A program made the translations under genes and the position numbers. A stretch of 64,000 nucleotides of DNA, taken from contig NZ_CP030104.1 in NCBI RefSeq assembly GCF_003269425.1, positions 3,009,001 through 3,073,000 on the forward strand, in the 5' to 3' direction. The stretch's first letter is position 1. Each line of letters opens with the position of its first letter. The notes beneath the pieces were generated by a model, which was not told the DNA's origin, searched no databases, and was given only the letters and a program-made list of their open reading frames with translations. The stretch comes from Flagellimonas maritima (GTDB taxonomy: Bacteria; Bacteroidota; Bacteroidia; Flavobacteriales; Flavobacteriaceae). Below, piece after piece: positions 1 to 64,000 of this stretch.

Positions 1-613
1 TTTTCAACTTTAGTGCATCAAAAGAATCTGTTTTTATTCCGATCAATCCATATTTAGTTTCACCATTTTTTATAATCGTTCCGTTTATATTGTATTCCGA
101 CATTTCTTCCTTGAATTTTTTATTGGCCGAACCTGCTACTATCATATTTCCCCCTGCCAAACCTGGACCTAAAACCAATCCGATTGGTGTAGAACTCCTT
201 TCCTGTTGAAAACCATTTGAATTGGTTTCTGTTACATAAAAATTTACAGGTGTTAAAAGTAGATACCATAGATAAGAAGCAGGACTTTGCTTCAGTGTTT
301 TAAATACTTTTTGGTTTTCCATTACATAGACTTCGTTTTCATTTTCATAACTCAATTTTATATCTCTTCCGAACATTAAATCTTTTTCAGAGTTATTGGT
401 GACTTTAATAGCTACTAGTTTCACTCCTTTTTTTGTTTCTTTTTTTGCATACTTTTTATCCAGTAAGTCATATTTATATTCAAGTCTGACATCTTCAATT
501 TCATTCATTGAAATATAGTTAATGGATTTTGGTTCGATCAATTTGTAGCCGGATGCACAATTTGTTAAAGAAGAAACCGCAATAAACAGAAGGGTGATTT
601 TAACAATCTTCAT
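1..613 (-). CDS. Lipoprotein of unknown function (3' end outside window)
   Basis: The minus strand reads open from an ATG at 613 to the window edge, giving at least 204 residues. The N-terminus is a lipoprotein signal peptide: MKIVKITLLFIAVSSL followed by the lipobox L-T-N-C near residues 16-19. The mature part has a stretch typical of small secreted beta-rich proteins (VKVTNNSEKDL-like wording around residue 65) and a Gly-rich turn near residue 155. I do not recognise a family. It lies downstream of the Rhs cassette train after a 257-bp gap with no gene, so it is probably a separate unit that marks the end of the toxin locus. Confidence 0.7.
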   Translation of the reverse strand, partial: MKIVKITLLFIAVSSLTNCASGYKLIEPKSINYISMNEIEDVRLEYKYDLLDKKYAKKETKKGVKLVAIKVTNNSEKDLMFGRDIKLSYENENEVYVMENQKVFKTLKQSPASYLWYLLLTPVNFYVTETNSNGFQQERSSTPIGLVLGPGLAGGNMIVAGSANKKFKEEMSEYNINGTIIKNGETKYGLIGIKTDSFDALKLK

Positions 614-870
614 TCAATTAATTTAATGGTATTAGTGTCTGTAAAATGATTCGCATATAGTGAATCATCTCTTTTTTACAAGTATACCTATCTGATTGTT
701 AAGTGTAGGAGTATAGTTTACGGATGTGCCGTATGAATTGATATTTGGCCTATGATGGTTTACGGGTAATCTTTATATCTTGATTAAATCCTGTCGGAAC
801 ATCTTCATTTATTAAGAAATTTAACCAATAATTACAAAGTATGGAAATCCTTATGGGATTGAATAGATAA

Positions 871-1425
871 TCAGGATAAAATTTTAGGTTCAATACTCAA
901 TTGGCTATAAAAGTCTACTTTCCATAACCTGATTTTGATTACTACGGGCATGGGCATCCCGTCGGGGTAGTAGTCCGTGTAGCCCTCCAAACTGGCATTG
1001 TTTCCATTTTTCATAAATACTGCCCTAACGTTGCCCAAATGATCGGTCATTTCATACACATAATTTTTAACGTCGTTCGCACCGTTATAGGCTATCCCGA
1101 TCCTTCCCGCCCCATAGATGGGCTGCTCCGTAAGGTTAAGGATTCCCGTGGCGTCGTTATATACCGCCATGACCTGCCCCGCCACGTCGCGTACGTAGTA
1201 GGTGGTGGCATAGTGGAAATTGTTCGCGGCATAGTGCTCCTTCTTTACCCTTTGGTTCCTGTCGTTGTAAAAGAACTTCACCACGGGGTCGCCGCTGCTC
1301 CGTACCTCGGTGACTAAGCCATTGGTACTGTACATATAGTCAATATCCTCGGTTATGTTGCATACTAGTTTATTCAAGAATTTACTTTTGCCAGTTGCTT
1401 CCTTAGCATATCCGCTACTGTCCAA
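871..1425 (-). pseudogene. Truncated Rhs core fragment (fourth displaced cassette)
   Basis: This 184-codon frame matches the Rhs core of the large toxin gene. It has the order ITEDIDYMYSTNGLVTEV, KFFYNDRN, YYVRDVAGQVMAVY, QPIYGAGRIGIAYNGAN, DHLGNVRAVFMKNG and YTDYYPDGMPMP. It has no signal peptide and no earlier core. It stops about 20 residues after the GMPMP motif, before the RLWD...RW...DP and DPDGG core end, so no toxin tip remains. The usual YPFGMPMP is YPDGMPMP here. It starts just past the stop of the 79-aa gene, the same position relative to a preceding immunity gene as in the other cassettes. It is best read as a decayed remnant. Confidence 0.75.
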
Positions 1426-1654
1426 AATGAAAAATTAATACTAAGAGAATTACAAAAACAAAAAGAGCTGCAATTCTATTCGCAGATTCTGTTTCAAGTT
1501 TTTTGTATTTACTACCGTCTGGAGTCCAAAATTTGGAGAACGGTTTAAAATCTTTCCCTTTGATTTTGTTTATGATGTTGGCAACAACATACCTAATAGA
1601 AGCACCTATAAGTTCAACAACAAATCTTCCAAAAATTATTTGAAAAATATCCAT
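1415..1654 (-). CDS. Small membrane protein, candidate immunity protein for tip 3
   Basis: This is a 79-residue protein with an amphipathic or hydrophobic N-terminus (residues 1-30), a basic middle and a strong C-terminal membrane helix (about residues 60-77, FVFVILLVLIF). No family is recognised. Its ATG overlaps the TAA of the preceding orphan Rhs tip as TAATG, the same coupling used by the resident toxin and its partner at 6293. That arrangement, its small size and its place directly after a toxin tip are the reasons for calling it immunity. Sequence alone does not show binding or protection. Confidence 0.5.
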   Translation of the reverse strand: MDIFQIIFGRFVVELIGASIRYVVANIINKIKGKDFKPFSKFWTPDGSKYKKLETESANRIAALFVFVILLVLIFHFGQ

Positions 1655-2601
1655 TAGTTATTATTGTTTAATTTTTCGGCCTGTGATTTTAAAGTATTCA
1701 TTAGTCTCTTTCCATGAATTTGGTCGGTGGCTTTGTTTATATTGATAATTATATCTCCTCTTGTTCTTGGGCTTAGTTTGGTCAAGAATGTCCCCTTAAA
1801 AGTAGTGCCGAACGTAGCAACATTCAATTTGGGCCCTGTAACCCTAAAACCTTTTAAAGGACTAGGTGTAAAAGTCAAAAAAGTATTTAGTCCTGCATTG
1901 AACTCTTCCTTGGGTGTAGCTCCAAAACCTGTCAAATGCCTTCCACCGTTTTTTGTGAAGTTTCTTGTACCATAAACATATGCATCATCAGCGATACCAT
2001 AAACCAAATCAAAACCAACTTTACCTCCTGGCACTTGATTAAGTGCAGGGTTGTACTCTGCAAAGGTTTGTAAATTTTCCGCCCAGTTAGGTTCATGTGC
2101 GGTTATAGTTGCAGGTAGATCATTTTTCCAAGCATTTGTAAAATTGAAAGTTACTGTTGCATCGGCATCTGTTGTAAACCCACTGGTAACAGAGGAAGTG
2201 TTGAAGCCCCATTCTCCTCCGCTTTTGTACAATTCACCAACTTCAAGCCCTGCCTTTATGGCTCTATTCCTTGCCCATTTTGCAAAAAGTTTCCATTTCC
2301 AGCCCCCGTCAGGGTCGATTCCATTTATTGGATCATTACCCATCCCTAGATAAGGAGAACTGTACTGTCCATAAGGATCCGTTGTCAACCACCTTCCAAT
2401 CCTGCTGTCCCATAACCGTAGCTCAAAGGCCTCTTTCCCCGTTTCTGGGTCCTTTTCCTGTCCCTGGAACGCGTAGCGGTAGCCCTCAGCCCCCAGCAGG
2501 CTCTTTCCGGGCATGGGCATCCCGAAAGGATAGTAATCCGTATAACCTTCAAGACTTGCATCGTTGCCGTTTTTCATAAAGACCGCCCTAACGTTGCCCA
2601 A
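1654..2601 (-). CDS. Orphan Rhs core fragment with C-terminal tip 3
   Basis: This is a displaced cassette of 315 codons. Residues 1-100 are Rhs core: GNVRAVFMKNGNDASLEG, YYPFGMPMPGKSLLGAEG, FQGQEKDPETGKEAFELR, LWDSRIGRWLTTDPYGQY and IDPDGG. Residues 101-315 are a new tip of unknown fold: a basic start (KWKLFAKWARNRAIKAG), a Gly/Phe/Thr-rich middle, and a Lys/Arg-rich end. Core homology begins abruptly near 2603, inside the GNVRAVF motif. There is no signal peptide or ribosome-binding context of its own, so it may be silent until recombined into the full gene. The candidate immunity gene follows with a TAATG overlap. The tip's activity cannot be deduced here. Confidence 0.7.
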   Translation of the reverse strand: MGNVRAVFMKNGNDASLEGYTDYYPFGMPMPGKSLLGAEGYRYAFQGQEKDPETGKEAFELRLWDSRIGRWLTTDPYGQYSSPYLGMGNDPINGIDPDGGWKWKLFAKWARNRAIKAGLEVGELYKSGGEWGFNTSSVTSGFTTDADATVTFNFTNAWKNDLPATITAHEPNWAENLQTFAEYNPALNQVPGGKVGFDLVYGIADDAYVYGTRNFTKNGGRHLTGFGATPKEEFNAGLNTFLTFTPSPLKGFRVTGPKLNVATFGTTFKGTFLTKLSPRTRGDIIININKATDQIHGKRLMNTLKSQAEKLNNNN

Positions 2602-2634
2602 GAATTTACCAATCGAGACATAGTTTAAATTTAC

Positions 2635-3132
2635 TTACTCCTTTTTCTTGAACAGTTTAAGTTCTCCCACTTCATAGATGCTATCGTGCGGGGGGCTTCT
2701 TAAGGTGTATATTCCTCTATAAATTGTATCTGGGATTTCTATAAATCTATTTCCCCCTCCAACACTACGATACTTTCCTATGTATACATTGTTTATTCCC
2801 TTAAAATCAGTATTTGTTTGGTATTTAAAGTTCTCATCTCCCCTCAAGCTATCAGTGTCGCTAGCTCGCCATTCCCCATACCTGAAGCCTTTTTCAATGA
2901 AAAAAGTGACACCTTCATTGATTTTAATTGTATCAGGGTCTATTTGGTAATCCAGTTCATACATGAATACCCCTCTATCTTTGGATTCTTTAATGGTTCT
3001 TGAATACCCTAATCCTCCTCCTACTTTATAGGCTCCTTTTCCTCCTGTAAAATATAGATATAGACCTATGGGAGCCAGTAATAAAATTCCCATTACTACC
3101 AATATTTTCAAGAATATTTTTTTACCTTTCAT
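2635..3132 (-). CDS. Membrane-anchored candidate immunity protein for tip 2
   Basis: This 165-residue protein has a Lys-rich N-terminus and one hydrophobic helix at about residues 8-30 (ILVVMGILLLAPIGLYLYF). A hydrophilic domain follows, predicted to be periplasmic, with many Tyr, Gly and Asp residues. It begins 4 bp after the stop of the orphan tip with a papain-like look (3137-4000). A periplasmic anchor is the location expected of protection against a cell-wall amidase, so the two predictions support each other, but this remains inference. No known family is recognised. The next cassette's core fragment begins about 30 bp after its stop. Confidence 0.5.
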   Translation of the reverse strand: MKGKKIFLKILVVMGILLLAPIGLYLYFTGGKGAYKVGGGLGYSRTIKESKDRGVFMYELDYQIDPDTIKINEGVTFFIEKGFRYGEWRASDTDSLRGDENFKYQTNTDFKGINNVYIGKYRSVGGGNRFIEIPDTIYRGIYTLRSPPHDSIYEVGELKLFKKKE

Positions 3133-3136
3133 GTAA

Positions 3137-4000
3137 TCAATCGTTTATCGGGGCCCCAAAATATCCTCGCCCAACTTCCACTGACGGAGTCAAAGGACTT
3201 GGTACCAAATTGTACATTCCATTGTTGTTGAACCAGCCAAAATTAATGAACCATTCGTTTGGTAGAATGTTCCCGAAATTGGGCCTTGTGAAATTTTTCC
3301 CTGTTGCCCTTAGGGCATCTTGTGCGACATCAAGACAAGAACCACCACAATCATCCCCATTATTGTAAAGTCCCGGGCTCACTGAATAATATGAATATAC
3401 TTGTGCGTATGCTGCCTCTGCTGCCAATGCATCTTGCTGGGGTGTAGTATTGACTCTTATATAATTATCATATCGTTCCCCATCTGGATGGTCTTCCATA
3501 TAGCGATTGTTTACAATCCGCATCACTTGTGATGCGGTCAATCCTGTTTTCCTGAAGTCATTGCCCGATAAATTATCTGGACCATAAGCCCCTGCTCCGT
3601 CATTTGGACTGTCGGATATACCATATAGACCGTGTGAGGCTGTTCCATTTTTAGAATAATATCTCCAACCATCTTTATCATTCCCTATTAAGACGGCCAT
3701 GTGGCCAAGACCGGCAACAGCCATACTTGAATTGAGAATGATAATGTCCCTACCATCAGGGTCTCCATAAAGAATCGGGTTGTTGCCCATTCCAAGATAT
3801 GGACTTGCGAATTCGCCCATAGGGTCGGTGGTGAGCCACCTGCCCAACCTACCGTCCCACAATCTTAACTGAAAGGCCTCCTTCCTAGTCTCGGGATCCT
3901 TTTCCTGTCCCTGGAACACGTAGCGGTAGCCCTCGGCTCCCAGCAGGCTCTTGGAGGGCATGGGCATCCAGAAGGCACTACTTTGGAAACGCATGGGCAA
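3137..4000 (-). CDS. Orphan Rhs core fragment with possible permuted papain-like amidase tip (tip 2)
   Basis: This is a displaced cassette of 287 codons. Core homology starts about residue 12 (MPMPSKSLLGAEGYRYVFQG) and runs through LRLWDGRLGRWLTTDP to GDPDG at residues 79-83. The tip then carries LGHMAVLIGND (His100) and, about 118 residues later, LYNNGDDCGGSCLDVAQDAL (Cys218 and Cys222). The order His first, Cys later, with Cys heading a helix, resembles permuted NlpC/P60 or LRAT-like thiol hydrolases. That would make it an amidase or peptidase toxin; this is motif-level inference. The first 11 codons are junction sequence overlapping the upstream immunity gene's 3' end. The partner at 2635-3132 follows after 4 bp. 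Confidence 0.65.
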   Translation of the reverse strand: MPMRFQSSAFWMPMPSKSLLGAEGYRYVFQGQEKDPETRKEAFQLRLWDGRLGRWLTTDPMGEFASPYLGMGNNPILYGDPDGRDIIILNSSMAVAGLGHMAVLIGNDKDGWRYYSKNGTASHGLYGISDSPNDGAGAYGPDNLSGNDFRKTGLTASQVMRIVNNRYMEDHPDGERYDNYIRVNTTPQQDALAAEAAYAQVYSYYSVSPGLYNNGDDCGGSCLDVAQDALRATGKNFTRPNFGNILPNEWFINFGWFNNNGMYNLVPSPLTPSVEVGRGYFGAPIND

Positions 4001-4493
4001 AATGTGAACTTGTTTTTTCCACCTTGTCCTCCGGGACGTATTCGGTGATCGTGTCGCAGAGCAGGCAGGTCACGATGATGTCCCCTTTGGCCGTGAAAAT
4101 TTTTGCGTAGAAGAAATCGTGCCAGAACAGAATTATGGTCCTCCCGTGACGGGCAGGTATGGACATGTGCAGGATGACCTTTTCAATGTCCTCCCTATAA
4201 AATTCAATAATTTTCTTTTCGCCGGTGAAAACAAAAGTCCCGGAATCTGGGTTAATCTCTAAAACTGAATCCTTATTCTCTTTCCAATAGTTCCAGTAAA
4301 ATGTCAACAAGGGGATATAGGATAGAATTGACTGACCAACTAGTAAAGCCAAAAGCACTTTTAAAGCTTTTTCAAAATTTAGGTCGTAATACCAAATACC
4401 TATAATTAACAGAATAAGGTCTATAGCTAAACCAATAAGTAATGGTTTATATAAATACCTGTATTTTCGATGGTTAGAAATAGTAAACTCCAA
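3978..4493 (-). CDS. Two-helix membrane protein, candidate immunity protein for tip 1
   Basis: This 171-residue protein has two hydrophobic segments, about residues 18-36 (LLIGLAIDLILLIIGIWYY) and 45-68 (VLLALLVGQSILSYIPLLTF). A soluble C-terminal part follows with a beta-strand pattern (LEINPDSGTFVF, EFYREDIEKVILH, IILFWHDFFYAKIF) that looks like the PH-like or YcxB-like domains common in bacterial immunity proteins. It starts 11 bp after the orphan tip at 4505-5866. Only about ten bases separate its stop from the next core fragment. Its role as immunity protein is inferred from position and topology. Confidence 0.5.
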   Translation of the reverse strand: MEFTISNHRKYRYLYKPLLIGLAIDLILLIIGIWYYDLNFEKALKVLLALLVGQSILSYIPLLTFYWNYWKENKDSVLEINPDSGTFVFTGEKKIIEFYREDIEKVILHMSIPARHGRTIILFWHDFFYAKIFTAKGDIIVTCLLCDTITEYVPEDKVEKTSSHFAHAFPK

Positions 4494-4504
4494 AACTGTC
4501 CGTT

Positions 4505-5866
4505 CTAAAAATAGTTAAAATTATTACTATTAATTTGCCCACCTGACAGATAGTACTCAAGATTTTCCGAGGACAGGCTCTGGGTGTTCTGCTCCACGTT
4601 CCCGTGTATGTCCATATGTACATCGCTTGCTTTGGCCTCTACGTTATAGGCCCTGTCGTACATAATCCCATCATAGGTATATTCTCCGGCTGCATAGATC
4701 AAGCCTACCGTAAGGCCCGGCAAACCACCATATATGGAGGTCACATAAATCGATGAGCCTATCCCGACCGTTCTATAGGAATACCTTCCTACTCCGATAT
4801 CTCCATTGACCAATTGAGCAGTGTTTGAAACAAAGCTCACGGCATTTAAAGTCCTTCCTAGAGCTCTTGTTCCAGTCTGCACTGCCCTTAGCTCCTTTGT
4901 AGCGACCTCCGTCAAGCTCTTGGCTCTAAGGCTTTCTTTCAAATAGTCATTCAATATGGTGCCGTATGTTGCATTTATGGCCTTTGCGCCCATTAGTCCT
5001 CTGTTGATGTCGTTCATGTTGAAAAAGGAATTGTTCATTTGGGATTGTAACGCAAAATTGTTTTGCATGCCATTCGAGATATTTGGGGCAGTTACCGTAA
5101 CCTCGGCCAAGGTGAACCCTTCGGTAATGCTATTCCCGTTCTGGCAGGGCGGATTCGGGCAGTCCATACCGCCATCCGGATCTACACGGTTGACAGGGTC
5201 ATTGCCCATTCCTATATAGGGGCTTTTGTATTGCCCATAGGGGTCGGGGGAGAGCCACCGCATTATCCTCGGATCGTACATCCTGAGCTCGAAAGCGTTC
5301 AACCCGGTTTCCTCGTCCTTTTCTGCATATTGCCCTTGGTACCCATATCTATACGCGTTTGCGTCCTGTATCTGCTTGCTGGGCATCGCCATCCCGCCAG
5401 GATAGTAGTCCGTATAACCCTCCAAACTGGCATCGTTTCCATTTTTCATAAATACTGCTCGTACATTGCCCAAGTGGTCCGTAAGCTCATAAATATAGTT
5501 TTTAGCGTTGTTCGCTCCGTTGTAGGCAACGCCCACACGTCCTGCACCATAAATGGGCTGTTCCGCCAGAACCAAATTGCCCCCTGCATCGCTGTACACC
5601 GCCATTGTCTGTCCCGCCACATCGCGTACATAGTAGGTGCTGCCCTTCAATATATTATTTTCATAGTTTTCCTTGCGCACCCTATGGTTCCTGTCGTTGT
5701 AAAAGAACTTTACCAGGGGTTCACCCTCTTTTTGTACTTCCGTTACCAGTCCGCTGGCATTATAAATATAGGCAATATCCTCAGATGTGTTGCGCACCAG
5801 TTGCCCTATGGTGTTGTACATGTAGTTTCCACTTTTTTGATCGCCCAGATCGTCCGCACCGTCCAC
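4505..5866 (-). CDS. Orphan Rhs core fragment with C-terminal tip 1
   Basis: This is the largest displaced cassette. The frame opens after a TAG near 5895 and has no ATG; the first possible start is GTG at 5866. Residues 1-233 are Rhs core, and 5418-5879 is almost identical in DNA to the resident gene. After YTDYYPGGMAMPSK the core diverges (YGYQGQYAEKDEETGLNAF, MYDPRIMRWLSPDPYGQY) up to VDPDGG. The tip (residues 234-453) has a PCPNPPCQN-type start, an alanine-rich helical part and a Gly/hydrophobic stretch (about residues 365-400) that could insert in membranes. Its function is unknown. The partner is probably the two-helix protein at 3978-4493. It is probably not expressed as a free protein. 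Confidence 0.7.
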   Translation of the reverse strand: MDGADDLGDQKSGNYMYNTIGQLVRNTSEDIAYIYNASGLVTEVQKEGEPLVKFFYNDRNHRVRKENYENNILKGSTYYVRDVAGQTMAVYSDAGGNLVLAEQPIYGAGRVGVAYNGANNAKNYIYELTDHLGNVRAVFMKNGNDASLEGYTDYYPGGMAMPSKQIQDANAYRYGYQGQYAEKDEETGLNAFELRMYDPRIMRWLSPDPYGQYKSPYIGMGNDPVNRVDPDGGMDCPNPPCQNGNSITEGFTLAEVTVTAPNISNGMQNNFALQSQMNNSFFNMNDINRGLMGAKAINATYGTILNDYLKESLRAKSLTEVATKELRAVQTGTRALGRTLNAVSFVSNTAQLVNGDIGVGRYSYRTVGIGSSIYVTSIYGGLPGLTVGLIYAAGEYTYDGIMYDRAYNVEAKASDVHMDIHGNVEQNTQSLSSENLEYYLSGGQINSNNFNYF

Positions 5867-5879
5867 GTCACCGGCATCG
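5418..5879 (-). repeat. Near-identical direct repeat of Rhs core, copy in orphan cassette 1
   Basis: Bases 5418-5879 match 7659-8120 at a constant offset of 2241 bp with about six mismatches seen by eye, roughly 98-99% identity. Similarity drops sharply on both sides. Downstream of this copy the core continues in a divergent form. The sharp edges indicate a recent duplication or gene conversion. Confidence 0.9.
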
Positions 5880-5924
5880 CTGCCGTGGTTAATCTATAAG
5901 TTTTATCGGGTTTCGTTGTGAAGA

Positions 5925-6293
5925 CTACCTTAAAAAAGGCACTACCAAGGTCAATAAAAAAAGAATTATAATAACGATTAATAAAACCCTGCTATTTTTT
6001 CTATGCTCATCATCGGATTGATTCTCGTAATGAGAGATGATTTTTTGAAATCTGTTTTTGGTATAAACAAATACAATATTTATCACCATCAAAGAGATAA
6101 ACCCTATAATATAGATAGTTTTACCTACATAATCGAAAAAGCTGGCCCCAAATAATTTGTCAATTACAAAATCCAACAAAGAAAAAACAAAGACCATCAA
6201 AACCCCTATTATCATTGCGGATGTGGTGACAGGGGTTAAACTCTTTGAGTTCAGCAATGACCTATATATATAATAAAACGTGAAACGGTACAT
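5925..6293 (-). CDS. Multi-pass small membrane protein, candidate immunity partner of the resident Rhs tip
   Basis: This 122-residue protein has hydrophobic segments near residues 22-42 (TTSAMIIGVLMVFVFSLLD), 54-77 (YVGKTIYIIGFISLMVINIV) and 104-119 (LLIVIIILFLLTLVV), so three membrane helices are likely. Its ATG overlaps the TAA of the 1975-aa Rhs gene as TAATG, so translation is probably coupled. Its position immediately after a polymorphic tip makes it the candidate immunity protein. No sequence family is recognised. Confidence 0.55.
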   Translation of the reverse strand: MYRFTFYYIYRSLLNSKSLTPVTTSAMIIGVLMVFVFSLLDFVIDKLFGASFFDYVGKTIYIIGFISLMVINIVFVYTKNRFQKIISHYENQSDDEHRKNSRVLLIVIIILFLLTLVVPFLR

Positions 6294-9200
6294 TAATCAT
6301 CAATCCTTTTATTGTGAACCAATATCGAGTTAGCAAAGAATGTATGGTTTTTCTCTACAAATTCAACATTGTACATATCCACATATTCACCTGTATCTCT
6401 CAACTCTTTTATAATAGCTCTCTTTAGTGTTCCATTATCGTAATAGAAAACCGTATCATTTGCTTCTAACTGTTTAACAGAAAATGACAACTCGGTTTCG
6501 GCCTCTTTCAAGTCAAAAACACACCAACCCTTATCAATCACCCAATATGGATGAGCAGGTGAAAAGTCATTTGTTGTCCCGTTTGAAAACGTAGCCACAA
6601 TTTTTCGATATTTTTTAACATAATCGGGTATTTGTACAACAATATCCTTTTCGATAATCATCATATCTATATCAACGCTCATAATTTCATCCCCCACAAC
6701 AATATCCTCTATATTCTTCTCGCTACCATCTGACATCAACACTTTAGTCCCCTTAACAAAACAAGAGCCTGGAAACATGGGTTTAATTCTTTTTTTATTA
6801 CCATTTCTACCTGTAACAACATAACCTTCCTCGGCTTTTTTCACGGCATTTTGCATTATTCTTGTGTGAGCTTGACCCATACTGCTATTAGCATATAGCT
6901 TAACTCCTTCAACGCTTACTGCCATGGCAAACCCCGCAGGGCCTCCAAAAGTACCGATTACACCTAAACTTGTATTTTGTGTAAATGTAATACCATTTTC
7001 GACAGTTGGTGCTTTGTTCAAGTTATAAAGATTTACTGCAGTTTGTGTATAGAAAAATCCTTTACCTGCTATATCTAAACCTTTTCCAACCGCTCCCAAC
7101 ACTTGGGTATTGATTTTTGCTTGGTTCACCAAACTTCTAGATACGGACTGGTTTCCATAAAAATTTGTGTTCCATGATAAATTTTGACCACCATAATTAG
7201 CAATAAATCTATTGCTTTTTAATGCGTTTGTGTAACTGTCCAAGGGCATCAATAAATTACTGGTGCCAACACTTAAACTTAGAAGGTTATTCGCATCTCC
7301 AATGGTGTTGATTGTATCGCTCATTCCAGATTTATCAATACCTAAAACTGTTACACCGTCCAATTGGTTCGGGCCCGTGGTAACCCAATCGTCATCACAG
7401 CATCCGTCGGCAAAACCACCATCTGGGTCAATCATTGAGATAGGATTGTTCCCCATCCCTAGATATGGCGAACTATATTGTCCATAAGGATCCGTCGTCA
7501 ACCACCTCCCAATCCTGCTGTCCCACAACCGCAGCTCAAAGGCATCCTTCCCGGTCTCGGGGTCCTTTTCCTGTCCCTGAAAGGCATACCTGTAGCCCTC
7601 GGCTCCCAGCAGGCTCTTGCCCGGCATTGGCATACCGAAGGGGTAATAGTCGGTGTATCCCTCCAAACTGGCATCGTTTCCATTTTTCATAAATACTGCT
7701 CGTACATTGCCCAAGTGGTCCGTAAGTTCATAAATATAGTTTTTAGCGTTGTTCGCTCCGTTGTAGGCAACGCCCACGCGTCCTGCACCATAAATGGGCT
7801 GTTCCGCCAGAACCAAATTGCCCCCTGCATCGCTGTACACCGCCATTGTCTGTCCCGCCACATCGCGTACATAGTAGGTGCTGCCCGTCAATATATTATT
7901 TTCATAGTTTTCCTTGCGCACCCTATGGTTCCTGTCGTTGTAAAAGAACTTTACCAGGGGTTCACCCTCTTTCTGCACTTCCGTTACCAGTCCGCTGGCA
8001 TTATAAATATAGGCAATATCCTCAGATGTGTTGCGCACCAGCTGCCCTATGGTGTTGTACATGTAGTTTCCACTTTTTTGATCGCCCAGATCGTCCGCAC
8101 CGTCCACGTCACCGGCATCGTCGTCCACCCAGCTTAGCCTGTTGGGCCGTTTTATGTCGTAATTGTAGGTAAGGTCGTCCATATGGGTCTTGCCCCCGTT
8201 GTTCCCCTTGTTCCGTAACAAGCTCAGTATGTTGCCGTTGGCGTCGTAGGTAATGTTCCCTAGATCATATGCATTGTCATTATCTGCACCGGGAGCAAAA
8301 TCGGCCGCGGTGAGCCAGTTGTTTCGGTCATAGCTGTATACATATTGGCTTTCCTGTGAGCCGTTGACCTGGGTCTGCCACCGTATGCCCTTAATGTTGC
8401 CGTTAAATTGGTCGTTGCCTTGGGTAGCGGTAATAATGTTATTGTTTTCGGTACGTTGGTAATCGCCCAAATGATAGTCCAGCTGCATGCCAAAAAGGTC
8501 GTTGGCATCACCACCGGGATCCTGTGCGGGATCTAGCGAGGGGTGGTTGATGCTCTTGAGCTGCCCGGCAAGGTTGTACACATAGTCCAGCCCTTGCGCC
8601 CCATCGGCAATTTCTTTACGCACCAAGGTACCGGCATCGTTGTAAAGATACTCTGTGTGCAGTTCAAAAGTATTGTCGTCCACGGAGTTTTCCACCCGTA
8701 CCAGTTGGCCCCGGTCGTTATAGGTATAGCGATGGACAAACCGGTCTTCTTGGCCCTTTTGGTAGATGACCTTTTGTACCTGCCCGGTAAGGGGTTCGTA
8801 AGCATAGTCGATAGTTTTTGGCCCGAGCCCTTCAATATCCTGTACCAGCCACTTTACCCTGCCATAGCCATCATAACTGTAATAGGTGGTGGATCGGTCA
8901 TTGGCCGTCTTGGCCACGTTGCCCGCCAAAAAGGAGGGGTGCTGGTGGTCCGGGTCCAGGTTGACCAAAAAATTATTGTCCTCCGTATCCAAAAAGTCAT
9001 AGCTTGTGGCCATGGTCTCTTTTTTAACGGCCTGTGGCAGGGAGCCATCAGGGTCCAAATTGGAGAAATTGACATTGACAAGCACCCCACTTTCCACAGG
9101 GCGGGCAAAATTGTCGTAATCGGTATAGGATACTTCGTCCGCCAATGCCTGTTCGCTGTTCTGCGAATAGCGTATCTGGCCATCGTTGCGGTATTTGAAC

Positions 9201-12200
9201 TCGGCGGTGCCCTCATCCGGGCTGGTGGTACGTAAAAGCTGCCCCAAGGTGTTGTACTCGTAGGTGGTGACCAGTCTGTCCCCGTTTGCATCTTCAATGG
9301 GCTGGTAAGATGCCACCAACCTGTTTGCTTTATCGTATTTGTTGAGACTATAATCGTAATAATTGACAAAGTACCTTACAAAAATGGTGTTTGGCTCATA
9401 GTTTTCCGGTTCATCCACGGCCACCCTGTAAAAACCCGGGGGGAGGTTGCCCATGGGGGTCTGTTCCAACGCATCGGTAATCAGGTTGTAAACTGTGATT
9501 CCACTATCGTCACTGACCCATATTCCCATATCCACTCCTTGGGGAATATGAATGTCCACATAGCCTTGGGCTCCTATAGGGATCATGTGTTCGGAGACCT
9601 CTCCGTTATCGCCGGACCTTGCCGCTGCCAACAGCTTTCCGTCGGTGTCCAGAAAGACTACGCTCTCGTTCCCGTGTACATCGCGTGTAACGGTCTTTAG
9701 GGTGTTTAGTTTCGTATAGTCCGTGTCCCCTTTGGCTTGGGCTTCCCCAAAGGCCGTTTCCATGGAAAGTTCATCGGAGGCGGGCATGGTAAAGCTATAG
9801 GCTTGGGCCCATCCATCCTCCGGTGTTATGTTGTTATCTTTATTGGTGTCCACTTTATTGCCACCGACAAGGGCACGGGCGGTACCGGGATTGAGTTCGC
9901 TGAAAACGGTGCGTGAAAAAGGGTAGGGGGTAACGTCTTGATATTGGTGCGAGGTGGCCCCACTATAATATTGTGCCAGTGGCCCGTCGCCGTTCACGGC
10001 ACTGGGATCAAATAGGTCTATATCAAAGTCTGCCGTATTGTATTCCCCACCTTGGTCATCCGTAATTATGGAGGGATGGTACTGAAACTGAAGCTGTCCG
10101 GGCAAGGGTGCGGACAGGGTGGACAGGGCCGCCCTTCCTTGGTAGTCATAGAGGGTCACTTGGCCCCAGATGGCATTGGTGACCACATCCCAACTCTGTG
10201 TCTGTACGTGCTTGCCCAGATCGTTATAATATCTTCTTGTGTTTCCCCTAAGATTGGTTTCCATATCATAATCCCAAACGGTGATGATGTTCCAATTTTC
10301 CTCTTCCGGTTGTTCCGGCTGTTCTGGCTGTTCCGGTTGATTTGGATCTTCATCCACGGTCAAGTCAATATTGTGTCTTATAAGGACGAGGTCGTCTATG
10401 ATGTCGCTGGTCATAACGCAATGGTAGGTACCGGCATCTTGTAGGCTTGAGTTGGCGATTTCGTAGTCTGGGGAATCCGGTGCGCCGTTAATGGGTTGCC
10501 CATCCTTGAACCATTGGTAATGGTTTTGTGTGCCGGATATGGAGGTGGTCAAAGTAATGTCTTCCCCTTCCACAATTTGTAGTGCCTCGGGCTGATCGGT
10601 TTTTTGCTGGGGGTCGTAACTTAATGAATTTCCATTGAAGTTCTGATAAGTGTATTCCAAGTTGCCAAAATCGAATTTATTGTTTTCGGTCGAGAAAAAT
10701 GAGATGGGAATCTGGTCGATTATTTCTGGGGGAATGTTACCGCTTAAATTATTATTATTAAGGATAAGAGTTGTGAGGATATTTAGGTTTCCCAGTTCTG
10801 GAGGAATTGCACCTTTTAAATTATTATTATCAAGGATAAGAGTTGTGAGGATATTTAGGTTTCCCAGTTCTGGAGGAATTGCACCTTCCAATGCATTGTG
10901 GCGTAAAGAAACATATTTCAGGTTCGATAAGTTACCAAGTTCCGGTGGAATGGTCCCGCTTAGTTCATTGGATTGAAAACTAAGACTTGCCAAATTGGAA
11001 AGATTGCCCAATTCCATAGGGATGTTTCCACTTAGCGAATTATTATGAAGTGAAAGTCTTTCTAAGTTAATAAGATTACCCAGTTCAGGGGGAATGGGTC
11101 CACTAAGCATATTGGAATTGATATCCAACTGTTCCAAGTTGGAAAGATTTCCAAGCTCTGCAGGTATAGGCCCATCGATTAGATTATCCTGAAGATTAAG
11201 ATATACTAGTGTTGACAAGTTTCCCAGTTCCGGGGGTATCGGACCCTCAATTTTATTGTTGGAAACGTCGAAAATAACAACCGAAAGATTGCTCAGTTCG
11301 GAAGGTATGTGTCCGCTAAGCTTATTGTTATAGAACGAAAGAGAAAACAAATTCGATAATTGACTGAGTTCTGAAGGAATTGACCCTTCAAGAAGATTAT
11401 TGACCAATGAGAGTTGGGAGAGGTTCGTTAGGTTTGCCAGCTCCGGTGGGATGTTGCCCGATAAATTGTTTCCTCCGAGCTTCAGGTCCACCAAGTCTTG
11501 GAGGTTTCCCAATTCAGGAGGTATTGTCCCATCAAATTCATTGGTCTGCAGGGTAAGTGTCACCAAATTCGTCAAATTTTCCAGCCCTGGGGGAATAGGA
11601 CCGCTAAGCATGTTGTTTTGTAGACTAAGATATAATAGGTTGGAAAGATTGTTCAGCAGTTCTGCGGGAATGGAACCGTTAAGCTTGTTGGAGGCAAGGC
11701 TGAGTGTGGTAAGGCTTTCCAGATTGCCCAACTCTGGAGGAATGGGACCTGTAAGGTCGTTACTGGTGAGCCTAAGTTTGCTTAAAGCTAAAAGATTGCC
11801 CAGTTCTGGAGGAATGGGACCGCTCAAATTATTCCAAAAAAGATATAGAAATTCTAATTCTGATAAATTCCCAATTTCGCTGGGAATGCTTCCAGAGAGT
11901 TCGTTTAATGATAGATTGAGCAGTGTAAGATGAACCAAGTCTCCAATACTGGGAGGAATAATTCCCTCTAGCTCATTGAATTCCAGATCAAGTTCCGTTA
12001 CATGGCCATTTTGTACGGTGACCCCGTACCAATCGTTGGTAACGATATCATTAAAATCCCATTCGTCTCCTATAAAATTATCCGTTTCCGTGGCCCAATT
12101 GGGGCCGTTTGTGGCATTATAGAGGTCCTGCAGCGCCTGTTTTTCTGCTGGCGTCACCTGGGCCTTTGCCAGCAGAATACCTGCCAATAGGATAGTAGTT

Positions 12201-12220
12201 AAAACTAATTTAAGTCTCAT
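6293..12220 (-). CDS. Giant LRR-Ig-YD/Rhs polymorphic toxin with Hint-terminated tip
   Basis: This 1975-residue exported protein has these parts in order: a signal peptide (1-20, LKLVLTTILLAGILLAKAQ); leucine-rich repeats of the plant-like IPPELGNLxxL type (about 70-510); an Ig-like domain (about 540-625, with DAGTYHC); a PEQ-rich linker (about 630-640); YD/Rhs repeats (about 645-1500); and the Rhs core with DHLGNVRAVFMKNG, YPFGMPMPG and LWDSRIGRWLTTDP, ending at IDPDGG near residue 1600. The variable tip runs 1603-1975. Its last about 160 residues are a Hint/intein-like domain: CFVKGTKVLMSDGS, SPAHPYWV, and a terminal ANSILVHNK with His-Asn. Nothing toxin-like follows the Hint domain. It follows the SpvB-like giant by 38 bp. 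LRR and Ig parts may bind target cells; this is inferred. Confidence 0.85.
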   Translation of the reverse strand: MRLKLVLTTILLAGILLAKAQVTPAEKQALQDLYNATNGPNWATETDNFIGDEWDFNDIVTNDWYGVTVQNGHVTELDLEFNELEGIIPPSIGDLVHLTLLNLSLNELSGSIPSEIGNLSELEFLYLFWNNLSGPIPPELGNLLALSKLRLTSNDLTGPIPPELGNLESLTTLSLASNKLNGSIPAELLNNLSNLLYLSLQNNMLSGPIPPGLENLTNLVTLTLQTNEFDGTIPPELGNLQDLVDLKLGGNNLSGNIPPELANLTNLSQLSLVNNLLEGSIPSELSQLSNLFSLSFYNNKLSGHIPSELSNLSVVIFDVSNNKIEGPIPPELGNLSTLVYLNLQDNLIDGPIPAELGNLSNLEQLDINSNMLSGPIPPELGNLINLERLSLHNNSLSGNIPMELGNLSNLASLSFQSNELSGTIPPELGNLSNLKYVSLRHNALEGAIPPELGNLNILTTLILDNNNLKGAIPPELGNLNILTTLILNNNNLSGNIPPEIIDQIPISFFSTENNKFDFGNLEYTYQNFNGNSLSYDPQQKTDQPEALQIVEGEDITLTTSISGTQNHYQWFKDGQPINGAPDSPDYEIANSSLQDAGTYHCVMTSDIIDDLVLIRHNIDLTVDEDPNQPEQPEQPEQPEEENWNIITVWDYDMETNLRGNTRRYYNDLGKHVQTQSWDVVTNAIWGQVTLYDYQGRAALSTLSAPLPGQLQFQYHPSIITDDQGGEYNTADFDIDLFDPSAVNGDGPLAQYYSGATSHQYQDVTPYPFSRTVFSELNPGTARALVGGNKVDTNKDNNITPEDGWAQAYSFTMPASDELSMETAFGEAQAKGDTDYTKLNTLKTVTRDVHGNESVVFLDTDGKLLAAARSGDNGEVSEHMIPIGAQGYVDIHIPQGVDMGIWVSDDSGITVYNLITDALEQTPMGNLPPGFYRVAVDEPENYEPNTIFVRYFVNYYDYSLNKYDKANRLVASYQPIEDANGDRLVTTYEYNTLGQLLRTTSPDEGTAEFKYRNDGQIRYSQNSEQALADEVSYTDYDNFARPVESGVLVNVNFSNLDPDGSLPQAVKKETMATSYDFLDTEDNNFLVNLDPDHQHPSFLAGNVAKTANDRSTTYYSYDGYGRVKWLVQDIEGLGPKTIDYAYEPLTGQVQKVIYQKGQEDRFVHRYTYNDRGQLVRVENSVDDNTFELHTEYLYNDAGTLVRKEIADGAQGLDYVYNLAGQLKSINHPSLDPAQDPGGDANDLFGMQLDYHLGDYQRTENNNIITATQGNDQFNGNIKGIRWQTQVNGSQESQYVYSYDRNNWLTAADFAPGADNDNAYDLGNITYDANGNILSLLRNKGNNGGKTHMDDLTYNYDIKRPNRLSWVDDDAGDVDGADDLGDQKSGNYMYNTIGQLVRNTSEDIAYIYNASGLVTEVQKEGEPLVKFFYNDRNHRVRKENYENNILTGSTYYVRDVAGQTMAVYSDAGGNLVLAEQPIYGAGRVGVAYNGANNAKNYIYELTDHLGNVRAVFMKNGNDASLEGYTDYYPFGMPMPGKSLLGAEGYRYAFQGQEKDPETGKDAFELRLWDSRIGRWLTTDPYGQYSSPYLGMGNNPISMIDPDGGFADGCCDDDWVTTGPNQLDGVTVLGIDKSGMSDTINTIGDANNLLSLSVGTSNLLMPLDSYTNALKSNRFIANYGGQNLSWNTNFYGNQSVSRSLVNQAKINTQVLGAVGKGLDIAGKGFFYTQTAVNLYNLNKAPTVENGITFTQNTSLGVIGTFGGPAGFAMAVSVEGVKLYANSSMGQAHTRIMQNAVKKAEEGYVVTGRNGNKKRIKPMFPGSCFVKGTKVLMSDGSEKNIEDIVVGDEIMSVDIDMMIIEKDIVVQIPDYVKKYRKIVATFSNGTTNDFSPAHPYWVIDKGWCVFDLKEAETELSFSVKQLEANDTVFYYDNGTLKRAIIKELRDTGEYVDMYNVEFVEKNHTFFANSILVHNKRIDD
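7659..8120 (-). repeat. Near-identical direct repeat of Rhs core, copy in resident toxin gene
   Basis: This is the partner of 5418-5879. It encodes the part of the core from about DDAGDVDGADD to ASLEGY. Recombination between the two copies would remove 2241 bp, including the resident tip and its immunity gene, and join the long gene to tip 1 in frame. Confidence 0.9.
10746..10889 (-). repeat. Tandem 72-bp duplication of one leucine-rich repeat
   Basis: Copies 10746-10817 and 10818-10889 differ at only about three bases. Each encodes one 24-residue repeat with the same GNLNILTTLIL core, the first followed by NNNNLSG and the other by DNNNLKG. The other repeats in the array are much more divergent, so this unit was duplicated recently. 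Confidence 0.85.
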
Positions 12221-12258
12221 AATGTGTTTGTTTGGGTATATATTTTTGTTTTAACTTT

Positions 12259-15200
12259 TTATAGTTGGTTTTCATCATCACCGCCACCGCCACCGCCGCA
12301 TCCAGTACGTTTGTGGTTGCCTTGGGCTTGAGCGGTTAGTTGTGTGACCAAATCCTTTACAATACACCAATAAACCGCTCTTTTGGTACAATTTGTATTA
12401 ATGTTCCTTGAGTCCAAGACCGACCAATTAGGATCGTAGTTAGGTTCTAAGGCTCCAGGGCACCCAGCATCACCATCGTTACAGTACTTTACGGACCATT
12501 TGTATTCATATTGGCCGCTACCTCCATTGGCACTGGCAATGACTTTGGCCTGTTCGGAACTGGGGTCGTCAATTCCAAGAGTTAAAGAAAGCGGGTCATT
12601 TTCCTCTTCTGGGGGGGCAAGCTCGCCCTTATACGTATAGGCGTACTCCCGTACTTTTTTAAAGCCACCGGCAAGAATTTGATCTATGTTTTCTATCTCA
12701 CTGTAAATGCGCAACAATCTTCCAGCCTCGTCATATTCATATTTAGTGGCCAAGTTGTTGGGCCCTAGAATGTCCGTAAGTTCATCCCACTGGTTGTAAA
12801 CATAGGAGGTCATTGAAGCTTCGATGGGGTGGATCCTAAAATCGTCCACGATTACATTGCCACCGTTTGTGGTTACATTAACTTGGGCACCGGAAGTGAC
12901 TTCCTTGTAAAAATTTAACAGCACCCAATTACCGGCCTGCACTTCCTCTAATGGGTTGTGTGCTATAATATTGCCCCCTACGTTAACCCGTACATCTGTA
13001 TGGTTGCCGTTTTTGGCCCATACGGATATTTTATATGGTTTTGGTGATTCGCCATGGTTAACGGTAACTTTATATCCCGTTTGCCCATTGGAAACTGACA
13101 GGGCATGGTCTCCTGTGTGGGCGTCATCGACGATTGTCGCAGTACCTTTATCGACGCCGCCTCCAAAATTGCCCTGGCCGTCATGATCTTCGGCTCCGGA
13201 ATAAAAAGCAGCGTCATAACTTGCATTGGATACTGCAATAGTTTTACTGTTTTTGTAGCCCATTTTTGTTGATGCCAGGTTGCCGTTGATATCCTTAATT
13301 TCCAGTGGGTTTGAAAACTGGTCGTATTGGGTGACTTCGGAGAGCTGTTTCCATTGACTGGGCTGTACAATTTCTGGATCGGACCAATCAAAGCCATCAT
13401 CCTCACCTGTGTAATTGGTAAAGTAACCCTCGGTACTGGTCTCCCCATCCCATGTAAAGGTTTTATGCTTGCGCCATACATCAAAGTACTGGGTCAGTTC
13501 AACCTCGTTGGGAAACTCTCCTACAAACGTGCTAACTTCATACGTTTCTGGATTCCATGTGGTGATATTCGCAGCGATTTTTTCCCAGCTATTGTTTCCA
13601 TTTTCAATTTCGGTCACGCTCATTACTTGTTGGGTAAGCATGTTTTTGTTGGTGGGGTTGTCCACTTTGCTGCCCATGGCCGGGTATTTGGTGTAGGCGG
13701 GCAATTTAGTTGTTCTCATTTGGGTACCATCGGATCTTTTGGTTTCGGTCGTTTTAAAAGCTCCAGTATTGGGGTCGGCATCAAAGTATTCCTCTATAGT
13801 TTCAAATCCGTTACTAACAGTGTGTACAGATTTTAACACACTAGAGAGCTCTTCTTTTGAAGAAATGGATATTAACCTTTTTTTCACTATTGTTTGGTCA
13901 TTTTGAAAAGGAATTTCAATTTTTAAATATACTGACTTCATAGTCTGAAAGGATTCCCTCACCGACCCCCGACCGTCAATCAATTTAGCATCTTCTCCAC
14001 TTACATAATTATTGGTAGTCTTTGATATGAGCTGTTCAAAACGATTGTATTGGCTTACAGATTTGAACTGTCCGATATGGGAGGTGTTTATCTTTAAATC
14101 TATTATTTTCGCGTAAGCTTTGATATTGGATATCCATTCTTCACCAAATCCTTTATCAAATACCTGAGAATTAAAAATGGGCATATCATCCCTATCTTTC
14201 ATCTCAAGCTCTGGATTAAATATGTCAAATAGGGGCTGTAATGTAAAAAACTCGTATTGAGTCTTTCCTATAGAGTTACCATTTACATTAAAGGGTTCCA
14301 TGGTCACATGTTCGTACATAACACCGGGACTTGGCAACTCGGGCTGGTATGGTACAAATTTAAGTCCTCGCTCTGGTGCAAAAGAGGTAATGCCCGATGA
14401 CATATAGTTATCATGCTCTGGGTCATTGTTGGTACCGGGTTTGTTGTAGTAGTAGGCTGTTTTGTATTCATTGCCCATATCATCTTCTAGCACAATATTT
14501 TTGACACGTAGTCCACCTCCTGTAAGGTCACGATCTACCTTGTTGGCGAGAAGTTTATAGCTCATAACGTGACGATTGGCGCCATCTCCAACACTATATA
14601 GATAAACGCCTCTAGGTTTCACCTCATAAATATTACTCCCTACGCCATCTTTTTTAGCAAAATAATTTATGGGACTAATTCCATCCCATGATTTCTTGAC
14701 TACGGCTTGTTCATCACACTGTGTGCCAAAAGGATCAGGAGGAGGGCAGACTATCAATGGATTAAAAGGGTCTCTGTATACCTTTAAAACCAAAAAGTCA
14801 TCGGAAACTTGATCGACAGTAACTTCGTAGTCATATTTGCTTGGTAAATCTACTCCTCCCAAATCATCTTCAGAAAAAAGACCATTATCATAAGTTCTTA
14901 CCAACCAAAGATCAAAAAAGGCTTTTTCACCAATTGAAAAATAATTATTGAAATTGGTTATAAGATCTTCTCTAAGATCATCCATATTTTTTATATGGAA
15001 ATACATATAGCTGTTCGGGATATTATTTCCGTCCGTCGTTACGGCAATCTGCAAATTATCCTGCCAAAATTTTCGGGAAAAAGCCTCTATATAATAGTCA
15101 TCTTCCTCATGTTCTATATTTATGGCACTACCTAATGGGGTCTTGATTTGGGTAAGACTCCAGTTATCAGGGCCATAAAGTTTGTGGTTGGATGAGTTGT

Positions 15201-17919
15201 TCAAATTGGCCACATACTTTTCATCGATAAAGCCCCAAGGATCTTTGGCATAATCCACGACAAGCTGGTCCTCGACTTTATGGCGTGGAGGCAGATTGGG
15301 ATAATCCATCTCATTTTTATATGAGAAAGTGTATGGGGGCATGTATTCTGTATTGTTCTTGCCTCTAAATTGTATACTGTTCAAAGTGAGTCTTCCTGAG
15401 CGTATATTATTGGTACAATACACAGAACTTGGAGATTCCTGTGCCAAATCATAATTATGCTGCAATTGGATAACCCTTACCGCTTTTTGATAGTCGAACG
15501 TTTCAAAGTCCAGTACATCGTAAATATTATCTTCATTCGATACCTGATAATTGGCAGCCCCAAATTGGGGTGTAAAACTACCACCGTTATAAGGGTCGGC
15601 AACTGCAAGTTTGGAATACCCCGGTAGACATCCTCCTTCACTCAAATTTGAGTTGCCTACACGTACTTTATTAAAGTTATCACTTCCTGAATTTACCACT
15701 ACTATATGGTCCAATCGTAGCTGATACGCTCTTGGGTAATTGATATCCTCTGCAACAGGCACATTTCCTCCATCGACTACATTTTTAACTGGGGGTCCAT
15801 TGAACTTAAAATTATATGCAGAGGTAGTTTCCAGGTCTTTGCCATTGTTGCCCCCGTAAGCGCCAGTAGCATCATAACGAACATCCTTGACAAAATAGGC
15901 GGTTTTTGTCCGAGTCACGATTTTGTCCAAATAATAAATTTGTTTACGACCCAATTGATAGTTACCAAAATCTTTTTCTCCAATATCACCTACCGTATTG
16001 GTGTTGAAATTATTACCCTGATAAGGCGAGCGCCAAACGAACCCATCGGTCCATTGTCCGTGATCTAATCTTACCCAATAGCCATAATCGTCCATATCAG
16101 GTTTATTATTACCATTTTTATCGATAAAGTCCGGACCTGTTACTGCGGTCAATAACCAATGAGTCGCAAACGGGGTGAACTGGCGTTTTTCACTAACATG
16201 ATTCTCTGAATTGTCTTTAAGTATAGTCCTTTCAATACGCTCGTAGTGGTAGACTGGCAAAGAGTAATGGTATGTTTTCCCATCTGGTGCTGTTATTTTA
16301 TATGCCCCGATACCATTTGGGTCAAAATTACCGTAGGTATATCTGCTAAATGTCTCTGGATACAAAATATTCGATGATTCATTCTCATAAAGTTGTTGAT
16401 TGGTAAATACTTCTACGTAATTTCCCGAACGTTGCCTTTCTTCAATCTTGTTTTTATAAGAAGAGTTTTCGTCGTTTTGTGATCCAAGCAGATTCCCAAA
16501 ATTGTTGAAATTATTATTTACAAATGACAATAATTTGTTTCTGATGCCAAAATCCTCTGTAAATTGACCATTGAAATAAAATTTGATGTCCTCGGAGTTG
16601 CCCAAGGTGGACGTTCCAAAAGTTTTTGAAGTTGTATTTCCATTGGCATTATGGTAATAGACACTCATTTTATACTCACTATTACTAGGGTCGGTACCAT
16701 AATAACCCATACCCATTAAGGTTGCATTTTGAAAATATTTAGGCTGTACCATTCCCGAAATGCCTGGGGCATTTACTTCATAAGAATCATAGCTTGCATA
16801 TGAGAAATTCACTTTTTCCCTGTTTCCTTTATAATCCGCAACAAATTCATCTTGGAATACTGGAATAGCCTCTTCATAGGCATCACCATAATAATACCTA
16901 TGTTGTAAATCTTCAAAAGTATCGTCTGGGTTATCAGGAGTATTTTCTATGGCGTCAGAAGTATAAAGGATACCAAATCCAGTTCTTGGATATGCTTTAT
17001 CCAGTTTGTAGGTAACTTTTCTATAACCAAACCCAAAATGAAATAGTTTTAGACTTATTGGGATATAGAAACCCTTACTGCTGATATCAAAGTCCCCAGC
17101 AGAAAAATTGGACATGGATAAGTTGCCCGAAGCACCAGCCTGTCCTTTATCAGTAGCTTGATTATTGCTGAATCCAGCACCTATTGAAAAAGAATTCGAT
17201 CCAAAATTATATCCCATAGTTGTAAAGGCCCCTGAACTTGATTTTGCTCTTACTCCAACCCCAAAGCTCACTCCACTCTCGTTTACGTTTCCAGAAATGG
17301 ACATAGAGCCACCATAATTGGAACCATCTTTCCCCAGTCCTACACCTACACTATAATTGCCGTCAGTGCCTATATTTGCCGATGCGATACCAAAATTGGC
17401 ATACACAGAACCGCTTAAACTTTTATTGGAACCCCAAGAAAGCCCTACCCCGACCCCAGCAGCTTCTGAAAACCCAACACCTACGTTTATTGCATAAGAT
17501 TCTTGGCTATCCTCATAGAAAATAAAATCCAAGGAATTTCCATCTTTCCAATCATCAGGTGTTCCGCTTACGGCACGGTTGATTGCCCCAGTATTCAAGT
17601 TCCATCCCAATCCTACCCAACTGGATTCCATGTCCAATGGAATTCCTGCATGATAGGACATGGTCACAGGGAATCCGTCCAAATCCAACAACGGCAGCAC
17701 ATAACTAAAATCCCCAGTGGCCAAGTTCACCATATCGGTGGCGTCCACGGGTTCAAAACTTGCCGCTTCGGGGGCATTGGGTCCATTGTTGGAGGCATAC
17801 AGCAGGTTGATCGGCAACAGTGTCATTAAAAAATTCAATGTCAGGAATACGGCAATGACCCTGTGGGCTGGTTTATTGGTTTTCATTTTCATTCTGGAAT
17901 GATTTTGGCTTATTCGCAT
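12259..17919 (-). CDS. Giant SpvB/TcB-like YD-repeat protein
   Basis: This 1886-residue exported protein has a signal peptide at about 12-43 (start may be M10 or M12). The first mature part, TGDFSYVLPLLDLDGFPVT, SYHAG and WVGLGWNLNTGAINR, follows the SpvB/TcB pattern (sysiPl, LsYnSG, GLGWsl, IsR). A long Gly/Ser-rich beta region follows (about 130-280). Further on come a carbohydrate-binding-like beta domain (about 1565-1680, VVDDAHTGDHALSV), YD repeats (about 1690-1760, TKYEYDEAGRLLRIYSE) and a Cys/Gly-rich end (CGGGGGGDDE). It lies between the small exported proteins and the LRR-Rhs giant, like TcB before TcC in Tc toxins, so it may supply half of the Rhs shell. It carries no variable tip or immunity gene. 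Function inferred. Confidence 0.75.
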   Translation of the reverse strand: MRISQNHSRMKMKTNKPAHRVIAVFLTLNFLMTLLPINLLYASNNGPNAPEAASFEPVDATDMVNLATGDFSYVLPLLDLDGFPVTMSYHAGIPLDMESSWVGLGWNLNTGAINRAVSGTPDDWKDGNSLDFIFYEDSQESYAINVGVGFSEAAGVGVGLSWGSNKSLSGSVYANFGIASANIGTDGNYSVGVGLGKDGSNYGGSMSISGNVNESGVSFGVGVRAKSSSGAFTTMGYNFGSNSFSIGAGFSNNQATDKGQAGASGNLSMSNFSAGDFDISSKGFYIPISLKLFHFGFGYRKVTYKLDKAYPRTGFGILYTSDAIENTPDNPDDTFEDLQHRYYYGDAYEEAIPVFQDEFVADYKGNREKVNFSYASYDSYEVNAPGISGMVQPKYFQNATLMGMGYYGTDPSNSEYKMSVYYHNANGNTTSKTFGTSTLGNSEDIKFYFNGQFTEDFGIRNKLLSFVNNNFNNFGNLLGSQNDENSSYKNKIEERQRSGNYVEVFTNQQLYENESSNILYPETFSRYTYGNFDPNGIGAYKITAPDGKTYHYSLPVYHYERIERTILKDNSENHVSEKRQFTPFATHWLLTAVTGPDFIDKNGNNKPDMDDYGYWVRLDHGQWTDGFVWRSPYQGNNFNTNTVGDIGEKDFGNYQLGRKQIYYLDKIVTRTKTAYFVKDVRYDATGAYGGNNGKDLETTSAYNFKFNGPPVKNVVDGGNVPVAEDINYPRAYQLRLDHIVVVNSGSDNFNKVRVGNSNLSEGGCLPGYSKLAVADPYNGGSFTPQFGAANYQVSNEDNIYDVLDFETFDYQKAVRVIQLQHNYDLAQESPSSVYCTNNIRSGRLTLNSIQFRGKNNTEYMPPYTFSYKNEMDYPNLPPRHKVEDQLVVDYAKDPWGFIDEKYVANLNNSSNHKLYGPDNWSLTQIKTPLGSAINIEHEEDDYYIEAFSRKFWQDNLQIAVTTDGNNIPNSYMYFHIKNMDDLREDLITNFNNYFSIGEKAFFDLWLVRTYDNGLFSEDDLGGVDLPSKYDYEVTVDQVSDDFLVLKVYRDPFNPLIVCPPPDPFGTQCDEQAVVKKSWDGISPINYFAKKDGVGSNIYEVKPRGVYLYSVGDGANRHVMSYKLLANKVDRDLTGGGLRVKNIVLEDDMGNEYKTAYYYNKPGTNNDPEHDNYMSSGITSFAPERGLKFVPYQPELPSPGVMYEHVTMEPFNVNGNSIGKTQYEFFTLQPLFDIFNPELEMKDRDDMPIFNSQVFDKGFGEEWISNIKAYAKIIDLKINTSHIGQFKSVSQYNRFEQLISKTTNNYVSGEDAKLIDGRGSVRESFQTMKSVYLKIEIPFQNDQTIVKKRLISISSKEELSSVLKSVHTVSNGFETIEEYFDADPNTGAFKTTETKRSDGTQMRTTKLPAYTKYPAMGSKVDNPTNKNMLTQQVMSVTEIENGNNSWEKIAANITTWNPETYEVSTFVGEFPNEVELTQYFDVWRKHKTFTWDGETSTEGYFTNYTGEDDGFDWSDPEIVQPSQWKQLSEVTQYDQFSNPLEIKDINGNLASTKMGYKNSKTIAVSNASYDAAFYSGAEDHDGQGNFGGGVDKGTATIVDDAHTGDHALSVSNGQTGYKVTVNHGESPKPYKISVWAKNGNHTDVRVNVGGNIIAHNPLEEVQAGNWVLLNFYKEVTSGAQVNVTTNGGNVIVDDFRIHPIEASMTSYVYNQWDELTDILGPNNLATKYEYDEAGRLLRIYSEIENIDQILAGGFKKVREYAYTYKGELAPPEEENDPLSLTLGIDDPSSEQAKVIASANGGSGQYEYKWSVKYCNDGDAGCPGALEPNYDPNWSVLDSRNINTNCTKRAVYWCIVKDLVTQLTAQAQGNHKRTGCGGGGGGDDENQL

Positions 17920-18509
17920 TTGGAATTATAGTAGGTTATGATTTCTTTTAAATGTTTCTTTTTGAGTTCCCGGTTCTTTATTTTGGCTACGAGATTGGGG
18001 CAATCCGCAAAGTATTCGGATGCGGCATTTTTAAAATTTCCGGAAAGCCAATTGGTGGATGCCAAATAGGTAACTTCATCCTCATCAGGTTTTCTTACGT
18101 AGGAATTGGTCACATTGTAAAATCCCCCTACGGTCATGGGCATGTTTCCGCCCGGCATAAAAGCTGGTGCCCCGTATCCTTGTGAAATTTTACGGTAATA
18201 GATTAGATTTTTTCCGATATCCACTATTTTCAAGACTTTTGGTTTTTCTTCATCCTTGACTTTTGCTTGAATATAAAGTTTGGGTTCAAAATCATCGTAA
18301 ATTTTCAAGGTATCCACTTTATCAAAGGTGTAGAATTCTTTATCGGCCTTCTTTTGCTTTCTGAACTTGATCTTGTCCAAGCTTTTTAGAACGGCATAGC
18401 CCTCCAATTTGGCGCCGTTTTTTAATATAAGTTCTGCCCTATCTTTCTGGGCATTTGCCATTGGAACGTAAATTATCAGTGTAAAGAGCAAGGGTATTGT
18501 AAACTTCAT
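17910..18509 (-). CDS. Exported protein of unknown function in the Rhs operon
   Basis: This 199-residue protein has a signal peptide (1-20, FTIPLLFTLIIYVPMANAQ). The mature N-terminal part has the pattern LILKNGAKLEGYAVLKSLDKI, common to small beta-rich exported proteins of Bacteroidota. A Gly/Pro/Met-rich patch lies near residue 120, and the C-terminal end is basic and helical with two Cys (near residues 170 and 198). The stop overlaps the start of the SpvB-like gene by 10 bp, and the upstream lipoprotein ends 2 bp before its start, so it is co-transcribed with the giants. It is probably an accessory export or assembly factor; I do not recognise a family. Confidence 0.65.
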   Translation of the reverse strand: MKFTIPLLFTLIIYVPMANAQKDRAELILKNGAKLEGYAVLKSLDKIKFRKQKKADKEFYTFDKVDTLKIYDDFEPKLYIQAKVKDEEKPKVLKIVDIGKNLIYYRKISQGYGAPAFMPGGNMPMTVGGFYNVTNSYVRKPDEDEVTYLASTNWLSGNFKNAASEYFADCPNLVAKIKNRELKKKHLKEIITYYNSKCE

Positions 18510-18511
18510 AT

Positions 18512-19126
18512 TTAAAACTTCAACTGGGGTTGGTATTCAATTTTTTTGGTATCTATTTTAAAAGACACTTCGCCCGTGCCAAACCCAAGGTCCCTAATGG
18601 TAAAAAGGATATAGTCCTGTTGCATTGCCTTGGGATTTCTTTCATAGACCAACAGCATATTTGTGCGGTTCCCCATACCGTACGTTCTTGGGAACACATA
18701 ATCCAATAGAGGCAGCGTATCCCGTTGTTGACCGATAAGATTTACTTTTTCCGCCATGCCAAAGGCCAATTGGTTGACCATAGCACCGAACTCGGCACGG
18801 CTTCCCAGATTGTGGCTTAACAGTTCCTTTCCATTGGCACTCATGCCCAAGTTGAAATAAAGATAGTCCGCATACTTTTTTCTGAATTCAGCTACATTAT
18901 CCGTTTGGGGTCCGTCCTCCGTGGATTGCAAAACCATTAAATCTGTGGGCCTGTAGGTCAGCGAATAATCGATTCCATTAATGGACTTTTGAAAATGATA
19001 ACCGTTATCAGTGTCCTTGAGGTAAACCAACAGCGCTTCCTTGGAATCAAATGACTTTGATCTACAGGAGGACACCATCGATACCAAGAGTATGAAAATC
19101 AGAACCTTTAGGGATTTATTTACCAT
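18512..19126 (-). CDS. Lipoprotein of unknown function in the Rhs operon
   Basis: This 204-residue protein has a lipoprotein signal sequence (VLIFILLVSMVSSC, lipobox V-S-S-C near residue 21). The mature part is mixed alpha/beta, with RPTDLMVLQSTEDGP and RTNMLLVYERNP as the clearest stretches. No family is recognised. Its start overlaps the 3' end of the OmpH-like gene by 11 bp, and the next gene starts 2 bp after its stop, so the three small genes are tightly coupled. A periplasm-facing outer-membrane lipoprotein before two giant exported proteins suggests a role in their secretion or surface display. Confidence 0.65.
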   Translation of the reverse strand: MVNKSLKVLIFILLVSMVSSCRSKSFDSKEALLVYLKDTDNGYHFQKSINGIDYSLTYRPTDLMVLQSTEDGPQTDNVAEFRKKYADYLYFNLGMSANGKELLSHNLGSRAEFGAMVNQLAFGMAEKVNLIGQQRDTLPLLDYVFPRTYGMGNRTNMLLVYERNPKAMQQDYILFTIRDLGFGTGEVSFKIDTKKIEYQPQLKF

Positions 19127-19691
19127 TGTATTGCTCGTTCAGACCCTTTAAAACCTTTTCAGTCAAATTAGTTTCTTCTTCAGCATACATGATATTGCCG
19201 CTGCCCTGCGCTCCAAAAATAATTCGGTGGCCGTGGTCGTTTCCATATTCTTTTACATAGGCATTGATATCGTTTACGACCGTTTGGGTCATTTTTTGAT
19301 CTTCTTCCTGGATCTGTTTTTGAACTGCTTGTTGGTAGTTGTTAATCTGTTGCTGCTTGTTCTGTAGCAGTTCCTGTTTAAGGGCCAATTCCTTCTTCGT
19401 CATGGAGGATCGCTCTTTTTCATAGGTTTTCAGTTCATTTTGCCAGTCGACCATCAAACTGTCCACATTGGCTTTCATTATGTCAGTTTTTTTGGTAAAA
19501 TTCTCTCGATCTACTTTGGTCCTATCATAACCTTCAAGGAGTCTGTTGACATCCACGTAGGCCAGGTCCGATTCAGAATGCGAAATAAAAAATGTGGATA
19601 CACTTACTATAAGGGCCAAGATGGAAATGGGTGTTGCCAATTTACCCATGGAGTTGGCTGCGTTGCTTTTTGCTGTAGGTTTCTCTTTCAT
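19116..19691 (-). CDS. OmpH/Skp-like membrane-anchored periplasmic chaperone
   Basis: This 191-residue protein has one N-terminal membrane helix (about 18-38, ATPISILALIVSVSTFFIS) and then AYVDVNRLLEGYDR, the start motif of OmpH/Skp proteins. A long charged coiled coil follows (about 55-150, rich in Gln, Lys and Glu). It ends with RIIFGAQGSGNIMYAEE and LTEKVLKGLNEQY, also typical of the flavobacterial OmpH family. Skp-type chaperones hold unfolded outer-membrane or secreted proteins in the periplasm. As first gene of the Rhs operon it may serve the giant beta-rich products. Unlike free Skp it is tethered to the inner membrane. Confidence 0.75.
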   Translation of the reverse strand: MKEKPTAKSNAANSMGKLATPISILALIVSVSTFFISHSESDLAYVDVNRLLEGYDRTKVDRENFTKKTDIMKANVDSLMVDWQNELKTYEKERSSMTKKELALKQELLQNKQQQINNYQQAVQKQIQEEDQKMTQTVVNDINAYVKEYGNDHGHRIIFGAQGSGNIMYAEEETNLTEKVLKGLNEQYNGK

Positions 19692-20250
19692 GGTTTTGTG
19701 TTTGGGAGTATGTATTTGATAGATTTTTTTTAAAAATTTATATTTTCTGTAGACGAACTTGCTTTTTCTTTTTTTTGATTTTAAAGTGATATTTCCGAGT
19801 ATCGATTGTACAAGGAGTAATCTTAAATTGGTTATAGAAGGGTTTCCCTACCTTTGGGAATATTCGATTTCAGTTTGGATGAACCATACCTGAGCATTAG
19901 TGGACACCTGATACATCACCGTTTATTGAAAACGTTCAATTTTGAACGAACAATTCGGTATTTTTCGTTGAAATACGGTTTCCCAATATGGAAAAATAAT
20001 TTGAAGAAAGAAGAGTACATAGCCCTGCGGTTAAGTTTGTAATTACCTTAAAATGATTTGGGGCTATGCTGAAATTCTAATTCTTAGTAAGAAATCCCGC
20101 CAAATATATAATTTTTTTTAACACGTAAATTTTTTTTTGGCAAGAACTGATACTCTTGTAAATAAATTTTCATTTTCAAAAAAAAAAATCAATCTTCGTT
20201 GCCAATTTTGATTTTTAACCCCAAATCTTTACTAATGTTAACCTATACTT
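19692..20250. other. Divergent intergenic region between the Rhs and T2SS-like operons
   Basis: This 559-bp AT-rich region separates two operons read in opposite directions. It holds a good Bacteroidota-type promoter facing right (see 19828-19856) and a perfect 16-bp palindrome at 19933-19948 (CGTTCAATTTTGAACG) that could be an operator or hairpin. T-runs lie near 20105-20140. No convincing promoter for the leftward operon was found, and I see no gene I would defend here. Confidence 0.5.
19828..19856 (+). promoter_or_regulatory. Bacteroidota-type promoter (TTG-N18-TACCTTTG)
   Basis: TTG at 19828-19830 and TACCTTTG at 19849-19856 fit the TTG / TAnnTTTG consensus of the Bacteroidota housekeeping sigma factor with an 18-bp spacer. 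Transcription would start near 19862 and leave an untranslated leader of about 390 nt before the pseudopilin gene, which is unusually long. Confidence 0.5.
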
Positions 20251-20658
20251 ATGCATTTTTTGCAAAAAAGGGTGCATGCCCTTAACCTTCAGGAAACCCT
20301 GATAGTCTTGGCCATCATCGGTATTTTACTATTGTTGGCCTTGCCGAACCTTATGCCCTTGATATCCAAGGCAAAGAGCATTGAGGCGCAGACCCAGCTC
20401 AAAGCTATTTACAATTCCCAGACAACACATCGGTATATGTACAGTAAGTTCACCCAGGATATCGGTGAGCTTGACTTTGTTCCCCCTAGGACCGTAAAGG
20501 AAAATGGTACGGCAAACTATAGGTACGAGATATTGGCGGCTACTGATGCTACGTTCAAGGCCAGGGCCGAAGCGGTTACAGATTTTGATGGAGATGGTAT
20601 CTTAAACGTATGGGAAATAGACGAGAACGGCAACCCAAAACAGATAATCAAAGACTAG
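20251..20658 (+). CDS. Type IV pilin-like / pseudopilin protein
   Basis: This 135-residue protein has a class III signal: a short basic leader (MHFLQKRVHA) and then LNLQETLIVLAIIGILLLLALP. Processing after Ala10 would place the conserved Glu at +5 of the mature protein, with Ala instead of the usual Gly at -1. After the N-terminal helix comes a short globular part with a Ca-binding-like DFDGDGI loop near residue 115, as in the C-terminal loop of GspG major pseudopilins. It is the first gene of a secretion operon and overlaps the start of its peptidase. It would build the piston or pilus fibre. Confidence 0.8.
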   Translation: MHFLQKRVHALNLQETLIVLAIIGILLLLALPNLMPLISKAKSIEAQTQLKAIYNSQTTHRYMYSKFTQDIGELDFVPPRTVKENGTANYRYEILAATDATFKARAEAVTDFDGDGILNVWEIDENGNPKQIIKD

Positions 20659-21140
20659 TGTTTATACTTCAACTGCTCACCATGATGGGCTGCGGTATTG
20701 TGGCAGTTCAAGACTTTAAGGATAGAGAGGTTATATGGATATGCTTCCCAATTATCGGTGTATTGTTGGCTTGCCTGCATGCACACCGATTGGGATTTGA
20801 CCACTTTGTTTTCTTCGCATTGAACAACATTGTATTGGTCAGTTGTGTATTGGCACTGCTCTGGACCATTACCAAGTTTGTCTTTAAAAAAGAGTTTTTG
20901 AATGTTAGCTTTGGTTTGGGCGATATGCTCTTTATATATGCCTTCGCCCTGGGTTTTCCAACGGTAACCTTCATTATTCTCTTTGTGGGTTCCATTCTTT
21001 TTTCTCTGTTGGCCTTCATCATACTAAAAATGTTCACTCAGGCAAAAACGGTTCCCTTGGCAGGGTTTATGGGAATTTTTCTGATTAGCGTACTGCTTCT
21101 GGCATTTTTGCCAAACACTCCTTCGCTCTATTCAATCTAA
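20658..21140 (+). CDS. Type IV prepilin peptidase (A24 family)
   Basis: The chosen start is GTG at 20658, which overlaps the TAG of the pilin gene (TAGTG) and gives 160 residues. A start further upstream at 20610 would read through the pilin 3' end. The protein is a hydrophobic multi-helix membrane protein with the two aspartate sites of the A24 aspartyl peptidases: VQDFKDREV near residue 20 and the GLGDMLFIYAFALGFP GxGD motif near residue 98. It lacks the N-terminal methylase domain of full-length PilD, as short A24 members do. It should cleave the pseudopilin encoded just upstream. The ATPase gene starts directly after its stop. Confidence 0.8.
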   Translation: MFILQLLTMMGCGIVAVQDFKDREVIWICFPIIGVLLACLHAHRLGFDHFVFFALNNIVLVSCVLALLWTITKFVFKKEFLNVSFGLGDMLFIYAFALGFPTVTFIILFVGSILFSLLAFIILKMFTQAKTVPLAGFMGIFLISVLLLAFLPNTPSLYSI

Positions 21141-22556
21141 ATGCAGAACAATTCCTATAAAATAGCGCCACATCTACAACAGCGTATTTCTGCTGATCAA
21201 GCCTTTCACTATAGAATCGTGCCGGTGGGTATCGAGGGGGATACACTTCGGCTTAAGACCGATAGTGAATCCTTACAGGAACTTTTGACCGAGCTTAACA
21301 TTGTTCTGAATTCCCATGTTTTGTTAGAGCAATGCCAAACGGGAGAAATGCAGCAATATTTGACCGCAAACTACAGGCAACATGCAAAGACGGAAATATC
21401 CCAACTAGGATATTCGAAGGATTTTTTGAAAAGAATATTGCTTGAGGCCAAAGGTATAGGGAGCAGCGACATTCATTTTGAACCCTATGAGGACAGGTGT
21501 AGGGTTAGATTACGGATGGATGGCAAATTATTGGAATATTACACCATTCCTATTAAGGATTATCCTACCATGGTCAACAAAATAAAGATAAGGGCCAATC
21601 TGGACATTGCGGAGAAACGGTTGCCACAAGACGGGAGGATTAGTGTAAACTCCAATGGGCAAGATTTCGATATACGGGTTTCTTCATTACCAACATTACA
21701 TGGTGAAAAATTGGTTTTGAGAATTTTGAGTCGGGATTCAGCAATTGTAGATCTGGAAGAACTTGGAATGACTTCCGAAGATTTAGTCCGATACAAGAAT
21801 GGTATAAAGAAACCAAATGGCATCGTACTGATATCGGGGCCAACCGGTTCCGGTAAGACAACGACCTTGTACGCCACGCTAAAAATATTGAACGATGGCA
21901 CTTCAAACATACTTACCATAGAGGATCCCATAGAGTACACTCTGGAAGGGATCAACCAAGTGCAATTGAAGGAGAACATCGGCCTTGATTTTGCCAGTTC
22001 GTTGCGTACTTTCTTAAGACAGGACCCAGATATTATTATGGTAGGCGAAATTAGGGACGTCAAAACTGCAAATATGGCCATCAGGGCCGCACTTACGGGT
22101 CATTTGGTGCTTTCCACCATACATACAAACTCGGCATGGGGTACTGTTTCCAGATTGATTGACATGGGGGTGCCAGCATTCTTGATCGCCAACACCCTTA
22201 ATATGAGCATTGCCCAGCGTTTGGTTCGAAAACTGTGCAGTTGCTGTAAAAAGAAGATAAAAGTCAATAAAGATACTTTTCCGGCTGATTTTTCCGCTCC
22301 CAAAAATCTGAAGCACCATTTTGTTGCAAAAGGGTGCAATGATTGTTATCATACAGGATACAAAGGGCGAAAAGCCATTTACGAAATCCTTGCCATTGAT
22401 AAGGATTTGGAGATATCTATAAAGGAAAACAAACTGCAAATAGATAGTTATTTAAATCATAATGATATCCCAACGCTAAAAACCAATGCGATTGATTTGG
22501 TTGAACATGGCATTACTTCCATTGAAGAGGTCTACTCCTTATTAAGTAGTCGATAA
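21141..22556 (+). CDS. gspE: Type II secretion / type IV pilus assembly ATPase (GspE/PilB family)
   Basis: This 471-residue cytosolic ATPase powers pseudopilin assembly. It shows SSDIHFEP and VRLRMDGKL (about 112-130), RLPQDGRI, Walker A GPTGSGKTTTLYATL (about 233-247), the Asp box LTIEDPIEY, Walker B DIIMVGEIRD (about 296-305) and the His box LTGHLVLSTIHTN. A tetracysteine zinc site lies near the C-terminus (LCSCC and GCNDC), a GspE/PilB feature. The N-terminal domain is short. The ATG follows the peptidase TAA with no gap, and the secretin gene starts immediately after its own stop. Confidence 0.93.
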   Translation: MQNNSYKIAPHLQQRISADQAFHYRIVPVGIEGDTLRLKTDSESLQELLTELNIVLNSHVLLEQCQTGEMQQYLTANYRQHAKTEISQLGYSKDFLKRILLEAKGIGSSDIHFEPYEDRCRVRLRMDGKLLEYYTIPIKDYPTMVNKIKIRANLDIAEKRLPQDGRISVNSNGQDFDIRVSSLPTLHGEKLVLRILSRDSAIVDLEELGMTSEDLVRYKNGIKKPNGIVLISGPTGSGKTTTLYATLKILNDGTSNILTIEDPIEYTLEGINQVQLKENIGLDFASSLRTFLRQDPDIIMVGEIRDVKTANMAIRAALTGHLVLSTIHTNSAWGTVSRLIDMGVPAFLIANTLNMSIAQRLVRKLCSCCKKKIKVNKDTFPADFSAPKNLKHHFVAKGCNDCYHTGYKGRKAIYEILAIDKDLEISIKENKLQIDSYLNHNDIPTLKTNAIDLVEHGITSIEEVYSLLSSR

Positions 22557-24731
22557 ATGAAAAGATCTATAATTATAATATTTTTATTTCTCCATACTGT
22601 GATCTTCTCACAATATGATACTAATAGGATTCAGACTATAAAGAATAATCTGGATCTTTTGGCAGCTGATTATCCAGCCTATAACGAAACTTTAAAATTA
22701 GAGATAAATGTTTCAAAAGTGACACTGCCTGACTTATTGATTGCCGTTGCCAGAGTTCACAAATTAAACCTAAGTGTTTCCAACAATATCTCCAATATCA
22801 ATATCGTCAACAATTTTACTGACGTCACTGTTTCAGATCTTCTTATTTTCCTCTGTAAGGAATATGACCTAACAATAGATTTTACTGGAAGTATTCTTTC
22901 CGTAAAGCGCTATCTGCCTCCCCCTCCAGAAGTGGTCGAAAAAAAGTTTTTAGTAAAATCGGACCCTTCCACGAATATGGTCAGCTTAGACGTTGATAAT
23001 ATTCCCCTTGAGCAGGTATTCCGGAAAATCATGGCAGTCTTCGGTAAGAACTTGTTATATGCCAACAATCTCAAAGAAAGGCCCTTGAACATTTTTCTGA
23101 ATAATGTTTCCTTTGATACCGCTATGGAAAAAGTTGCTGAGCTTAATGGACTGGCCCATTCCAAGTCAAGGGACGGGTTTTATCTTTTTAGTGCTTTGGA
23201 CGAATCAACGGGTAACTCTGGACCAAGACTATTTAAAAAAGGAATACATTATATGGTATTGGATACCGTAAATAAAATCCTTAACGTGGATTTCAATGAT
23301 TCGCCTATTGTCGAGATTTTAGATGCTCTAAGTCAAGATTTGAAATTGGACGTTTATACCGCCACGCCCTTGGAAAATGCGGGCAAGGTAACTTTTAATG
23401 CAAAAAATATTCATTTTGACGATCTGCTGTCCTATATTTTCGAAAGCAAGCAAACTGAAAATATCGGCTTACCATTGGAAAGCGGTCAACGACGTGGCTA
23501 CCTTAGTAACACTAGTGGCACTAATGAAATCCCAAACAGTGCCAATCCCACCTATTTTACATATAAAAAAGAAAACAATATTTACTTTTTTGGTACAGTA
23601 GACCAGTTGAGCCTACGGAAAGTTGAGATTGTTCAGATGATGCACCGATCCGTGGAATTGATGAGTGACCCCCAGTCTTATTCAGGAGGATATCGAAGTG
23701 CCGGAAGAACGAATACGGGGAACATAAATTATTTTGGGAATGGCCAAGGTTCTAATTTTCAGGGTGGATCCCAAAACCTTAATAATCAGAGAACGATAAA
23801 TACAAGGAGCAACAATGGATTTGAAAATTTTCGGAACGGTGCTGAAGCTTTGGTCAACATTTTACCTGATGAAATCAAATCCAATCTCGACGTTAGGGTG
23901 GATTTTGAGCTCAATAGCTTCTTGGTAAGCGGTCCCGCAGCAAACATTGAACGTTTTAAAAATTTTATCAAAAAGATTGATAGACCTGTACCCGTAGTTT
24001 TAATCGAAGTGATGATTATTGAGGTGAAAAAATCATCTATTGTTGAAACAGGTATCAGTTGGGGCATTGGTGATGAATCTCTGGAAACCAAGGGTAAACT
24101 CTTTCCAGAAACAGACCTGACCCTTGGAGCCAAGACCGTGAACAAGGTCATTGGTGGTTTCGATGGATTTGGATCTTTCAATATTGGGAAGGTAGTACCT
24201 GATTTTTTCGCTACTATCAAAGCCTTGGAGGAAAATGGGAATATCAAGATTCGTTCTACTCCCAAACTATCTACACTCAATGGACATAGAGCTAACCTTT
24301 CCATAGGTGAAACTACATACTATGTGATAACCAATCAGAACTTTTTTGGGTCCCAGATACCTACAACTTCAGAAGTAAGGAATTATGCCCCGATCGATGC
24401 CGAGTTGGGAGTAAGTATAAAACCATTGGTTTCCGGTGATGGTCAAGTGACCCTTGAAATCAATGTGGTTCAATCGGATTTTAGTGGAGAGCGTATTGAA
24501 GAGGATGCTCCTCCAGGACTGACCTCAAGAGAGTTCAGTTCCATTATACGAATGCAAAACCAGGACTTGGCCATATTAGGGGGACTAGAGGAAAAGATAA
24601 AGAATGATTCTGGCAGTGGCGTTCCTCTTTTGGCCCGAATACCTGTTCTCAAGTGGCTTTTTAGTAAAAGGAAACGTGAGGATACCAAACAGAAACTCAC
24701 GATATTGATCAAACCGACCGTTATCTATTAG
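22557..24731 (+). CDS. gspD: Secretin (GspD/PilQ family)
   Basis: This 724-residue outer-membrane channel protein has a signal peptide (1-18, ending VIFSQ) and N-domains with an STN/secretin_N look (about 45-115 and 120-190). An Asn/Gly/Ser-rich linker follows (about 385-425). The C-terminal secretin domain (about 455-724) has VPVVLIEVMIIEVKKSS, ENGNIKIRSTPKLSTLNG and the closing VPLLARIPVLKWLFSKR and LTILIKPTVIY. It forms the multimeric gate through which the pilus or substrate passes. No lipobox is present, so targeting would need a partner or the protein itself. It abuts gspE with no spacing. Confidence 0.92.
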   Translation: MKRSIIIIFLFLHTVIFSQYDTNRIQTIKNNLDLLAADYPAYNETLKLEINVSKVTLPDLLIAVARVHKLNLSVSNNISNINIVNNFTDVTVSDLLIFLCKEYDLTIDFTGSILSVKRYLPPPPEVVEKKFLVKSDPSTNMVSLDVDNIPLEQVFRKIMAVFGKNLLYANNLKERPLNIFLNNVSFDTAMEKVAELNGLAHSKSRDGFYLFSALDESTGNSGPRLFKKGIHYMVLDTVNKILNVDFNDSPIVEILDALSQDLKLDVYTATPLENAGKVTFNAKNIHFDDLLSYIFESKQTENIGLPLESGQRRGYLSNTSGTNEIPNSANPTYFTYKKENNIYFFGTVDQLSLRKVEIVQMMHRSVELMSDPQSYSGGYRSAGRTNTGNINYFGNGQGSNFQGGSQNLNNQRTINTRSNNGFENFRNGAEALVNILPDEIKSNLDVRVDFELNSFLVSGPAANIERFKNFIKKIDRPVPVVLIEVMIIEVKKSSIVETGISWGIGDESLETKGKLFPETDLTLGAKTVNKVIGGFDGFGSFNIGKVVPDFFATIKALEENGNIKIRSTPKLSTLNGHRANLSIGETTYYVITNQNFFGSQIPTTSEVRNYAPIDAELGVSIKPLVSGDGQVTLEINVVQSDFSGERIEEDAPPGLTSREFSSIIRMQNQDLAILGGLEEKIKNDSGSGVPLLARIPVLKWLFSKRKREDTKQKLTILIKPTVIY

Positions 24732-24733
24732 AC

Positions 24734-25939
24734 TTGGAAAATTGGATTAAGTATATCATTAAAGGCTTTTCATTTAAAGGTTTGGAAATCTTTGAGCTGG
24801 AAAATCATACTTTCTATTCCTTGACCGAGTTAAAGATGAAGAAGAATGAAATCCATGTAGTATCCGAAATGCTATTTGGGACTATCCAAGAGGTTGCACC
24901 ACATATTAAAAAAACGGATATGCTTTCAATAGCAATAAACTCCTCGCAAATTCTAAAAAAATGGTCTTTACCCGATTCTAAATTAGATATAGAACAAAAG
25001 GTGATTCAAGCGTTCCCAAATTTGGATTTGCATAAATTTTATTTTGAAATTTTAGCTGTGGAAAATCTTGGGATGGTTTCCATAGGCAAAAGAGAATACG
25101 TAAATAATTTGTTGTCAGAATTGGAAACCCATAACATTGTACCGATGAGGATTTCTTTGGGCATTTCGGATATAGGAACAACTATACCCTACTTTCAGGC
25201 TTCCAATATTCAAGGTTCTAATTTTAGGATAAAGAAATTAGATGATAGTGGGTATGAATTTGAACCTGATAGTCCGTCTCAGCATTATAACATTGAAATA
25301 AATGGCCTGGACATGTCCAGTACAAGTCTATTATCGTTTTCCGCTTTTCTAGGATATTTTATAAGTTCAGAAAAAAAATCAAACGTTACTACGCTCAATA
25401 AAGAACTTGAGAATAATTTTTTAAACTATCATTTTTACAATCTTGGGTTTAAATGGGGATTGGGGATTGTTTTGGGAATCCTGTTCTTAAATTTTTTATG
25501 CTATACACATTATAAAGCTCAAGTAACATCTGCGGAATCGGTCTCAAGCTCAGAACAACAGATTTCTACACTAAGGAAGCTAGAAGACGAAGTTGCCTTA
25601 AAGGAAGAAAAGCTTAATATGATTTTAGGTACCAAAAGCTCAAGATCCACTTTTTATATGGATAGGATTGCCAATGAGCTTCCTGTTACTATCCAATTAG
25701 ATCAAATGGAGTACCAGCCTTTAAAAAGACCTGTTCAAGAACATAAGTCAATTGAATTAAAACTAAACAGTATTATTGTTTCTGGATATTCCAACGACAA
25801 AACTCAATTTGCCCAATGGACGGATGCTTTGGAGCAGAAAGATTGGATAGCAAGAATTGAAATTCTTCACTATGGCTATGTATCAAAAACTTCTGATGAA
25901 TTTACCGTAAAAATTGAAATCCATGAAGCTGAACAATAG
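24734..25939 (+). CDS. GspL- or PilM/PilN-like inner-membrane assembly protein
   Basis: This 401-residue protein has no ATG near the start. The frame opens with TTG at 24734, 2 bp after the secretin stop; a later ATG near residue 33 is the alternative. Residues 1-235 form a cytosolic domain with weak PilM/GspL-like strand and helix order. One membrane helix follows (about 237-258, WGLGIVLGILFLNFLCYTHY), then a coiled coil (about 265-300) and a PilN-like periplasmic end. Such proteins link the ATPase to the periplasmic parts. The assignment rests on topology and operon position rather than on a strong motif. Confidence 0.65.
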   Translation: MENWIKYIIKGFSFKGLEIFELENHTFYSLTELKMKKNEIHVVSEMLFGTIQEVAPHIKKTDMLSIAINSSQILKKWSLPDSKLDIEQKVIQAFPNLDLHKFYFEILAVENLGMVSIGKREYVNNLLSELETHNIVPMRISLGISDIGTTIPYFQASNIQGSNFRIKKLDDSGYEFEPDSPSQHYNIEINGLDMSSTSLLSFSAFLGYFISSEKKSNVTTLNKELENNFLNYHFYNLGFKWGLGIVLGILFLNFLCYTHYKAQVTSAESVSSSEQQISTLRKLEDEVALKEEKLNMILGTKSSRSTFYMDRIANELPVTIQLDQMEYQPLKRPVQEHKSIELKLNSIIVSGYSNDKTQFAQWTDALEQKDWIARIEILHYGYVSKTSDEFTVKIEIHEAEQ

Positions 25940-26435
25940 GAACAGGGTACTTTTGGGAGGTTTTTTGGTGATGCTTTTTTTGAGTTATTTTTTAGCCGTT
26001 AAAGAAACCATGAAGCTTAGGGCCCAGCTCCTTTCTTTCAAAAGCAGACAAGAGGTATCGATGAATATCCCAGGACAGCTTCACAGACTTTCAAATAAGG
26101 AAAAGGATATTGATTTAAAGTTTAAGGAGTTGAACCTTGCTACTTCTTCTCGGCAGAATCATTTGATTAAATATCTAAATCGTATTTCTACGATAAACAT
26201 GGTAAAAATCATTGAGTTTAGGTCGCCACATCTGTTTCGGCAAGAAAATTCAACAAACAAAACCCATATTTTCACCTTGGAAGGCTACTTTTTGGATATA
26301 CTCAAAGTCGTATATGCTTTGGAAAAACAAGGGAGTTTTGGAGCGGTTTCACATATTTCCTTTGAAAAGAAAAAGGACCATCGAAGTGGAAAGAACTATT
26401 TGCAGGCACTTGTTTTTTTGGAGCATATTCAATAA
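25923..26435 (+). CDS. PilO/GspM-like inner-membrane protein
   Basis: The best start is the ATG at 25923 (MKLNNRNRVLLGGFLVMLF), 170 residues, overlapping the previous gene by 17 bp. An in-frame TTG at 25914 is less likely. One membrane helix (about 9-27) is followed by a coiled coil (about 28-80) and a small periplasmic alpha/beta domain. This is the layout of PilO and GspM, which pair with PilN or GspL in the inner-membrane platform. It is the last gene of the operon. No GspF/PilC-like gene follows, and the YebC gene converges after about 110 bp. Confidence 0.65.
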   Translation: MKLNNRNRVLLGGFLVMLFLSYFLAVKETMKLRAQLLSFKSRQEVSMNIPGQLHRLSNKEKDIDLKFKELNLATSSRQNHLIKYLNRISTINMVKIIEFRSPHLFRQENSTNKTHIFTLEGYFLDILKVVYALEKQGSFGAVSHISFEKKKDHRSGKNYLQALVFLEHIQ

Positions 26436-26544
26436 AAGCTCTATTTCATCTGGAAAACCAATTCTTAAGGAATCATTATTTTAAACATCCAACATTGAAC
26501 AAAATAGATGTGTTCTGTCAAGAAAAAAGAGTTCTAATAAGAGT

Positions 26545-27255
26545 TTATTCCTGCATCGTATGATACACGTTCTGAACATCGTCATCTTCCTCGATTTTTT
26601 CCAAGAGTTTTTCTACGTCGGCTGCCTGTTCTTCGGAAAGCTCTTTGGTAACTTGGGGAATACGTTCAAATCCGGACGAGAGAATTTCGATTTCCCTGGA
26701 TTCCAGTTCTTTTTGGATATCACCGAAACTTTCAAAAGGAGCGTAAATCAGGATACCATCCTCGTCCACAAAAACTTCTTCGGCACCAAAATCTATCATC
26801 TCCAGTTCCAATTCTTCAGGGTCGATACCTTCGCCATCTATTCTGAAGTTGCAGGTATGGTCGAACATAAACTCTACGGACCCTGAGGTACCCAGACTAC
26901 CGTTACATTTATTAAAATAGCTGCGAATATTGGCAACAGTCCTTGTGTTGTTATCGGTAGCTGTTTCTATGAGTATGGCAATGCCATGGGGCGCATAGCC
27001 TTCAAACAAAACCTCTTTATAATCCCCTTGATTTTTATCGGACGCTCTTTTGATGGCACGTTCAATATTGTCCTTGGGCATGTTGACGGACTTTGCATTT
27101 TGAATTACCGCACGTAGCCTTGAATTGGCATCTGGGTCTGGGCCACCTTCTTTAACGGCCATAACAATGTCTTTTCCAATTCTGGTAAATGCTTTGGACA
27201 TTGCCGCCCAACGTTTCATTTTCCGTGCTTTTCTAAATTCAAATGCTCTTCCCAT
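26545..27255 (-). CDS. yebC: YebC/PmpR-family protein
   Basis: This 236-residue cytosolic protein belongs to the YebC/PmpR family, whose members act as DNA-binding regulators or ribosome-associated translation factors. The N-terminus MGRAFEFRKARKMKRWAAMS is followed by KAFTRIGKDIVMAVKEGGPD, NSRLRAVIQNAK and MPKDNIERAIKRAS, all family signatures. The acidic C-terminal domain carries GTSGSVEFMFD and the closing EEDDDVQNVYHTM. Length is normal. It is a stand-alone gene converging on the secretion operon. Confidence 0.93.
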   Translation of the reverse strand: MGRAFEFRKARKMKRWAAMSKAFTRIGKDIVMAVKEGGPDPDANSRLRAVIQNAKSVNMPKDNIERAIKRASDKNQGDYKEVLFEGYAPHGIAILIETATDNNTRTVANIRSYFNKCNGSLGTSGSVEFMFDHTCNFRIDGEGIDPEELELEMIDFGAEEVFVDEDGILIYAPFESFGDIQKELESREIEILSSGFERIPQVTKELSEEQAADVEKLLEKIEEDDDVQNVYHTMQE

Positions 27256-27433
27256 AGGTAATCGGTTATTAAAGTAAAAAGTGGCTAAAGTTAAAAAAGT
27301 TCAAGTTCAAGTATCAAGAACAAGCCTACAAAAGTTTAAATTAATGAGGGTATACAAAATTAAACTGTTGAACTTAGAACTTTCACTGCCGAACCGCTAC
27401 TACGTAACGCTATTCAAAACAGTAACTTAATTT

Positions 27434-27721
27434 TCACTTATTTTTAATAATTTTCTCAATAGCGTCTGCCAATTCAAAATCCTTTTTTGTTATTCCGTCG
27501 GCATCATGGGTATTTAATTTTATGGTAAGATTGTTATATACGTTTTCCCAGTTGGGATGATGGTTTAAATCCTCGCATTCAAACGCAATTTGGGTCATTA
27601 GGGAAAAGGTTTCCTTAAAGTCGTTGAACTTGAACGATTTGTGTATGGTTTCACCATCAAATGCCCATCCCTCCAATTGTTTTAATGATTCGTTGATTTG
27701 TGTCTCGGTTAATTTTTCCAT
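27434..27721 (-). CDS. Pterin-4a-carbinolamine dehydratase
   Basis: This 95-residue enzyme regenerates the pterin cofactor by dehydrating 4a-hydroxytetrahydropterin, normally next to aromatic amino-acid hydroxylases. The family motif is clear: FKDFKETFSLMTQ-like helix, then EDLNHHPNWENVYNNLTIKL with the catalytic His-His-Pro, and a C-terminal THDADGITKKDFELA. The length matches the family. No hydroxylase lies in the window. The following SDR gene ends 54 bp upstream on the same strand. Confidence 0.92.
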   Translation of the reverse strand: MEKLTETQINESLKQLEGWAFDGETIHKSFKFNDFKETFSLMTQIAFECEDLNHHPNWENVYNNLTIKLNTHDADGITKKDFELADAIEKIIKNK

Positions 27722-27775
27722 GGCCTGTGTTTTTTTATCAATAATGATCGAGTTAGAATGCTTGCTCCCGTAAAG

Positions 27776-28597
27776 TTAATCAACCGTAATGTGATGGTTA
27801 ATAATATCTTGGGAGCTTATCCTTAAATTTTTTGGTAGCTTGTTGTCTTTCGGTAGTGCCGCTAAATACCTGTCCTCATTTGTAGTAAAGACTCGTTTGA
27901 GCACTGGGTGGTAATTTCCAATACGTTTGATGACTTCTTTGATGAATTCTTCGTGCTGAATTAGATCAATACTGCCCAAATGAAAAATTCCCGTCTTGTC
28001 CCTATTGATCAAATAATGGATTTGCTGGGTAAGCCTGTCGTCGTTGGTGACGTTGATGATCAGATTTGGAAAAACCTCGATAGGTTCATTGTTTTCAAGG
28101 CTGGATTTGATTTCCTTTATTCTGGGCGATGTGTTCCCAAAGACCATTGGAACTCTTAGAATCGCGGTTTTTTCCTTTGGCAAACGCATCATCATATTCT
28201 CTATTTTGATTTTCAACCTGCCATATACACTTTCCGATAGGGTCTTGTCGGACTCATAGGAAGGAAATTTACTGTAGGCATCAAAAACATTGGCCGATGA
28301 TATAAAATAGAGTTTGCACTTATGTTGAATGAGATATTCCATCACATGTTGATGCGCCTGAACCTGTGCCCCAAAATTTCCACGTAAAGCAGAAATTATA
28401 AAATCTGGATTCACTTTGTCAAGGATTTGGAAAATATCGTCTTCTTCCAGATCGTATCGGTAAAATTGTTGATTATCAGAAAAAGACCTGTTCGAAAAAT
28501 AGGTGCCGTAGGTATTAAAATAGGAGCATAGTTCTTTATAGATAACATTGCCTATAAAACCGCTAGCCCCAAGTATCAGTATCTTTTTTTTGTTCAA
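27776..28597 (-). CDS. NAD-dependent epimerase/dehydratase (RmlD-like extended SDR)
   Basis: This 273-residue protein has an N-terminal Rossmann motif ILILGASGFIGNVIYKEL (GxxGxxG). It continues with the SDR order YFISSANVFDAYSKFPSYES, where Ser/Tyr of the active site are expected, SVYGRLKIK with the YxxxK pair, and ILRVPMVFGN. The similarity is to dTDP-4-dehydrorhamnose reductases and related sugar-nucleotide enzymes. The substrate cannot be told. Glutaminase lies 3 bp upstream on the same strand, so the two are probably co-transcribed, though no metabolic link is evident. Confidence 0.8.
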   Translation of the reverse strand: MNKKKILILGASGFIGNVIYKELCSYFNTYGTYFSNRSFSDNQQFYRYDLEEDDIFQILDKVNPDFIISALRGNFGAQVQAHQHVMEYLIQHKCKLYFISSANVFDAYSKFPSYESDKTLSESVYGRLKIKIENMMMRLPKEKTAILRVPMVFGNTSPRIKEIKSSLENNEPIEVFPNLIINVTNDDRLTQQIHYLINRDKTGIFHLGSIDLIQHEEFIKEVIKRIGNYHPVLKRVFTTNEDRYLAALPKDNKLPKNLRISSQDIINHHITVD

Positions 28598-28600
28598 ATA

Positions 28601-29515
28601 TTAAAAAATTGACAAACCTGTTTCGGTCGTTAGTTTTTCCAAAGCCCACATGCCGAGCTTGGAATTTCCTTTATCGTTCAATCCTGGTGCCCATGTCGCG
28701 ACACAAAATTTATTGGGTAGCAAGGCTACGATTCCTCCGCCAACACCACTTTTTCCCGGGAGGCCCACTTCAAAGGCGAACTCCCCCGCTTCGTCATAGA
28801 ACCCACAAGTGAGCATAATGGCATTGATACGTTTTACTTGCGTTAATGTAAGATGGGTATTGTTCCTAAGACATTTGCCCCTGTTCATGAAAATGTAGAA
28901 AACCTTTACCAACTGTTCACAACACATACGCAACGAACAGGAGTAAAAGTAAAAATCCAGTACCGTTTCAACATCGTTTTCAAGATTTCCAAAAGATTTG
29001 ATGAGATTGGCGGCGGCGTAATTTCTGTATCCTGTTCTTTTTTCTGATTTTGCAACTTTTTTATCGTATGTTATAGTTGGGTCGTTTGCTATATCTTGTA
29101 CATATTTTAGAAATTCAGACTTTGGATTTTCAAGTCTTGAAACCAAAATATCACAAACCACTATCGCTCCTGCATTTATAAGTGGATTCCTTGGTATACC
29201 GTTCTCCATTTCCAGGAGTGATAAATGGTTGAACGGATCTCCCGAAGGCTCGACACCGACACGTTTCCACAACGCTTCTCCCACATGTGACATTGCCATG
29301 GACAAGGCCAATACTTTAGTAATACTTTGTATCGAAAATTGTTCTTTTGCATCACCCGTGCTGCATATGTTTCTTTCACTATCCAAAACGGCAATGCCAA
29401 ATTTATCCGGGTCGATACCTGATAGTTCTGGAATGTAGTCGGCTACCTTACCCTTGACCGTTTGCTGTTTGGCCTTTTTGAGAATATTATTCAATATGGA
29501 TTGAAAGTCTTGCAT
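28601..29515 (-). CDS. glsA: Glutaminase
   Basis: This 304-residue enzyme hydrolyses glutamine to glutamate and ammonia. It shows the serine-dependent glutaminase signatures: ADYIPELSGIDPDKFGIAV, the catalytic Ser-x-x-Lys in FSIQSITKVLALSMAM (near residue 64), PRNPLINAGAIVVCD, and GKSGVGGGIVALLPNKF. The length is typical. It starts directly after gcvT with no gap (30610..29516 then 29515), so it is likely read with gcvT and the SDR gene. Confidence 0.94.
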   Translation of the reverse strand: MQDFQSILNNILKKAKQQTVKGKVADYIPELSGIDPDKFGIAVLDSERNICSTGDAKEQFSIQSITKVLALSMAMSHVGEALWKRVGVEPSGDPFNHLSLLEMENGIPRNPLINAGAIVVCDILVSRLENPKSEFLKYVQDIANDPTITYDKKVAKSEKRTGYRNYAAANLIKSFGNLENDVETVLDFYFYSCSLRMCCEQLVKVFYIFMNRGKCLRNNTHLTLTQVKRINAIMLTCGFYDEAGEFAFEVGLPGKSGVGGGIVALLPNKFCVATWAPGLNDKGNSKLGMWALEKLTTETGLSIF

Positions 29516-30610
29516 TTATACTTTGTAAAATGGCAATTTTACTATGGTGGCGGGCACTTGGTTTTTTCTTATCCTGATTTGAATCTTGGTATCGATTTTT
29601 GAATGTTCTATAGAAACGTACCCTAGACCGATACCTTTTGAAAGTGATGGCGACATCGTACCCGAAGTAACGTTCCCTATTTCGTTCCCCTCTTCATCTA
29701 GGATGGCATAACCGCTTCGGGGAATACCTTTTTCGGCAATCTGGAATGCTACCAACTTTCTTTTTGGGCCTTCTGCTTTTTGTTGCGCCAAGGCATCACT
29801 GTTCACGAAATCTTTAGTGAATTTGGTTACCCATCCCAGCCCAGCTTCTAAAGGAGATGTAGTATCATCAATATCATTTCCATAGAGGCAGTAGCCCATT
29901 TCCAAGCGTAGGGTGTCGCGGGCGGCCAGTCCTATTGGTTTGATTCCAAAATCGGCACCTGCTTCCAAAACGTTGTCCCAAACCTGTTTGACTTCCGAGT
30001 TTTTACAATAAATTTCAAAACCTCCTGAACCAGTATAGCCTGTTGCTGAAATGATAACATGGTCTATTCCTGCAAAATCACCTACGACAAAATTGTAGAA
30101 CTTGATTTGTGAAAGGTCAATCGAAGACAATGATTGCATGGCTTCGACAGCTTTTGGGCCTTGTATTGCCAGTAAGGAATATTCATGGGAAAGGTCTCGC
30201 ATTGTTGCTCCAATAGCTTCGTTATACTTTGCAATATGGTTCCAATCCTTTTCTATATTGGAAGCGTTTACGACCAAAAGATAGGTTTCCTCCTTTATTT
30301 TATAAACAATCAAATCATCAACGATTCCTCCTGTTTCGTTTGGCAAGCAACTATATTGTGCTTTTCCGACCACTAGTTTGGAGGCATCGTTGGACGAAAC
30401 TTTCTGTATCAGTTGCAATGCTTTAGGCCCTTCAATTAAAAATTCGCCCATATGTGATACATCGAATACACCAACGGTCTTTCTTACGGTTTCATGTTCA
30501 ATATTTACACCTTCATAAGAAACAGGCATGTTATAACCTGCAAAGGGAACCATTTTCGCACCTAAGGCTATATGTGTATCGGTTAAAGCAGTTGTATTCA
30601 TTACTTCCAT
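29516..30610 (-). CDS. gcvT: Aminomethyltransferase, glycine cleavage T protein
   Basis: This 364-residue folate-dependent enzyme transfers the methylene group from the aminomethyl-lipoyl H protein to tetrahydrofolate in glycine cleavage. Family motifs include [71 protein letters not shown] and the C-terminal [16 protein letters not shown]. The start could be M1 or M4 of MEVMNTTAL. No gcvP or gcvH is nearby, as is usual in flavobacteria. The stop is immediately followed by glsA. Confidence 0.95.
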
Positions 30611-30705
30611 TTTATTTGGATAAATTTATTGAATTCACCCTAAGATGTACCTTAATTGCAAGTAATATTTTGAACAAACTTTTAGAAAATCAAAATTTTA
30701 AATTC

Positions 30706-32001
30706 CTATGTACCCATCAAATAGGTTTTTAACCCTTCGTATGAATTTATTTTAATGGATTCTTTTTCCCTGTTTATTACTTTTTGGATTTGAGGGGGAA
30801 TTTTTGGAGATATGTTCAATGTTTCTTCCACAGTAGCTAAAAACTTGACTGGGTGGGCCGTTTCCAAAAAGATTCCGAATGTATTTGGATTCTTTTTTTG
30901 GTACTTTTTTAAACCAAGATATCCCACCGCTCCATGGGGGTCCACCACGTATTCGGATTTGGAATAGATTTCTTTCATGGCATCTTTGGTCTCTTCATCT
31001 GAAAACGAAAAAGAGGAAAGATTTTTCTTGAGCTCTACAAGGTCATTCCCGTACAGTTGTCTTATGCGTACAAAGTTGCTGGGATCCCCAACATCCATAG
31101 CATTGGAAATCGTTGCTATTGAAGGAACTGGATTATAAGCTCCACTATGCATAAATTTTGGAACCACATCATTGACATTAGTAGCTGCTACAAAGTGTTT
31201 GACGGGCATACCCATTTTTTGGGCCACCATTCCAGCACAAACATTTCCAAAATTACCGGACGGTATGGAGAAAACAATTTCTTTGCCTTTGGACTTAGCT
31301 TGTTTAAAGGCGAATAAAAAATAAAATAATTGTGGTAGCCATCTCGCTACATTTATACTGTTGGCCGATGTCAATTTTTTTAAAGCCGTAATTTCAGCAT
31401 CCAAAAAAGCGGATTTTACCATCTTTTGGCAGTCGTCAAAAGTACCATCAACTTCCATTGCAATGATATTTTGTCCCAAAGTGGTGAGCTGTTTTTCTTG
31501 TATATCGCTTACTTTACCACTGGGGTACAGTATGACCACATTTACTCTTTTTACTCCCAAAAAACCATTGGCTACCGCTCCTCCTGTATCACCGGAAGTA
31601 GCAACAAGAACAGTGACTTCATTGCTTTCATTTTTGGAAAAATACCCTAAACAATTGGCCATAAATCGTGCACCAACATCTTTAAAGGCCATAGTAGGGC
31701 CGTGAAATAGCTCAAGAGTGGCAATATCTTCTTGAATTTCTACCACGGGAAAGTCAAAATCCAAAACGTTTTTCAAGATATCCTTTAAAATACTATCTGG
31801 GATATCGGCACTCACAAATTGATGAATTGCCCTAAAAGCTATTTCATGATTGGAACAGGTCTCGATCTTCTCAAAGAAATCTGCCGCTAACGGAGTAATT
31901 TTTTCTGGAAAGTAGAGTCCTTTATCTGGAGCGATTCCTGCTATAACGGCTTCTTTGAACGAAGCTTGATTGTGATTGTTAGTTAAGCTGTAGAATTTCA
32001 T
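30706..32001 (-). CDS. thrC: Threonine synthase
   Basis: This 431-residue PLP enzyme makes L-threonine from O-phosphohomoserine, the last step of the pathway. Recognisable parts are MKFYSLTNN and AVIAGIAPDKGLYFPE at the N-terminus, the PLP lysine motif TMAFKDVGARFMANC, VATSGDTGGAVANGF, and the phosphate-binding SIPSGNFGNVCAG. It is the third gene of the thr operon but is separated from thrB by 491 bp holding a four-helix-bundle gene and repeats. Whether transcription from the thrA promoter still reaches it is not visible from sequence. Confidence 0.95.
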   Translation of the reverse strand: MKFYSLTNNHNQASFKEAVIAGIAPDKGLYFPEKITPLAADFFEKIETCSNHEIAFRAIHQFVSADIPDSILKDILKNVLDFDFPVVEIQEDIATLELFHGPTMAFKDVGARFMANCLGYFSKNESNEVTVLVATSGDTGGAVANGFLGVKRVNVVILYPSGKVSDIQEKQLTTLGQNIIAMEVDGTFDDCQKMVKSAFLDAEITALKKLTSANSINVARWLPQLFYFLFAFKQAKSKGKEIVFSIPSGNFGNVCAGMVAQKMGMPVKHFVAATNVNDVVPKFMHSGAYNPVPSIATISNAMDVGDPSNFVRIRQLYGNDLVELKKNLSSFSFSDEETKDAMKEIYSKSEYVVDPHGAVGYLGLKKYQKKNPNTFGIFLETAHPVKFLATVEETLNISPKIPPQIQKVINREKESIKINSYEGLKTYLMGT

Positions 32002-32014
32002 TGACTTTTAAAAT

Positions 32015-32042
32015 TGACGAATGACGGATGACAAATGACGGA
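32015..32042 (-). repeat. Left heptamer repeat array, four TGACNNA units
   Basis: Four 7-bp units read TGACGAA, TGACGGA, TGACAAA, TGACGGA. They lie 13 bp upstream of the thrC start codon. They are inverted with respect to the heptamers at 32471-32512, so the four-helix-bundle gene is enclosed by inverted heptamer arrays. Confidence 0.7.
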
Positions 32043-32057
32043 AGAATCTATAAAGAA

Positions 32058-32414
32058 TCATTTAATATTTTTTTTAAAGGCACTCATCATGTTCATAAGA
32101 TGGAATGCTTCATTATATAGTTCGACAAACTTGACTTCGTCAATGTATTTTCTTCTTTTTGCTTTGAATAAGCAGGTTACTACCTCGGCTAATGAACGAA
32201 TGGAATACCCCATAAACTTTCTTTGTTCGGGATTTGATTGCCCAATTGAACCTTCGGAAATATTTAAAGCTATTGAATCAGAGGCTCTACAAATTTGCGA
32301 TGCTAAATTAAATTTTTCTCGTTCAGGAAATTTAAGGGCTAGTCGGTCAATTACTTCTCCAAAGTCCATAGCCTTTTGCCAAATATTTAGCTTTTCGAAT
32401 TTAAACTTGTCCAT
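32058..32414 (-). CDS. Four-helix-bundle protein, S23 / 23S rRNA intervening-sequence family
   Basis: This 118-residue protein fits the S23 four-helix-bundle family named after proteins encoded in 23S rRNA intervening sequences. Characteristic parts are FEKLNIWQKAMDFGEVI, FPEREKFNLASQICRASDSI, ALNISEGS and GYSIRSLAEVVTCLFKAKRR. The biochemical role of the family is unsettled. It sits in the same orientation between thrB and thrC, bounded by inverted heptamer repeats. This looks like an inserted module rather than a member of the pathway. Confidence 0.85.
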   Translation of the reverse strand: MDKFKFEKLNIWQKAMDFGEVIDRLALKFPEREKFNLASQICRASDSIALNISEGSIGQSNPEQRKFMGYSIRSLAEVVTCLFKAKRRKYIDEVKFVELYNEAFHLMNMMSAFKKNIK

Positions 32415-32470
32415 TCATAAAAGTTTTATTTGAGGTCGTAGTAGTTCGTTTTTAATTTTTAGTGCTATAA

Positions 32471-32512
32471 GTCATCAGTCATCGGTCATCGGTCATCGGT
32501 CATCGGTCATCC
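32471..32512 (-). repeat. Right heptamer repeat array, six GTCATCN units, overlapping thrB 3' end
   Basis: Six contiguous 7-bp units (GTCATCA, four GTCATCG, GTCATCC) on the plus strand read as GATGACC-type heptamers on the minus strand. The array supplies the last codons and the TGA stop of thrB (C-terminus MTDDR), so the homoserine kinase tail is encoded by the repeat. Confidence 0.85.
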
Positions 32513-33425
32513 TTTTCACCCCCTCCACATTGATCTTCGACACATGAATATCAAAATCAACACCTATAGCTTTATACGTTTCTTTCATAGCATCGGCTAC
32601 TTGTAAAGCGGTATGCTCACCTTTGCTCAATGTGAAAATCGATGGGCCAGAACCAGAAATGCCACAACCCAAGGCTCCAGCTTCTCTAGTATTTATTTTT
32701 ATTGCATCAAAACCTGGAATCAAAATAGAACGTATGGGCTCAACGATATAATCTTGTAACGACCTCCCTATTAAGCTATAGTCGTTCTGGAAAAGCCCGG
32801 CCACAAGTCCACCAACATTGCCCCATTGTCGGATACCTTTTTCCAGCGTAATGGTAGTCTTTAAGATTTTTCTGGAATCCGATGTTTTTATTTCTATTTG
32901 CGGATGAATTACGGTGGCAAATAATTCTTCAGGTGTGGGAATTGAAATAATATCCAAAGGCTGATAACTTCGAACCAATGTAAATCCACCATAAATGGCA
33001 GGTGCCACATTATCTGCGTGCGCAACGTCGCTTGCCAATTTTTCACCTTGCATGGCAAATTGGACCAATTCCAGATTTGAAAAAGGTTTGCCTAAAAGCT
33101 GATTCATGGCCCACACTGCCCCTGCCGAACTTGCAGCACTGCTTCCGATTCCACTACCTGGTTTGATTTTTTTGTCTATTTCTATTTCAAATCCACCTTG
33201 ATAATCGCTCTTTTCCAATAACGCCAATCCTGCTACACCGGAAACATTTTTATTGGTCTCCATTGGGAGTTGCTGTCCTTTTATTTTAGTAATGAATACC
33301 CCTTTTTCCGAAGTTTTCCTTACAATCATTTCATCCCCTACGGAATCCAATGCCAATCCTAAAACATCGAATCCACAAGAAACATTGGCAATGGTCGCCG
33401 GACAAAAAACCTTTAGTTCTTCCAT
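32493..33425 (-). CDS. thrB: Homoserine kinase
   Basis: This 310-residue GHMP kinase phosphorylates homoserine. It shows VFCPATIANVSCGFDVLGLAL at the start, the nucleotide loop KIKPGSGIGSSAASSAGAVW (about residues 88-107) and GALGCGISGSGPSIFTLS near residue 255. It starts 2 bp after the thrA stop, a tight operon. The last five residues, MTDDR, and the stop codon come from the heptamer repeat array, so the tail is not ancestral sequence. The rest has normal length and motifs and should be active. Confidence 0.95.
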   Translation of the reverse strand: MEELKVFCPATIANVSCGFDVLGLALDSVGDEMIVRKTSEKGVFITKIKGQQLPMETNKNVSGVAGLALLEKSDYQGGFEIEIDKKIKPGSGIGSSAASSAGAVWAMNQLLGKPFSNLELVQFAMQGEKLASDVAHADNVAPAIYGGFTLVRSYQPLDIISIPTPEELFATVIHPQIEIKTSDSRKILKTTITLEKGIRQWGNVGGLVAGLFQNDYSLIGRSLQDYIVEPIRSILIPGFDAIKINTREAGALGCGISGSGPSIFTLSKGEHTALQVADAMKETYKAIGVDFDIHVSKINVEGVKRMTDDR

Positions 33426-33427
33426 TA

Positions 33428-35872
33428 TTAGAAGTTTCCGATTCGTATAATATCAGCAAAGATACCAGATGCAGTAACTTCGGCACCGGCACCGGCACCT
33501 TTTATGATCAAGGGTTGGTCTGGATAGCGTTCGGTATAGAACAGGACAATGTTGTCGCTTCCCTCTAGATTATAAAAATCATGTCCGATAGGTATTTTTT
33601 GAAGTCCCACTTTAGCTTTTCCATTCTCAAACTGTGCTACGTATTTCAGTTTACTGTTTTCGTCCTTGGCATCTTTATAGGTTTTTTGGAATTCAGTCTC
33701 ATTCTTTTTCAATGTTTCAAAAAATTCATCGTTAGAATTCGTTTTCAAACTTTCTTCTGGTAAAAACGAATCACTTACGATTTCATTCATATCCAACTGG
33801 TGACCACTTTCCCGTGCCAAAATGAGAATTTTTCGCATAACATCGACGCCACTGAGGTCTATGGTCGGGTCGGGCTCGGTATATCCTTCTTCCTGCGCTT
33901 GTTTTACGATATCGTGAAAGGAGACCGAATCATTAAAATTATTAAAGATAAAGTTTAAACTGCCCGATAGAACAGCTTGTATCTTGTTCACCTTATCTCC
34001 AGAAGCTATTAGATGTTTTAGCGTGTCTATGATTGGAAGCCCAGCACCAACATTAGTTTCAAACAAAAAAGGGGAATTGTATTGTGTTGCAAGTTTTTTA
34101 AGTTGTTTATAATAAGTATAATCGGAAGAACAGGCAATTTTGTTGCAAGTAACAACGGAAATACTGTTCTTCAAATACTTGGCATAGCTCAACGAAACTT
34201 CCTCGCTAGCGGTATTGTCAACAAATACACTGTTACGATAGTTCAACTCCCTTATCTTATCAAAAAACAAAGACTTGTCCGCTTTTTTTCCATTTGCCAG
34301 ATTCGATTCCCAATCTTTTAAAGATATACCGTCTTCATCAAAATACATGGTTCTGGAATTGCTTATTCCAATGACACGTACATTCAACTTGAGCTCTTGC
34401 TTTAGGTATTTTCTTTGTTGTTTTATTTGATCAAGAAATTTTGAGCCGACGTTTCCAACACCCATAACAAATAAATTGAGCTGCTTTATATTCTCTTCAA
34501 AGAATATTTCGTGTAGTGCGTTAAGTGCTTTTTTTACATCGTTTTTTAGAATTACTGCAGAAATATTACGCTCGGATGCCCCTTGGGCAATAGCTCTTAT
34601 ATTGACATTGTTTTTTCCAAGTGTACTGAACATTTTACCACTCAATCCTTGATGACTTTTCATGTTATCGCCGACCAAAGCAACAATGGCCAAGTCTTTT
34701 TCCACGATTACTGGCTTTATTTTATGACTGGCTATTTCGTAGGTAAAAGCATCGTTTACGCTATTGACCGCCTTTTCCACATCAGTATCGGAAATACAAA
34801 CACAGATGGAATGTTCCGATGAAGCCTGCGTAATAAGAACTACGCTAATATCCTCTTGGGAAAGTGTTTCAAAAAAACGTTTGGATATTCCAGGAATACC
34901 TACCATACCGGGACCTTCCAAAGAAAGCAGGCTAATCCCGCCCACATGGCTTATCCCCCTAACGGTTTTTCCGTTACCATTGGTGTTTTTGGTAATTTGG
35001 GTTCCCTCGTCCTCAGGGCTGAACGTGTTCTTTATCACTATTGGGATTCCTTCGTTCAATACAGGTTGAATTGTAGGCGGATATAGTACTTTGGCCCCAA
35101 AATGGGAAAGCTCCATGGCCTCTTCGTAGCTTAATCGGGATACTGACTTTGCTTGTTTCACCAATTTTGGATTAGCTGTGTACATACCACTTACATCTGT
35201 CCAAATCTCTAGGATATCCACTTTCTCCGCAGCTGCTATAATTGCTGCGGTATAGTCCGAGCCTCCTCTTCCCAGAGTAGTGGAATCGTTGGCACCGCTT
35301 GAGGATACAAATCCCGGTAGTATCGTAATCCTTTGCTGTGCCGTTTTAAAATAAGCATTGCAATTATGGACAGTGGTATCAAATTGTACATTTGCTTTTC
35401 CAAAATTCGCATCTGTTTTTATGAGTTCCCGTGTATCCTTATACGCAGCATCCAGCCCTTCGGCCTTAAAAAACTCTGCAATGATAAAGGAGGATAACAG
35501 CTCACCATAGCTCACTATTTTATCAGATAGCTTTGGGGTAAGTTCGCCAATTAGAAATGAGCCTTCCAATAGTGTTTCAAGAGTATTCAAATCACTTTTT
35601 ACCTTGCTCAAAATCGTACTTTGTTCTTTTACAGGTATAAGCTTCCTTATGGTTTCAAAATGCCTATCCTCAATTTCTTTAAACCCTTTTTTATAGGATA
35701 AATCCTGATTTGAGGCGTATTCAGAGGTATTCAGCAATAAATCGGTCACCCCCCCAAAAGCAGATACTACAACAGCTATTTTTTCTGAAGCTTCGTTTTG
35801 AATTATGGCTTTGACCTGATTAATATTTTCTGGATTGGCTACGGAAGTGCCACCAAATTTTAAGACTTTCAT
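33428..35872 (-). CDS. thrA: Bifunctional aspartokinase / homoserine dehydrogenase
   Basis: This 814-residue fusion does the first and third steps towards threonine. The aspartokinase part (about 1-300) has MKVLKFGGTSVANPENI, TTLGRGGSDYTAA and EIWTDVSGMYTANP. Two ACT domains (about 310-460) sense the end product (GMVGIPGISKRFFETLS). The homoserine dehydrogenase part (about 465-814) has the NAD site LFVMGVGNVGSKFLDQI, ETNVGAGLPIIDTLKHL and TEPDPTIDLSGVDVMRKI. It is the first structural gene of thrABC. A Thr/Ile leader peptide and hairpin lie 60-110 bp upstream. Confidence 0.96.
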   Translation of the reverse strand: MKVLKFGGTSVANPENINQVKAIIQNEASEKIAVVVSAFGGVTDLLLNTSEYASNQDLSYKKGFKEIEDRHFETIRKLIPVKEQSTILSKVKSDLNTLETLLEGSFLIGELTPKLSDKIVSYGELLSSFIIAEFFKAEGLDAAYKDTRELIKTDANFGKANVQFDTTVHNCNAYFKTAQQRITILPGFVSSSGANDSTTLGRGGSDYTAAIIAAAEKVDILEIWTDVSGMYTANPKLVKQAKSVSRLSYEEAMELSHFGAKVLYPPTIQPVLNEGIPIVIKNTFSPEDEGTQITKNTNGNGKTVRGISHVGGISLLSLEGPGMVGIPGISKRFFETLSQEDISVVLITQASSEHSICVCISDTDVEKAVNSVNDAFTYEIASHKIKPVIVEKDLAIVALVGDNMKSHQGLSGKMFSTLGKNNVNIRAIAQGASERNISAVILKNDVKKALNALHEIFFEENIKQLNLFVMGVGNVGSKFLDQIKQQRKYLKQELKLNVRVIGISNSRTMYFDEDGISLKDWESNLANGKKADKSLFFDKIRELNYRNSVFVDNTASEEVSLSYAKYLKNSISVVTCNKIACSSDYTYYKQLKKLATQYNSPFLFETNVGAGLPIIDTLKHLIASGDKVNKIQAVLSGSLNFIFNNFNDSVSFHDIVKQAQEEGYTEPDPTIDLSGVDVMRKILILARESGHQLDMNEIVSDSFLPEESLKTNSNDEFFETLKKNETEFQKTYKDAKDENSKLKYVAQFENGKAKVGLQKIPIGHDFYNLEGSDNIVLFYTERYPDQPLIIKGAGAGAEVTASGIFADIIRIGNF

Positions 35873-35930
35873 GTGTGATCGGTATATGGAAAAATAATAT
35901 GATTAATGGACGGACGGAAACAATTATGCA

Positions 35931-35949
35931 ATTACCCCAAAGGGGTAAT
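35931..35949 (-). promoter_or_regulatory. Hairpin overlapping the leader-peptide stop (thr attenuator element)
   Basis: The 19-bp sequence ATTACCCCAAAGGGGTAAT forms an eight-pair stem with a three-base loop. It overlaps the last codons and stop of the leader peptide. No clear U-run follows directly, so it may act as a pause or as one of alternative hairpins rather than as the terminator itself. Confidence 0.6.
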
Positions 35950-35985
35950 GGTAGTAAAAGCGAAGATGGATGAAATTGATTTCAT
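35932..35985 (-). CDS. thrL: Threonine operon leader peptide
   Basis: The short frame from ATG at 35985 to TAA at 35932 reads MKSISSIFAFTTITPLG (17 aa). The Thr-Thr-Ile-Thr cluster just before the hairpin is the signature of ribosome-mediated attenuation in thr operons: low charged tRNA-Thr or tRNA-Ile would stall the ribosome there. A longer in-frame start at 36021 would lie only about 10 nt from the predicted transcription start. The peptide lies 60 bp before thrA. The mechanism is inferred from known thr leaders. Confidence 0.8.
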   Translation of the reverse strand: MKSISSIFAFTTITPLG

Positions 35986-36037
35986 CAATGGTGTATTTAT
36001 ATCCGTTTGTTTAGTTTGCATAATTCAATATGGATGT

Positions 36038-36067
36038 CAAATGTAGTACTTTTGATTGCTTTCCCAA
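36038..36067 (-). promoter_or_regulatory. Bacteroidota-type promoter of the thr operon (TTG-N19-TACATTTG)
   Basis: On the minus strand TTG (36067-36065) and TACATTTG (36045-36038) match the TTG / TAnnTTTG consensus with 19 bp between. The expected start near 36031 gives a leader of about 46 nt before the 17-aa leader peptide. Confidence 0.65.
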
Positions 36068-36120
36068 ATCATTCTAAAATTTTTGCGAAATATATAGTAA
36101 TAATCAATTTTTCTTATTGA

Positions 36121-37659
36121 ATGAAAATTTTAACTGCAAAACAAATCTATGAAGCTGATAAATTCACAATTAAAAAACAGGGAATACGTAGCGATGAGCT
36201 TATGGAGAGGGCTGCTATTGGAATCTTTGACTGGATACATTCTAGGTTGCAAGGTGCCAATGTAAATATTCAATTGTTCTGTGGCATTGGGAACAATGGA
36301 GGTGATGGAATCGCACTTGCAAGGCATCTCAAAGAAAATGATTATTCCATTCAAGTTCATGTCGTGAATTATAGTGAGAAACGGTCCAAGGACTTTCTTC
36401 TGAACCTTGAACGGTTAAAAGACAGAAAAATATGGCCGAATTTCATCAAAGAGAAAAGTGCTTTACCGAACATTTCACCAGATGATATCGTGGTCGATGC
36501 TATTTTTGGAATAGGATTGAACAGAGCACCACATTTTTGGGTTTCAAAACTTATAGAACACATTAATGTTTCGTCTGCATTTGTACTTTCCGTGGACATC
36601 CCGTCTGGATTGCCATGCCATAGAATTCCATGGGATACGGAAAACGTGATTAGGGCAAACTATGTACTCAGTTTTCAAGTCCCTAAATTGGTATTTTTTC
36701 TTCCCGAAACAGGAATCTATCAAAACCAATGGGAAATCCTTGACATTGGATTGGATCCCGAATATTTGGATGCGACAGCAACAGATTATGAATTGATTGG
36801 TAAAAATGAAGTATTGCCCATGTATAAACAGCGAACAAAGTTTTCGCATAAAGGTACCTATGGGCATGCTGTGATTATTGGTGGGGGTTACGGGAAAATT
36901 GGAGCGGTACAATTGGCTAGCAATGCATGTTTATCCACTGGTTGTGGTTTGGTTTCAGCTTTTGTTCCTGAATGCGGGTATCATTCGTTACAGACCGCGG
37001 TGCCGGAAATTATGGTTCTGACTGACGACGATGATGAAAATATATCAGCAATTGACCTTTCATTTACACCTAATGTTATTGGGGTAGGTATGGGGATGGG
37101 AACCAAGGAAATTACCCAAAAAGCCTTTGAATTTTTCTTAAGAAAAAATACAGCTCCTTTAGTTATAGATGCTGATGGACTCAATATATTGGCAAAGCAA
37201 CCGAGCTTGCTGAAATACCTCCCTAAAAATTCGGTGTTAACTCCTCATCCAAAGGAGTTGGAGCGTTTGATAGGTGAATGGTCAGATGATTTTGATAAAC
37301 TTGAAAAAGCAAAAATTTTTTCTACGGAAAATGATTGTATCATAGTTATTAAAGGTGCGCATAGCATAATAATCCACAAGGATAAGGGCTTTGTGAATAC
37401 TACAGGGAATCCAGGCATGGCGACTGCTGGAAGCGGGGATGTTTTGACAGGTATGATAACGGGTCTTATAGCCCAAGGATATACTCCATTAAATGCTGCT
37501 ATCTTTGGAGTTTACCTTCACGGTCTAGCTGGTGACATCGGTGTGACTTCAAAAGGTTACGAATCTTTAAAAGCTTCCGGAATAATTGAAAATATTGGGA
37601 AGGCCTATATTGAGATATTAAAATCTCCTGAAGATGTTCCCATTAGAAAAGAAACCTAA
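36121..37659 (+). CDS. nnr: Bifunctional NAD(P)H-hydrate epimerase / ADP-dependent dehydratase
   Basis: This 512-residue enzyme repairs hydrated NADH and NADPH. The N-terminal YjeF_N domain (about 1-215) has KQGIRSDELMERAA, FCGIGNNGGDGIALARHL and DAIFGIGLN. The C-terminal ribokinase-like dehydratase (about 230-505) has SHKGTYGHAVIIGGGYGKIG, LVIDADGLNIL, LTPHPKELERLIG and the catalytic TAGSGDVLTGMITGL. The length is normal for the fused form. It is divergent from the thr operon and ends 4 bp inside the 3' end of the convergent small gene. Confidence 0.94.
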   Translation: MKILTAKQIYEADKFTIKKQGIRSDELMERAAIGIFDWIHSRLQGANVNIQLFCGIGNNGGDGIALARHLKENDYSIQVHVVNYSEKRSKDFLLNLERLKDRKIWPNFIKEKSALPNISPDDIVVDAIFGIGLNRAPHFWVSKLIEHINVSSAFVLSVDIPSGLPCHRIPWDTENVIRANYVLSFQVPKLVFFLPETGIYQNQWEILDIGLDPEYLDATATDYELIGKNEVLPMYKQRTKFSHKGTYGHAVIIGGGYGKIGAVQLASNACLSTGCGLVSAFVPECGYHSLQTAVPEIMVLTDDDDENISAIDLSFTPNVIGVGMGMGTKEITQKAFEFFLRKNTAPLVIDADGLNILAKQPSLLKYLPKNSVLTPHPKELERLIGEWSDDFDKLEKAKIFSTENDCIIVIKGAHSIIIHKDKGFVNTTGNPGMATAGSGDVLTGMITGLIAQGYTPLNAAIFGVYLHGLAGDIGVTSKGYESLKASGIIENIGKAYIEILKSPEDVPIRKET

Positions 37660-38120
37660 CTTGAAGTTTTCTTTTTATTTCTTTTCAATCTTTTTTTGAC
37701 CCATACCAATGCATTATCATATTCAATAAAGAACTCCATATTCTTTTTATAGAATAGCTTCTCTATCTTAAAGTTGTGCATGTCTATTTCTTTTTTGGAA
37801 ACAATGGCAAACGCCTTTAAATTTTCCAACCCTCTCAAGTAATTATAGATTGTTGGGTCTACAGCGTATGAATTCTTACGAAGGCTTATATATCCAAAAT
37901 CTTTATCCCTGAAATGTATTTCGGATATACCGATAATTTGATACGCTCGTTCCAGCGTTAAAGTGGCGCCTTCCTCAAAAGTAGAAACCATGTAGTCATC
38001 AAAAACTTGAATACTACCGATATCCAATTGGTACTCGCGCAGAACATTGGCTTTCTTCGTAGAAGCAATTTTCATCCCCAAATAATTATAGTGTCTCGTG
38101 GACGAAAATATGTGTAACAT
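37656..38120 (-). CDS. Conserved-looking small protein of unknown function
   Basis: This 154-residue soluble protein has a mixed alpha/beta composition and a very basic C-terminus (VKKRLKRNKKKTSS). The start may be M1 or M16 (MKIASTKKANVLREYQL). The alternating strand-helix pattern around ERAYQIIGISEIHFRDKDFG and LENLKAFAIVSKKEI slightly recalls STAS/SpoIIAA-like proteins, but this is weak. It converges on nnr with a 4-bp tail overlap, and clpC lies upstream beyond a terminator. No function is proposed. Confidence 0.6.
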   Translation of the reverse strand: MLHIFSSTRHYNYLGMKIASTKKANVLREYQLDIGSIQVFDDYMVSTFEEGATLTLERAYQIIGISEIHFRDKDFGYISLRKNSYAVDPTIYNYLRGLENLKAFAIVSKKEIDMHNFKIEKLFYKKNMEFFIEYDNALVWVKKRLKRNKKKTSS

Positions 38121-38188
38121 AAGAGGGTTTGAAAAATATTAGATTAAAGGCGCAAATATCGTTTGTACGGCAAGTTTGGTAAGGAAAC

Positions 38189-38220
38189 AAAAAATGCCGA
38201 CAAACTTGTCGGCATTTTTT
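38189..38220 (-). terminator. Rho-independent terminator of clpC
   Basis: The stem AATGCCGACAA / TTGTCGGCATT is perfect with a two-base loop and is flanked by A-runs and T-runs on both sides. It lies 19 bp after the clpC stop and could also end readthrough from the other side. Confidence 0.85.
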
Positions 38221-38238
38221 ATAGTGGAATTATTTTGA

Positions 38239-40791
38239 TTATTCTGCCTTTGGCGTTTTTTCCGGTTTTTTTATTTTAATAGTGAGTTCTTCCTTTTTCT
38301 CATCTAAATCCATAAAAATACTATCACCTTCTTCAAGCTTCGAGTTTACGATTTCTTCAGCTAGAGCGTCTTCAATATACTTCTGAATTGCTCTTTTAAG
38401 GGGTCTTGCACCGTATTGTTTATCAAAACCTTTTTCAGCAATATAATCCTTCGCTTTTTTAGTAAGATCAAGAGTATATCCAATATCCTTGATCCTGCCG
38501 AATAGTTTATCAAGTTCAATATCTATAATTTTATGAATATCCTCTCTTTCCAAAGAATTAAATACGATAACATCGTCAATTCTGTTCAAGAATTCCGGAG
38601 CAAACGCTTTTTTAAGAGCATTCTCAATAACACTTTTTTGATGTGTATCGGCCTGGGCCTTTTTTGCTGCTGTTCCAAACCCCACGCCTTGTCCAAAATC
38701 CTTTAATTGTCTGGCTCCTATATTTGAGGTCATTATAATTATTGTATTCCTAAAGTCTATCTTTCTACCGAGACTGTCCGTAAGGAAGCCATCGTCCAAA
38801 ACTTGCAAAAGCATATTAAAAACGTCTGGGTGCGCTTTTTCGACCTCATCCAATAAAATAACGGAATACGGTTTTCTGCGGACCTTTTCAGTTAATTGAC
38901 CACCCTCTTCATATCCAACATATCCTGGAGGTGCACCAACCAATCTCGATATGGCAAACTTTTCCATGTATTCGCTCATATCAATTCTTATAAGTGCATC
39001 TTCGGAATCAAAAAGTTCCTTTGCGAGAATTTTTGCCAACTGTGTTTTGCCCACTCCCGTTTGTCCCAAGAAAATAAAGGAACCAATAGGTTTGTTGGGG
39101 TCTTTGAGCCCAGCTCTATTGCGCTGAATTGCTTTTGCAACTTTGGACACAGCATTGTCCTGTCCTATGACAAATCCTTTGATCAACTCGGGTAACTCCG
39201 CCAATTTGTTGCTTTCGGTCTGTGCTATCCTATTTACGGGTATGCCGCTCATCATTGAAACTACATCGGCTACATTATCCTCGGAAACAGTTTCCCTGTG
39301 CAGTTTACTTTCTTCTTCCCAGTGTTCTTGGGCAGAAGCCAGTTCTTTTTCTAGACGTTTTTCATCATCACGAAGTTTTGCAGCTTCTTCATATTTTTGT
39401 TTTTTGACAACACTGTTCTTGAGTTCGCGAACATCATCTAACTGGTTTTCAAGCTCCAATATTTGTTTTGGCACATCCATATTTATGATATGTACTCTTG
39501 AACCTGCCTCGTCAAGTGCATCAATGGCTTTGTCCGGCAAAAAACGATCGGTCATATAACGATTCGTTAATTTTACACAGGCCAAAATAGCTTCATCCGT
39601 ATAATTTACGTTATGGTGATCTTCATATTTACCTTTGATGTTCATTAAGATTTCAATGGTCTCCTCAACGGTGGTAGGTTCTACCATTACCTTTTGAAAA
39701 CGACGTTCCAAAGCACCATCTTTTTCGATGTACTGGCGGTATTCATCGAGAGTGGTAGCACCAATACATTGAATTTCACCTCTTGCAAGTGCCGGTTTGA
39801 ACATATTTGATGCATCCAAACTTCCAGTGGCACCACCTGCACCCACAATGGTATGTATCTCATCAATGAACAAAATGATATCGTCATTTTTCTCCAGTTC
39901 GTTCATTACCGCTTTCATTCGTTCCTCAAATTGCCCACGGTATTTTGTACCTGCGACCAATGATGCAAGATCCAACGTAACGACTCTTTTATTATAAAGA
40001 ATTCTGGAGACCTTTTTATTTATGATTCTAAGGGCTAAGCCTTCGGCAATGGCACTTTTGCCCACACCGGGTTCGCCAATCAATAATGGGTTGTTTTTCT
40101 TTCTTCTACTTAAAATTTGAGAAACTCTTTCTATTTCTTTTTCCCGTCCAACAACAGGGTCCAATTTATTTTCCTCAGCTAATTTGGTCAAGTCGCGCCC
40201 AAAATTATCCAGAACAGGAGTTTTGGATTTTTTTGTTCCTTTTTGTGAAGATCCAGAACCAAAAGAGCCTTCTTTTGAATCTCCTAAATCCTCGGGGTCA
40301 CTTGAAAATGATTCGGCTTGTGGCGAATCCAAATAATCATCATCACTTGTAATCATGGATTTAAACTGCTCTTTAACATTATCATAGTCAACCTTAAGCT
40401 TGTGTAAAAGCTTTGTTGTGGGATCGTTCTCGTTTCTAAGGATACATAGCAAAAGGTGCGCAGTATTTATTGAGGAACTTTGAAAAAGTTTAGCTTCAAG
40501 AAAAGTTGTCTTAAGAGCTCGTTCTGCTTGTCTTGTTAAGTGCAGATTTTTTTTATCTTTTTGTATTGTTCCCGTATTTGGATTGGCAGGACTTAAGATT
40601 TCAACCTTTCTTCTAAGGTGGTCTAAATCAACATCCAATGCATCAAGAATATTTATTGCCTTGCCATTACCATCCCTTAACAGCCCCAACATTAAATGTT
40701 CGGTTCCTATAAAATCATGTCCCAATCTAAGGGCCTCCTCTTTGCTATACGCTATTACGTCTTTTACTCTAGGGGAAAAATTATCATCCAT
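38239..40791 (-). CDS. clpC: ATP-dependent Clp protease ATP-binding subunit ClpC
   Basis: The start is the ATG at 40791 (MDDNFSPRVKDVIAYSKEEA), preceded by an A/G-rich stretch; an in-frame TTG six codons earlier is less likely. The 850 residues contain a double Clp_N repeat (about 1-145, with GHDFIGTEHLMLGLL), AAA domain 1 with Walker A GEPGVGKSAIAEGLA, an UVR-like middle segment (KYEEAAKLRDDEKRLEKEL) and AAA domain 2 with GQTGVGKTQLAKILAKELF. The C-terminal D2-small domain has GFDKQYGARPLKRAIQKYI. The protein unfolds substrates and feeds ClpP. It is divergent from gyrA with a terminator 19 bp downstream. Confidence 0.95.
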   Translation of the reverse strand: MDDNFSPRVKDVIAYSKEEALRLGHDFIGTEHLMLGLLRDGNGKAINILDALDVDLDHLRRKVEILSPANPNTGTIQKDKKNLHLTRQAERALKTTFLEAKLFQSSSINTAHLLLCILRNENDPTTKLLHKLKVDYDNVKEQFKSMITSDDDYLDSPQAESFSSDPEDLGDSKEGSFGSGSSQKGTKKSKTPVLDNFGRDLTKLAEENKLDPVVGREKEIERVSQILSRRKKNNPLLIGEPGVGKSAIAEGLALRIINKKVSRILYNKRVVTLDLASLVAGTKYRGQFEERMKAVMNELEKNDDIILFIDEIHTIVGAGGATGSLDASNMFKPALARGEIQCIGATTLDEYRQYIEKDGALERRFQKVMVEPTTVEETIEILMNIKGKYEDHHNVNYTDEAILACVKLTNRYMTDRFLPDKAIDALDEAGSRVHIINMDVPKQILELENQLDDVRELKNSVVKKQKYEEAAKLRDDEKRLEKELASAQEHWEEESKLHRETVSEDNVADVVSMMSGIPVNRIAQTESNKLAELPELIKGFVIGQDNAVSKVAKAIQRNRAGLKDPNKPIGSFIFLGQTGVGKTQLAKILAKELFDSEDALIRIDMSEYMEKFAISRLVGAPPGYVGYEEGGQLTEKVRRKPYSVILLDEVEKAHPDVFNMLLQVLDDGFLTDSLGRKIDFRNTIIIMTSNIGARQLKDFGQGVGFGTAAKKAQADTHQKSVIENALKKAFAPEFLNRIDDVIVFNSLEREDIHKIIDIELDKLFGRIKDIGYTLDLTKKAKDYIAEKGFDKQYGARPLKRAIQKYIEDALAEEIVNSKLEEGDSIFMDLDEKKEELTIKIKKPEKTPKAE

Positions 40792-41051
40792 ACGTTTCCT
40801 TTTCAGCAATTAAAATTAATAAAAGTATTGTTACCGTAGTCAAATACTATACCCATATTCGATAAACTAGTATTAATTGTCGAAATAAAGAGCACTTTCA
40901 TCGCTGTTTAACAAAGCTTTATTATTATTTTGAGATCGAGAGTAATACTGTTGATAATTTTTTTAATAAAGTAAGTTACAAGTGTTTTGAAAGGTGTGAT
41001 TTTGCGTATATTGCCATGATATTTTAACCACAAAAGCAACAAGATTTTAGC

Positions 41052-43583
41052 ATGGCGGAAGGCGAAAAGTTAATTCCTATCAACATTGAAGATGAGATGA
41101 AATCTGCCTACATTGATTATTCAATGTCGGTCATTGTGTCACGTGCCCTGCCAGATGTGCGGGACGGACTTAAACCAGTTCACCGAAGAGTGTTATTTGG
41201 AATGCACGAATTGGGTGTTAGATCATCTAGTTCACATAAAAAATCTGCACGTATTGTTGGTGAGGTTTTGGGTAAATACCACCCTCACGGCGATACATCT
41301 GTTTATGACAGTATGGTGCGTATGGCCCAAGAATGGAGTTTAAGGTACATGCTTGTAGATGGCCAAGGTAACTTTGGCTCTGTGGATGGCGATAGTCCTG
41401 CAGCAATGCGTTACACGGAGGCACGTATGCGTAAAATCGCTGATGAGATGTTGGCGGATATTGATAAGGACACGGTTGATCACCAGCTAAATTTTGACGA
41501 TTCGCTCAAAGAACCTACGGTACTGCCTGCCCGTGTACCAAATTTATTGGTCAATGGAGCATCCGGTATTGCAGTGGGTATGGCAACCAATATGCCACCT
41601 CATAACTTATCAGAAGTAGTGGATGGAACTATTGCCTATATTGAGAATAGTGACATTGAAATAGATGAATTGATCACCCATATAAAAGCCCCTGATTTTC
41701 CAACAGGTGGTATTATTTATGGATATGATGGTGTTAAAGAAGCCTTTCATACAGGTAGGGGTAGGGTAATGATGCGGGCCAAGGCCACTTTTGAAGAAGT
41801 TCAAGGCAGAGAGTGCATTATCGTTACCGAAATACCATATCAGGTCAATAAAGCTGATATGATAAAAAAGACGGCCGACCTAGTCAATGATAAAAAAATA
41901 GAAGGAATTTCCACTATACGTGATGAATCCGATAGAAAGGGAATGCGAATCGTTTACATTTTAAAGCGTGACGCAATTCCAAATATTGTTCTTAATACGC
42001 TTTATAAATATACAGCACTTCAATCTTCTTTTAGTGTAAATAATATTGCTCTAGTTAAAGGAAGACCACAACTGCTCAACCTGAAGGAGATTATCCACCA
42101 TTTTGTAGAGCATAGGCACGAGGTTGTTGTGCGTAGGACCAAATATGACCTTAGAAAAGCAGAAGATCGCGCACATATTTTAGAAGGTCTCATTATTGCT
42201 TCTGACAATATTGATGAGGTAATAGCGATAATCAGGGCTTCCTCTAATGTGGAAGAGGCCAGAAATAGCCTGATGGAGCGTTTTAAACTTACAGAGGTCC
42301 AAGCAAAGGCCATTGTTGAAATGCGATTGCGACAACTTACCGGTTTAGAACAAGATAAGCTTCGAGAAGAATATGATGAGTTGTTGAAAACCATAGAGGA
42401 TTTAAAAGATATCCTTGCTAGAAAAGACCGTAGAATGCAAATCATAACTGATGAGCTTTTGGAGGTCAAGGAAAAATATGGTGATGAACGCAGATCGGAA
42501 ATAAATTTCGCAGGTGGCGATTTGAGCATCGAGGACATGATTCCTGATGAGCAAGTTGTTATCACAATTTCCCATGCCGGTTATATTAAAAGAACTCCTC
42601 TTACCGAATACAAAACCCAAAATAGGGGAGGGGTCGGCCAAAAAGCCTCTTCAACACGAAATGAGGATTTCTTAGAGCATTTGTTTGTGGGAACCAATCA
42701 CCAATATATGTTGTTCTTCACGCAGAAAGGAAAATGCTTCTGGATGCGGGTATATGAAATTCCAGAAGGCAGTAGAACTTCTAAAGGAAGGGCCATTCAG
42801 AATTTGGTCAATATAGAGCAAGATGATAAGGTCAAGGCTTTTATCTGTACCCAAGACTTGAAAGATGAAGATTACGTGAACAGTCATTATGTAATCATGG
42901 CAACAAAGAAAGGAAACGTAAAGAAAACATCTTTGGAGCAGTATTCGAGACCACGCCAAAATGGGATCAATGCCATAACCATTAAAGATGAAGACGAATT
43001 GCTCGAAGCTAAGTTGACAACGGGAACCAGCCAAATCTTGCTGGGCTTAAAATCTGGTAAAGCAATACGTTTTGAGGAGAGCAAAACCAGGCCCATGGGA
43101 AGAAATGCCTCTGGAGTTAGGGGTATTAGACTGGCCAATGATAAAGACGAAGTCATAGGAATGGTATCTGTCCATAATTTTGAGGACGATATCCTTGTGG
43201 TCTCTGAAAATGGATACGGAAAGCGTTCCACTATTGATGATTACAGGGTCACCAACAGAGGTGGAAAAGGTGTAAAAACTATTTCCATTACTGATAAAAC
43301 AGGTGGTTTGGTGGCTATAAAAAATGTATCGGATACAGATGATTTGATGATTATAAACAAGTCTGGAATCGCGATTCGTACAAGTGTCGAAGATCTTCGT
43401 GTAATGGGAAGAGCTACACAAGGTGTCAGGCTTATCAATCTTAAGGACAGTGATTCTATTGCTGCCGTAGCAAAAGTTATGAAGGATGAAGATGCAGTTG
43501 AAGAAACAGATATTCTTGATTTAGAGGTTAATGGTGAAGATGGCACGGCAATTGATAATGATACCAACGAAACAAAAGAATAA
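41052..43583 (+). CDS. gyrA: DNA gyrase subunit A
   Basis: This 843-residue type II topoisomerase subunit cuts and rejoins DNA. The active-site Tyr is residue 121 in [10 protein letters not shown]. The quinolone-resistance region reads [18 protein letters not shown], with Thr at the position of E. coli Ser83 and Asp at that of Asp87. The C-terminal half has the six-bladed pinwheel repeats and the GyrA box-like [11 protein letters not shown] near residue 520. The acidic tail ([15 protein letters not shown]) is usual. It is followed 35 bp later by the TPR gene on the same strand. Confidence 0.96.
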
Positions 43584-43618
43584 ATCAATAAACACTAATA
43601 ATTATAATCAATTTCAAA

Positions 43619-44887
43619 ATGAAGACTAAAGTTTTTATACTACTACTCACCCTAGGAGTTTCCATGATTGGATTCTCCCAAAAGAATGAAATAAAAGCAG
43701 CGGAAAAGGCATTAAAAAATGGTGATTCCGCGAGTGCTAAAACTGCACTTGAGGGAGCTGCGTCGCTAATTGATGCGGCTGATGAAAAAACACAGGCACA
43801 ATATTATGCCGTAAGGGGTAATATTTATGCAGACCTTGCTAAAAAAGGAGATGCCACTGCATTTCAACCAGCAATTGACTCCTATAAGAAAGTAATCTCT
43901 ATTGAAGAAGCAAGTGGAAAGGAAAAATATACCACTGTTGCTGCACAAAGTTTATCCCAAATGACCGCGGATTTGGTGAATGCAGCTGTAGAGGATAATA
44001 ACAACAAGAAATTTGAAGAGGCAGCAGAAAAATTATATTTGGGTTATCAACTGAGTCCAAAAGATACCATTTATCTATATTATGCGGCTAGTAGCGCAGT
44101 AAACGGTCAGAGCTATGATAAGGCACTTACGTACTACAATGAATTAAAAGAAATAGGTTATGATGGGAGCGGAGTGACCTATACCGCCATAAATATTGAA
44201 AGCGGTGAGGTTGAAACAATGGATAAAACTACAAGAGACCTATATGTAAAGGCAGGAACCCACAAGGATCCAAAAGAAGAAAGAACACCTTCCAAAACAT
44301 CTGAAATTGTAAAGAATATTGCACTCATTTACCAACAATTGGGTGACAATGAGAAGGCATTGGCCGCTTATGCAGATGCCAGGGCCGTTGAACCTGATGA
44401 TGTAAACCTTGTTTTGGGACAGGCCAATCTACATTATGCAATGGGCGATAAAGACAAATTTAAGGAGTTGATGGCAGAAGCTTCCGCAATGGCTCCAGAT
44501 AATGCTGATTTACTCTATAACATCGGTGTTATTAATATGGAACAAGGTAATTTGGAAGAGGCTAGGGATGCCTATAAGAAAACATTGGCTATAGACCCAG
44601 GTTACATCAACGCCCTTCTGAATCTTTCAACAACTTACGTTAATGAGGGCAATGCCCTTATTGATGAAATGAACGCCTTAGGAAACTCAAGAGCGGATAT
44701 CGCCAGATATGAAGAACTGAAGGAAAAAAAGGACGATTTGTTTCAAGAGGGTGCAAGAATACTGGAGGATGCTTTAAAAACCAATCCAGATAATCAAGGT
44801 ATATTATCTCAATTAAAGAACATCTATGGTGCGCTTGGGGATACGGAAAATTTTATGCGCATGAAAAAACTAATGGGAGAAGAATAG
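43619..44887 (+). CDS. Exported tetratricopeptide-repeat protein
   Basis: This 422-residue protein has a signal peptide (1-20, VFILLLTLGVSMIGFSQ) and several TPR units. The clearest are LIYQQLGDNEKALAAYADAR, LLYNIGVINMEQGNLEEA and the DAYKKTLAIDPGYINALLNL pair near residues 300-345. It is probably periplasmic and may scaffold protein complexes. It follows gyrA closely and is probably co-transcribed with it. A strong bidirectional terminator follows its stop. No specific partner can be named. Confidence 0.85.
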   Translation: MKTKVFILLLTLGVSMIGFSQKNEIKAAEKALKNGDSASAKTALEGAASLIDAADEKTQAQYYAVRGNIYADLAKKGDATAFQPAIDSYKKVISIEEASGKEKYTTVAAQSLSQMTADLVNAAVEDNNNKKFEEAAEKLYLGYQLSPKDTIYLYYAASSAVNGQSYDKALTYYNELKEIGYDGSGVTYTAINIESGEVETMDKTTRDLYVKAGTHKDPKEERTPSKTSEIVKNIALIYQQLGDNEKALAAYADARAVEPDDVNLVLGQANLHYAMGDKDKFKELMAEASAMAPDNADLLYNIGVINMEQGNLEEARDAYKKTLAIDPGYINALLNLSTTYVNEGNALIDEMNALGNSRADIARYEELKEKKDDLFQEGARILEDALKTNPDNQGILSQLKNIYGALGDTENFMRMKKLMGEE

Positions 44888-44901
44888 TAAGTATTTCCCA
44901 T

Positions 44902-44947
44902 AATCTAAAAAAAGCCCTGATGAAAACCATCAGGGCTTTTTTTAGAT
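44902..44947. terminator. Bidirectional terminator between TPR gene and C40 peptidase gene
   Basis: A near-perfect palindrome built on AAAGCCCTGATG / CATCAGGGCTTT is flanked by AATCTAAAA and TTTTAGATT. It ends transcription from both convergent genes. The TAA stop of the minus-strand peptidase gene (44944-44942) lies inside the stem. Confidence 0.9.
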
Positions 44948-45694
44948 TACCTTTTTAATTACTCTGAGCTTATGGGTGTAGCGTTTTTCATGAGTATTGA
45001 ATATTCCCGTATGGTCTATTCTGTCAATACGTACATGACCGTGAACATGAATGATATAATTATCCTTTAAAATAATTCCAACATGATCAATTATACCTTC
45101 TGGATTGTCGAAAAAAGCTAAATCCCCAGGTTCGCTCTCTTCAATAAAGCTTAAGGCCTCCCCCTGTTTTGATTGTTCTGCTGAACTCCGCTTTAACTGA
45201 TATCCGTTTACTTTGTATACCATTTGGGTCAATCCGGAACAATCAATTCCAAAAGGCGTTTTTCCACCCCACATATATGGAGCTCCAAGATATAAAAGTG
45301 CTGTATCCACCAAACCTGATTTTGGTTTCTTCCCTTTTATATGTTCTCCCTCAAATTTATGCTTTAAGAATTGCGAACTGGAAACAATGGAACCCATTAT
45401 AATAGGTATAAATAAACCGTTTTCTGTATCAATGTGCGAAATTATATCAGATGAGAATTTATGATTTTGAGTTGCATCCAATTTTTGAAAATCACTTTCA
45501 AGAATATTGGTAAATTGATCGTTAATTACCCAACCTTCGCAAGCATCATGGGAGATACGAATTCTGCTCCATTTCTTTCTGCTTTCCAAAACCTTAAAAT
45601 AATCTCCATATAAGAGTTGTGAAATGATTTCTTCACTATCGTCTGGAAGAATTCTAATAGGAACAATACTTAAATGGCAAACACCATATCGCAT
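44942..45694 (-). CDS. NlpC/P60 (C40) family peptidase with N-terminal SH3-like domain
   Basis: This 250-residue protein has an SH3b-like part (about 8-65) and then the C40 papain-like domain (about 125-245). The domain carries catalytic Cys152 in GIDCSGLTQMVYKVNG, His204 in IDHVGIILKD and the third residue in HVHGHVRID (His216 or His218). Such enzymes cut gamma-D-Glu to diamino-acid bonds of peptidoglycan. No signal peptide or lipobox is seen, so it may act on recycled muropeptides or be exported another way. The thiolase gene ends 21 bp upstream on the same strand. Confidence 0.9.
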   Translation of the reverse strand: MRYGVCHLSIVPIRILPDDSEEIISQLLYGDYFKVLESRKKWSRIRISHDACEGWVINDQFTNILESDFQKLDATQNHKFSSDIISHIDTENGLFIPIIMGSIVSSSQFLKHKFEGEHIKGKKPKSGLVDTALLYLGAPYMWGGKTPFGIDCSGLTQMVYKVNGYQLKRSSAEQSKQGEALSFIEESEPGDLAFFDNPEGIIDHVGIILKDNYIIHVHGHVRIDRIDHTGIFNTHEKRYTHKLRVIKKVI

Positions 45695-45715
45695 TTATTT
45701 CTTGACTTGGTTGGA

Positions 45716-46891
45716 TTAATTTCTTTCTAAAACAATTGCAGAGGCACCACCACCACCATTGCAAATGGCTGCAGCTCCTAATTTAGCATTGTTCTGTTCA
45801 AGGACATTAAGCAACGTAATCGTGATTCTTGCTCCAGAACAACCAAGTGGATGGCCCAAGGAAACAGCACCACCGTTAACATTTACGTTGGAGTCATTTA
45901 ATCCTAGAAGCTTCATGTTTGCTAGTCCAACAACTGAAAATGCTTCATTAAACTCAAAATAATCTACTTCTTTTATCGATATGCCTGCTCTATCCAATGC
46001 TTTGGGTAAAGCTTTTGCAGGTGCTGTTGTGAACCATTCCGGTTCGTGGGCCGCATCGGCATAGCCTTTTATGGTTGCCAAGGGTTTAATATCCATTTCA
46101 GAAGCTTTTTTGGCGCTCATGAGTACTACAGCTGCTGCACCATCATTTATAGTGGATGCATTTGCTGCCGTAACTGTACCATCTTTTGTAAAAGCAGGTC
46201 GTAACGCAGGAATTTTTTCCATTTTAACGTTGGTAAACTCTTCGTCTTTGGTTACGATTACCGGTTTACCTCTTCGTTGTGGAACCTCTACTGGGATTAC
46301 TTCATTGTCAAATTTTCCATCTTCCCATGCTTTCGCAGATCTTTCATATGATTGGATAGCAAAGTTATCTTGGTCTTCCCTGCTGAAGTTGTGTTCAACT
46401 GCACATGCATCGGCACATACACCCATGGCGTTTTGATCATAAGCATCGACCAAACCGTCTTTTTGCATTCCATCAATCATTGTGGCAGGTCCAAACTTTA
46501 GACCATTCCTCATGTAAGAATAATGAGGGATAAGACTCATATTTTCCATTCCCCCCGCAACCACAATAGAATTTTCTCCCAATGCAATGGATTGGGCTGC
46601 TTGCATGATGGCCTTCATCCCAGATGCGCAAACTTTATTTATAGTAGTACACGGAACAGTATTTGGAATACCTGCGTATATGGCAGCTTGTCTTGCAGGT
46701 GCCTGCCCTGTTCCTGCCTGTACAACATTGCCCATCAGCACTTCTTCTACTAGTTCTGGCTTTAAACCTATTTTTTCCAAAGCACTCTTAATTGCTATGG
46801 CGCCCAATTTTGGTGCAGGAACATTTGATAGTGCACCCATAAAACTACCTATCGGGGTTCTTACGGCAGAAACAATTACAACTTGATCCAT
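45716..46891 (-). CDS. Acetyl-CoA C-acetyltransferase (thiolase)
   Basis: This 391-residue thiolase has the nucleophile Cys88 in NKVCASGMKAIM, the second site SLGHPLGCSGAR near residue 350 and the last CNGGGGASAIVLE with the acid/base Cys near 380. The length and SAVRTPIGSFMGAL start are those of biosynthetic/degradative acetyl-CoA acetyltransferases. It condenses or cleaves acetoacetyl-CoA and related substrates; the direction cannot be told. It is divergent from pgpH and upstream of the C40 peptidase gene. Confidence 0.93.
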   Translation of the reverse strand: MDQVVIVSAVRTPIGSFMGALSNVPAPKLGAIAIKSALEKIGLKPELVEEVLMGNVVQAGTGQAPARQAAIYAGIPNTVPCTTINKVCASGMKAIMQAAQSIALGENSIVVAGGMENMSLIPHYSYMRNGLKFGPATMIDGMQKDGLVDAYDQNAMGVCADACAVEHNFSREDQDNFAIQSYERSAKAWEDGKFDNEVIPVEVPQRRGKPVIVTKDEEFTNVKMEKIPALRPAFTKDGTVTAANASTINDGAAAVVLMSAKKASEMDIKPLATIKGYADAAHEPEWFTTAPAKALPKALDRAGISIKEVDYFEFNEAFSVVGLANMKLLGLNDSNVNVNGGAVSLGHPLGCSGARITITLLNVLEQNNAKLGAAAICNGGGGASAIVLERN

Positions 46892-47003
46892 ATAAGCATA
46901 TTTATTGTTGCGAAAATACTAAAATTAAACACAAAGATGCATGCATGACAGTGGGCACACTTCTTATTTATATTTTCTATTTTTGAACACAACTGCGCAT
47001 CTA

Positions 47004-49040
47004 ATGGGAAAAACTTTGGACAATGTTTATAAAAATCAATCAATTGCTTATAAGTATCTTCTTTATTTAGTTTCCGTTGCCCTTATCGTATTCTTTTTCC
47101 CCAAGGGAGGAAAGTTCAAATATGAATTTCAAAAAGGAAAGCCTTGGCAGTATGAAAACTTATATGCACCAATAGATTTTTCCTTAAAAAAGACCGAAGA
47201 AGAACTATCGCAAGAAAGACAGGCCATTAAAAACAACAAAGCTGATTATTATGATTATGATGCTTCTGTAGCATTGGAAATAAAAAAGGAGTTAGAAAAA
47301 GAATTGAAAGACCTACTAGCACAAAGTTCCAATTCTGACCCACAGAAAAAATTGTTGCAAAATACAGCCTCGGAAACTATAGATGATATTTATGAAATTG
47401 GAGTATTTCAACAAAAACCAGTTTCCAATTCTATTTTACTTGTTGAAAACAATGAAGCCAAACAAATGGTTTCCAACAACCTCTTAGATTTAGATGAGGC
47501 AAAACAAAATCTTACAGAAATACTAAGTAACAAGAAAATCCTATCGGAAAATCTTATTGGACGAGCGGTGGACAAAAGTCTAAAAGCAAATGCTTTTTAT
47601 AACAAAGCTCTCACTGAAAAGGCCTTGGAAGAAGAACTTTCTAAAATCTCTGTTACAAGAGGTGAAATCTCCGAGGGTAGACTTATTGTGGCAAAAGGAG
47701 AGGTGGTTGAAGCGGAGAACTTTAAAATTCTCAATTCATTAAAAGAAGAGTATGAATCTGAACTGTGGAACGGCAACAATTCTTATTTTATTCTTTTGGG
47801 CTACATTATATTGGTAGCATTGGTATTGATAATGCTATTTCTTTTTATAAAAAAATACCGTAGTGAAATCTTTAACAACAACAATAAGGTCACTTTCATC
47901 TTTGTAAATATTCTGTTGATGGTATTTGCTACAACGCTAATGGTTAAAAATAATGAGAGCTACGTATATGTTGTTCCTTTATGTATTTTACCGTTGATAT
48001 TGAAAAACTTTTTTGATGCAAGGTTGGGTTTGTTCGTGCACGTACTTACCGTACTTATATTAGGTTTTGTAGTGCCTAACAGTTTTGAATATATCTTTTT
48101 GCAGATAATAGCAGGTATCGTTACAATTTTAACTGCATCAGAACTTTACAAACGTGCCAATCTATTTATTTCGGTAGGTCAGATTACACTAATTTATATC
48201 ATTGGTTATTTTGCGTTTCATGCAATTCATGAAGGGAATCTTGAAAATATAGAATGGATACTTTTTGGCATTTTTGTCTTGAACGGACTATTGACTCTCT
48301 TTGCGCAACCACTCATTTATATCTATGAAAAAATCTTTGGATTGATATCAGATGTTTCTTTATTGGAACTTTCGGATACCAATTCAAGATTATTAAAAGA
48401 GCTATCCGATAAGGCACCAGGAACTTTTCACCATTCTTTACAAGTTGCCAATTTAGCAGAGGCCGCGGCAAATGAAATAGGAGCCAATGCCATGTTGGTT
48501 AGGGTAGGAGCACTGTACCATGACATTGGAAAGATGCAAAAGCCCACTTTTTTTACGGAAAACCAAGTTACCAATGTAAATCCCCATGATGACCTACCAC
48601 CAAAAGAGAGCGCCAAAATCATCATAGATCATGTAATAAAGGGAATTGAAATAGCTAGAAAAAATAAAATCCCCGACAGAATAATAGATTTTTTGCGGAC
48701 GCATCATGGAACTACTTTGGTCTTTTACTTTTATAAGAAACAACAGGAACTGGAAAACGATGTTAATGAGGAAGACTTTAGATACCCTGGACCAATACCT
48801 TTTTCTAAGGAAACTGCTATTTTAATGATGGCCGATTCCGTTGAAGCTGCTTCCAAAAGTTTGAAAAATCCAACTTTTACAATTATCGATGAATTTGTAG
48901 AGAAAATAGTAAAAGGTCAGATGCAGGCCAATCAATTCTTAAATGCAAATATAACATTGAAAGAAATAGAGATGGTCAAAAAGGTTTTAAAGCAAAAATT
49001 GACCAATATTTATCACTTACGGATAGAATACCCCGATTGA
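47004..49040 (+). CDS. pgpH: 7TM-HD phosphohydrolase, c-di-AMP phosphodiesterase family
   Basis: The start is the ATG at 47004 (MGKTLDNVYKNQSIAYKY), giving 678 residues; an upstream in-frame ATG at 46941 lacks any signal feature. One N-terminal membrane helix precedes an extracytoplasmic 7TMR-HDED domain (about 55-255). Seven helices follow (about 260-450), then a cytosolic HD domain with FHHSLQVANLAEAA and GALYHDIGKMQKPTFF near residue 505 and LRTHHGTTLV. PgpH-type enzymes hydrolyse c-di-AMP. It is followed by two tRNA genes. Confidence 0.92.
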   Translation: MGKTLDNVYKNQSIAYKYLLYLVSVALIVFFFPKGGKFKYEFQKGKPWQYENLYAPIDFSLKKTEEELSQERQAIKNNKADYYDYDASVALEIKKELEKELKDLLAQSSNSDPQKKLLQNTASETIDDIYEIGVFQQKPVSNSILLVENNEAKQMVSNNLLDLDEAKQNLTEILSNKKILSENLIGRAVDKSLKANAFYNKALTEKALEEELSKISVTRGEISEGRLIVAKGEVVEAENFKILNSLKEEYESELWNGNNSYFILLGYIILVALVLIMLFLFIKKYRSEIFNNNNKVTFIFVNILLMVFATTLMVKNNESYVYVVPLCILPLILKNFFDARLGLFVHVLTVLILGFVVPNSFEYIFLQIIAGIVTILTASELYKRANLFISVGQITLIYIIGYFAFHAIHEGNLENIEWILFGIFVLNGLLTLFAQPLIYIYEKIFGLISDVSLLELSDTNSRLLKELSDKAPGTFHHSLQVANLAEAAANEIGANAMLVRVGALYHDIGKMQKPTFFTENQVTNVNPHDDLPPKESAKIIIDHVIKGIEIARKNKIPDRIIDFLRTHHGTTLVFYFYKKQQELENDVNEEDFRYPGPIPFSKETAILMMADSVEAASKSLKNPTFTIIDEFVEKIVKGQMQANQFLNANITLKEIEMVKKVLKQKLTNIYHLRIEYPD

Positions 49041-49152
49041 TTTCGCCCAATGAAATTTAAAGGCAAAAAAGTAGAAAAATAGTTGCGATGTTACAGATGA
49101 AAAGGTACATTTGCATCCGCATTTTTAGAGTGTACGTTCATAAAAAATGTTA

Positions 49153-49236
49153 GGAGAGGTGCCGGAGTGGTAACGGAGCAGATTGCTAATCTGTCGACGC
49201 GTAAGTGTCGCATGGGTTCGAGTCCCATTCTCTCCG
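49153..49236 (+). tRNA. tRNA-Ser (GCT anticodon)
   Basis: The acceptor GGAGAGG pairs with TCTCTCC, the anticodon loop reads TTGCTAA (GCT), and a long variable arm (GTCGACGCGTAAGTGTCGC region) and the GGGTTCGAGTCCC T-arm are present. The 3' CCA is not encoded. The long variable arm confirms a serine tRNA reading AGC/AGT. Confidence 0.93.
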
Positions 49237-49271
49237 CAATTTTTCTTGGAAATAAGAAATGATAACCATAT

Positions 49272-49346
49272 CGGGGTGTAGCGTAGCCCGGTTATCGCGC
49301 CGCGTTTGGGACGCGGAGGTCGCAGGTTCGAATCCTGCCACCCCGA
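49272..49346 (+). tRNA. tRNA-Pro (TGG anticodon)
   Basis: The acceptor CGGGGTG pairs with CACCCCG, the D-arm is AGCGTAGCCCGGTTATCGCGC, the anticodon loop is TTTGGGA (TGG) and the T-arm is CAGGTTCGAATCCTG. CCA is not encoded. It lies 35 bp after tRNA-Ser. Confidence 0.95.
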
Positions 49347-49358
49347 CTTTAACATTTT

Positions 49359-49388
49359 AACCCTGATAATCAATTGATTATCAGGGTT
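49359..49388 (+). terminator. Terminator of the tRNA pair
   Basis: The perfect palindrome AACCCTGATAATCAATTGATTATCAGGGTT is followed by TTG and a T-rich stretch, 12 bp after tRNA-Pro. Confidence 0.8.
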
Positions 49389-49804
49389 TTGTTCTTCAGT
49401 AAACCTTCTAAAAAGTACTTTATCATATCAAAATCCTCTTAAAAAGTCAACAATCCGGACAACAAAATAATTCAGCCTACACAATGTATTGATATTAGGG
49501 AGACCGTGAAAAAGGTCATCGGGATAACAGGGTTATGCCGATACCACACAAATAATTATAAATCAATTAGTTACAGATTAAAAAAATTAACCTATTAGAC
49601 GATTTGTTGACAATATTATGAATGAACTTAGAGTAAAATATTTTACTTTCTGATAATATAAAAATATCATTTGTATAATTAAACGCAATAATTAGGATTA
49701 TCAAATTTTATAATTATTACAACCATTACTAATGAAGAAACAGTACTATAAATCTTTCTATTTATGGGCCTTCTTCAAAAGACATCTTACTAGTCTTTTC
49801 AATA
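49389..49804. other. AT-rich gene-free stretch
   Basis: These 416 bp between the tRNA terminator and the stop of the OmpA-family gene hold no frame I would defend. The part from 49560 is very AT-rich with repeated TTAGATTA-like words. No clear terminator hairpin for the minus-strand operon was found. Confidence 0.5.
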
Positions 49805-51736
49805 TCACTTTACGACAATAAATTCAGACCTCCGGTTAAGCCGATGTTCCTCTTCCGAACATTTTTCCCATGTGTCACAATTGTTTTTCAACTGTTTCTC
49901 GCCGAAACCTGATGCTGATATCCTCGATCCGTCTATTCCTTGGGAAACAAGATACTTTTTGCTTTCCACAGCCCTTCTATCCGAAAGTGCAGCATTGTAG
50001 CTGTCATTTCCTTTAGAATCGGTATGCCCCCTGACCTCTATTTTCAATGATGGATAGTCCTTCATATAGGTCACGATTTTATCCAAGTCTACTTTCATCT
50101 CTTCCCCTATCGCCGATATGTCGGAATCGAAATAGACAGGACTTATTTTCAAGTAGCTGATCAAATCGGTTCCTTCGGGAGCCATACTTGGTTTCAGCAC
50201 TAGATCTATTTTGGCGATATCCCTTTCCTTTACCATGGTAAAAGAAGCTTCATTGGTTTCAAAGCCTTCTTTGGTTGCCATTATACGATAATTACCGGAC
50301 CTGTATTTCGGTTCCAGCCTAAAAGCCCCTGCAGTATCGGAGATGCCTTCGGCCACTATGTTATCGTGTTGGTCTAATACCTTTACTTCGGATTTTGCCA
50401 ACGGTCGCCCGCTTACTGCATTTTTTATGGTACCGTAAATAATTTCGATACATTTTATGTGCAAAGGTTTTTCTTCTGTGAAGCCATAAATATCGTCACT
50501 GCCAATACCCCCGTCACGATTTGAGGAAAAGAAACCTTGCTTGCCCGTGCCGTCCAGCACGAAGGCGAAATCGTCCGCTTTGCTGTTAATGGGTTCCCCA
50601 ATGTTAATTATACAGTTGCTTTTGGCATTCTCCAGTTGGGCAGCAAAAATATCCAATCCACCGAGGCCCAACTGTCCATCGGATGCAAAATACAGTACGT
50701 CCGTGGCCGTAACGAAAGGAAATGTTTCGCGCCCCTCGGTATTGATTCCCGCCCCAAGGTTCACTGGTGTTCCAAACGTACCATCGGCCTGGATATCAAC
50801 ATAAAAAATATCTGAATTTCCGATGGTTTCGGGCATATCAGAGGCAAAATATAGTTTTTTTCCATCCGCACTGAGCGAGGGATGTGCCACGGAATAGCTA
50901 TCGCTATTAAAGGGAAGCTCGGTAACCTGTTTCCATTTTCCGTTTTCCAAAACTGCCCGGTATACTTTGAGCCTACTTATGCCTTTGTCGTCCCTCGAAA
51001 AACTATCGTTGCCAAAATTGTTGCGCGTGAAGTATACGGTATTACCATCGTTGGAGAATGTGGTCGAGGTCTCGTGCGCCTTTGTTTCCAATTCTTTTGA
51101 GAACCCGGAAACTCCCGTAAACGATCCTTTCCCGGAAATCGATGCACTGTACAGTTTTTGAAAAGGTTTGTTGTTCCATAGGTGTATGTTGCGTGCCACA
51201 ACGCCGCTGTCCCTTGCCGAGGAAAATACCAACCGATTCCCGTATAATGAAGGGGCAAAATCCGATTCCTTGGAATTTAGGGGTAGGTTCTCTATTGAGT
51301 ATCTATGGGAATACTCTGCTATTTGGGCCAGATAATCCGGGTTATCGTTAAATTTTAAGGCTCGGATATCCGACGGCCTACTGTTCCCGAACTTTTGCAT
51401 CCATTGGTCCGATCTTTCATATTCCCCCAATGACTTTAAAGACGTCGCATAGCGATGCATGTATTCCGGTTGGGGATCGGCACCTTCCAGCTCAAATAAT
51501 TTTTCGTACCAAGCCGCGGCTTCTCCATACTCTGCATTAATGTAATGGGCATCTCCCAGTTTTTCAAAAATATCCTTATCGGAATGCCCTTTTTCCAATA
51601 ATTGCTCATAGGTAGCGATAGCATCTTTGTATGAAAGGTTATCGAAACTCCGTTCCGCTTTTTTTGTTTTTTGGGCGTTGCCCAAACTACAAATCAGCAG
51701 CAAACAAATGATTGTATTCTTTATCTTATTATCCAT
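49805..51736 (-). CDS. OmpA-family protein with TPR and PD40 repeats (gliding/T9SS-associated type)
   Basis: The start is the ATG at 51736 (MDNKIKNTIICLLLICSLGNAQ, a signal peptide), giving 643 residues, 10 bp after the SprF-family gene; an in-frame start 20 codons earlier would overlap that gene. TPR units (about 30-110) are followed by PD40/WD40-like beta-propeller repeats (about 155-400, LSADGKKLYFASDMPETIG and GIGSDDIYGF). A carboxypeptidase-regulatory-like beta domain (about 415-500) and an OmpA peptidoglycan-binding domain (about 525-643, VRGHTDSKGNDSYNAALSDRR) complete it. It would tie the surface system to the cell wall, as PorE-like proteins do. Confidence 0.9.
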   Translation of the reverse strand: MDNKIKNTIICLLLICSLGNAQKTKKAERSFDNLSYKDAIATYEQLLEKGHSDKDIFEKLGDAHYINAEYGEAAAWYEKLFELEGADPQPEYMHRYATSLKSLGEYERSDQWMQKFGNSRPSDIRALKFNDNPDYLAQIAEYSHRYSIENLPLNSKESDFAPSLYGNRLVFSSARDSGVVARNIHLWNNKPFQKLYSASISGKGSFTGVSGFSKELETKAHETSTTFSNDGNTVYFTRNNFGNDSFSRDDKGISRLKVYRAVLENGKWKQVTELPFNSDSYSVAHPSLSADGKKLYFASDMPETIGNSDIFYVDIQADGTFGTPVNLGAGINTEGRETFPFVTATDVLYFASDGQLGLGGLDIFAAQLENAKSNCIINIGEPINSKADDFAFVLDGTGKQGFFSSNRDGGIGSDDIYGFTEEKPLHIKCIEIIYGTIKNAVSGRPLAKSEVKVLDQHDNIVAEGISDTAGAFRLEPKYRSGNYRIMATKEGFETNEASFTMVKERDIAKIDLVLKPSMAPEGTDLISYLKISPVYFDSDISAIGEEMKVDLDKIVTYMKDYPSLKIEVRGHTDSKGNDSYNAALSDRRAVESKKYLVSQGIDGSRISASGFGEKQLKNNCDTWEKCSEEEHRLNRRSEFIVVK

Positions 51737-51746
51737 TGTATATCGT

Positions 51747-52685
51747 TTAGAAGAATCTGGGTGCCAAGACACGTCTATGCCGTGATATGAGTTCAAATCT
51801 TAAGAAGAACTCAAAGGAACCATCGTTGAATTGTGTACCACCAAGCTCGGTAGTCTCGCGGTCATATGCCATTCCCAACATGAACTTATCGTTTATCTGG
51901 AAACCGACCAATGCACTTACGGCCGCGTCCCAACGGTAAGCAGCCCCGAACGAGAACTTTTCATTATAAAGGAACGTTGCGGACAGGTCTGCCTGTAAAG
52001 GGGCACCACTTACGGCCTTGAACAGCACTGCCGGTTTGAACTGCATTCTGTAGCCGAGATTCATGACAAGACCCGAGATGAGGTAATATTCCATTCTTTC
52101 TTTAACCAAATAGGAATTGCTCCCCTGGGAAGTTTCAAAATGTTCGGTCTGCAGAAAGTTGGGTACCGAAAGCCCCGTATAAAACCGATCTGTATGGAAA
52201 TAAATCCCAGCACCAAAGTTCGGGGAAAATCGCTTATCTATGCCACTATCATCAGGCGCAAGCAGTCCCGGATTATAGTTTCTCAACTTGGTCAGGTTTA
52301 CATCCAACAAATGACCGCCGGCCTTCAATCCAAACGATAATTTTCCTAATTCCGATGTAGGGATAGTATAGGCAAAATCAGCACTAAAATAAGTATTCTG
52401 GTTCGTACCATTCCCTATTTCGTCGTTTACAATGGACAGACCTATACCTACCCTTTCGGAAACCGGGGTGTTCAGGTTCAATGTCTGCGTGGTGGGTGCC
52501 CCGTCTATTCCGCTCCATTGCGACCTGTAGAGTGCGGCAATGCTAAATACACCACGTGAGCCCGCATAGGCTGGGTTCACTACTTGGGTATTGTACATGT
52601 ATTGTGTATACTGGGCATCCTGTTGTGCAACGGTTCTCCAAAAGGAGGCGATTACAAATACAAGTGTTATAAAGAGTTTTTTCAT
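51747..52685 (-). CDS. PorP/SprF-family type IX secretion outer-membrane protein
   Basis: This 312-residue protein has a signal peptide (1-20, KLFITLVFVIASFWRTVAQ), then the family start QDAQYTQYMYNTQVVNPAYAGSRG, and a beta-barrel-like alternation with FGAGIYFHTDRFYTGLSVPN and GAAYRWDAAVSALVGFQIND. SprF-type proteins pair with a type B sorted cargo encoded next to them and help deliver or anchor it on the surface. Here it lies between the cargo gene (33 bp upstream) and the OmpA-family gene, the standard order in flavobacteria. Confidence 0.93.
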   Translation of the reverse strand: MKKLFITLVFVIASFWRTVAQQDAQYTQYMYNTQVVNPAYAGSRGVFSIAALYRSQWSGIDGAPTTQTLNLNTPVSERVGIGLSIVNDEIGNGTNQNTYFSADFAYTIPTSELGKLSFGLKAGGHLLDVNLTKLRNYNPGLLAPDDSGIDKRFSPNFGAGIYFHTDRFYTGLSVPNFLQTEHFETSQGSNSYLVKERMEYYLISGLVMNLGYRMQFKPAVLFKAVSGAPLQADLSATFLYNEKFSFGAAYRWDAAVSALVGFQINDKFMLGMAYDRETTELGGTQFNDGSFEFFLRFELISRHRRVLAPRFF

Positions 52686-52718
52686 GCTATTATCGTAATA
52701 TTATAGTTCGGCGTTCGA

Positions 52719-54791
52719 TTATTGTTGAATGTACAGATAACCTGACCTGGTCCTGCCGTTGCCCTCTTGTATATATTTGATTATATAAAAGTAGACCCCT
52801 GTAGGTAGGCCTTCCCCATTCTGAAGGGTCGCCCTACCATCGGAAATGCCCCTAAAGACCCTTGAATTGTTGTCATACCCATTGATACTAAAGACCTTTA
52901 TGCCGTTTCTGTTGAATATTTCCACGGTATTATCTGGAAAACGCTCAATGTTCACGATTTCAAAAAAACCGGAAGGCTGGGACTTGGAGACCAGATCGTT
53001 TTCTATAAAGATGTCATCTTGTATGTACCCTCCTTCAGTATAATCGGAAATACCATCACCATCACCATCGGCAAAGTCGGTCGGGTCATTTGGATCCGAT
53101 GAGGGTTCGCCATTGATCTCTACGTAATCGGGCACACCATCCCCGTCGGTATCCACAAAGTCGGTTGAATCGTTTGGATCAGTGGCAGGATTTCCATTGA
53201 TTTCCGTGTAATCGGGAACCCCGTCGCCATCGGTATCCACAAAATCGTTAGGGTCGTTGGGATTTGATGAAGGATCACCCTCGGTTTCCACGTAATCGGG
53301 TACACCATCACCATCGCCATCGGCAAAATCTGTCGGATTATTGGGATTCGTGGCGGGATCGCCCTCGGTCTCCACATAGTCAGGCACACCGTCACCATCA
53401 GTATCCACAAAATCAGTAGGGTCATTCGGATCCGATGAAGGATCGCCGTTGATCTCTATATAATCGGGTACACCGTCGCCATCGGTATCCATAAAGTCGG
53501 CGGGGTCGTCTGGATCGGTCTCAGGATCCCCGTTGGTTTCCACGTAATCGGGTACGCCGTCACCATCATTGTCCGTGAAATCGTTCGGGTCATTGGGATC
53601 CGTAGCCGGATCATCGGTCAGTTCTATATAATCGGGTACGCCATCGCCATCGGTATCTACGCCAAACTCTTCGATATAGTCCGGAATGCCATCGCCATCG
53701 CCATCCATAAAATCGTTCTCATCATTGGGGTCGCTGCCTGGAGCTGTATTATTTTCTACATAGTCGGGTACGCCATCACCATCGGTATCGATATAATCAT
53801 TGGGATTGTTGGGGTCGGTCGGGGGCATTGCGTTGTTTTCCGCAAAGTCTGGCACGCCATCGCCATCCGTATCGGTCTCATCGGTCGATACCTTTGCTAG
53901 GGTAAACACCCCATATCCCGTTATCATCGCAGTGGTGGCCACCGTTTGGTTTCCTTCGTTTACGATACCTCCTTCATCCACCCAGGCACCCTGTGCCGTG
54001 TCCCAACGTACAATATGTATTTCCGAGGAATCCGCGGTCAATAGTTCTGTTGGCGTGGTTGCGGCATCCCATCGCAAGGTTAGGCCCACGTCCGAAGTTC
54101 CCTGAACCCTATCGAGTGTCCAGTATTCCATATCGTCGATGAACCCTACGTTACCCAAGAAGACGTTATGGGGATAGACTGTATTGCTGTTCTCCAGTAT
54201 ATAACGGGAAGCGAAAATCGCATTGGCATTGTCCGATGCCGAAATGGCGGCCGTCCTATGGAAACCGCCGTCGCCGACCGGAAACGTAAAAGCCGAATTT
54301 CCTTCTTTTTGTACCGCCCCGTCTACATAACTACTATTGGATGAGTTTGTATACCCGGCAGCGGGCCCGAATTGGATGCTTCCGCCAAAGCCATCATTCT
54401 TGGCAATGCCCTGTACAAAATCGGCATTGTTCGCAACATTTATGGCAGCGGCCAGTTCGAAGGCAATCGGCCCGGTAGGGTTGTCGAAGACCGCCGAATA
54501 GAAACTATTTGTTCCGTTACCGGACAGTTGCTGCAAGGAAGTGCCTTGAAAACGGACGGTACCGCCCGTGGCCGTAAGATAGGTAAACGAGCCTCCGTTA
54601 TCATAATCCGCATAGAGGAACAGTTCCCCGTTATTGTTCACCGAGCCTGTCGCCGTATTCTGGAAATCCGAGACCGAACTGATCTGGGTATCAGATACCA
54701 CGGTTATCTCCCCGGTATTGGTCACCTGGGCCTGGGCTGCATGTAGGCCAAGCAAGAATAGGCCTGTTATATATATTCTTAATTGATCCAT
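52719..54791 (-). CDS. T9SS type B cargo with thrombospondin type 3 calcium repeats
   Basis: This 690-residue protein has a signal peptide (1-21, ending GLHAAQAQ) and an adhesin-like beta region (about 25-305, with GNGTNSFYSAVFDN and TFPVGDGGFHRTA). An array of 11 Asp-rich repeats of the DTDGDGVPDYVE type follows (about 306-592). The C-terminal domain has ERFPDNTVEIFNRNGIKVF, GYDNNSRVFRG and GVYFYIIKY, the CHU_C/gliding-motility type B sorting signal. It would be exported by the type IX system and displayed or secreted, with calcium stiffening the repeats. It is the cargo of the downstream SprF-family gene. Confidence 0.92.
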   Translation of the reverse strand: MDQLRIYITGLFLLGLHAAQAQVTNTGEITVVSDTQISSVSDFQNTATGSVNNNGELFLYADYDNGGSFTYLTATGGTVRFQGTSLQQLSGNGTNSFYSAVFDNPTGPIAFELAAAINVANNADFVQGIAKNDGFGGSIQFGPAAGYTNSSNSSYVDGAVQKEGNSAFTFPVGDGGFHRTAAISASDNANAIFASRYILENSNTVYPHNVFLGNVGFIDDMEYWTLDRVQGTSDVGLTLRWDAATTPTELLTADSSEIHIVRWDTAQGAWVDEGGIVNEGNQTVATTAMITGYGVFTLAKVSTDETDTDGDGVPDFAENNAMPPTDPNNPNDYIDTDGDGVPDYVENNTAPGSDPNDENDFMDGDGDGIPDYIEEFGVDTDGDGVPDYIELTDDPATDPNDPNDFTDNDGDGVPDYVETNGDPETDPDDPADFMDTDGDGVPDYIEINGDPSSDPNDPTDFVDTDGDGVPDYVETEGDPATNPNNPTDFADGDGDGVPDYVETEGDPSSNPNDPNDFVDTDGDGVPDYTEINGNPATDPNDSTDFVDTDGDGVPDYVEINGEPSSDPNDPTDFADGDGDGISDYTEGGYIQDDIFIENDLVSKSQPSGFFEIVNIERFPDNTVEIFNRNGIKVFSINGYDNNSRVFRGISDGRATLQNGEGLPTGVYFYIIKYIQEGNGRTRSGYLYIQQ
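53030..53874 (-). repeat. 84-bp tandem repeat array encoding TSP3-type Ca-binding units
   Basis: Eleven units encode D-x-D-G-D-G-x-P-D-Y-x-E followed by a variable NGDPxSDPNDPxDF segment. Most are 28 residues (84 bp); the third from the N-terminal side is shortened to 16 residues. DNA similarity between units is high, so the number may vary between strains. Confidence 0.9.
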
Positions 54792-54868
54792 TTATTTGGT
54801 TTTAGGATTTTGTTTAACAATCATAAAGGTCTAATTGATCTTTACTTAATTGTTTTTCAAATGATTAC

Positions 54869-56239
54869 TTATTCACCTAAATAAATGTAGGTTTCAACAC
54901 TAAGGGTGTTCGGTGTTATGTCAAAAGGTTGTTGGGCAACACCGCCATTAATAGACGATGTCGTAAAGGTATGGGAATGATTGCCAGCCGCATTGGTGTT
55001 CTCACCAGTTCCGCTTCCATCGTTATTCTGAAGTACATAATCACCGGATATGCCCGAAGCGCTCAAATCATCGCTTGCATTACCGCTAATGAAATGAACA
55101 TGACTACCTGCGGTGTTTGTTGACCCTGATAGGGCAACATTGGGCAAATTGTTCTGTGCAATTGTTTTAGCGTTGCTTCCGCTTAGGCTTCCCAAAGCAG
55201 TTCCATTTTGGCTCAAATACGCATTTGTTGCATTGGGTAGATTTCCGCTCAACCCTAAACTTGTAGCTTGTGTCTGCTGTGAGGCCGTTAAACTGGAAAT
55301 GGCCTGCCCTTCAAGCTTTATCCAACCGGCCGGCATAGATCCAATAGTTTGCTTTATCTCCCCAACAATATAAATGCTTACCGTTTCCCACTGTGGATCG
55401 CCATTCACATCGGTGGTCAATGTTTTGTTGGCATCCGACACACCGGCCGTTCCAATCTTTGTAATTATTACGGCATCATCAGCAATTTTTGCGGTCGTAA
55501 CACCATTGTCCTTTATTTGAACCCCGTTGGTGGCGTCCACTTCTATAGTAGCATCATCTACCTTTACTTCCAAATCCATTGCCACAAGAGAGGCGTCGTT
55601 GGCAACACCTGTTATGGAACCGTTGGTAGAGGTCACGTTCTCGCCAAGGCTTGCGGCTATTGTGGCTGCATCCTGCCATTCCGCGTTACCGGTGGCATCC
55701 GTGCCCAAAACCTTATTGGCGTCGCCCACTACCGCTCCAATCTTGGATATGGTTACATTATCGTCTAGAATTTTGGCGGTCGTAATCCCGTCGTCCTTTA
55801 TTTGAACCCCGTTGGTCGCGTCCACCTCGATGGTCGTATCATCAACGTTCACCTCTAGATCCATGGCTGCCAGTGCCGCATCGTTCGCAATACCTGTTAT
55901 GGAACCATTGGTGGAGGTTACGTTTTGGGGTAATGAAGTGATTTCCTCTTGTAGGGCAAGCCTGTTCCATACATTGTTCGCCCAATAATAATACCCTGGG
56001 GAAAGTCCCGCTGCAGTATTTGTATTGTACACCATTAGGCTTTCTATGTTGCCGTTGGCAATAGTGGAAGTATCCGTTGTAGAGGCCAGTGCCAATCTAG
56101 GTATTAGAATACCCTTATCGGTAGACACTACATCAAGTTGTGCGGAAGAATTGGGCAATGATGTTCCTACTCCAAGCTGGGCAAAGGAATGAGTACATGC
56201 TAGAAAAATGGTTAGTTGAAGTAATTTTTTTACGGTCAT
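54869..56239 (-). CDS. Exported protein with phage tail-collar-like C-terminus
   Basis: This 456-residue protein has a signal peptide (1-20, LLQLTIFLACTHSFAQLG) and then the opening GVGTSLPNSSAQLDVVSTDKG, usual in secreted flavobacterial surface proteins. Two near-copies of a block of about 100 residues (TSTNGSITGIANDAALAAMD, DGITTAKI) fill about 105-285. The C-terminal part has EIKQTIGSMPAGWIKLEGQA and GSHVHFISG / GNHSHTFTTSS, like the collar or microcyle domains of phage tail fibres. No sorting domain is visible at the end. It precedes the T9SS cargo gene by 77 bp on the same strand and may share its operon. Function is unknown; adhesion is plausible. Confidence 0.7.
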   Translation of the reverse strand: MTVKKLLQLTIFLACTHSFAQLGVGTSLPNSSAQLDVVSTDKGILIPRLALASTTDTSTIANGNIESLMVYNTNTAAGLSPGYYYWANNVWNRLALQEEITSLPQNVTSTNGSITGIANDAALAAMDLEVNVDDTTIEVDATNGVQIKDDGITTAKILDDNVTISKIGAVVGDANKVLGTDATGNAEWQDAATIAASLGENVTSTNGSITGVANDASLVAMDLEVKVDDATIEVDATNGVQIKDNGVTTAKIADDAVIITKIGTAGVSDANKTLTTDVNGDPQWETVSIYIVGEIKQTIGSMPAGWIKLEGQAISSLTASQQTQATSLGLSGNLPNATNAYLSQNGTALGSLSGSNAKTIAQNNLPNVALSGSTNTAGSHVHFISGNASDDLSASGISGDYVLQNNDGSGTGENTNAAGNHSHTFTTSSINGGVAQQPFDITPNTLSVETYIYLGE

Positions 56240-56727
56240 GGTCTAAATAATTTAATTTTGGAAAAAAGAATTATAATCTTTTTCTTATAAATTTTAACAT
56301 CAAACGTATAATTAAGTTGTAGGAAATAAGATTCTTTGTTGTAAAGAATAAATTTATGTGGGTGAATTGATTATATGTTGTGGCTTATCGATGAGGCTCT
56401 GTTATTACTGGCTTCTAGTGTTAGGTATGTGTGCACTTTAAACCTTTGTAAATGACTATTTTTTTGGTAAGAGTTAAAGTAGATACATTGTTATAAGTAG
56501 TAAGGTTTGGAGCTATCAATACTATTAAGTAGTCGCTTTTTCGAATGAGAACTACCCAAATCAAGGTGCACATTAAAATGGCAGATTTATGGGACATCCT
56601 ATGGTGAAAAGAGTCGCTTTGCCTCAACTGCCCCATAAAAACTCGGTTGAATAGATACTATTGCAATTTCAAGAAAAGGCCCAAAAATTATATCATCACA
56701 GTGATATTTCACTAACTTTTGAGCAGT
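56240..56727. other. Divergent intergenic region with a tentative leftward -7 element
   Basis: These 488 bp separate the surface operon from the LytTR gene. On the minus strand TACGTTTG (56308-56301) matches the TAnnTTTG element about 60 bp before the tail-collar-like gene, but no TTG is well placed upstream, so the promoter is tentative. I do not trust a 71-codon minus-strand frame at 56421-56636. Rightward, CTAACTTTTG near 56710 is a loose match only. Confidence 0.4.
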
Positions 56728-57483
56728 ATGAAAATTCTAAGAGCGCTCGCTTTATTTACCTTTGTAGGTATCCTGTTCGGTCTATTGATCTATTGGCGGG
56801 AATATGCCGACAACGCAGGGATTTCACTTGTTCATGTGCTATTATGGCAAATCGTAATTTGGATACCTTGGGCCTTTAGTTTCAAGGTATTTGAAAAAGT
56901 CGTCGAAAGAGCTGACAAATTAAAACTTGGGATGGCATTGCTATTCTTATCCGGTCTTTTATGGGTGGCCGCACACTTTGCTTGGTTCTTCTTGATTAGC
57001 TCTAGTTTCAGCCCTTATCTTGGTCAAAGGGGAAGTGGGTTCGGCGTTTTCCCCTATTTCTTTATTTTTTGGACTTTGATAGACATCGGCCTTGTCTGGT
57101 TTGTTGTTGACAGGATTAAGCGAAATGCTGACCCAAATGCCCAACCACCTCTATTGTTGGAATTAACAAGGGGGAATAGTAAATACATTTGTGAGCCCTC
57201 ACAAATAAGTTTATTGACCTCGGAAAATTATTATACCAAGCTATTTACTACTGAGGGCGTTTTTGTAATGCGCAAACCTCTCAAACATTTTCAAGACATA
57301 CTTCCAACAGATGTATTCAAGAGGATTCACAGATCCACTATAATTAATGTAAATTATGTATCAGAACTTGCCAGTGGTCGGAATCATAGACTTGAAATCA
57401 TTATGAAGGACGGAACCAGACGTAGCGTAAGTAGAAATTTTACAAAAGATATCATCCTGTTTTTTAAAGACAGAACTTCTTAA
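56728..57483 (+). CDS. Membrane-bound LytTR-family transcriptional regulator
   Basis: The start is the ATG at 56728 (MKILRALALFTFVGILFG), giving 251 residues. Four membrane helices lie within residues 1-135 (LRALALFTFVGILFGLLIY, VLLWQIVIWIPWAFSF, MALLFLSGLLWVAAHFAWFF, YFFIFWTLIDIGLVWFVV). The C-terminal LytTR DNA-binding domain (about 155-248) has ISLLTSENYYTKLFTTEG, MRKPLKHFQDIL and FKRIHRSTIINVNYV. There is no receiver domain, so it may sense a membrane signal directly. It precedes two TolB-like genes after a 90-bp gap and could control them. Confidence 0.88.
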   Translation: MKILRALALFTFVGILFGLLIYWREYADNAGISLVHVLLWQIVIWIPWAFSFKVFEKVVERADKLKLGMALLFLSGLLWVAAHFAWFFLISSSFSPYLGQRGSGFGVFPYFFIFWTLIDIGLVWFVVDRIKRNADPNAQPPLLLELTRGNSKYICEPSQISLLTSENYYTKLFTTEGVFVMRKPLKHFQDILPTDVFKRIHRSTIINVNYVSELASGRNHRLEIIMKDGTRRSVSRNFTKDIILFFKDRTS

Positions 57484-57573
57484 GACCGTTCGCTATCAAA
57501 ATCGGGTCTGTTTACTGCAAGGCCCTGAAATCATAAGTACAATAATTTATTTTGGCCTTTTAAACTTATAAGC

Positions 57574-58539
57574 ATGGTTTTAAATAACAAGGGTTTTTAT
57601 TTATTAGTGGTTCTAATACTTCTTGCTAGTTCAGGAACGGTAACTTCCCAAATAAAGGTAGATTTAAAGAAAATAATCAAACATACCAATATAGAAACAT
57701 CCTATCCATACTGGTCACCGGATGGGTCCAAAATCGTTTTTCAATCAAATCGAAACGACAACGATTCTGAAATCTATATTATGGATATGGATGGCACCAA
57801 TACCAAACGACTTACACATAGTCCAGGCCTAGATGAGACACCAATATGGTCTCCTAACGGTAAAAGCATTCTTTTTGCGTCCGAGAGGGATGGAAACTAT
57901 GAAGTATACTTAATGGATGTTGACGGCACCAATGTAAAAAACCTGACTAACCATCCTGCACATGATGGGCATCCCAATTTTTCGCCTGACGGTCAAAAAA
58001 TTATATTCCATAGCAATCGATCAATGCCGGATTCTACTTTTATAAAAAATGAATTTACTACGGATATCAACCATGAACTATACGAGATGAACATAGACGG
58101 TTCCGACTTCAAGAGAATTACCGATTACCCGCTCTGGGATACCTATCCCGATATCTCGCCCGATGGTTCTAAAATAGCTTTCAGGAGACTTGTTGAAACC
58201 CAAATGGGCATTTACAAGACCAACTCAGAAGTCTTTGTCGCTAACCGCGACGGTTCCAATGCCTATAACCTAACCAATTATCCGGATCATGACGGTTGGC
58301 CGGCATGGTCACCCGATGGTTCCAAAATTGCTTTCGCTTCGGAAAGAGAACGTTTTAACAACTGGCAGATTTATACCATTAACCCAGATGGGACGGATAT
58401 TACCAGAATAACCGAATTTGATTCACAGGGAGGATATTTTGCAAAGCCGCAATGGTCCCCCGATGGTTCAAAAATAATTTGTACCAGAACCAAGGATGGG
58501 AATGTCGAGATATTTATCATAGACTTGGAAAAGCCATGA
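57574..58539 (+). CDS. Exported TolB-like beta-propeller protein
   Basis: This 321-residue protein has a signal peptide (1-25) and about six PD40/TolB-type repeats of the form PxWSPDGSKIxFxSxRDxxxEIYxMDxDGT (clear at residues 48-75, 90-118, 134-160, 195-220, 245-272 and 290-315). Such propellers bind proteins or peptides in the periplasm. The stop overlaps the start of the next gene (ATGA), so the two are co-transcribed. No peptidase domain is attached, unlike many flavobacterial DPP4-like relatives. Confidence 0.88.
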   Translation: MVLNNKGFYLLVVLILLASSGTVTSQIKVDLKKIIKHTNIETSYPYWSPDGSKIVFQSNRNDNDSEIYIMDMDGTNTKRLTHSPGLDETPIWSPNGKSILFASERDGNYEVYLMDVDGTNVKNLTNHPAHDGHPNFSPDGQKIIFHSNRSMPDSTFIKNEFTTDINHELYEMNIDGSDFKRITDYPLWDTYPDISPDGSKIAFRRLVETQMGIYKTNSEVFVANRDGSNAYNLTNYPDHDGWPAWSPDGSKIAFASERERFNNWQIYTINPDGTDITRITEFDSQGGYFAKPQWSPDGSKIICTRTKDGNVEIFIIDLEKP

Positions 58540-59447
58540 AAAAGACCATTATACTCTTGCAATTGATTTTGTTGTCAGGTTTTACAAAATCATTCGGGCA
58601 GTTAGGAAAAGACTTAAACCAACCTAAAAAGATTACCAACATAAAGAATGCCTATCCTTTTCCTACTAGAGATGGCAAGAACCTGGTTTTTCATAGCAAT
58701 AGATTGGGCAATAATGACATCTACATCAAAAACCTGGAAACTGGAAAGTTAAAACAGTTAACCAAAAATGAGGCGAATGATAGAACACCATCTATTTCTC
58801 CAGATGGAAAACATATAGCTTTTGTCTCTACCCGTGATGGAAATTATGATGTTTTTATAATGGACTTAGACGGAAGCAATCAGACAAATCTAACTCAAGA
58901 TTCATTATCAAAAGATATTCATCCGTATTGGTCTCCAGATGGTAAACAGATTATTTATAATTCTACTATGAAAGGCCAGAATTATAATATTTACACCATG
59001 AAAATCAACGGAACAGACCGTGTCAAAATACGGAAGAATAATGGAGAAGCAACACATGCACAATATTCGCCTGATGGAAGCAAAATCGCATTTAGAAGAT
59101 TCTTTGGAGAAGGTGAAAATTCGAATTCTGAAATCGTAATTATGGATATTGGTTCAGGTAAAGAACAAAGGATAGCAAAAAGCCTGGGATTTGATAACCA
59201 TCCTACATGGTCTAAAAATGGACATAAGGTTTTCTTTACTTCGAACCGCGATGGAGAAAACAAATATGATGTTAGTATATATGAATATTCTTTATTGGAC
59301 AAAAAAATAAGACGACTAACATTTCATCCTTCAAGCCAAGAAGACATGACTCCTATATATAATCCACATGGTAATAGTATTTTCTATTCCAGATGGTTAA
59401 GAAAAGATTCTATTGACATATTTGAATTATCGCTTTTCAGTCAATAA
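58536..59447 (+). CDS. Exported TolB-like beta-propeller protein, second copy
   Basis: The start is the ATG at 58536 (MKKTIILLQLILLSGFTKSFG, a signal peptide), giving 303 residues, overlapping the previous gene by 4 bp. A start at 58452 would read through the upstream gene and lacks a signal sequence. It has PD40 repeats with PSISPDGKHIAFVSTRDGNY, HPYWSPDGKQIIYNSTM and QYSPDGSKIAFRRFFGEGEN. It appears to be a paralogue of the preceding gene, diverged after an old duplication. It ends in a long gene-free stretch. Confidence 0.87.
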   Translation: MKKTIILLQLILLSGFTKSFGQLGKDLNQPKKITNIKNAYPFPTRDGKNLVFHSNRLGNNDIYIKNLETGKLKQLTKNEANDRTPSISPDGKHIAFVSTRDGNYDVFIMDLDGSNQTNLTQDSLSKDIHPYWSPDGKQIIYNSTMKGQNYNIYTMKINGTDRVKIRKNNGEATHAQYSPDGSKIAFRRFFGEGENSNSEIVIMDIGSGKEQRIAKSLGFDNHPTWSKNGHKVFFTSNRDGENKYDVSIYEYSLLDKKIRRLTFHPSSQEDMTPIYNPHGNSIFYSRWLRKDSIDIFELSLFSQ

Positions 59448-60413
59448 CATCATAAACCAACGACAATTGAATCTTTGCAACTTGTTTCATCCCAAACCGA
59501 TTGAACTAAGTGTAAAATATTGCAAATGCAAAATAGCACTTAGGGATTCTAGGATTAGATGAAAATTGATTATAAACTTTTACGTTACCTATTCCATATC
59601 CTAAAAAGAAAAAAAGTTATATATTTAATTAAGGTGCAACATAGAATCGTCAAGGACAAGACCACTGCACATCTGTAGCCTCACTGCTTAGAAACCTTAT
59701 ATCAAATTTCATGAAAAACTACCAAGGCTGTTGAGGTAAATCTCCTGATGATAGTCCATAAAGAATTGAAACATTGGATAAAGTTCAATTTACGAACCGG
59801 CAATTAAAGTCCTTATAGAACTCTATTCGTTTTGTAATAGTAAATTGTTATTTAAGCAACCTAACTAGTTTTATGATAAAAATACTATCCTTATTTAATA
59901 AATATTCTTTTACGCTCTAGGTATGATGTGTGCCTAATGGGGTGTGGCTTTCTGGGGAAGTGGATTTTATATCAATACGGTAAGCCGTCACCGTAATGAA
60001 AAGTTTCTACATGAGGATGGCCAACTGAAACTATTTTGAAATATTAATGCCTCGGGGCTTGTTTCGGGAATTATTTGCTTCCAAGTTTCATAAAAGGAAC
60101 GTTTTTCGAAACATACACCAATCCCTATGTCAACTAAGTTAATCCGATCATACACTGTAAACATCCATCCATAAAATATTCTATGAAAATAACTTCTGAA
60201 TAAATATTTTTAATACCTTGTTCGGTACTTCCCCCAAGAATATAACTGATAAATATTCTTAGCATGGGATTCACTAGAAATTTCTTCCTTTTACTGTCTA
60301 TCCTATTATTTAGTTCCAAAATCCTTTGGAAGACATTAGCATACTTGAATATTTCGAATTTGAGATGAAGGAGGGAAGGTTTTATAAAAATAATATAAAA
60401 TGAAAATCGAGTC
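59448..60413. other. Long gene-free stretch with a possible transporter remnant
   Basis: These 966 bp hold no intact gene. Around 59937-60035 the plus strand reads WGVAFWGSGFYINTVSRHRN after a stop codon and ends at another. This looks like the first helix of a major-facilitator transporter, a weak sign of a decayed gene. A 122-codon minus-strand frame at 60134-60502 overlaps the amidohydrolase start and I do not trust it. No strong promoter was found. Confidence 0.35.
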
Positions 60414-61796
60414 ATGAAAAAGCTTTTGAACACAACAACAAATGTCATTGTACTGGCATTGATATTGATCGGTGCTTCCTGTAAAAAGGAAATAGAGGCC
60501 AAAATGAATTATGATATGGTCATTTCAAAGGTCAACCTGATCGACGGCACCGGTAAAGACCTGCGAAAAAATGTAAATGTATATATCAAGGATTCCAAAA
60601 TTTCAAAAATAGATACGGTCACTATCGAGTTAAATGAGCATAAGAACGTTATCAATGGAGAGGGTAAATACCTCATTCCCGGACTTATAGATGGGCATGC
60701 CCATCCTGGGCCACCGGAAGAGAATTTTCCGAAATTCATTCATTATGGTGTAACTGGTATTTTAGTTCCTGGCTGCGGACATTGCAGCGATGAACACTTT
60801 GCTCATATGCGAGAGTTATCCAAAGATACCATCATACCATCTCCTAGGGTCTTTCATACAAGCCAACACTTTACCATGGAAGGGCGGCACCCCGTGAAAA
60901 CCTATGGGGGTGACCAATGGGTACATGAGAAAACGGTATTTCTTCTGGAAGATACCTTGCAAATTGAAGATTATGTCAGGCGGGTTTCCAAAAATCCTAT
61001 TCAAGGTATTAAAGTGACCATTGAAGATGGGCCACATCCTCCTTTTGTACCTAGAATTCCCCAAGAGTTTGTAACCAAGATCGTCAAAGAGGCTAAAAAA
61101 TATGACTTGGAAGTCTTTGCACATGTAGATGATATGGAGGAGGTACGTATTGCGGAGAAAGCGGGCGTTCAGAATATTATCCACTTTATTGGTGTTGATG
61201 TAGTATGGGAAAGAGATCAGAAAGTTATAGAAGCGTTGGGTGCACGAAACATCTCGTGGGTAACCACGCTAACGATGGGAAAATCGTTTATGTATCCTTT
61301 GCATCCGGAGTGGCTCGAAGCACCAGAGCTTGCTGCGGTTTACAAACCAGAGGAAACTAAGACCCATATTACTCCAGACCGTATTCAATTGGCGCACGAG
61401 ATGAACAGTTTTATCGAAAAAGTAATGGGAATCCCTAATCCTAATTTGGAAAATACTTCTATTCCCCAAGTGGAAGACATTAAATTGTTGGAACAAGCGG
61501 GCTGTAATATCGTAATTGGAACGGACACTTATAATGCATTTATTTTCCCCGGTCATAGTATGCACGAAGAAATGGAAATGATGGAAATTGGCGGATACCG
61601 ACCTATCGAAATTATCAAAATGGCCACCTTAAATGCTGCACAAATGTTACATGCCCAAGATTCCCTAGGATCTATTGAGGTTGGTAAATTTGCGGATATG
61701 GTACTATTGGATAAAAACCCATTGGAAACCATCAGCAATACTTTAAAAATAAATAGGGTATTTAAAAATGGCAAAACCCAAGCTCGGATTGAATGA
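60414..61796 (+). CDS. Amidohydrolase-family lipoprotein
   Basis: This 460-residue protein has a lipoprotein signal (TNVIVLALILIGASC, lipobox G-A-S-C near residue 23) and a metal-dependent amidohydrolase barrel. Visible metal-binding parts are LIPGLIDGHAHPGPP (His-x-His near residue 99), AHVDD (His near 238), NIIHFIG (His near 258) and the Asp in IVIGTDTYNAF (near 370). The C-terminal LNAAQMLHAQDSLGSIEVGKFADMVLLDKNP is typical. It resembles imidazolonepropionase-like and prolidase-like lipoproteins often found with TolB propellers; the substrate is unknown. It lies on the same strand as the TolB-like pair but 970 bp away. Confidence 0.88.
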   Translation: MKKLLNTTTNVIVLALILIGASCKKEIEAKMNYDMVISKVNLIDGTGKDLRKNVNVYIKDSKISKIDTVTIELNEHKNVINGEGKYLIPGLIDGHAHPGPPEENFPKFIHYGVTGILVPGCGHCSDEHFAHMRELSKDTIIPSPRVFHTSQHFTMEGRHPVKTYGGDQWVHEKTVFLLEDTLQIEDYVRRVSKNPIQGIKVTIEDGPHPPFVPRIPQEFVTKIVKEAKKYDLEVFAHVDDMEEVRIAEKAGVQNIIHFIGVDVVWERDQKVIEALGARNISWVTTLTMGKSFMYPLHPEWLEAPELAAVYKPEETKTHITPDRIQLAHEMNSFIEKVMGIPNPNLENTSIPQVEDIKLLEQAGCNIVIGTDTYNAFIFPGHSMHEEMEMMEIGGYRPIEIIKMATLNAAQMLHAQDSLGSIEVGKFADMVLLDKNPLETISNTLKINRVFKNGKTQARIE

Positions 61797-62210
61797 TTAA
61801 TGGAGGTGCTTTGACAATTATCAAGAATAAGAATCAAGTTCGGTAAAACCAAAGTTTTGTTGAACTGCTTTTTAGCCATAAGATAGAAGTGCTTAAGATT
61901 TGATATCTATATATTGATTTGAATTTTACAAATTATATTTTTGTATTATCTGATGGTAAGACATTTTGCTCCAAGTTCATTCATAGTTTCATCAACAAAT
62001 CGTTTAACAACGTATTCCTACTTTTACAACTTGTTGAAGAAAAGATTATTTAGCAAAAGGTTCATCGGGAAAACAGGATTCGAAATTATATTTTTTTGCC
62101 GCCATCAATGGTCTTTTTACTATTTGTAGCCTTTCATAAAAGGGGTTACGGATTTATTATAGTTCCTACTATTGAAATATTAATTATAGGAGATTTTAAT
62201 TCAATTCTTA
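61797..62210. other. AT-rich gene-free stretch
   Basis: These 414 bp lie between two convergent genes. A 62-codon plus-strand frame (61941-62129) has no start context or family likeness and I do not call it. No clear terminator hairpin was seen. Confidence 0.45.
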
Positions 62211-62920
62211 TTAACTGTAGTTTTTTAAAATTTCATTTATAATATTTTGTTTGAATTCTTTATTGGTAATAAAGTGTTTCTCAAATTCTTCAAACGCTTC
62301 TTTTTTTATGCCACTTTTGATTGCCGAATTCTTCCAAAGCTGTAGTGATAATGTTTCATTTTTTGCAAATTCCAATAAATACTGAATCACCAGAATCATC
62401 TTACTCCTGACAAATTTATCTTCGAGACATTTTAGCATAAGAGGAGCTAGGACATATCTATACGTTTCTCCTATTTCATTTCTATTTTCAATTTGGTTTA
62501 AGGGAATGAAGTTGTCGTCTTTTAAGTATTTCAATTGCCCTATCAAAACTTCCGATAGAAATTGTTTTCCAGATAAATCTTCTGCAGTATTATAAGATAA
62601 ATATTCAGCGAATGATTCGAGCCAAAACCCTCCTTAATTCCCGGACATTACGTTACTTCCAAAATAATTATGACCAAATGCATGTCTGAAATATTTAAAA
62701 TGATGATCGAAGAATTTCCCGTCAGCATCTACTAATTTTTCGAAATCCAATCCAGTAAAGGCAAATGTGGGATAGGTATTAAATCCCCAACTACTTCCTT
62801 TTCGTCTTTTATTTATTGCCGTATGATTGATCAAATAGATATTATCTGTAAACTCAAGGCCCAGATTGTTGGAAAGATTGTTTTTGATTAATTCTATATT
62901 CTCAAAGATAACCTCTTGTC
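62211..62920 (-). pseudogene. Remnant of an M1-type metallopeptidase
   Basis: One minus-strand frame runs from about 62920 to 62211, interrupted by a single TAA at 62636-62634. The translation gives the gluzincin order: FKYFRHAFGHNYFGSNVMSG, stop, GGFWLESFAEYLSYNTAED. This matches HExxHxxxG and WLxEGxAEY of M1 peptidases, with the glutamate of HExxH replaced by Ala (HAFGH). The later YRYVLAPLMLKCLE and the helical tail are also M1-like. The N-terminal two-thirds is missing, and upstream sequence is the truncated sigma factor gene. Loss of the catalytic Glu, the stop codon and the missing N-terminus all mark a dead gene. Confidence 0.65.
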
Positions 62921-63514
62921 TAGCTGTTTTGCGGAAGAAACTTCAAAAGGGATGTTGTCCTGTCTAATTGCTTTTCTTGCCCTTACTAAACGCCTGTTAA
63001 TATTTTCGTTACTGGTCAAGAATGCTTTCGCTATTTCGCCGATACTAAATCCGCACAGTGTTTTAAGCATCAATGCAATTTGTGAATCTTTGGAAATTGA
63101 TGGGTGACAACACATGAACATCATTCGCAATTGATCATCCGAAATGCCCTGCTCCGAAAAAAATTCGGTCCCCTTTAATTCAGTTTCTCTATGCGCCTTT
63201 ACGGTATATAAACTTTCCGAAATATATTTTTGGAGATGTTTTTCCCTTTTTATGGCATTCAAAGTCTTATTCTTTGCTACAGTGTAAAGCCAGGCAACAG
63301 GGTTTTCAGGAATCCCTTTATATGTCCAATTACTTATGGCCTCGACTAAAGTATCTTGTACGATGTCCTCGGCAAGAATCAAATTATCAGAACCAAAAAT
63401 ACCAGTTAGAACTGAAATCAGTTTTCCTGATTCATGCCTGAAAAAGTGGTCGATAAATTCGTTTATTTTAGATATATTATTCACTGAGTTCAATAGATAT
63501 CGACCAAAGGTCAC
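62894..63514 (-). pseudogene. Truncated ECF sigma factor
   Basis: The frame opens with GTG at 63514 (a second GTG lies 10 codons later) and encodes 206 residues. Region 2 is clear: LAEDIVQDTLVEAISNWTYKGIPENPVAWLYTVAKNKTLNAIKREK. Region 4 is KDSQIALMLKTLCGFSIGEIAKAFLTSNENINRRLVRARKAIR. Family members of this type (ECF sigma with a long C-terminal extension) continue for some 200 residues more with a conserved YLLFNEGY block. Here the protein stops right after AKQLDKRLSLRI, where the sequence changes into the M1-peptidase remnant. A deletion probably fused the two. Confidence 0.6.
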
Positions 63515-64000
63515 TTACTTAATATGGAGATGCAATATAATAAGTTAGTTTTTCACTTCTGAGCAAAGGCATTTTGAGTCAGTATATTTTCTTATTTACT
63601 TCAACTAATTTTTTTACGCCAGACGGGGAATTTCAAAAAAGAGAAAGTCAGTGGTCTTTTCCTTGGACTATAAATAAGTGAGGGGAATTTTTTAAAGATT
63701 ATCCAATAGGCAATTCGTTGCATATGAATATTCTCAAAGCTAAAACGGGTTAAAGGAGGATTAATATAATCTCAAATTACTATAAAACACAACTACATAA
63801 GATAGAATAGCCAAAAACCAACATCAATGTTTTAATTAGATACGTCTTTTCAAGAATCGAGCTAGATTTAATCGCTTTTGTTGCTCTTGCTATATATTGT
63901 TCAGAACAAATAATTTTTTGTCCCCCAACCGCCGTCTACAAGTGTTATTGTTAATGAGCTGCCCATTTTCATACCCTGTACGGCAAAAGTTCTTTACAAG
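63515..64000. other. Gene-free end of window
   Basis: These 486 bp upstream of the sigma remnant show no frame that I can support. At the extreme right edge the minus strand reads open for about 35 codons from 64000 and may be the 3' end of a gene outside the window, but this is too short to judge. Confidence 0.35.

What the first reader, a model, noticed from the sequence alone, without database searches (positions are those of the whole stretch)
871..12220. Rhs-type polymorphic toxin with a train of four displaced tip cassettes
Downstream of one complete 1975-aa toxin lie three units, each built as core fragment, new tip and small membrane gene, plus a fourth core remnant. Each core fragment begins within about 10-60 bp of the preceding small gene's stop. 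This is the layout of orphan CdiA/Rhs modules, here on an LRR-Ig-YD scaffold in the Bacteroidota. None of the tips is recognised with certainty, so they may be undescribed toxin and immunity families.
Basis: partly seen in the sequence, partly recalled or inferred. Interest (0 to 1): 0.88.

Follow-up and report, generated by a model that had tools for sequence, protein, structure and literature searches.

The report
Toxin-tip cassette train beside secretion genes
A marine bacterium carries a large Rhs-type toxin gene followed by three stored spare toxin tips, each with a probable antidote gene, and a fourth leftover piece; related species carry some of the same tips in other positions, and the whole set sits among genes for a type II-like secretion machine that often travels with such toxins.

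Summary
Behind a complete 1975-aa LRR-Ig-YD Rhs protein (6293-12220) and its small membrane gene lie three displaced units (core fragment, unrelated tip, small membrane gene) and a core remnant without a tip. Flagellimonas sp. 389 carries tip 2 at the end of its orthologous complete gene, with the matching small gene. Allomuricauda chongwuensis has its own train and shares only cassette 1 (tip 86%, small gene 82% identical). DNA homology between its complete gene and the window's ends at the tip boundary. This is the known orphan Rhs/CDI layout, here in Flavobacteriaceae. Tip 2 may be a permuted NlpC/P60 cysteine hydrolase (moderate support); tips R, 1 and 3 stay unassigned. Beyond the finding: the Rhs pair and train lie inside a Bacteroidota-type "T2SS" gene cluster. 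Of 198 other genomes of the family, one per genus, 37 of 38 with the T2SS-F gene also have an Rhs core, against 20 of 160 without it; Rhs lies on the same strand, within 20 kb, in 24 of 31 close T2SS-F places. A dedicated type II-like exporter for polymorphic Rhs toxins is the novel reading; it is inferred from linkage only.

The parts
6293..12220 (-). complete (resident) Rhs protein, 1975 aa: signal peptide (by eye), LRR, Ig, YD/Rhs core, tip R, C-terminal Hint
   Evidence: Pfam LRR_1 9.8e-41, Ig_3 5.3e-7, RHS_repeat 6.4e-7, Hom_end_hint 7.5e-9; TIGR03696 Rhs core 1.6e-13 at aa 1525-1601
7622..7651 (-). DYYPFGMPMP codons in the resident core: homology to unit 3 ends just past here; homology to unit 2 starts in the corresponding codons; the remnant ends in them
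6776..7414 (-). resident tip R (aa 1603-1815)
   Evidence: blastn homology to the orthologous A. chongwuensis gene ends at 7414; one weak relative, 26-31%, in another genus
6296..6775 (-). C-terminal Hint domain of the resident (aa 1816-1975)
   Evidence: Pfam Hint/intein hits; 66% identical Hint in an Olleya locus L082
5925..6293 (-). small membrane gene of the resident tip (122 aa, 3 hydrophobic stretches); start overlaps the toxin stop (TAATG)
   Evidence: weak NCBIfam Bfi1 immunity hit 4.6e-10, 39.6 bits against cut-off 100
4505..5866 (-). displaced unit 3: core fragment + tip 3 (tip 4508-5167); first in-frame start GTG, no signal peptide seen
   Evidence: TIGR03696 1.1e-15; core 96.2% to resident; tip relative L102 37% over 83 aa
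3978..4493 (-). small membrane gene of tip 3 (171 aa, 2 hydrophobic stretches)
   Evidence: 28% relative directly after the tip 3 relative in L102
3137..4000 (-). displaced unit 2: core fragment + tip 2 (tip 3140-3751), candidate permuted NlpC/P60-type cysteine hydrolase
2635..3132 (-). small gene of tip 2 (165 aa, N-terminal hydrophobic stretch)
   Evidence: 43% relative directly after tip 2 in L028, two 62% relatives beside a tip 2 remnant in L104
1654..2601 (-). displaced unit 1: core fragment + tip 1 (tip 1657-2301)
   Evidence: TIGR03696 7.4e-14; 86% tip in the A. chongwuensis train, 43% in a Flagellimonas sp. 389 train; relatives on complete Rhs genes
1415..1654 (-). small membrane gene of tip 1 (79 aa, 2 hydrophobic stretches); start overlaps the unit stop
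   Evidence: 82% in L020; 31% directly after the tip 1 relative in L107
871..1425 (-). core remnant without tip; homology ends at 946 in the GMPMP codons
12259..17919 (-). YD-repeat partner protein, 1886 aa, signal peptide (by eye), directly upstream of the resident
   Evidence: RHS_repeat 3.3e-5; a same-strand relative in 63 of 77 named loci (tblastn)
17910..19691 (-). three small accessory genes (17910-18509, 18512-19126, 19116-19691; the last OmpH-like)
   Evidence: OmpH 8e-22; same-strand relatives in 5, 44 and 32 of 77 named loci
20251..26435 (+). divergent T2SS-like half: pilin-like gene, putative prepilin peptidase (by position), T2SS-E ATPase, secretin, a gene with a sub-threshold PilN hit (24734-25939) and a small gene not scanned (25914-26435)
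   Evidence: T2SSE 8.3e-128, Secretin 6.1e-36; Pilin_GH 5e-6 and PilN 0.006, both below cut-off
1..613 (-). accessory lipoprotein gene (runs 8 bases out of the window); the second T2SS-like half follows on the same strand outside (L097 11697-16743: T2SS-F, pilin-like genes and partners)
   Evidence: (T2SSF 1.1e-43; N_methyl 0.0026, below cut-off)

Best explanation
This is a polymorphic Rhs toxin locus. The complete gene makes a secreted YD/Rhs protein with one active tip and its immunity protein. New tip-immunity cassettes enter by recombination in the conserved end of the core (around DHLGNVRAV...YYPFGMPMP...DPDG); each entry pushes the former core end, tip and immunity gene downstream. The three displaced units are former or imported tips kept as intact reading frames, without a signal peptide; their first in-frame start is TTG or GTG, whereas three of the four small genes begin with ATG. 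Shown: anatomy, exchange between species, tip and small gene travelling together (tips 1-3), positions of the homology breaks. Inferred: toxicity, protection, and use of the train as an immunity store and tip reservoir. Export probably runs by Sec and then through the T2SS-like machine whose genes enclose the locus (inferred from linkage only).
For: Core copies and gaps. Same tip resident in one species and displaced in another. Cassette 1 shared with A. chongwuensis, DNA 81.0% over 1142 bp and ending at the last base of the small gene, while the orthologous toxin body is 71.4%. blastn homology of the resident genes ends at 7414, the first tip codon (L020), or at 7620, behind the GMPMP codons (L028). 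Small genes lie next to their tips elsewhere: tip 2 in L028 and L104, tip 1 in L020 and L107, tip 3 in L102. All four small genes have a hydrophobic stretch. Tips are rare in the family. 14 of 77 named relatives' loci have at least one displaced core piece by the rule. Tip 2 was found on nine proteins, the query included, on different Rhs scaffolds. T2SS linkage.
Against: No toxicity or protection data. Tip R had no relative at E 0.001 among 847 candidates and only one weak match elsewhere, so its exchange is inferred from the homology break alone. The tip 1-like unit in L024 has a small gene that does not match imm1. In-frame ATG codons occur further inside the displaced frames, so translation is not excluded. 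Only one genome per species is held, so strain-level exchange was not seen. T2SS linkage is not strict: 20 of 160 family genomes without T2SS-F still have an Rhs core; in Flagellimonas sp. 389 the train (L024) is followed by unrelated genes and T2SS halves lie on other contigs; in A. chongwuensis the F half lies upstream; G058 has no core within 20 kb.
Confidence: 0.82

Rival explanations
1. The displaced units are independent, expressed genes with their own (non-toxin) roles, arisen by tandem duplication of the Rhs end.
For: Frames of 315, 287 and 453 aa are intact; core fragments of unit 3 and resident are 96.2% identical, as a recent duplication would be.
Against: The parts behind the core are unrelated to each other (each tip finds only itself among the window copies; tip 3 vs tip R E 0.91). 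No signal peptide seen; first in-frame starts are TTG or GTG. The two closest relatives with trains do not have them as a conserved set; tip 2 is a resident tip in one of them.
Confidence: 0.08
2. The train is mainly an immunity store: the small genes are kept and expressed for defence, and tip fragments are passive leftovers.
For: Three of four small genes start with ATG, the displaced frames with TTG or GTG; one relative (G179, L177) has a roughly 15 kb run of small, by eye mostly membrane or lipoprotein, genes between Rhs and T2SS, incl. two imm2 relatives; expression of an orphan CdiI is published (PMC3150448, passages).
Against: All three displaced tip frames are open, which needs some use or recent arrival.
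Confidence: 0.4
3. Export is by the T9SS, as proposed for TANFOR toxins, or by a T6SS, and the T2SS-like cluster is only a neighbour.
For: The genome has SprA (T9SS), 2907 bits; T9SS is held to be the widespread two-step system of the phylum (PMC7073777, passages).
Against: No T9SS C-terminal domain hit in either Rhs-pair protein and the C-terminus is the tip and Hint; no VipB sheath hit in the genome (the model may miss divergent T6SS) and no PAAR hit. T2SS-F and Rhs are linked across genera: 24 of 31 close places have a same-strand core within 20 kb on the 5' side, against 1 of 20 control stretches on the 3' side; a second cluster of the same layout with a different Rhs pair exists in this genome.
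Confidence: 0.3

Closest known systems
Enterobacterial rhs loci with arrays of dissociated tips (Jackson 2009, PMC2935791, abstract read) and orphan cdiA-CT/cdiI and rhs-CT/rhsI modules (Poole 2011, PMC3150448, passages read)
   Same: complete gene followed by same-strand core fragments with unrelated tips and small immunity genes; no export signal on the fragments; tips found on complete genes elsewhere
   Different: Bacteroidota host; LRR-Ig-YD scaffold with a YD-repeat partner; breaks in a YYPFGMPMP/DPDG core end; locus inside a T2SS-like cluster
Salmonella Typhimurium main and orphan rhs (Koskiniemi 2014, PMC3967940, abstract read)
   Same: orphan tip plus immunity gene behind a main gene; recombination can reload the main gene there
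   Different: here three units and a remnant; reloading not observed
Polymorphic toxins labelled T2SS/Sec-dependent in Zhang 2012 (PMC3482391, passages read; only the first 300,000 characters are held)
   Same: signal peptide, RHS repeats, HINT, tip-immunity order
   Different: there the label rests on the signal peptide, with no neighbourhood genes listed in the table; here T2SS genes are physically linked
Putative T2SS of Cytophaga hutchinsonii and other Bacteroidetes (PMC5553014, one section and passages read)
   Same: E, D, F, G-type and prepilin-peptidase-like genes, with divergent partner proteins
   Different: the passages read name no toxin cargo; here the cluster encloses an Rhs pair and its train
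TANFOR polymorphic toxins of Bacteroidetes (PMC7073777, passages read)
   Same: large Bacteroidota toxins with a signal peptide and variable C-termini
   Different: no T9SS tail was hit here and an Rhs core is present; a TANFOR model was not specifically searched

Membership tests
Orphan Rhs/CDI toxin-immunity modules | same-strand fragments of the main gene's conserved end, downstream of a complete gene | tested here: met
   four pieces in order
Orphan Rhs/CDI toxin-immunity modules | tips unrelated to each other behind a conserved boundary motif | tested here: met
   each tip hits only itself among the window copies; tip 3 vs tip R E 0.91; the three tips and tip R start behind DPDG or DPDGG
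Orphan Rhs/CDI toxin-immunity modules | each tip followed by a small immunity gene that travels with it | tested here: met
   tips 1, 2, 3 with relatives of their small genes next door in other genomes; for tip R no relative pair was found
Orphan Rhs/CDI toxin-immunity modules | fragments lack translation start and export signals | tested here: inconclusive
   no signal sequence seen; first in-frame starts TTG, TTG, GTG, TTG, but in-frame ATG codons occur further in
Orphan Rhs/CDI toxin-immunity modules | displaced tips occur on complete genes elsewhere | tested here: met
   tip 2 and tip 1; the tip 3 relative in L102 runs off a contig edge
Orphan Rhs/CDI toxin-immunity modules | toxicity of the tip and specific protection | not testable with these tools
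   needs experiment
Rhs core proteins (TIGR03696) | Rhs repeat-associated core above cut-off | tested here: met
   resident 51.0 and units 1, 2, 3 52.0, 41.8, 57.9 bits against 32.5; the 871-1425 remnant did not hit it
Permuted NlpC/P60 (TseH/YiiX-like) hydrolase, for tip 2 | His before Cys in a papain-like alpha/beta fold | tested here: inconclusive
Bacteroidota T2SS (C. hutchinsonii type) | secretin, E ATPase, F platform | tested here: met
   Pfam Secretin, T2SSE, T2SSF above cut-off
Bacteroidota T2SS (C. hutchinsonii type) | pilin-like genes and prepilin peptidase | tested here: inconclusive
   pilin models hit below cut-off; gene 20610-21140 in the right place has no Pfam hit
Bacteroidota T2SS (C. 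hutchinsonii type) | secretes the Rhs protein | not testable with these tools
   needs deletion and secretome
T6SS Rhs effectors | PAAR start and a T6SS in the genome | tested here: not met
   no PAAR hit; no VipB hit in the own genome (the control rang in E. coli only)
T9SS substrates | C-terminal T9SS signal domain | tested here: not met
   no such hit in Pfam or NCBIfam for the two Rhs-pair proteins, though SprA is present
TcB/TcC-type split cocoon | partner protein and Rhs protein form one cocoon | tested here: inconclusive
   1886-aa partner hit no solved structure by sequence at E 0.1; too long to fold here

The most novel reading that the evidence does not exclude
The so-called T2SS of Flavobacteriaceae is a dedicated exporter of two-protein Rhs polymorphic toxins: a conserved type II-like machine with an exchangeable toxin slot in its gene cluster, in which the Rhs pair, its tip and a train of displaced cassettes turn over while the machine stays. 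It would be a delivery class for polymorphic toxins defined by genes and not by a signal peptide alone.
Probability: 0.5. Interest if true: 0.82.

Novelty: new variant of a known kind. Interest (0 to 1): 0.68.

Why it matters
It extends tip displacement, known from enterobacterial Rhs and CDI loci, to a marine Bacteroidota lineage, with the same tip caught in resident and displaced state in two species. If the T2SS linkage is functional, it gives a cargo to a secretion system of the phylum that branches apart from other T2SS in print (PMC6668835, passages), and makes it directly testable whether type II-like machines deliver such toxins.

Tried and rejected

Bfi1-type immunity for the resident small gene: 39.6 bits against a cut-off of 100, on a membrane protein, so not claimed. 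Type III effector and LRR-kinase hits of the resident come from the LRR part. The lipoprotein gene at 1-613 was considered as the immunity gene of the lost fourth tip and rejected: in L037 its relative lies upstream of the pair, not behind a tip. Assembly collapse was considered and rejected because the genome is one contig.

T2SS counts, rows dropped or kept apart: of the places, 31 are close (45% identity or more; two are the own genome's, one, G189, is partial). The 33-39% group (G238, G155, G143, G216, G118, G095, G173, G207 contig 38, G254, G131, G138) was kept apart because its gene order differs; 10 of its 11 were fetched and one (G216) had a same-strand core on the 5' side. The two short extra fragments in G209 and G189 were not counted. 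Of the 31: 24 same strand within 20 kb on the 5' side; G197 twice on the opposite strand; G207 contig 22 on the 3' side; G179 about 34 kb away; G116, G128 and G189 reach contig ends. Several fetched stretches are shorter than 20 kb because contigs end; L198 holds 1633 N. Controls: 3' stretches for 20 of the 37 places fetched (19 close, one of the other group); one had a core (G207). Genus: 11 other genomes with 64-75% T2SS-F, 10 fetched, 9 with a same-strand core, G058 without. Core counts use a profile that also finds other Rhs lineages, and the list there is cut.
Full report
WHAT IS THERE. On the minus strand the window holds a complete 1975-aa Rhs protein (6293-12220): signal peptide by eye, LRR, Ig, YD repeats, Rhs core, a tip and a Hint domain at the very end. 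Its stop overlaps the start of a 122-aa membrane protein. Then follow three units, each a core fragment, a tip and a small gene with at least one hydrophobic stretch, and a core remnant. Core fragments match the resident at DNA level (unit 3 96.2%, unit 1 81.5%, unit 2 76.5%, remnant 74%). The host genome is one contig of 3.77 Mb; DNA matches to the resident core (604 bases) lie only in this locus, five pieces; a profile finds more distant Rhs cores elsewhere in it. Closest named relatives are Allomuricauda and Flagellimonas.

WHERE HOMOLOGY BREAKS. Unit 3 follows the resident to the GMPMP codons and then has a diverged core end; unit 2 begins at these codons; the remnant ends there. Of 77 named loci, 14 have at least one displaced core piece (a core hit in another frame of under 650 aa, same strand, within 10 kb behind a previous one), 20 pieces in all; 14 of the 20 start between model positions 95 and 150 of 199, the block DHLGNVRAV to YRYAFQGQ. 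Detection and contig ends bias this, so it is a tendency. The resident gene of A. chongwuensis matches the window at 71.4% DNA up to base 7414, the first codon of tip R; that of Flagellimonas sp. 389 at 73.1% up to base 7620, behind the GMPMP codons (blastn).

TIP EXCHANGE. A. chongwuensis (L020) has the same upstream genes, an LRR-Ig-YD resident with a different tip, and its own train of five core pieces; one unit is cassette 1 of the window (tip 86%, small gene 82%), with a different neighbour on each side. The cassette (81.0% DNA over 1142 bp) is closer than the resident body, which suggests transfer between lineages; this is inference. Flagellimonas sp. 389 (L028) carries tip 2 as its resident tip (55%) with imm2 (43%); its other contigs hold a unit with an NlpC/P60 tip (PF00877 3.7e-10) and a small lipoprotein-like gene, a tip 1-like unit (43%) whose small gene does not match imm1, and, at a contig edge, a core whose first 30 tip residues match the resident before a new tip starts (L024, L081). 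Tip 3 and imm3 recur side by side in G236 (L102), tip 1 and imm1 in G182 (L107), imm2 twice beside a tip 2 remnant in G179 (L104). In the family draw each tip occurs in 1, 1, 1 and 2 of 198 other genomes. Tip 2 was found on nine proteins (the query's own entry included), on Rhs scaffolds from Flagellimonas to Hymenobacter. One tip 1 relative (P0013) keeps the first part of the tip and then carries a PF14412 toxin domain: a second exchange point inside the tip, as in CdiA-CT (recalled).

THE SETTING. Upstream lie a 1886-aa YD partner and three small genes; divergent from them a pilin-like gene, a gene in the place of the prepilin peptidase, T2SS-E (8.3e-128), secretin (6.1e-36) and two further genes, one with a sub-threshold PilN hit; downstream of the train, outside the window and on its strand, lipoprotein-like genes, pilin-like genes and T2SS-F (1.1e-43). 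In the 77 named loci, whose flanks reach 10 kb at most and often end earlier, a relative of the YD partner was found in 63 and of T2SS-F in 20, 19 of these on the strand of the core, among them loci of Aquimarina, Croceitalea, Flavivirga and Winogradskyella. The own genome has a second cluster with the same layout (285,883-306,275) around a different Rhs pair. In 198 other genomes of the family, one per genus in the tally, T2SS-F occurs in 38, of which 37 have an Rhs core; of the 160 without T2SS-F 20 have one (Fisher p 2e-24; relatedness and assembly quality not corrected). The exception, G108, has a more distant Rhs in the same place. Around 31 close T2SS-F places, 24 have a same-strand Rhs core within 20 kb on the 5' side; control stretches on the 3' side have one in 1 of 20. 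In the genus, 9 of 10 fetched orthologous clusters have Rhs in the slot, seven of the nine only 27-34% identical to the window's core and one without a tblastn match to it. T2SS-E is present in 4 of 4 further genomes looked at, A. chongwuensis and Flagellimonas sp. 389 included. Against: Flagellimonas sp. 389 has T2SS halves on other contigs than its train, A. chongwuensis has the F half upstream, G058 has no core within 20 kb.

KNOWN OR NEW. The train is the published orphan layout (PMC2935791 abstract; PMC3150448 passages; PMC3967940 abstract). Zhang 2012 lists T2SS/Sec as a default label resting on the signal peptide, without neighbourhood genes (PMC3482391 passages). The Bacteroidetes T2SS is described in C. 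hutchinsonii (PMC5553014, section 19) and branches apart from other T2SS (PMC6668835 passages). Five literature searches that joined Rhs or YD repeats with type II secretion and one on T2SS in Flavobacteria showed, in the rows listed (20 of 53, 15 of 59, 2 of 2, 4 of 4, 4 of 4 and 20 of 70), no title or abstract start that links the two in this phylum. PMC5524665 on Flavobacterium columnare genomes holds both terms once each and was not read. Most subscription papers are not held, so this is weak evidence of novelty.

VERDICT. Observation confirmed, interpretation supported, novelty of the train itself modest. The linkage to a type II-like machine is the part worth following.

Noticed in passing
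G000:C1:285883-306275 (L168, L169): Second T2SS-like cluster in the same genome with the same layout around a different Rhs pair (1445 and 1091 aa) and one small gene.
   Followed up: partly
G000:C1:2360988-2361623: Another Rhs core in a 1751-aa frame, far from both T2SS-like clusters.
   Followed up: no
L177 (G179) about 4400-19800: Run of small genes, by eye mostly membrane or lipoprotein genes, between Rhs and T2SS, incl. two imm2 relatives and, by eye, relatives of A. chongwuensis immunity candidates: looks like a polyimmunity array.
   Followed up: partly
L081 3468-4430: By eye, a tyrosine recombinase-like gene about 2.2 kb behind a tip and its small gene in Flagellimonas sp. 389; may bear on cassette movement.
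   Followed up: no
L082 1072-1533: Hint domain 66% identical to the resident's in an Olleya locus where tip R itself was not found: the Hint may be exchanged as a module too.
   Followed up: no
P0013: First part of tip 1 fused to a PF14412 domain, a second exchange point inside the tip.
   Followed up: partly
G238, G173, G118, G131, G095: A second T2SS-F group (34-37% in these five) with a frame of about 3000-3600 aa carrying an Rhs core some 25-32 kb downstream on the same strand (coordinates).
   Followed up: no
window 1-613: Accessory lipoprotein gene with relatives at three named Rhs loci (L037 upstream of the pair, L088 and L089 downstream of a core); role unknown.
   Followed up: partly
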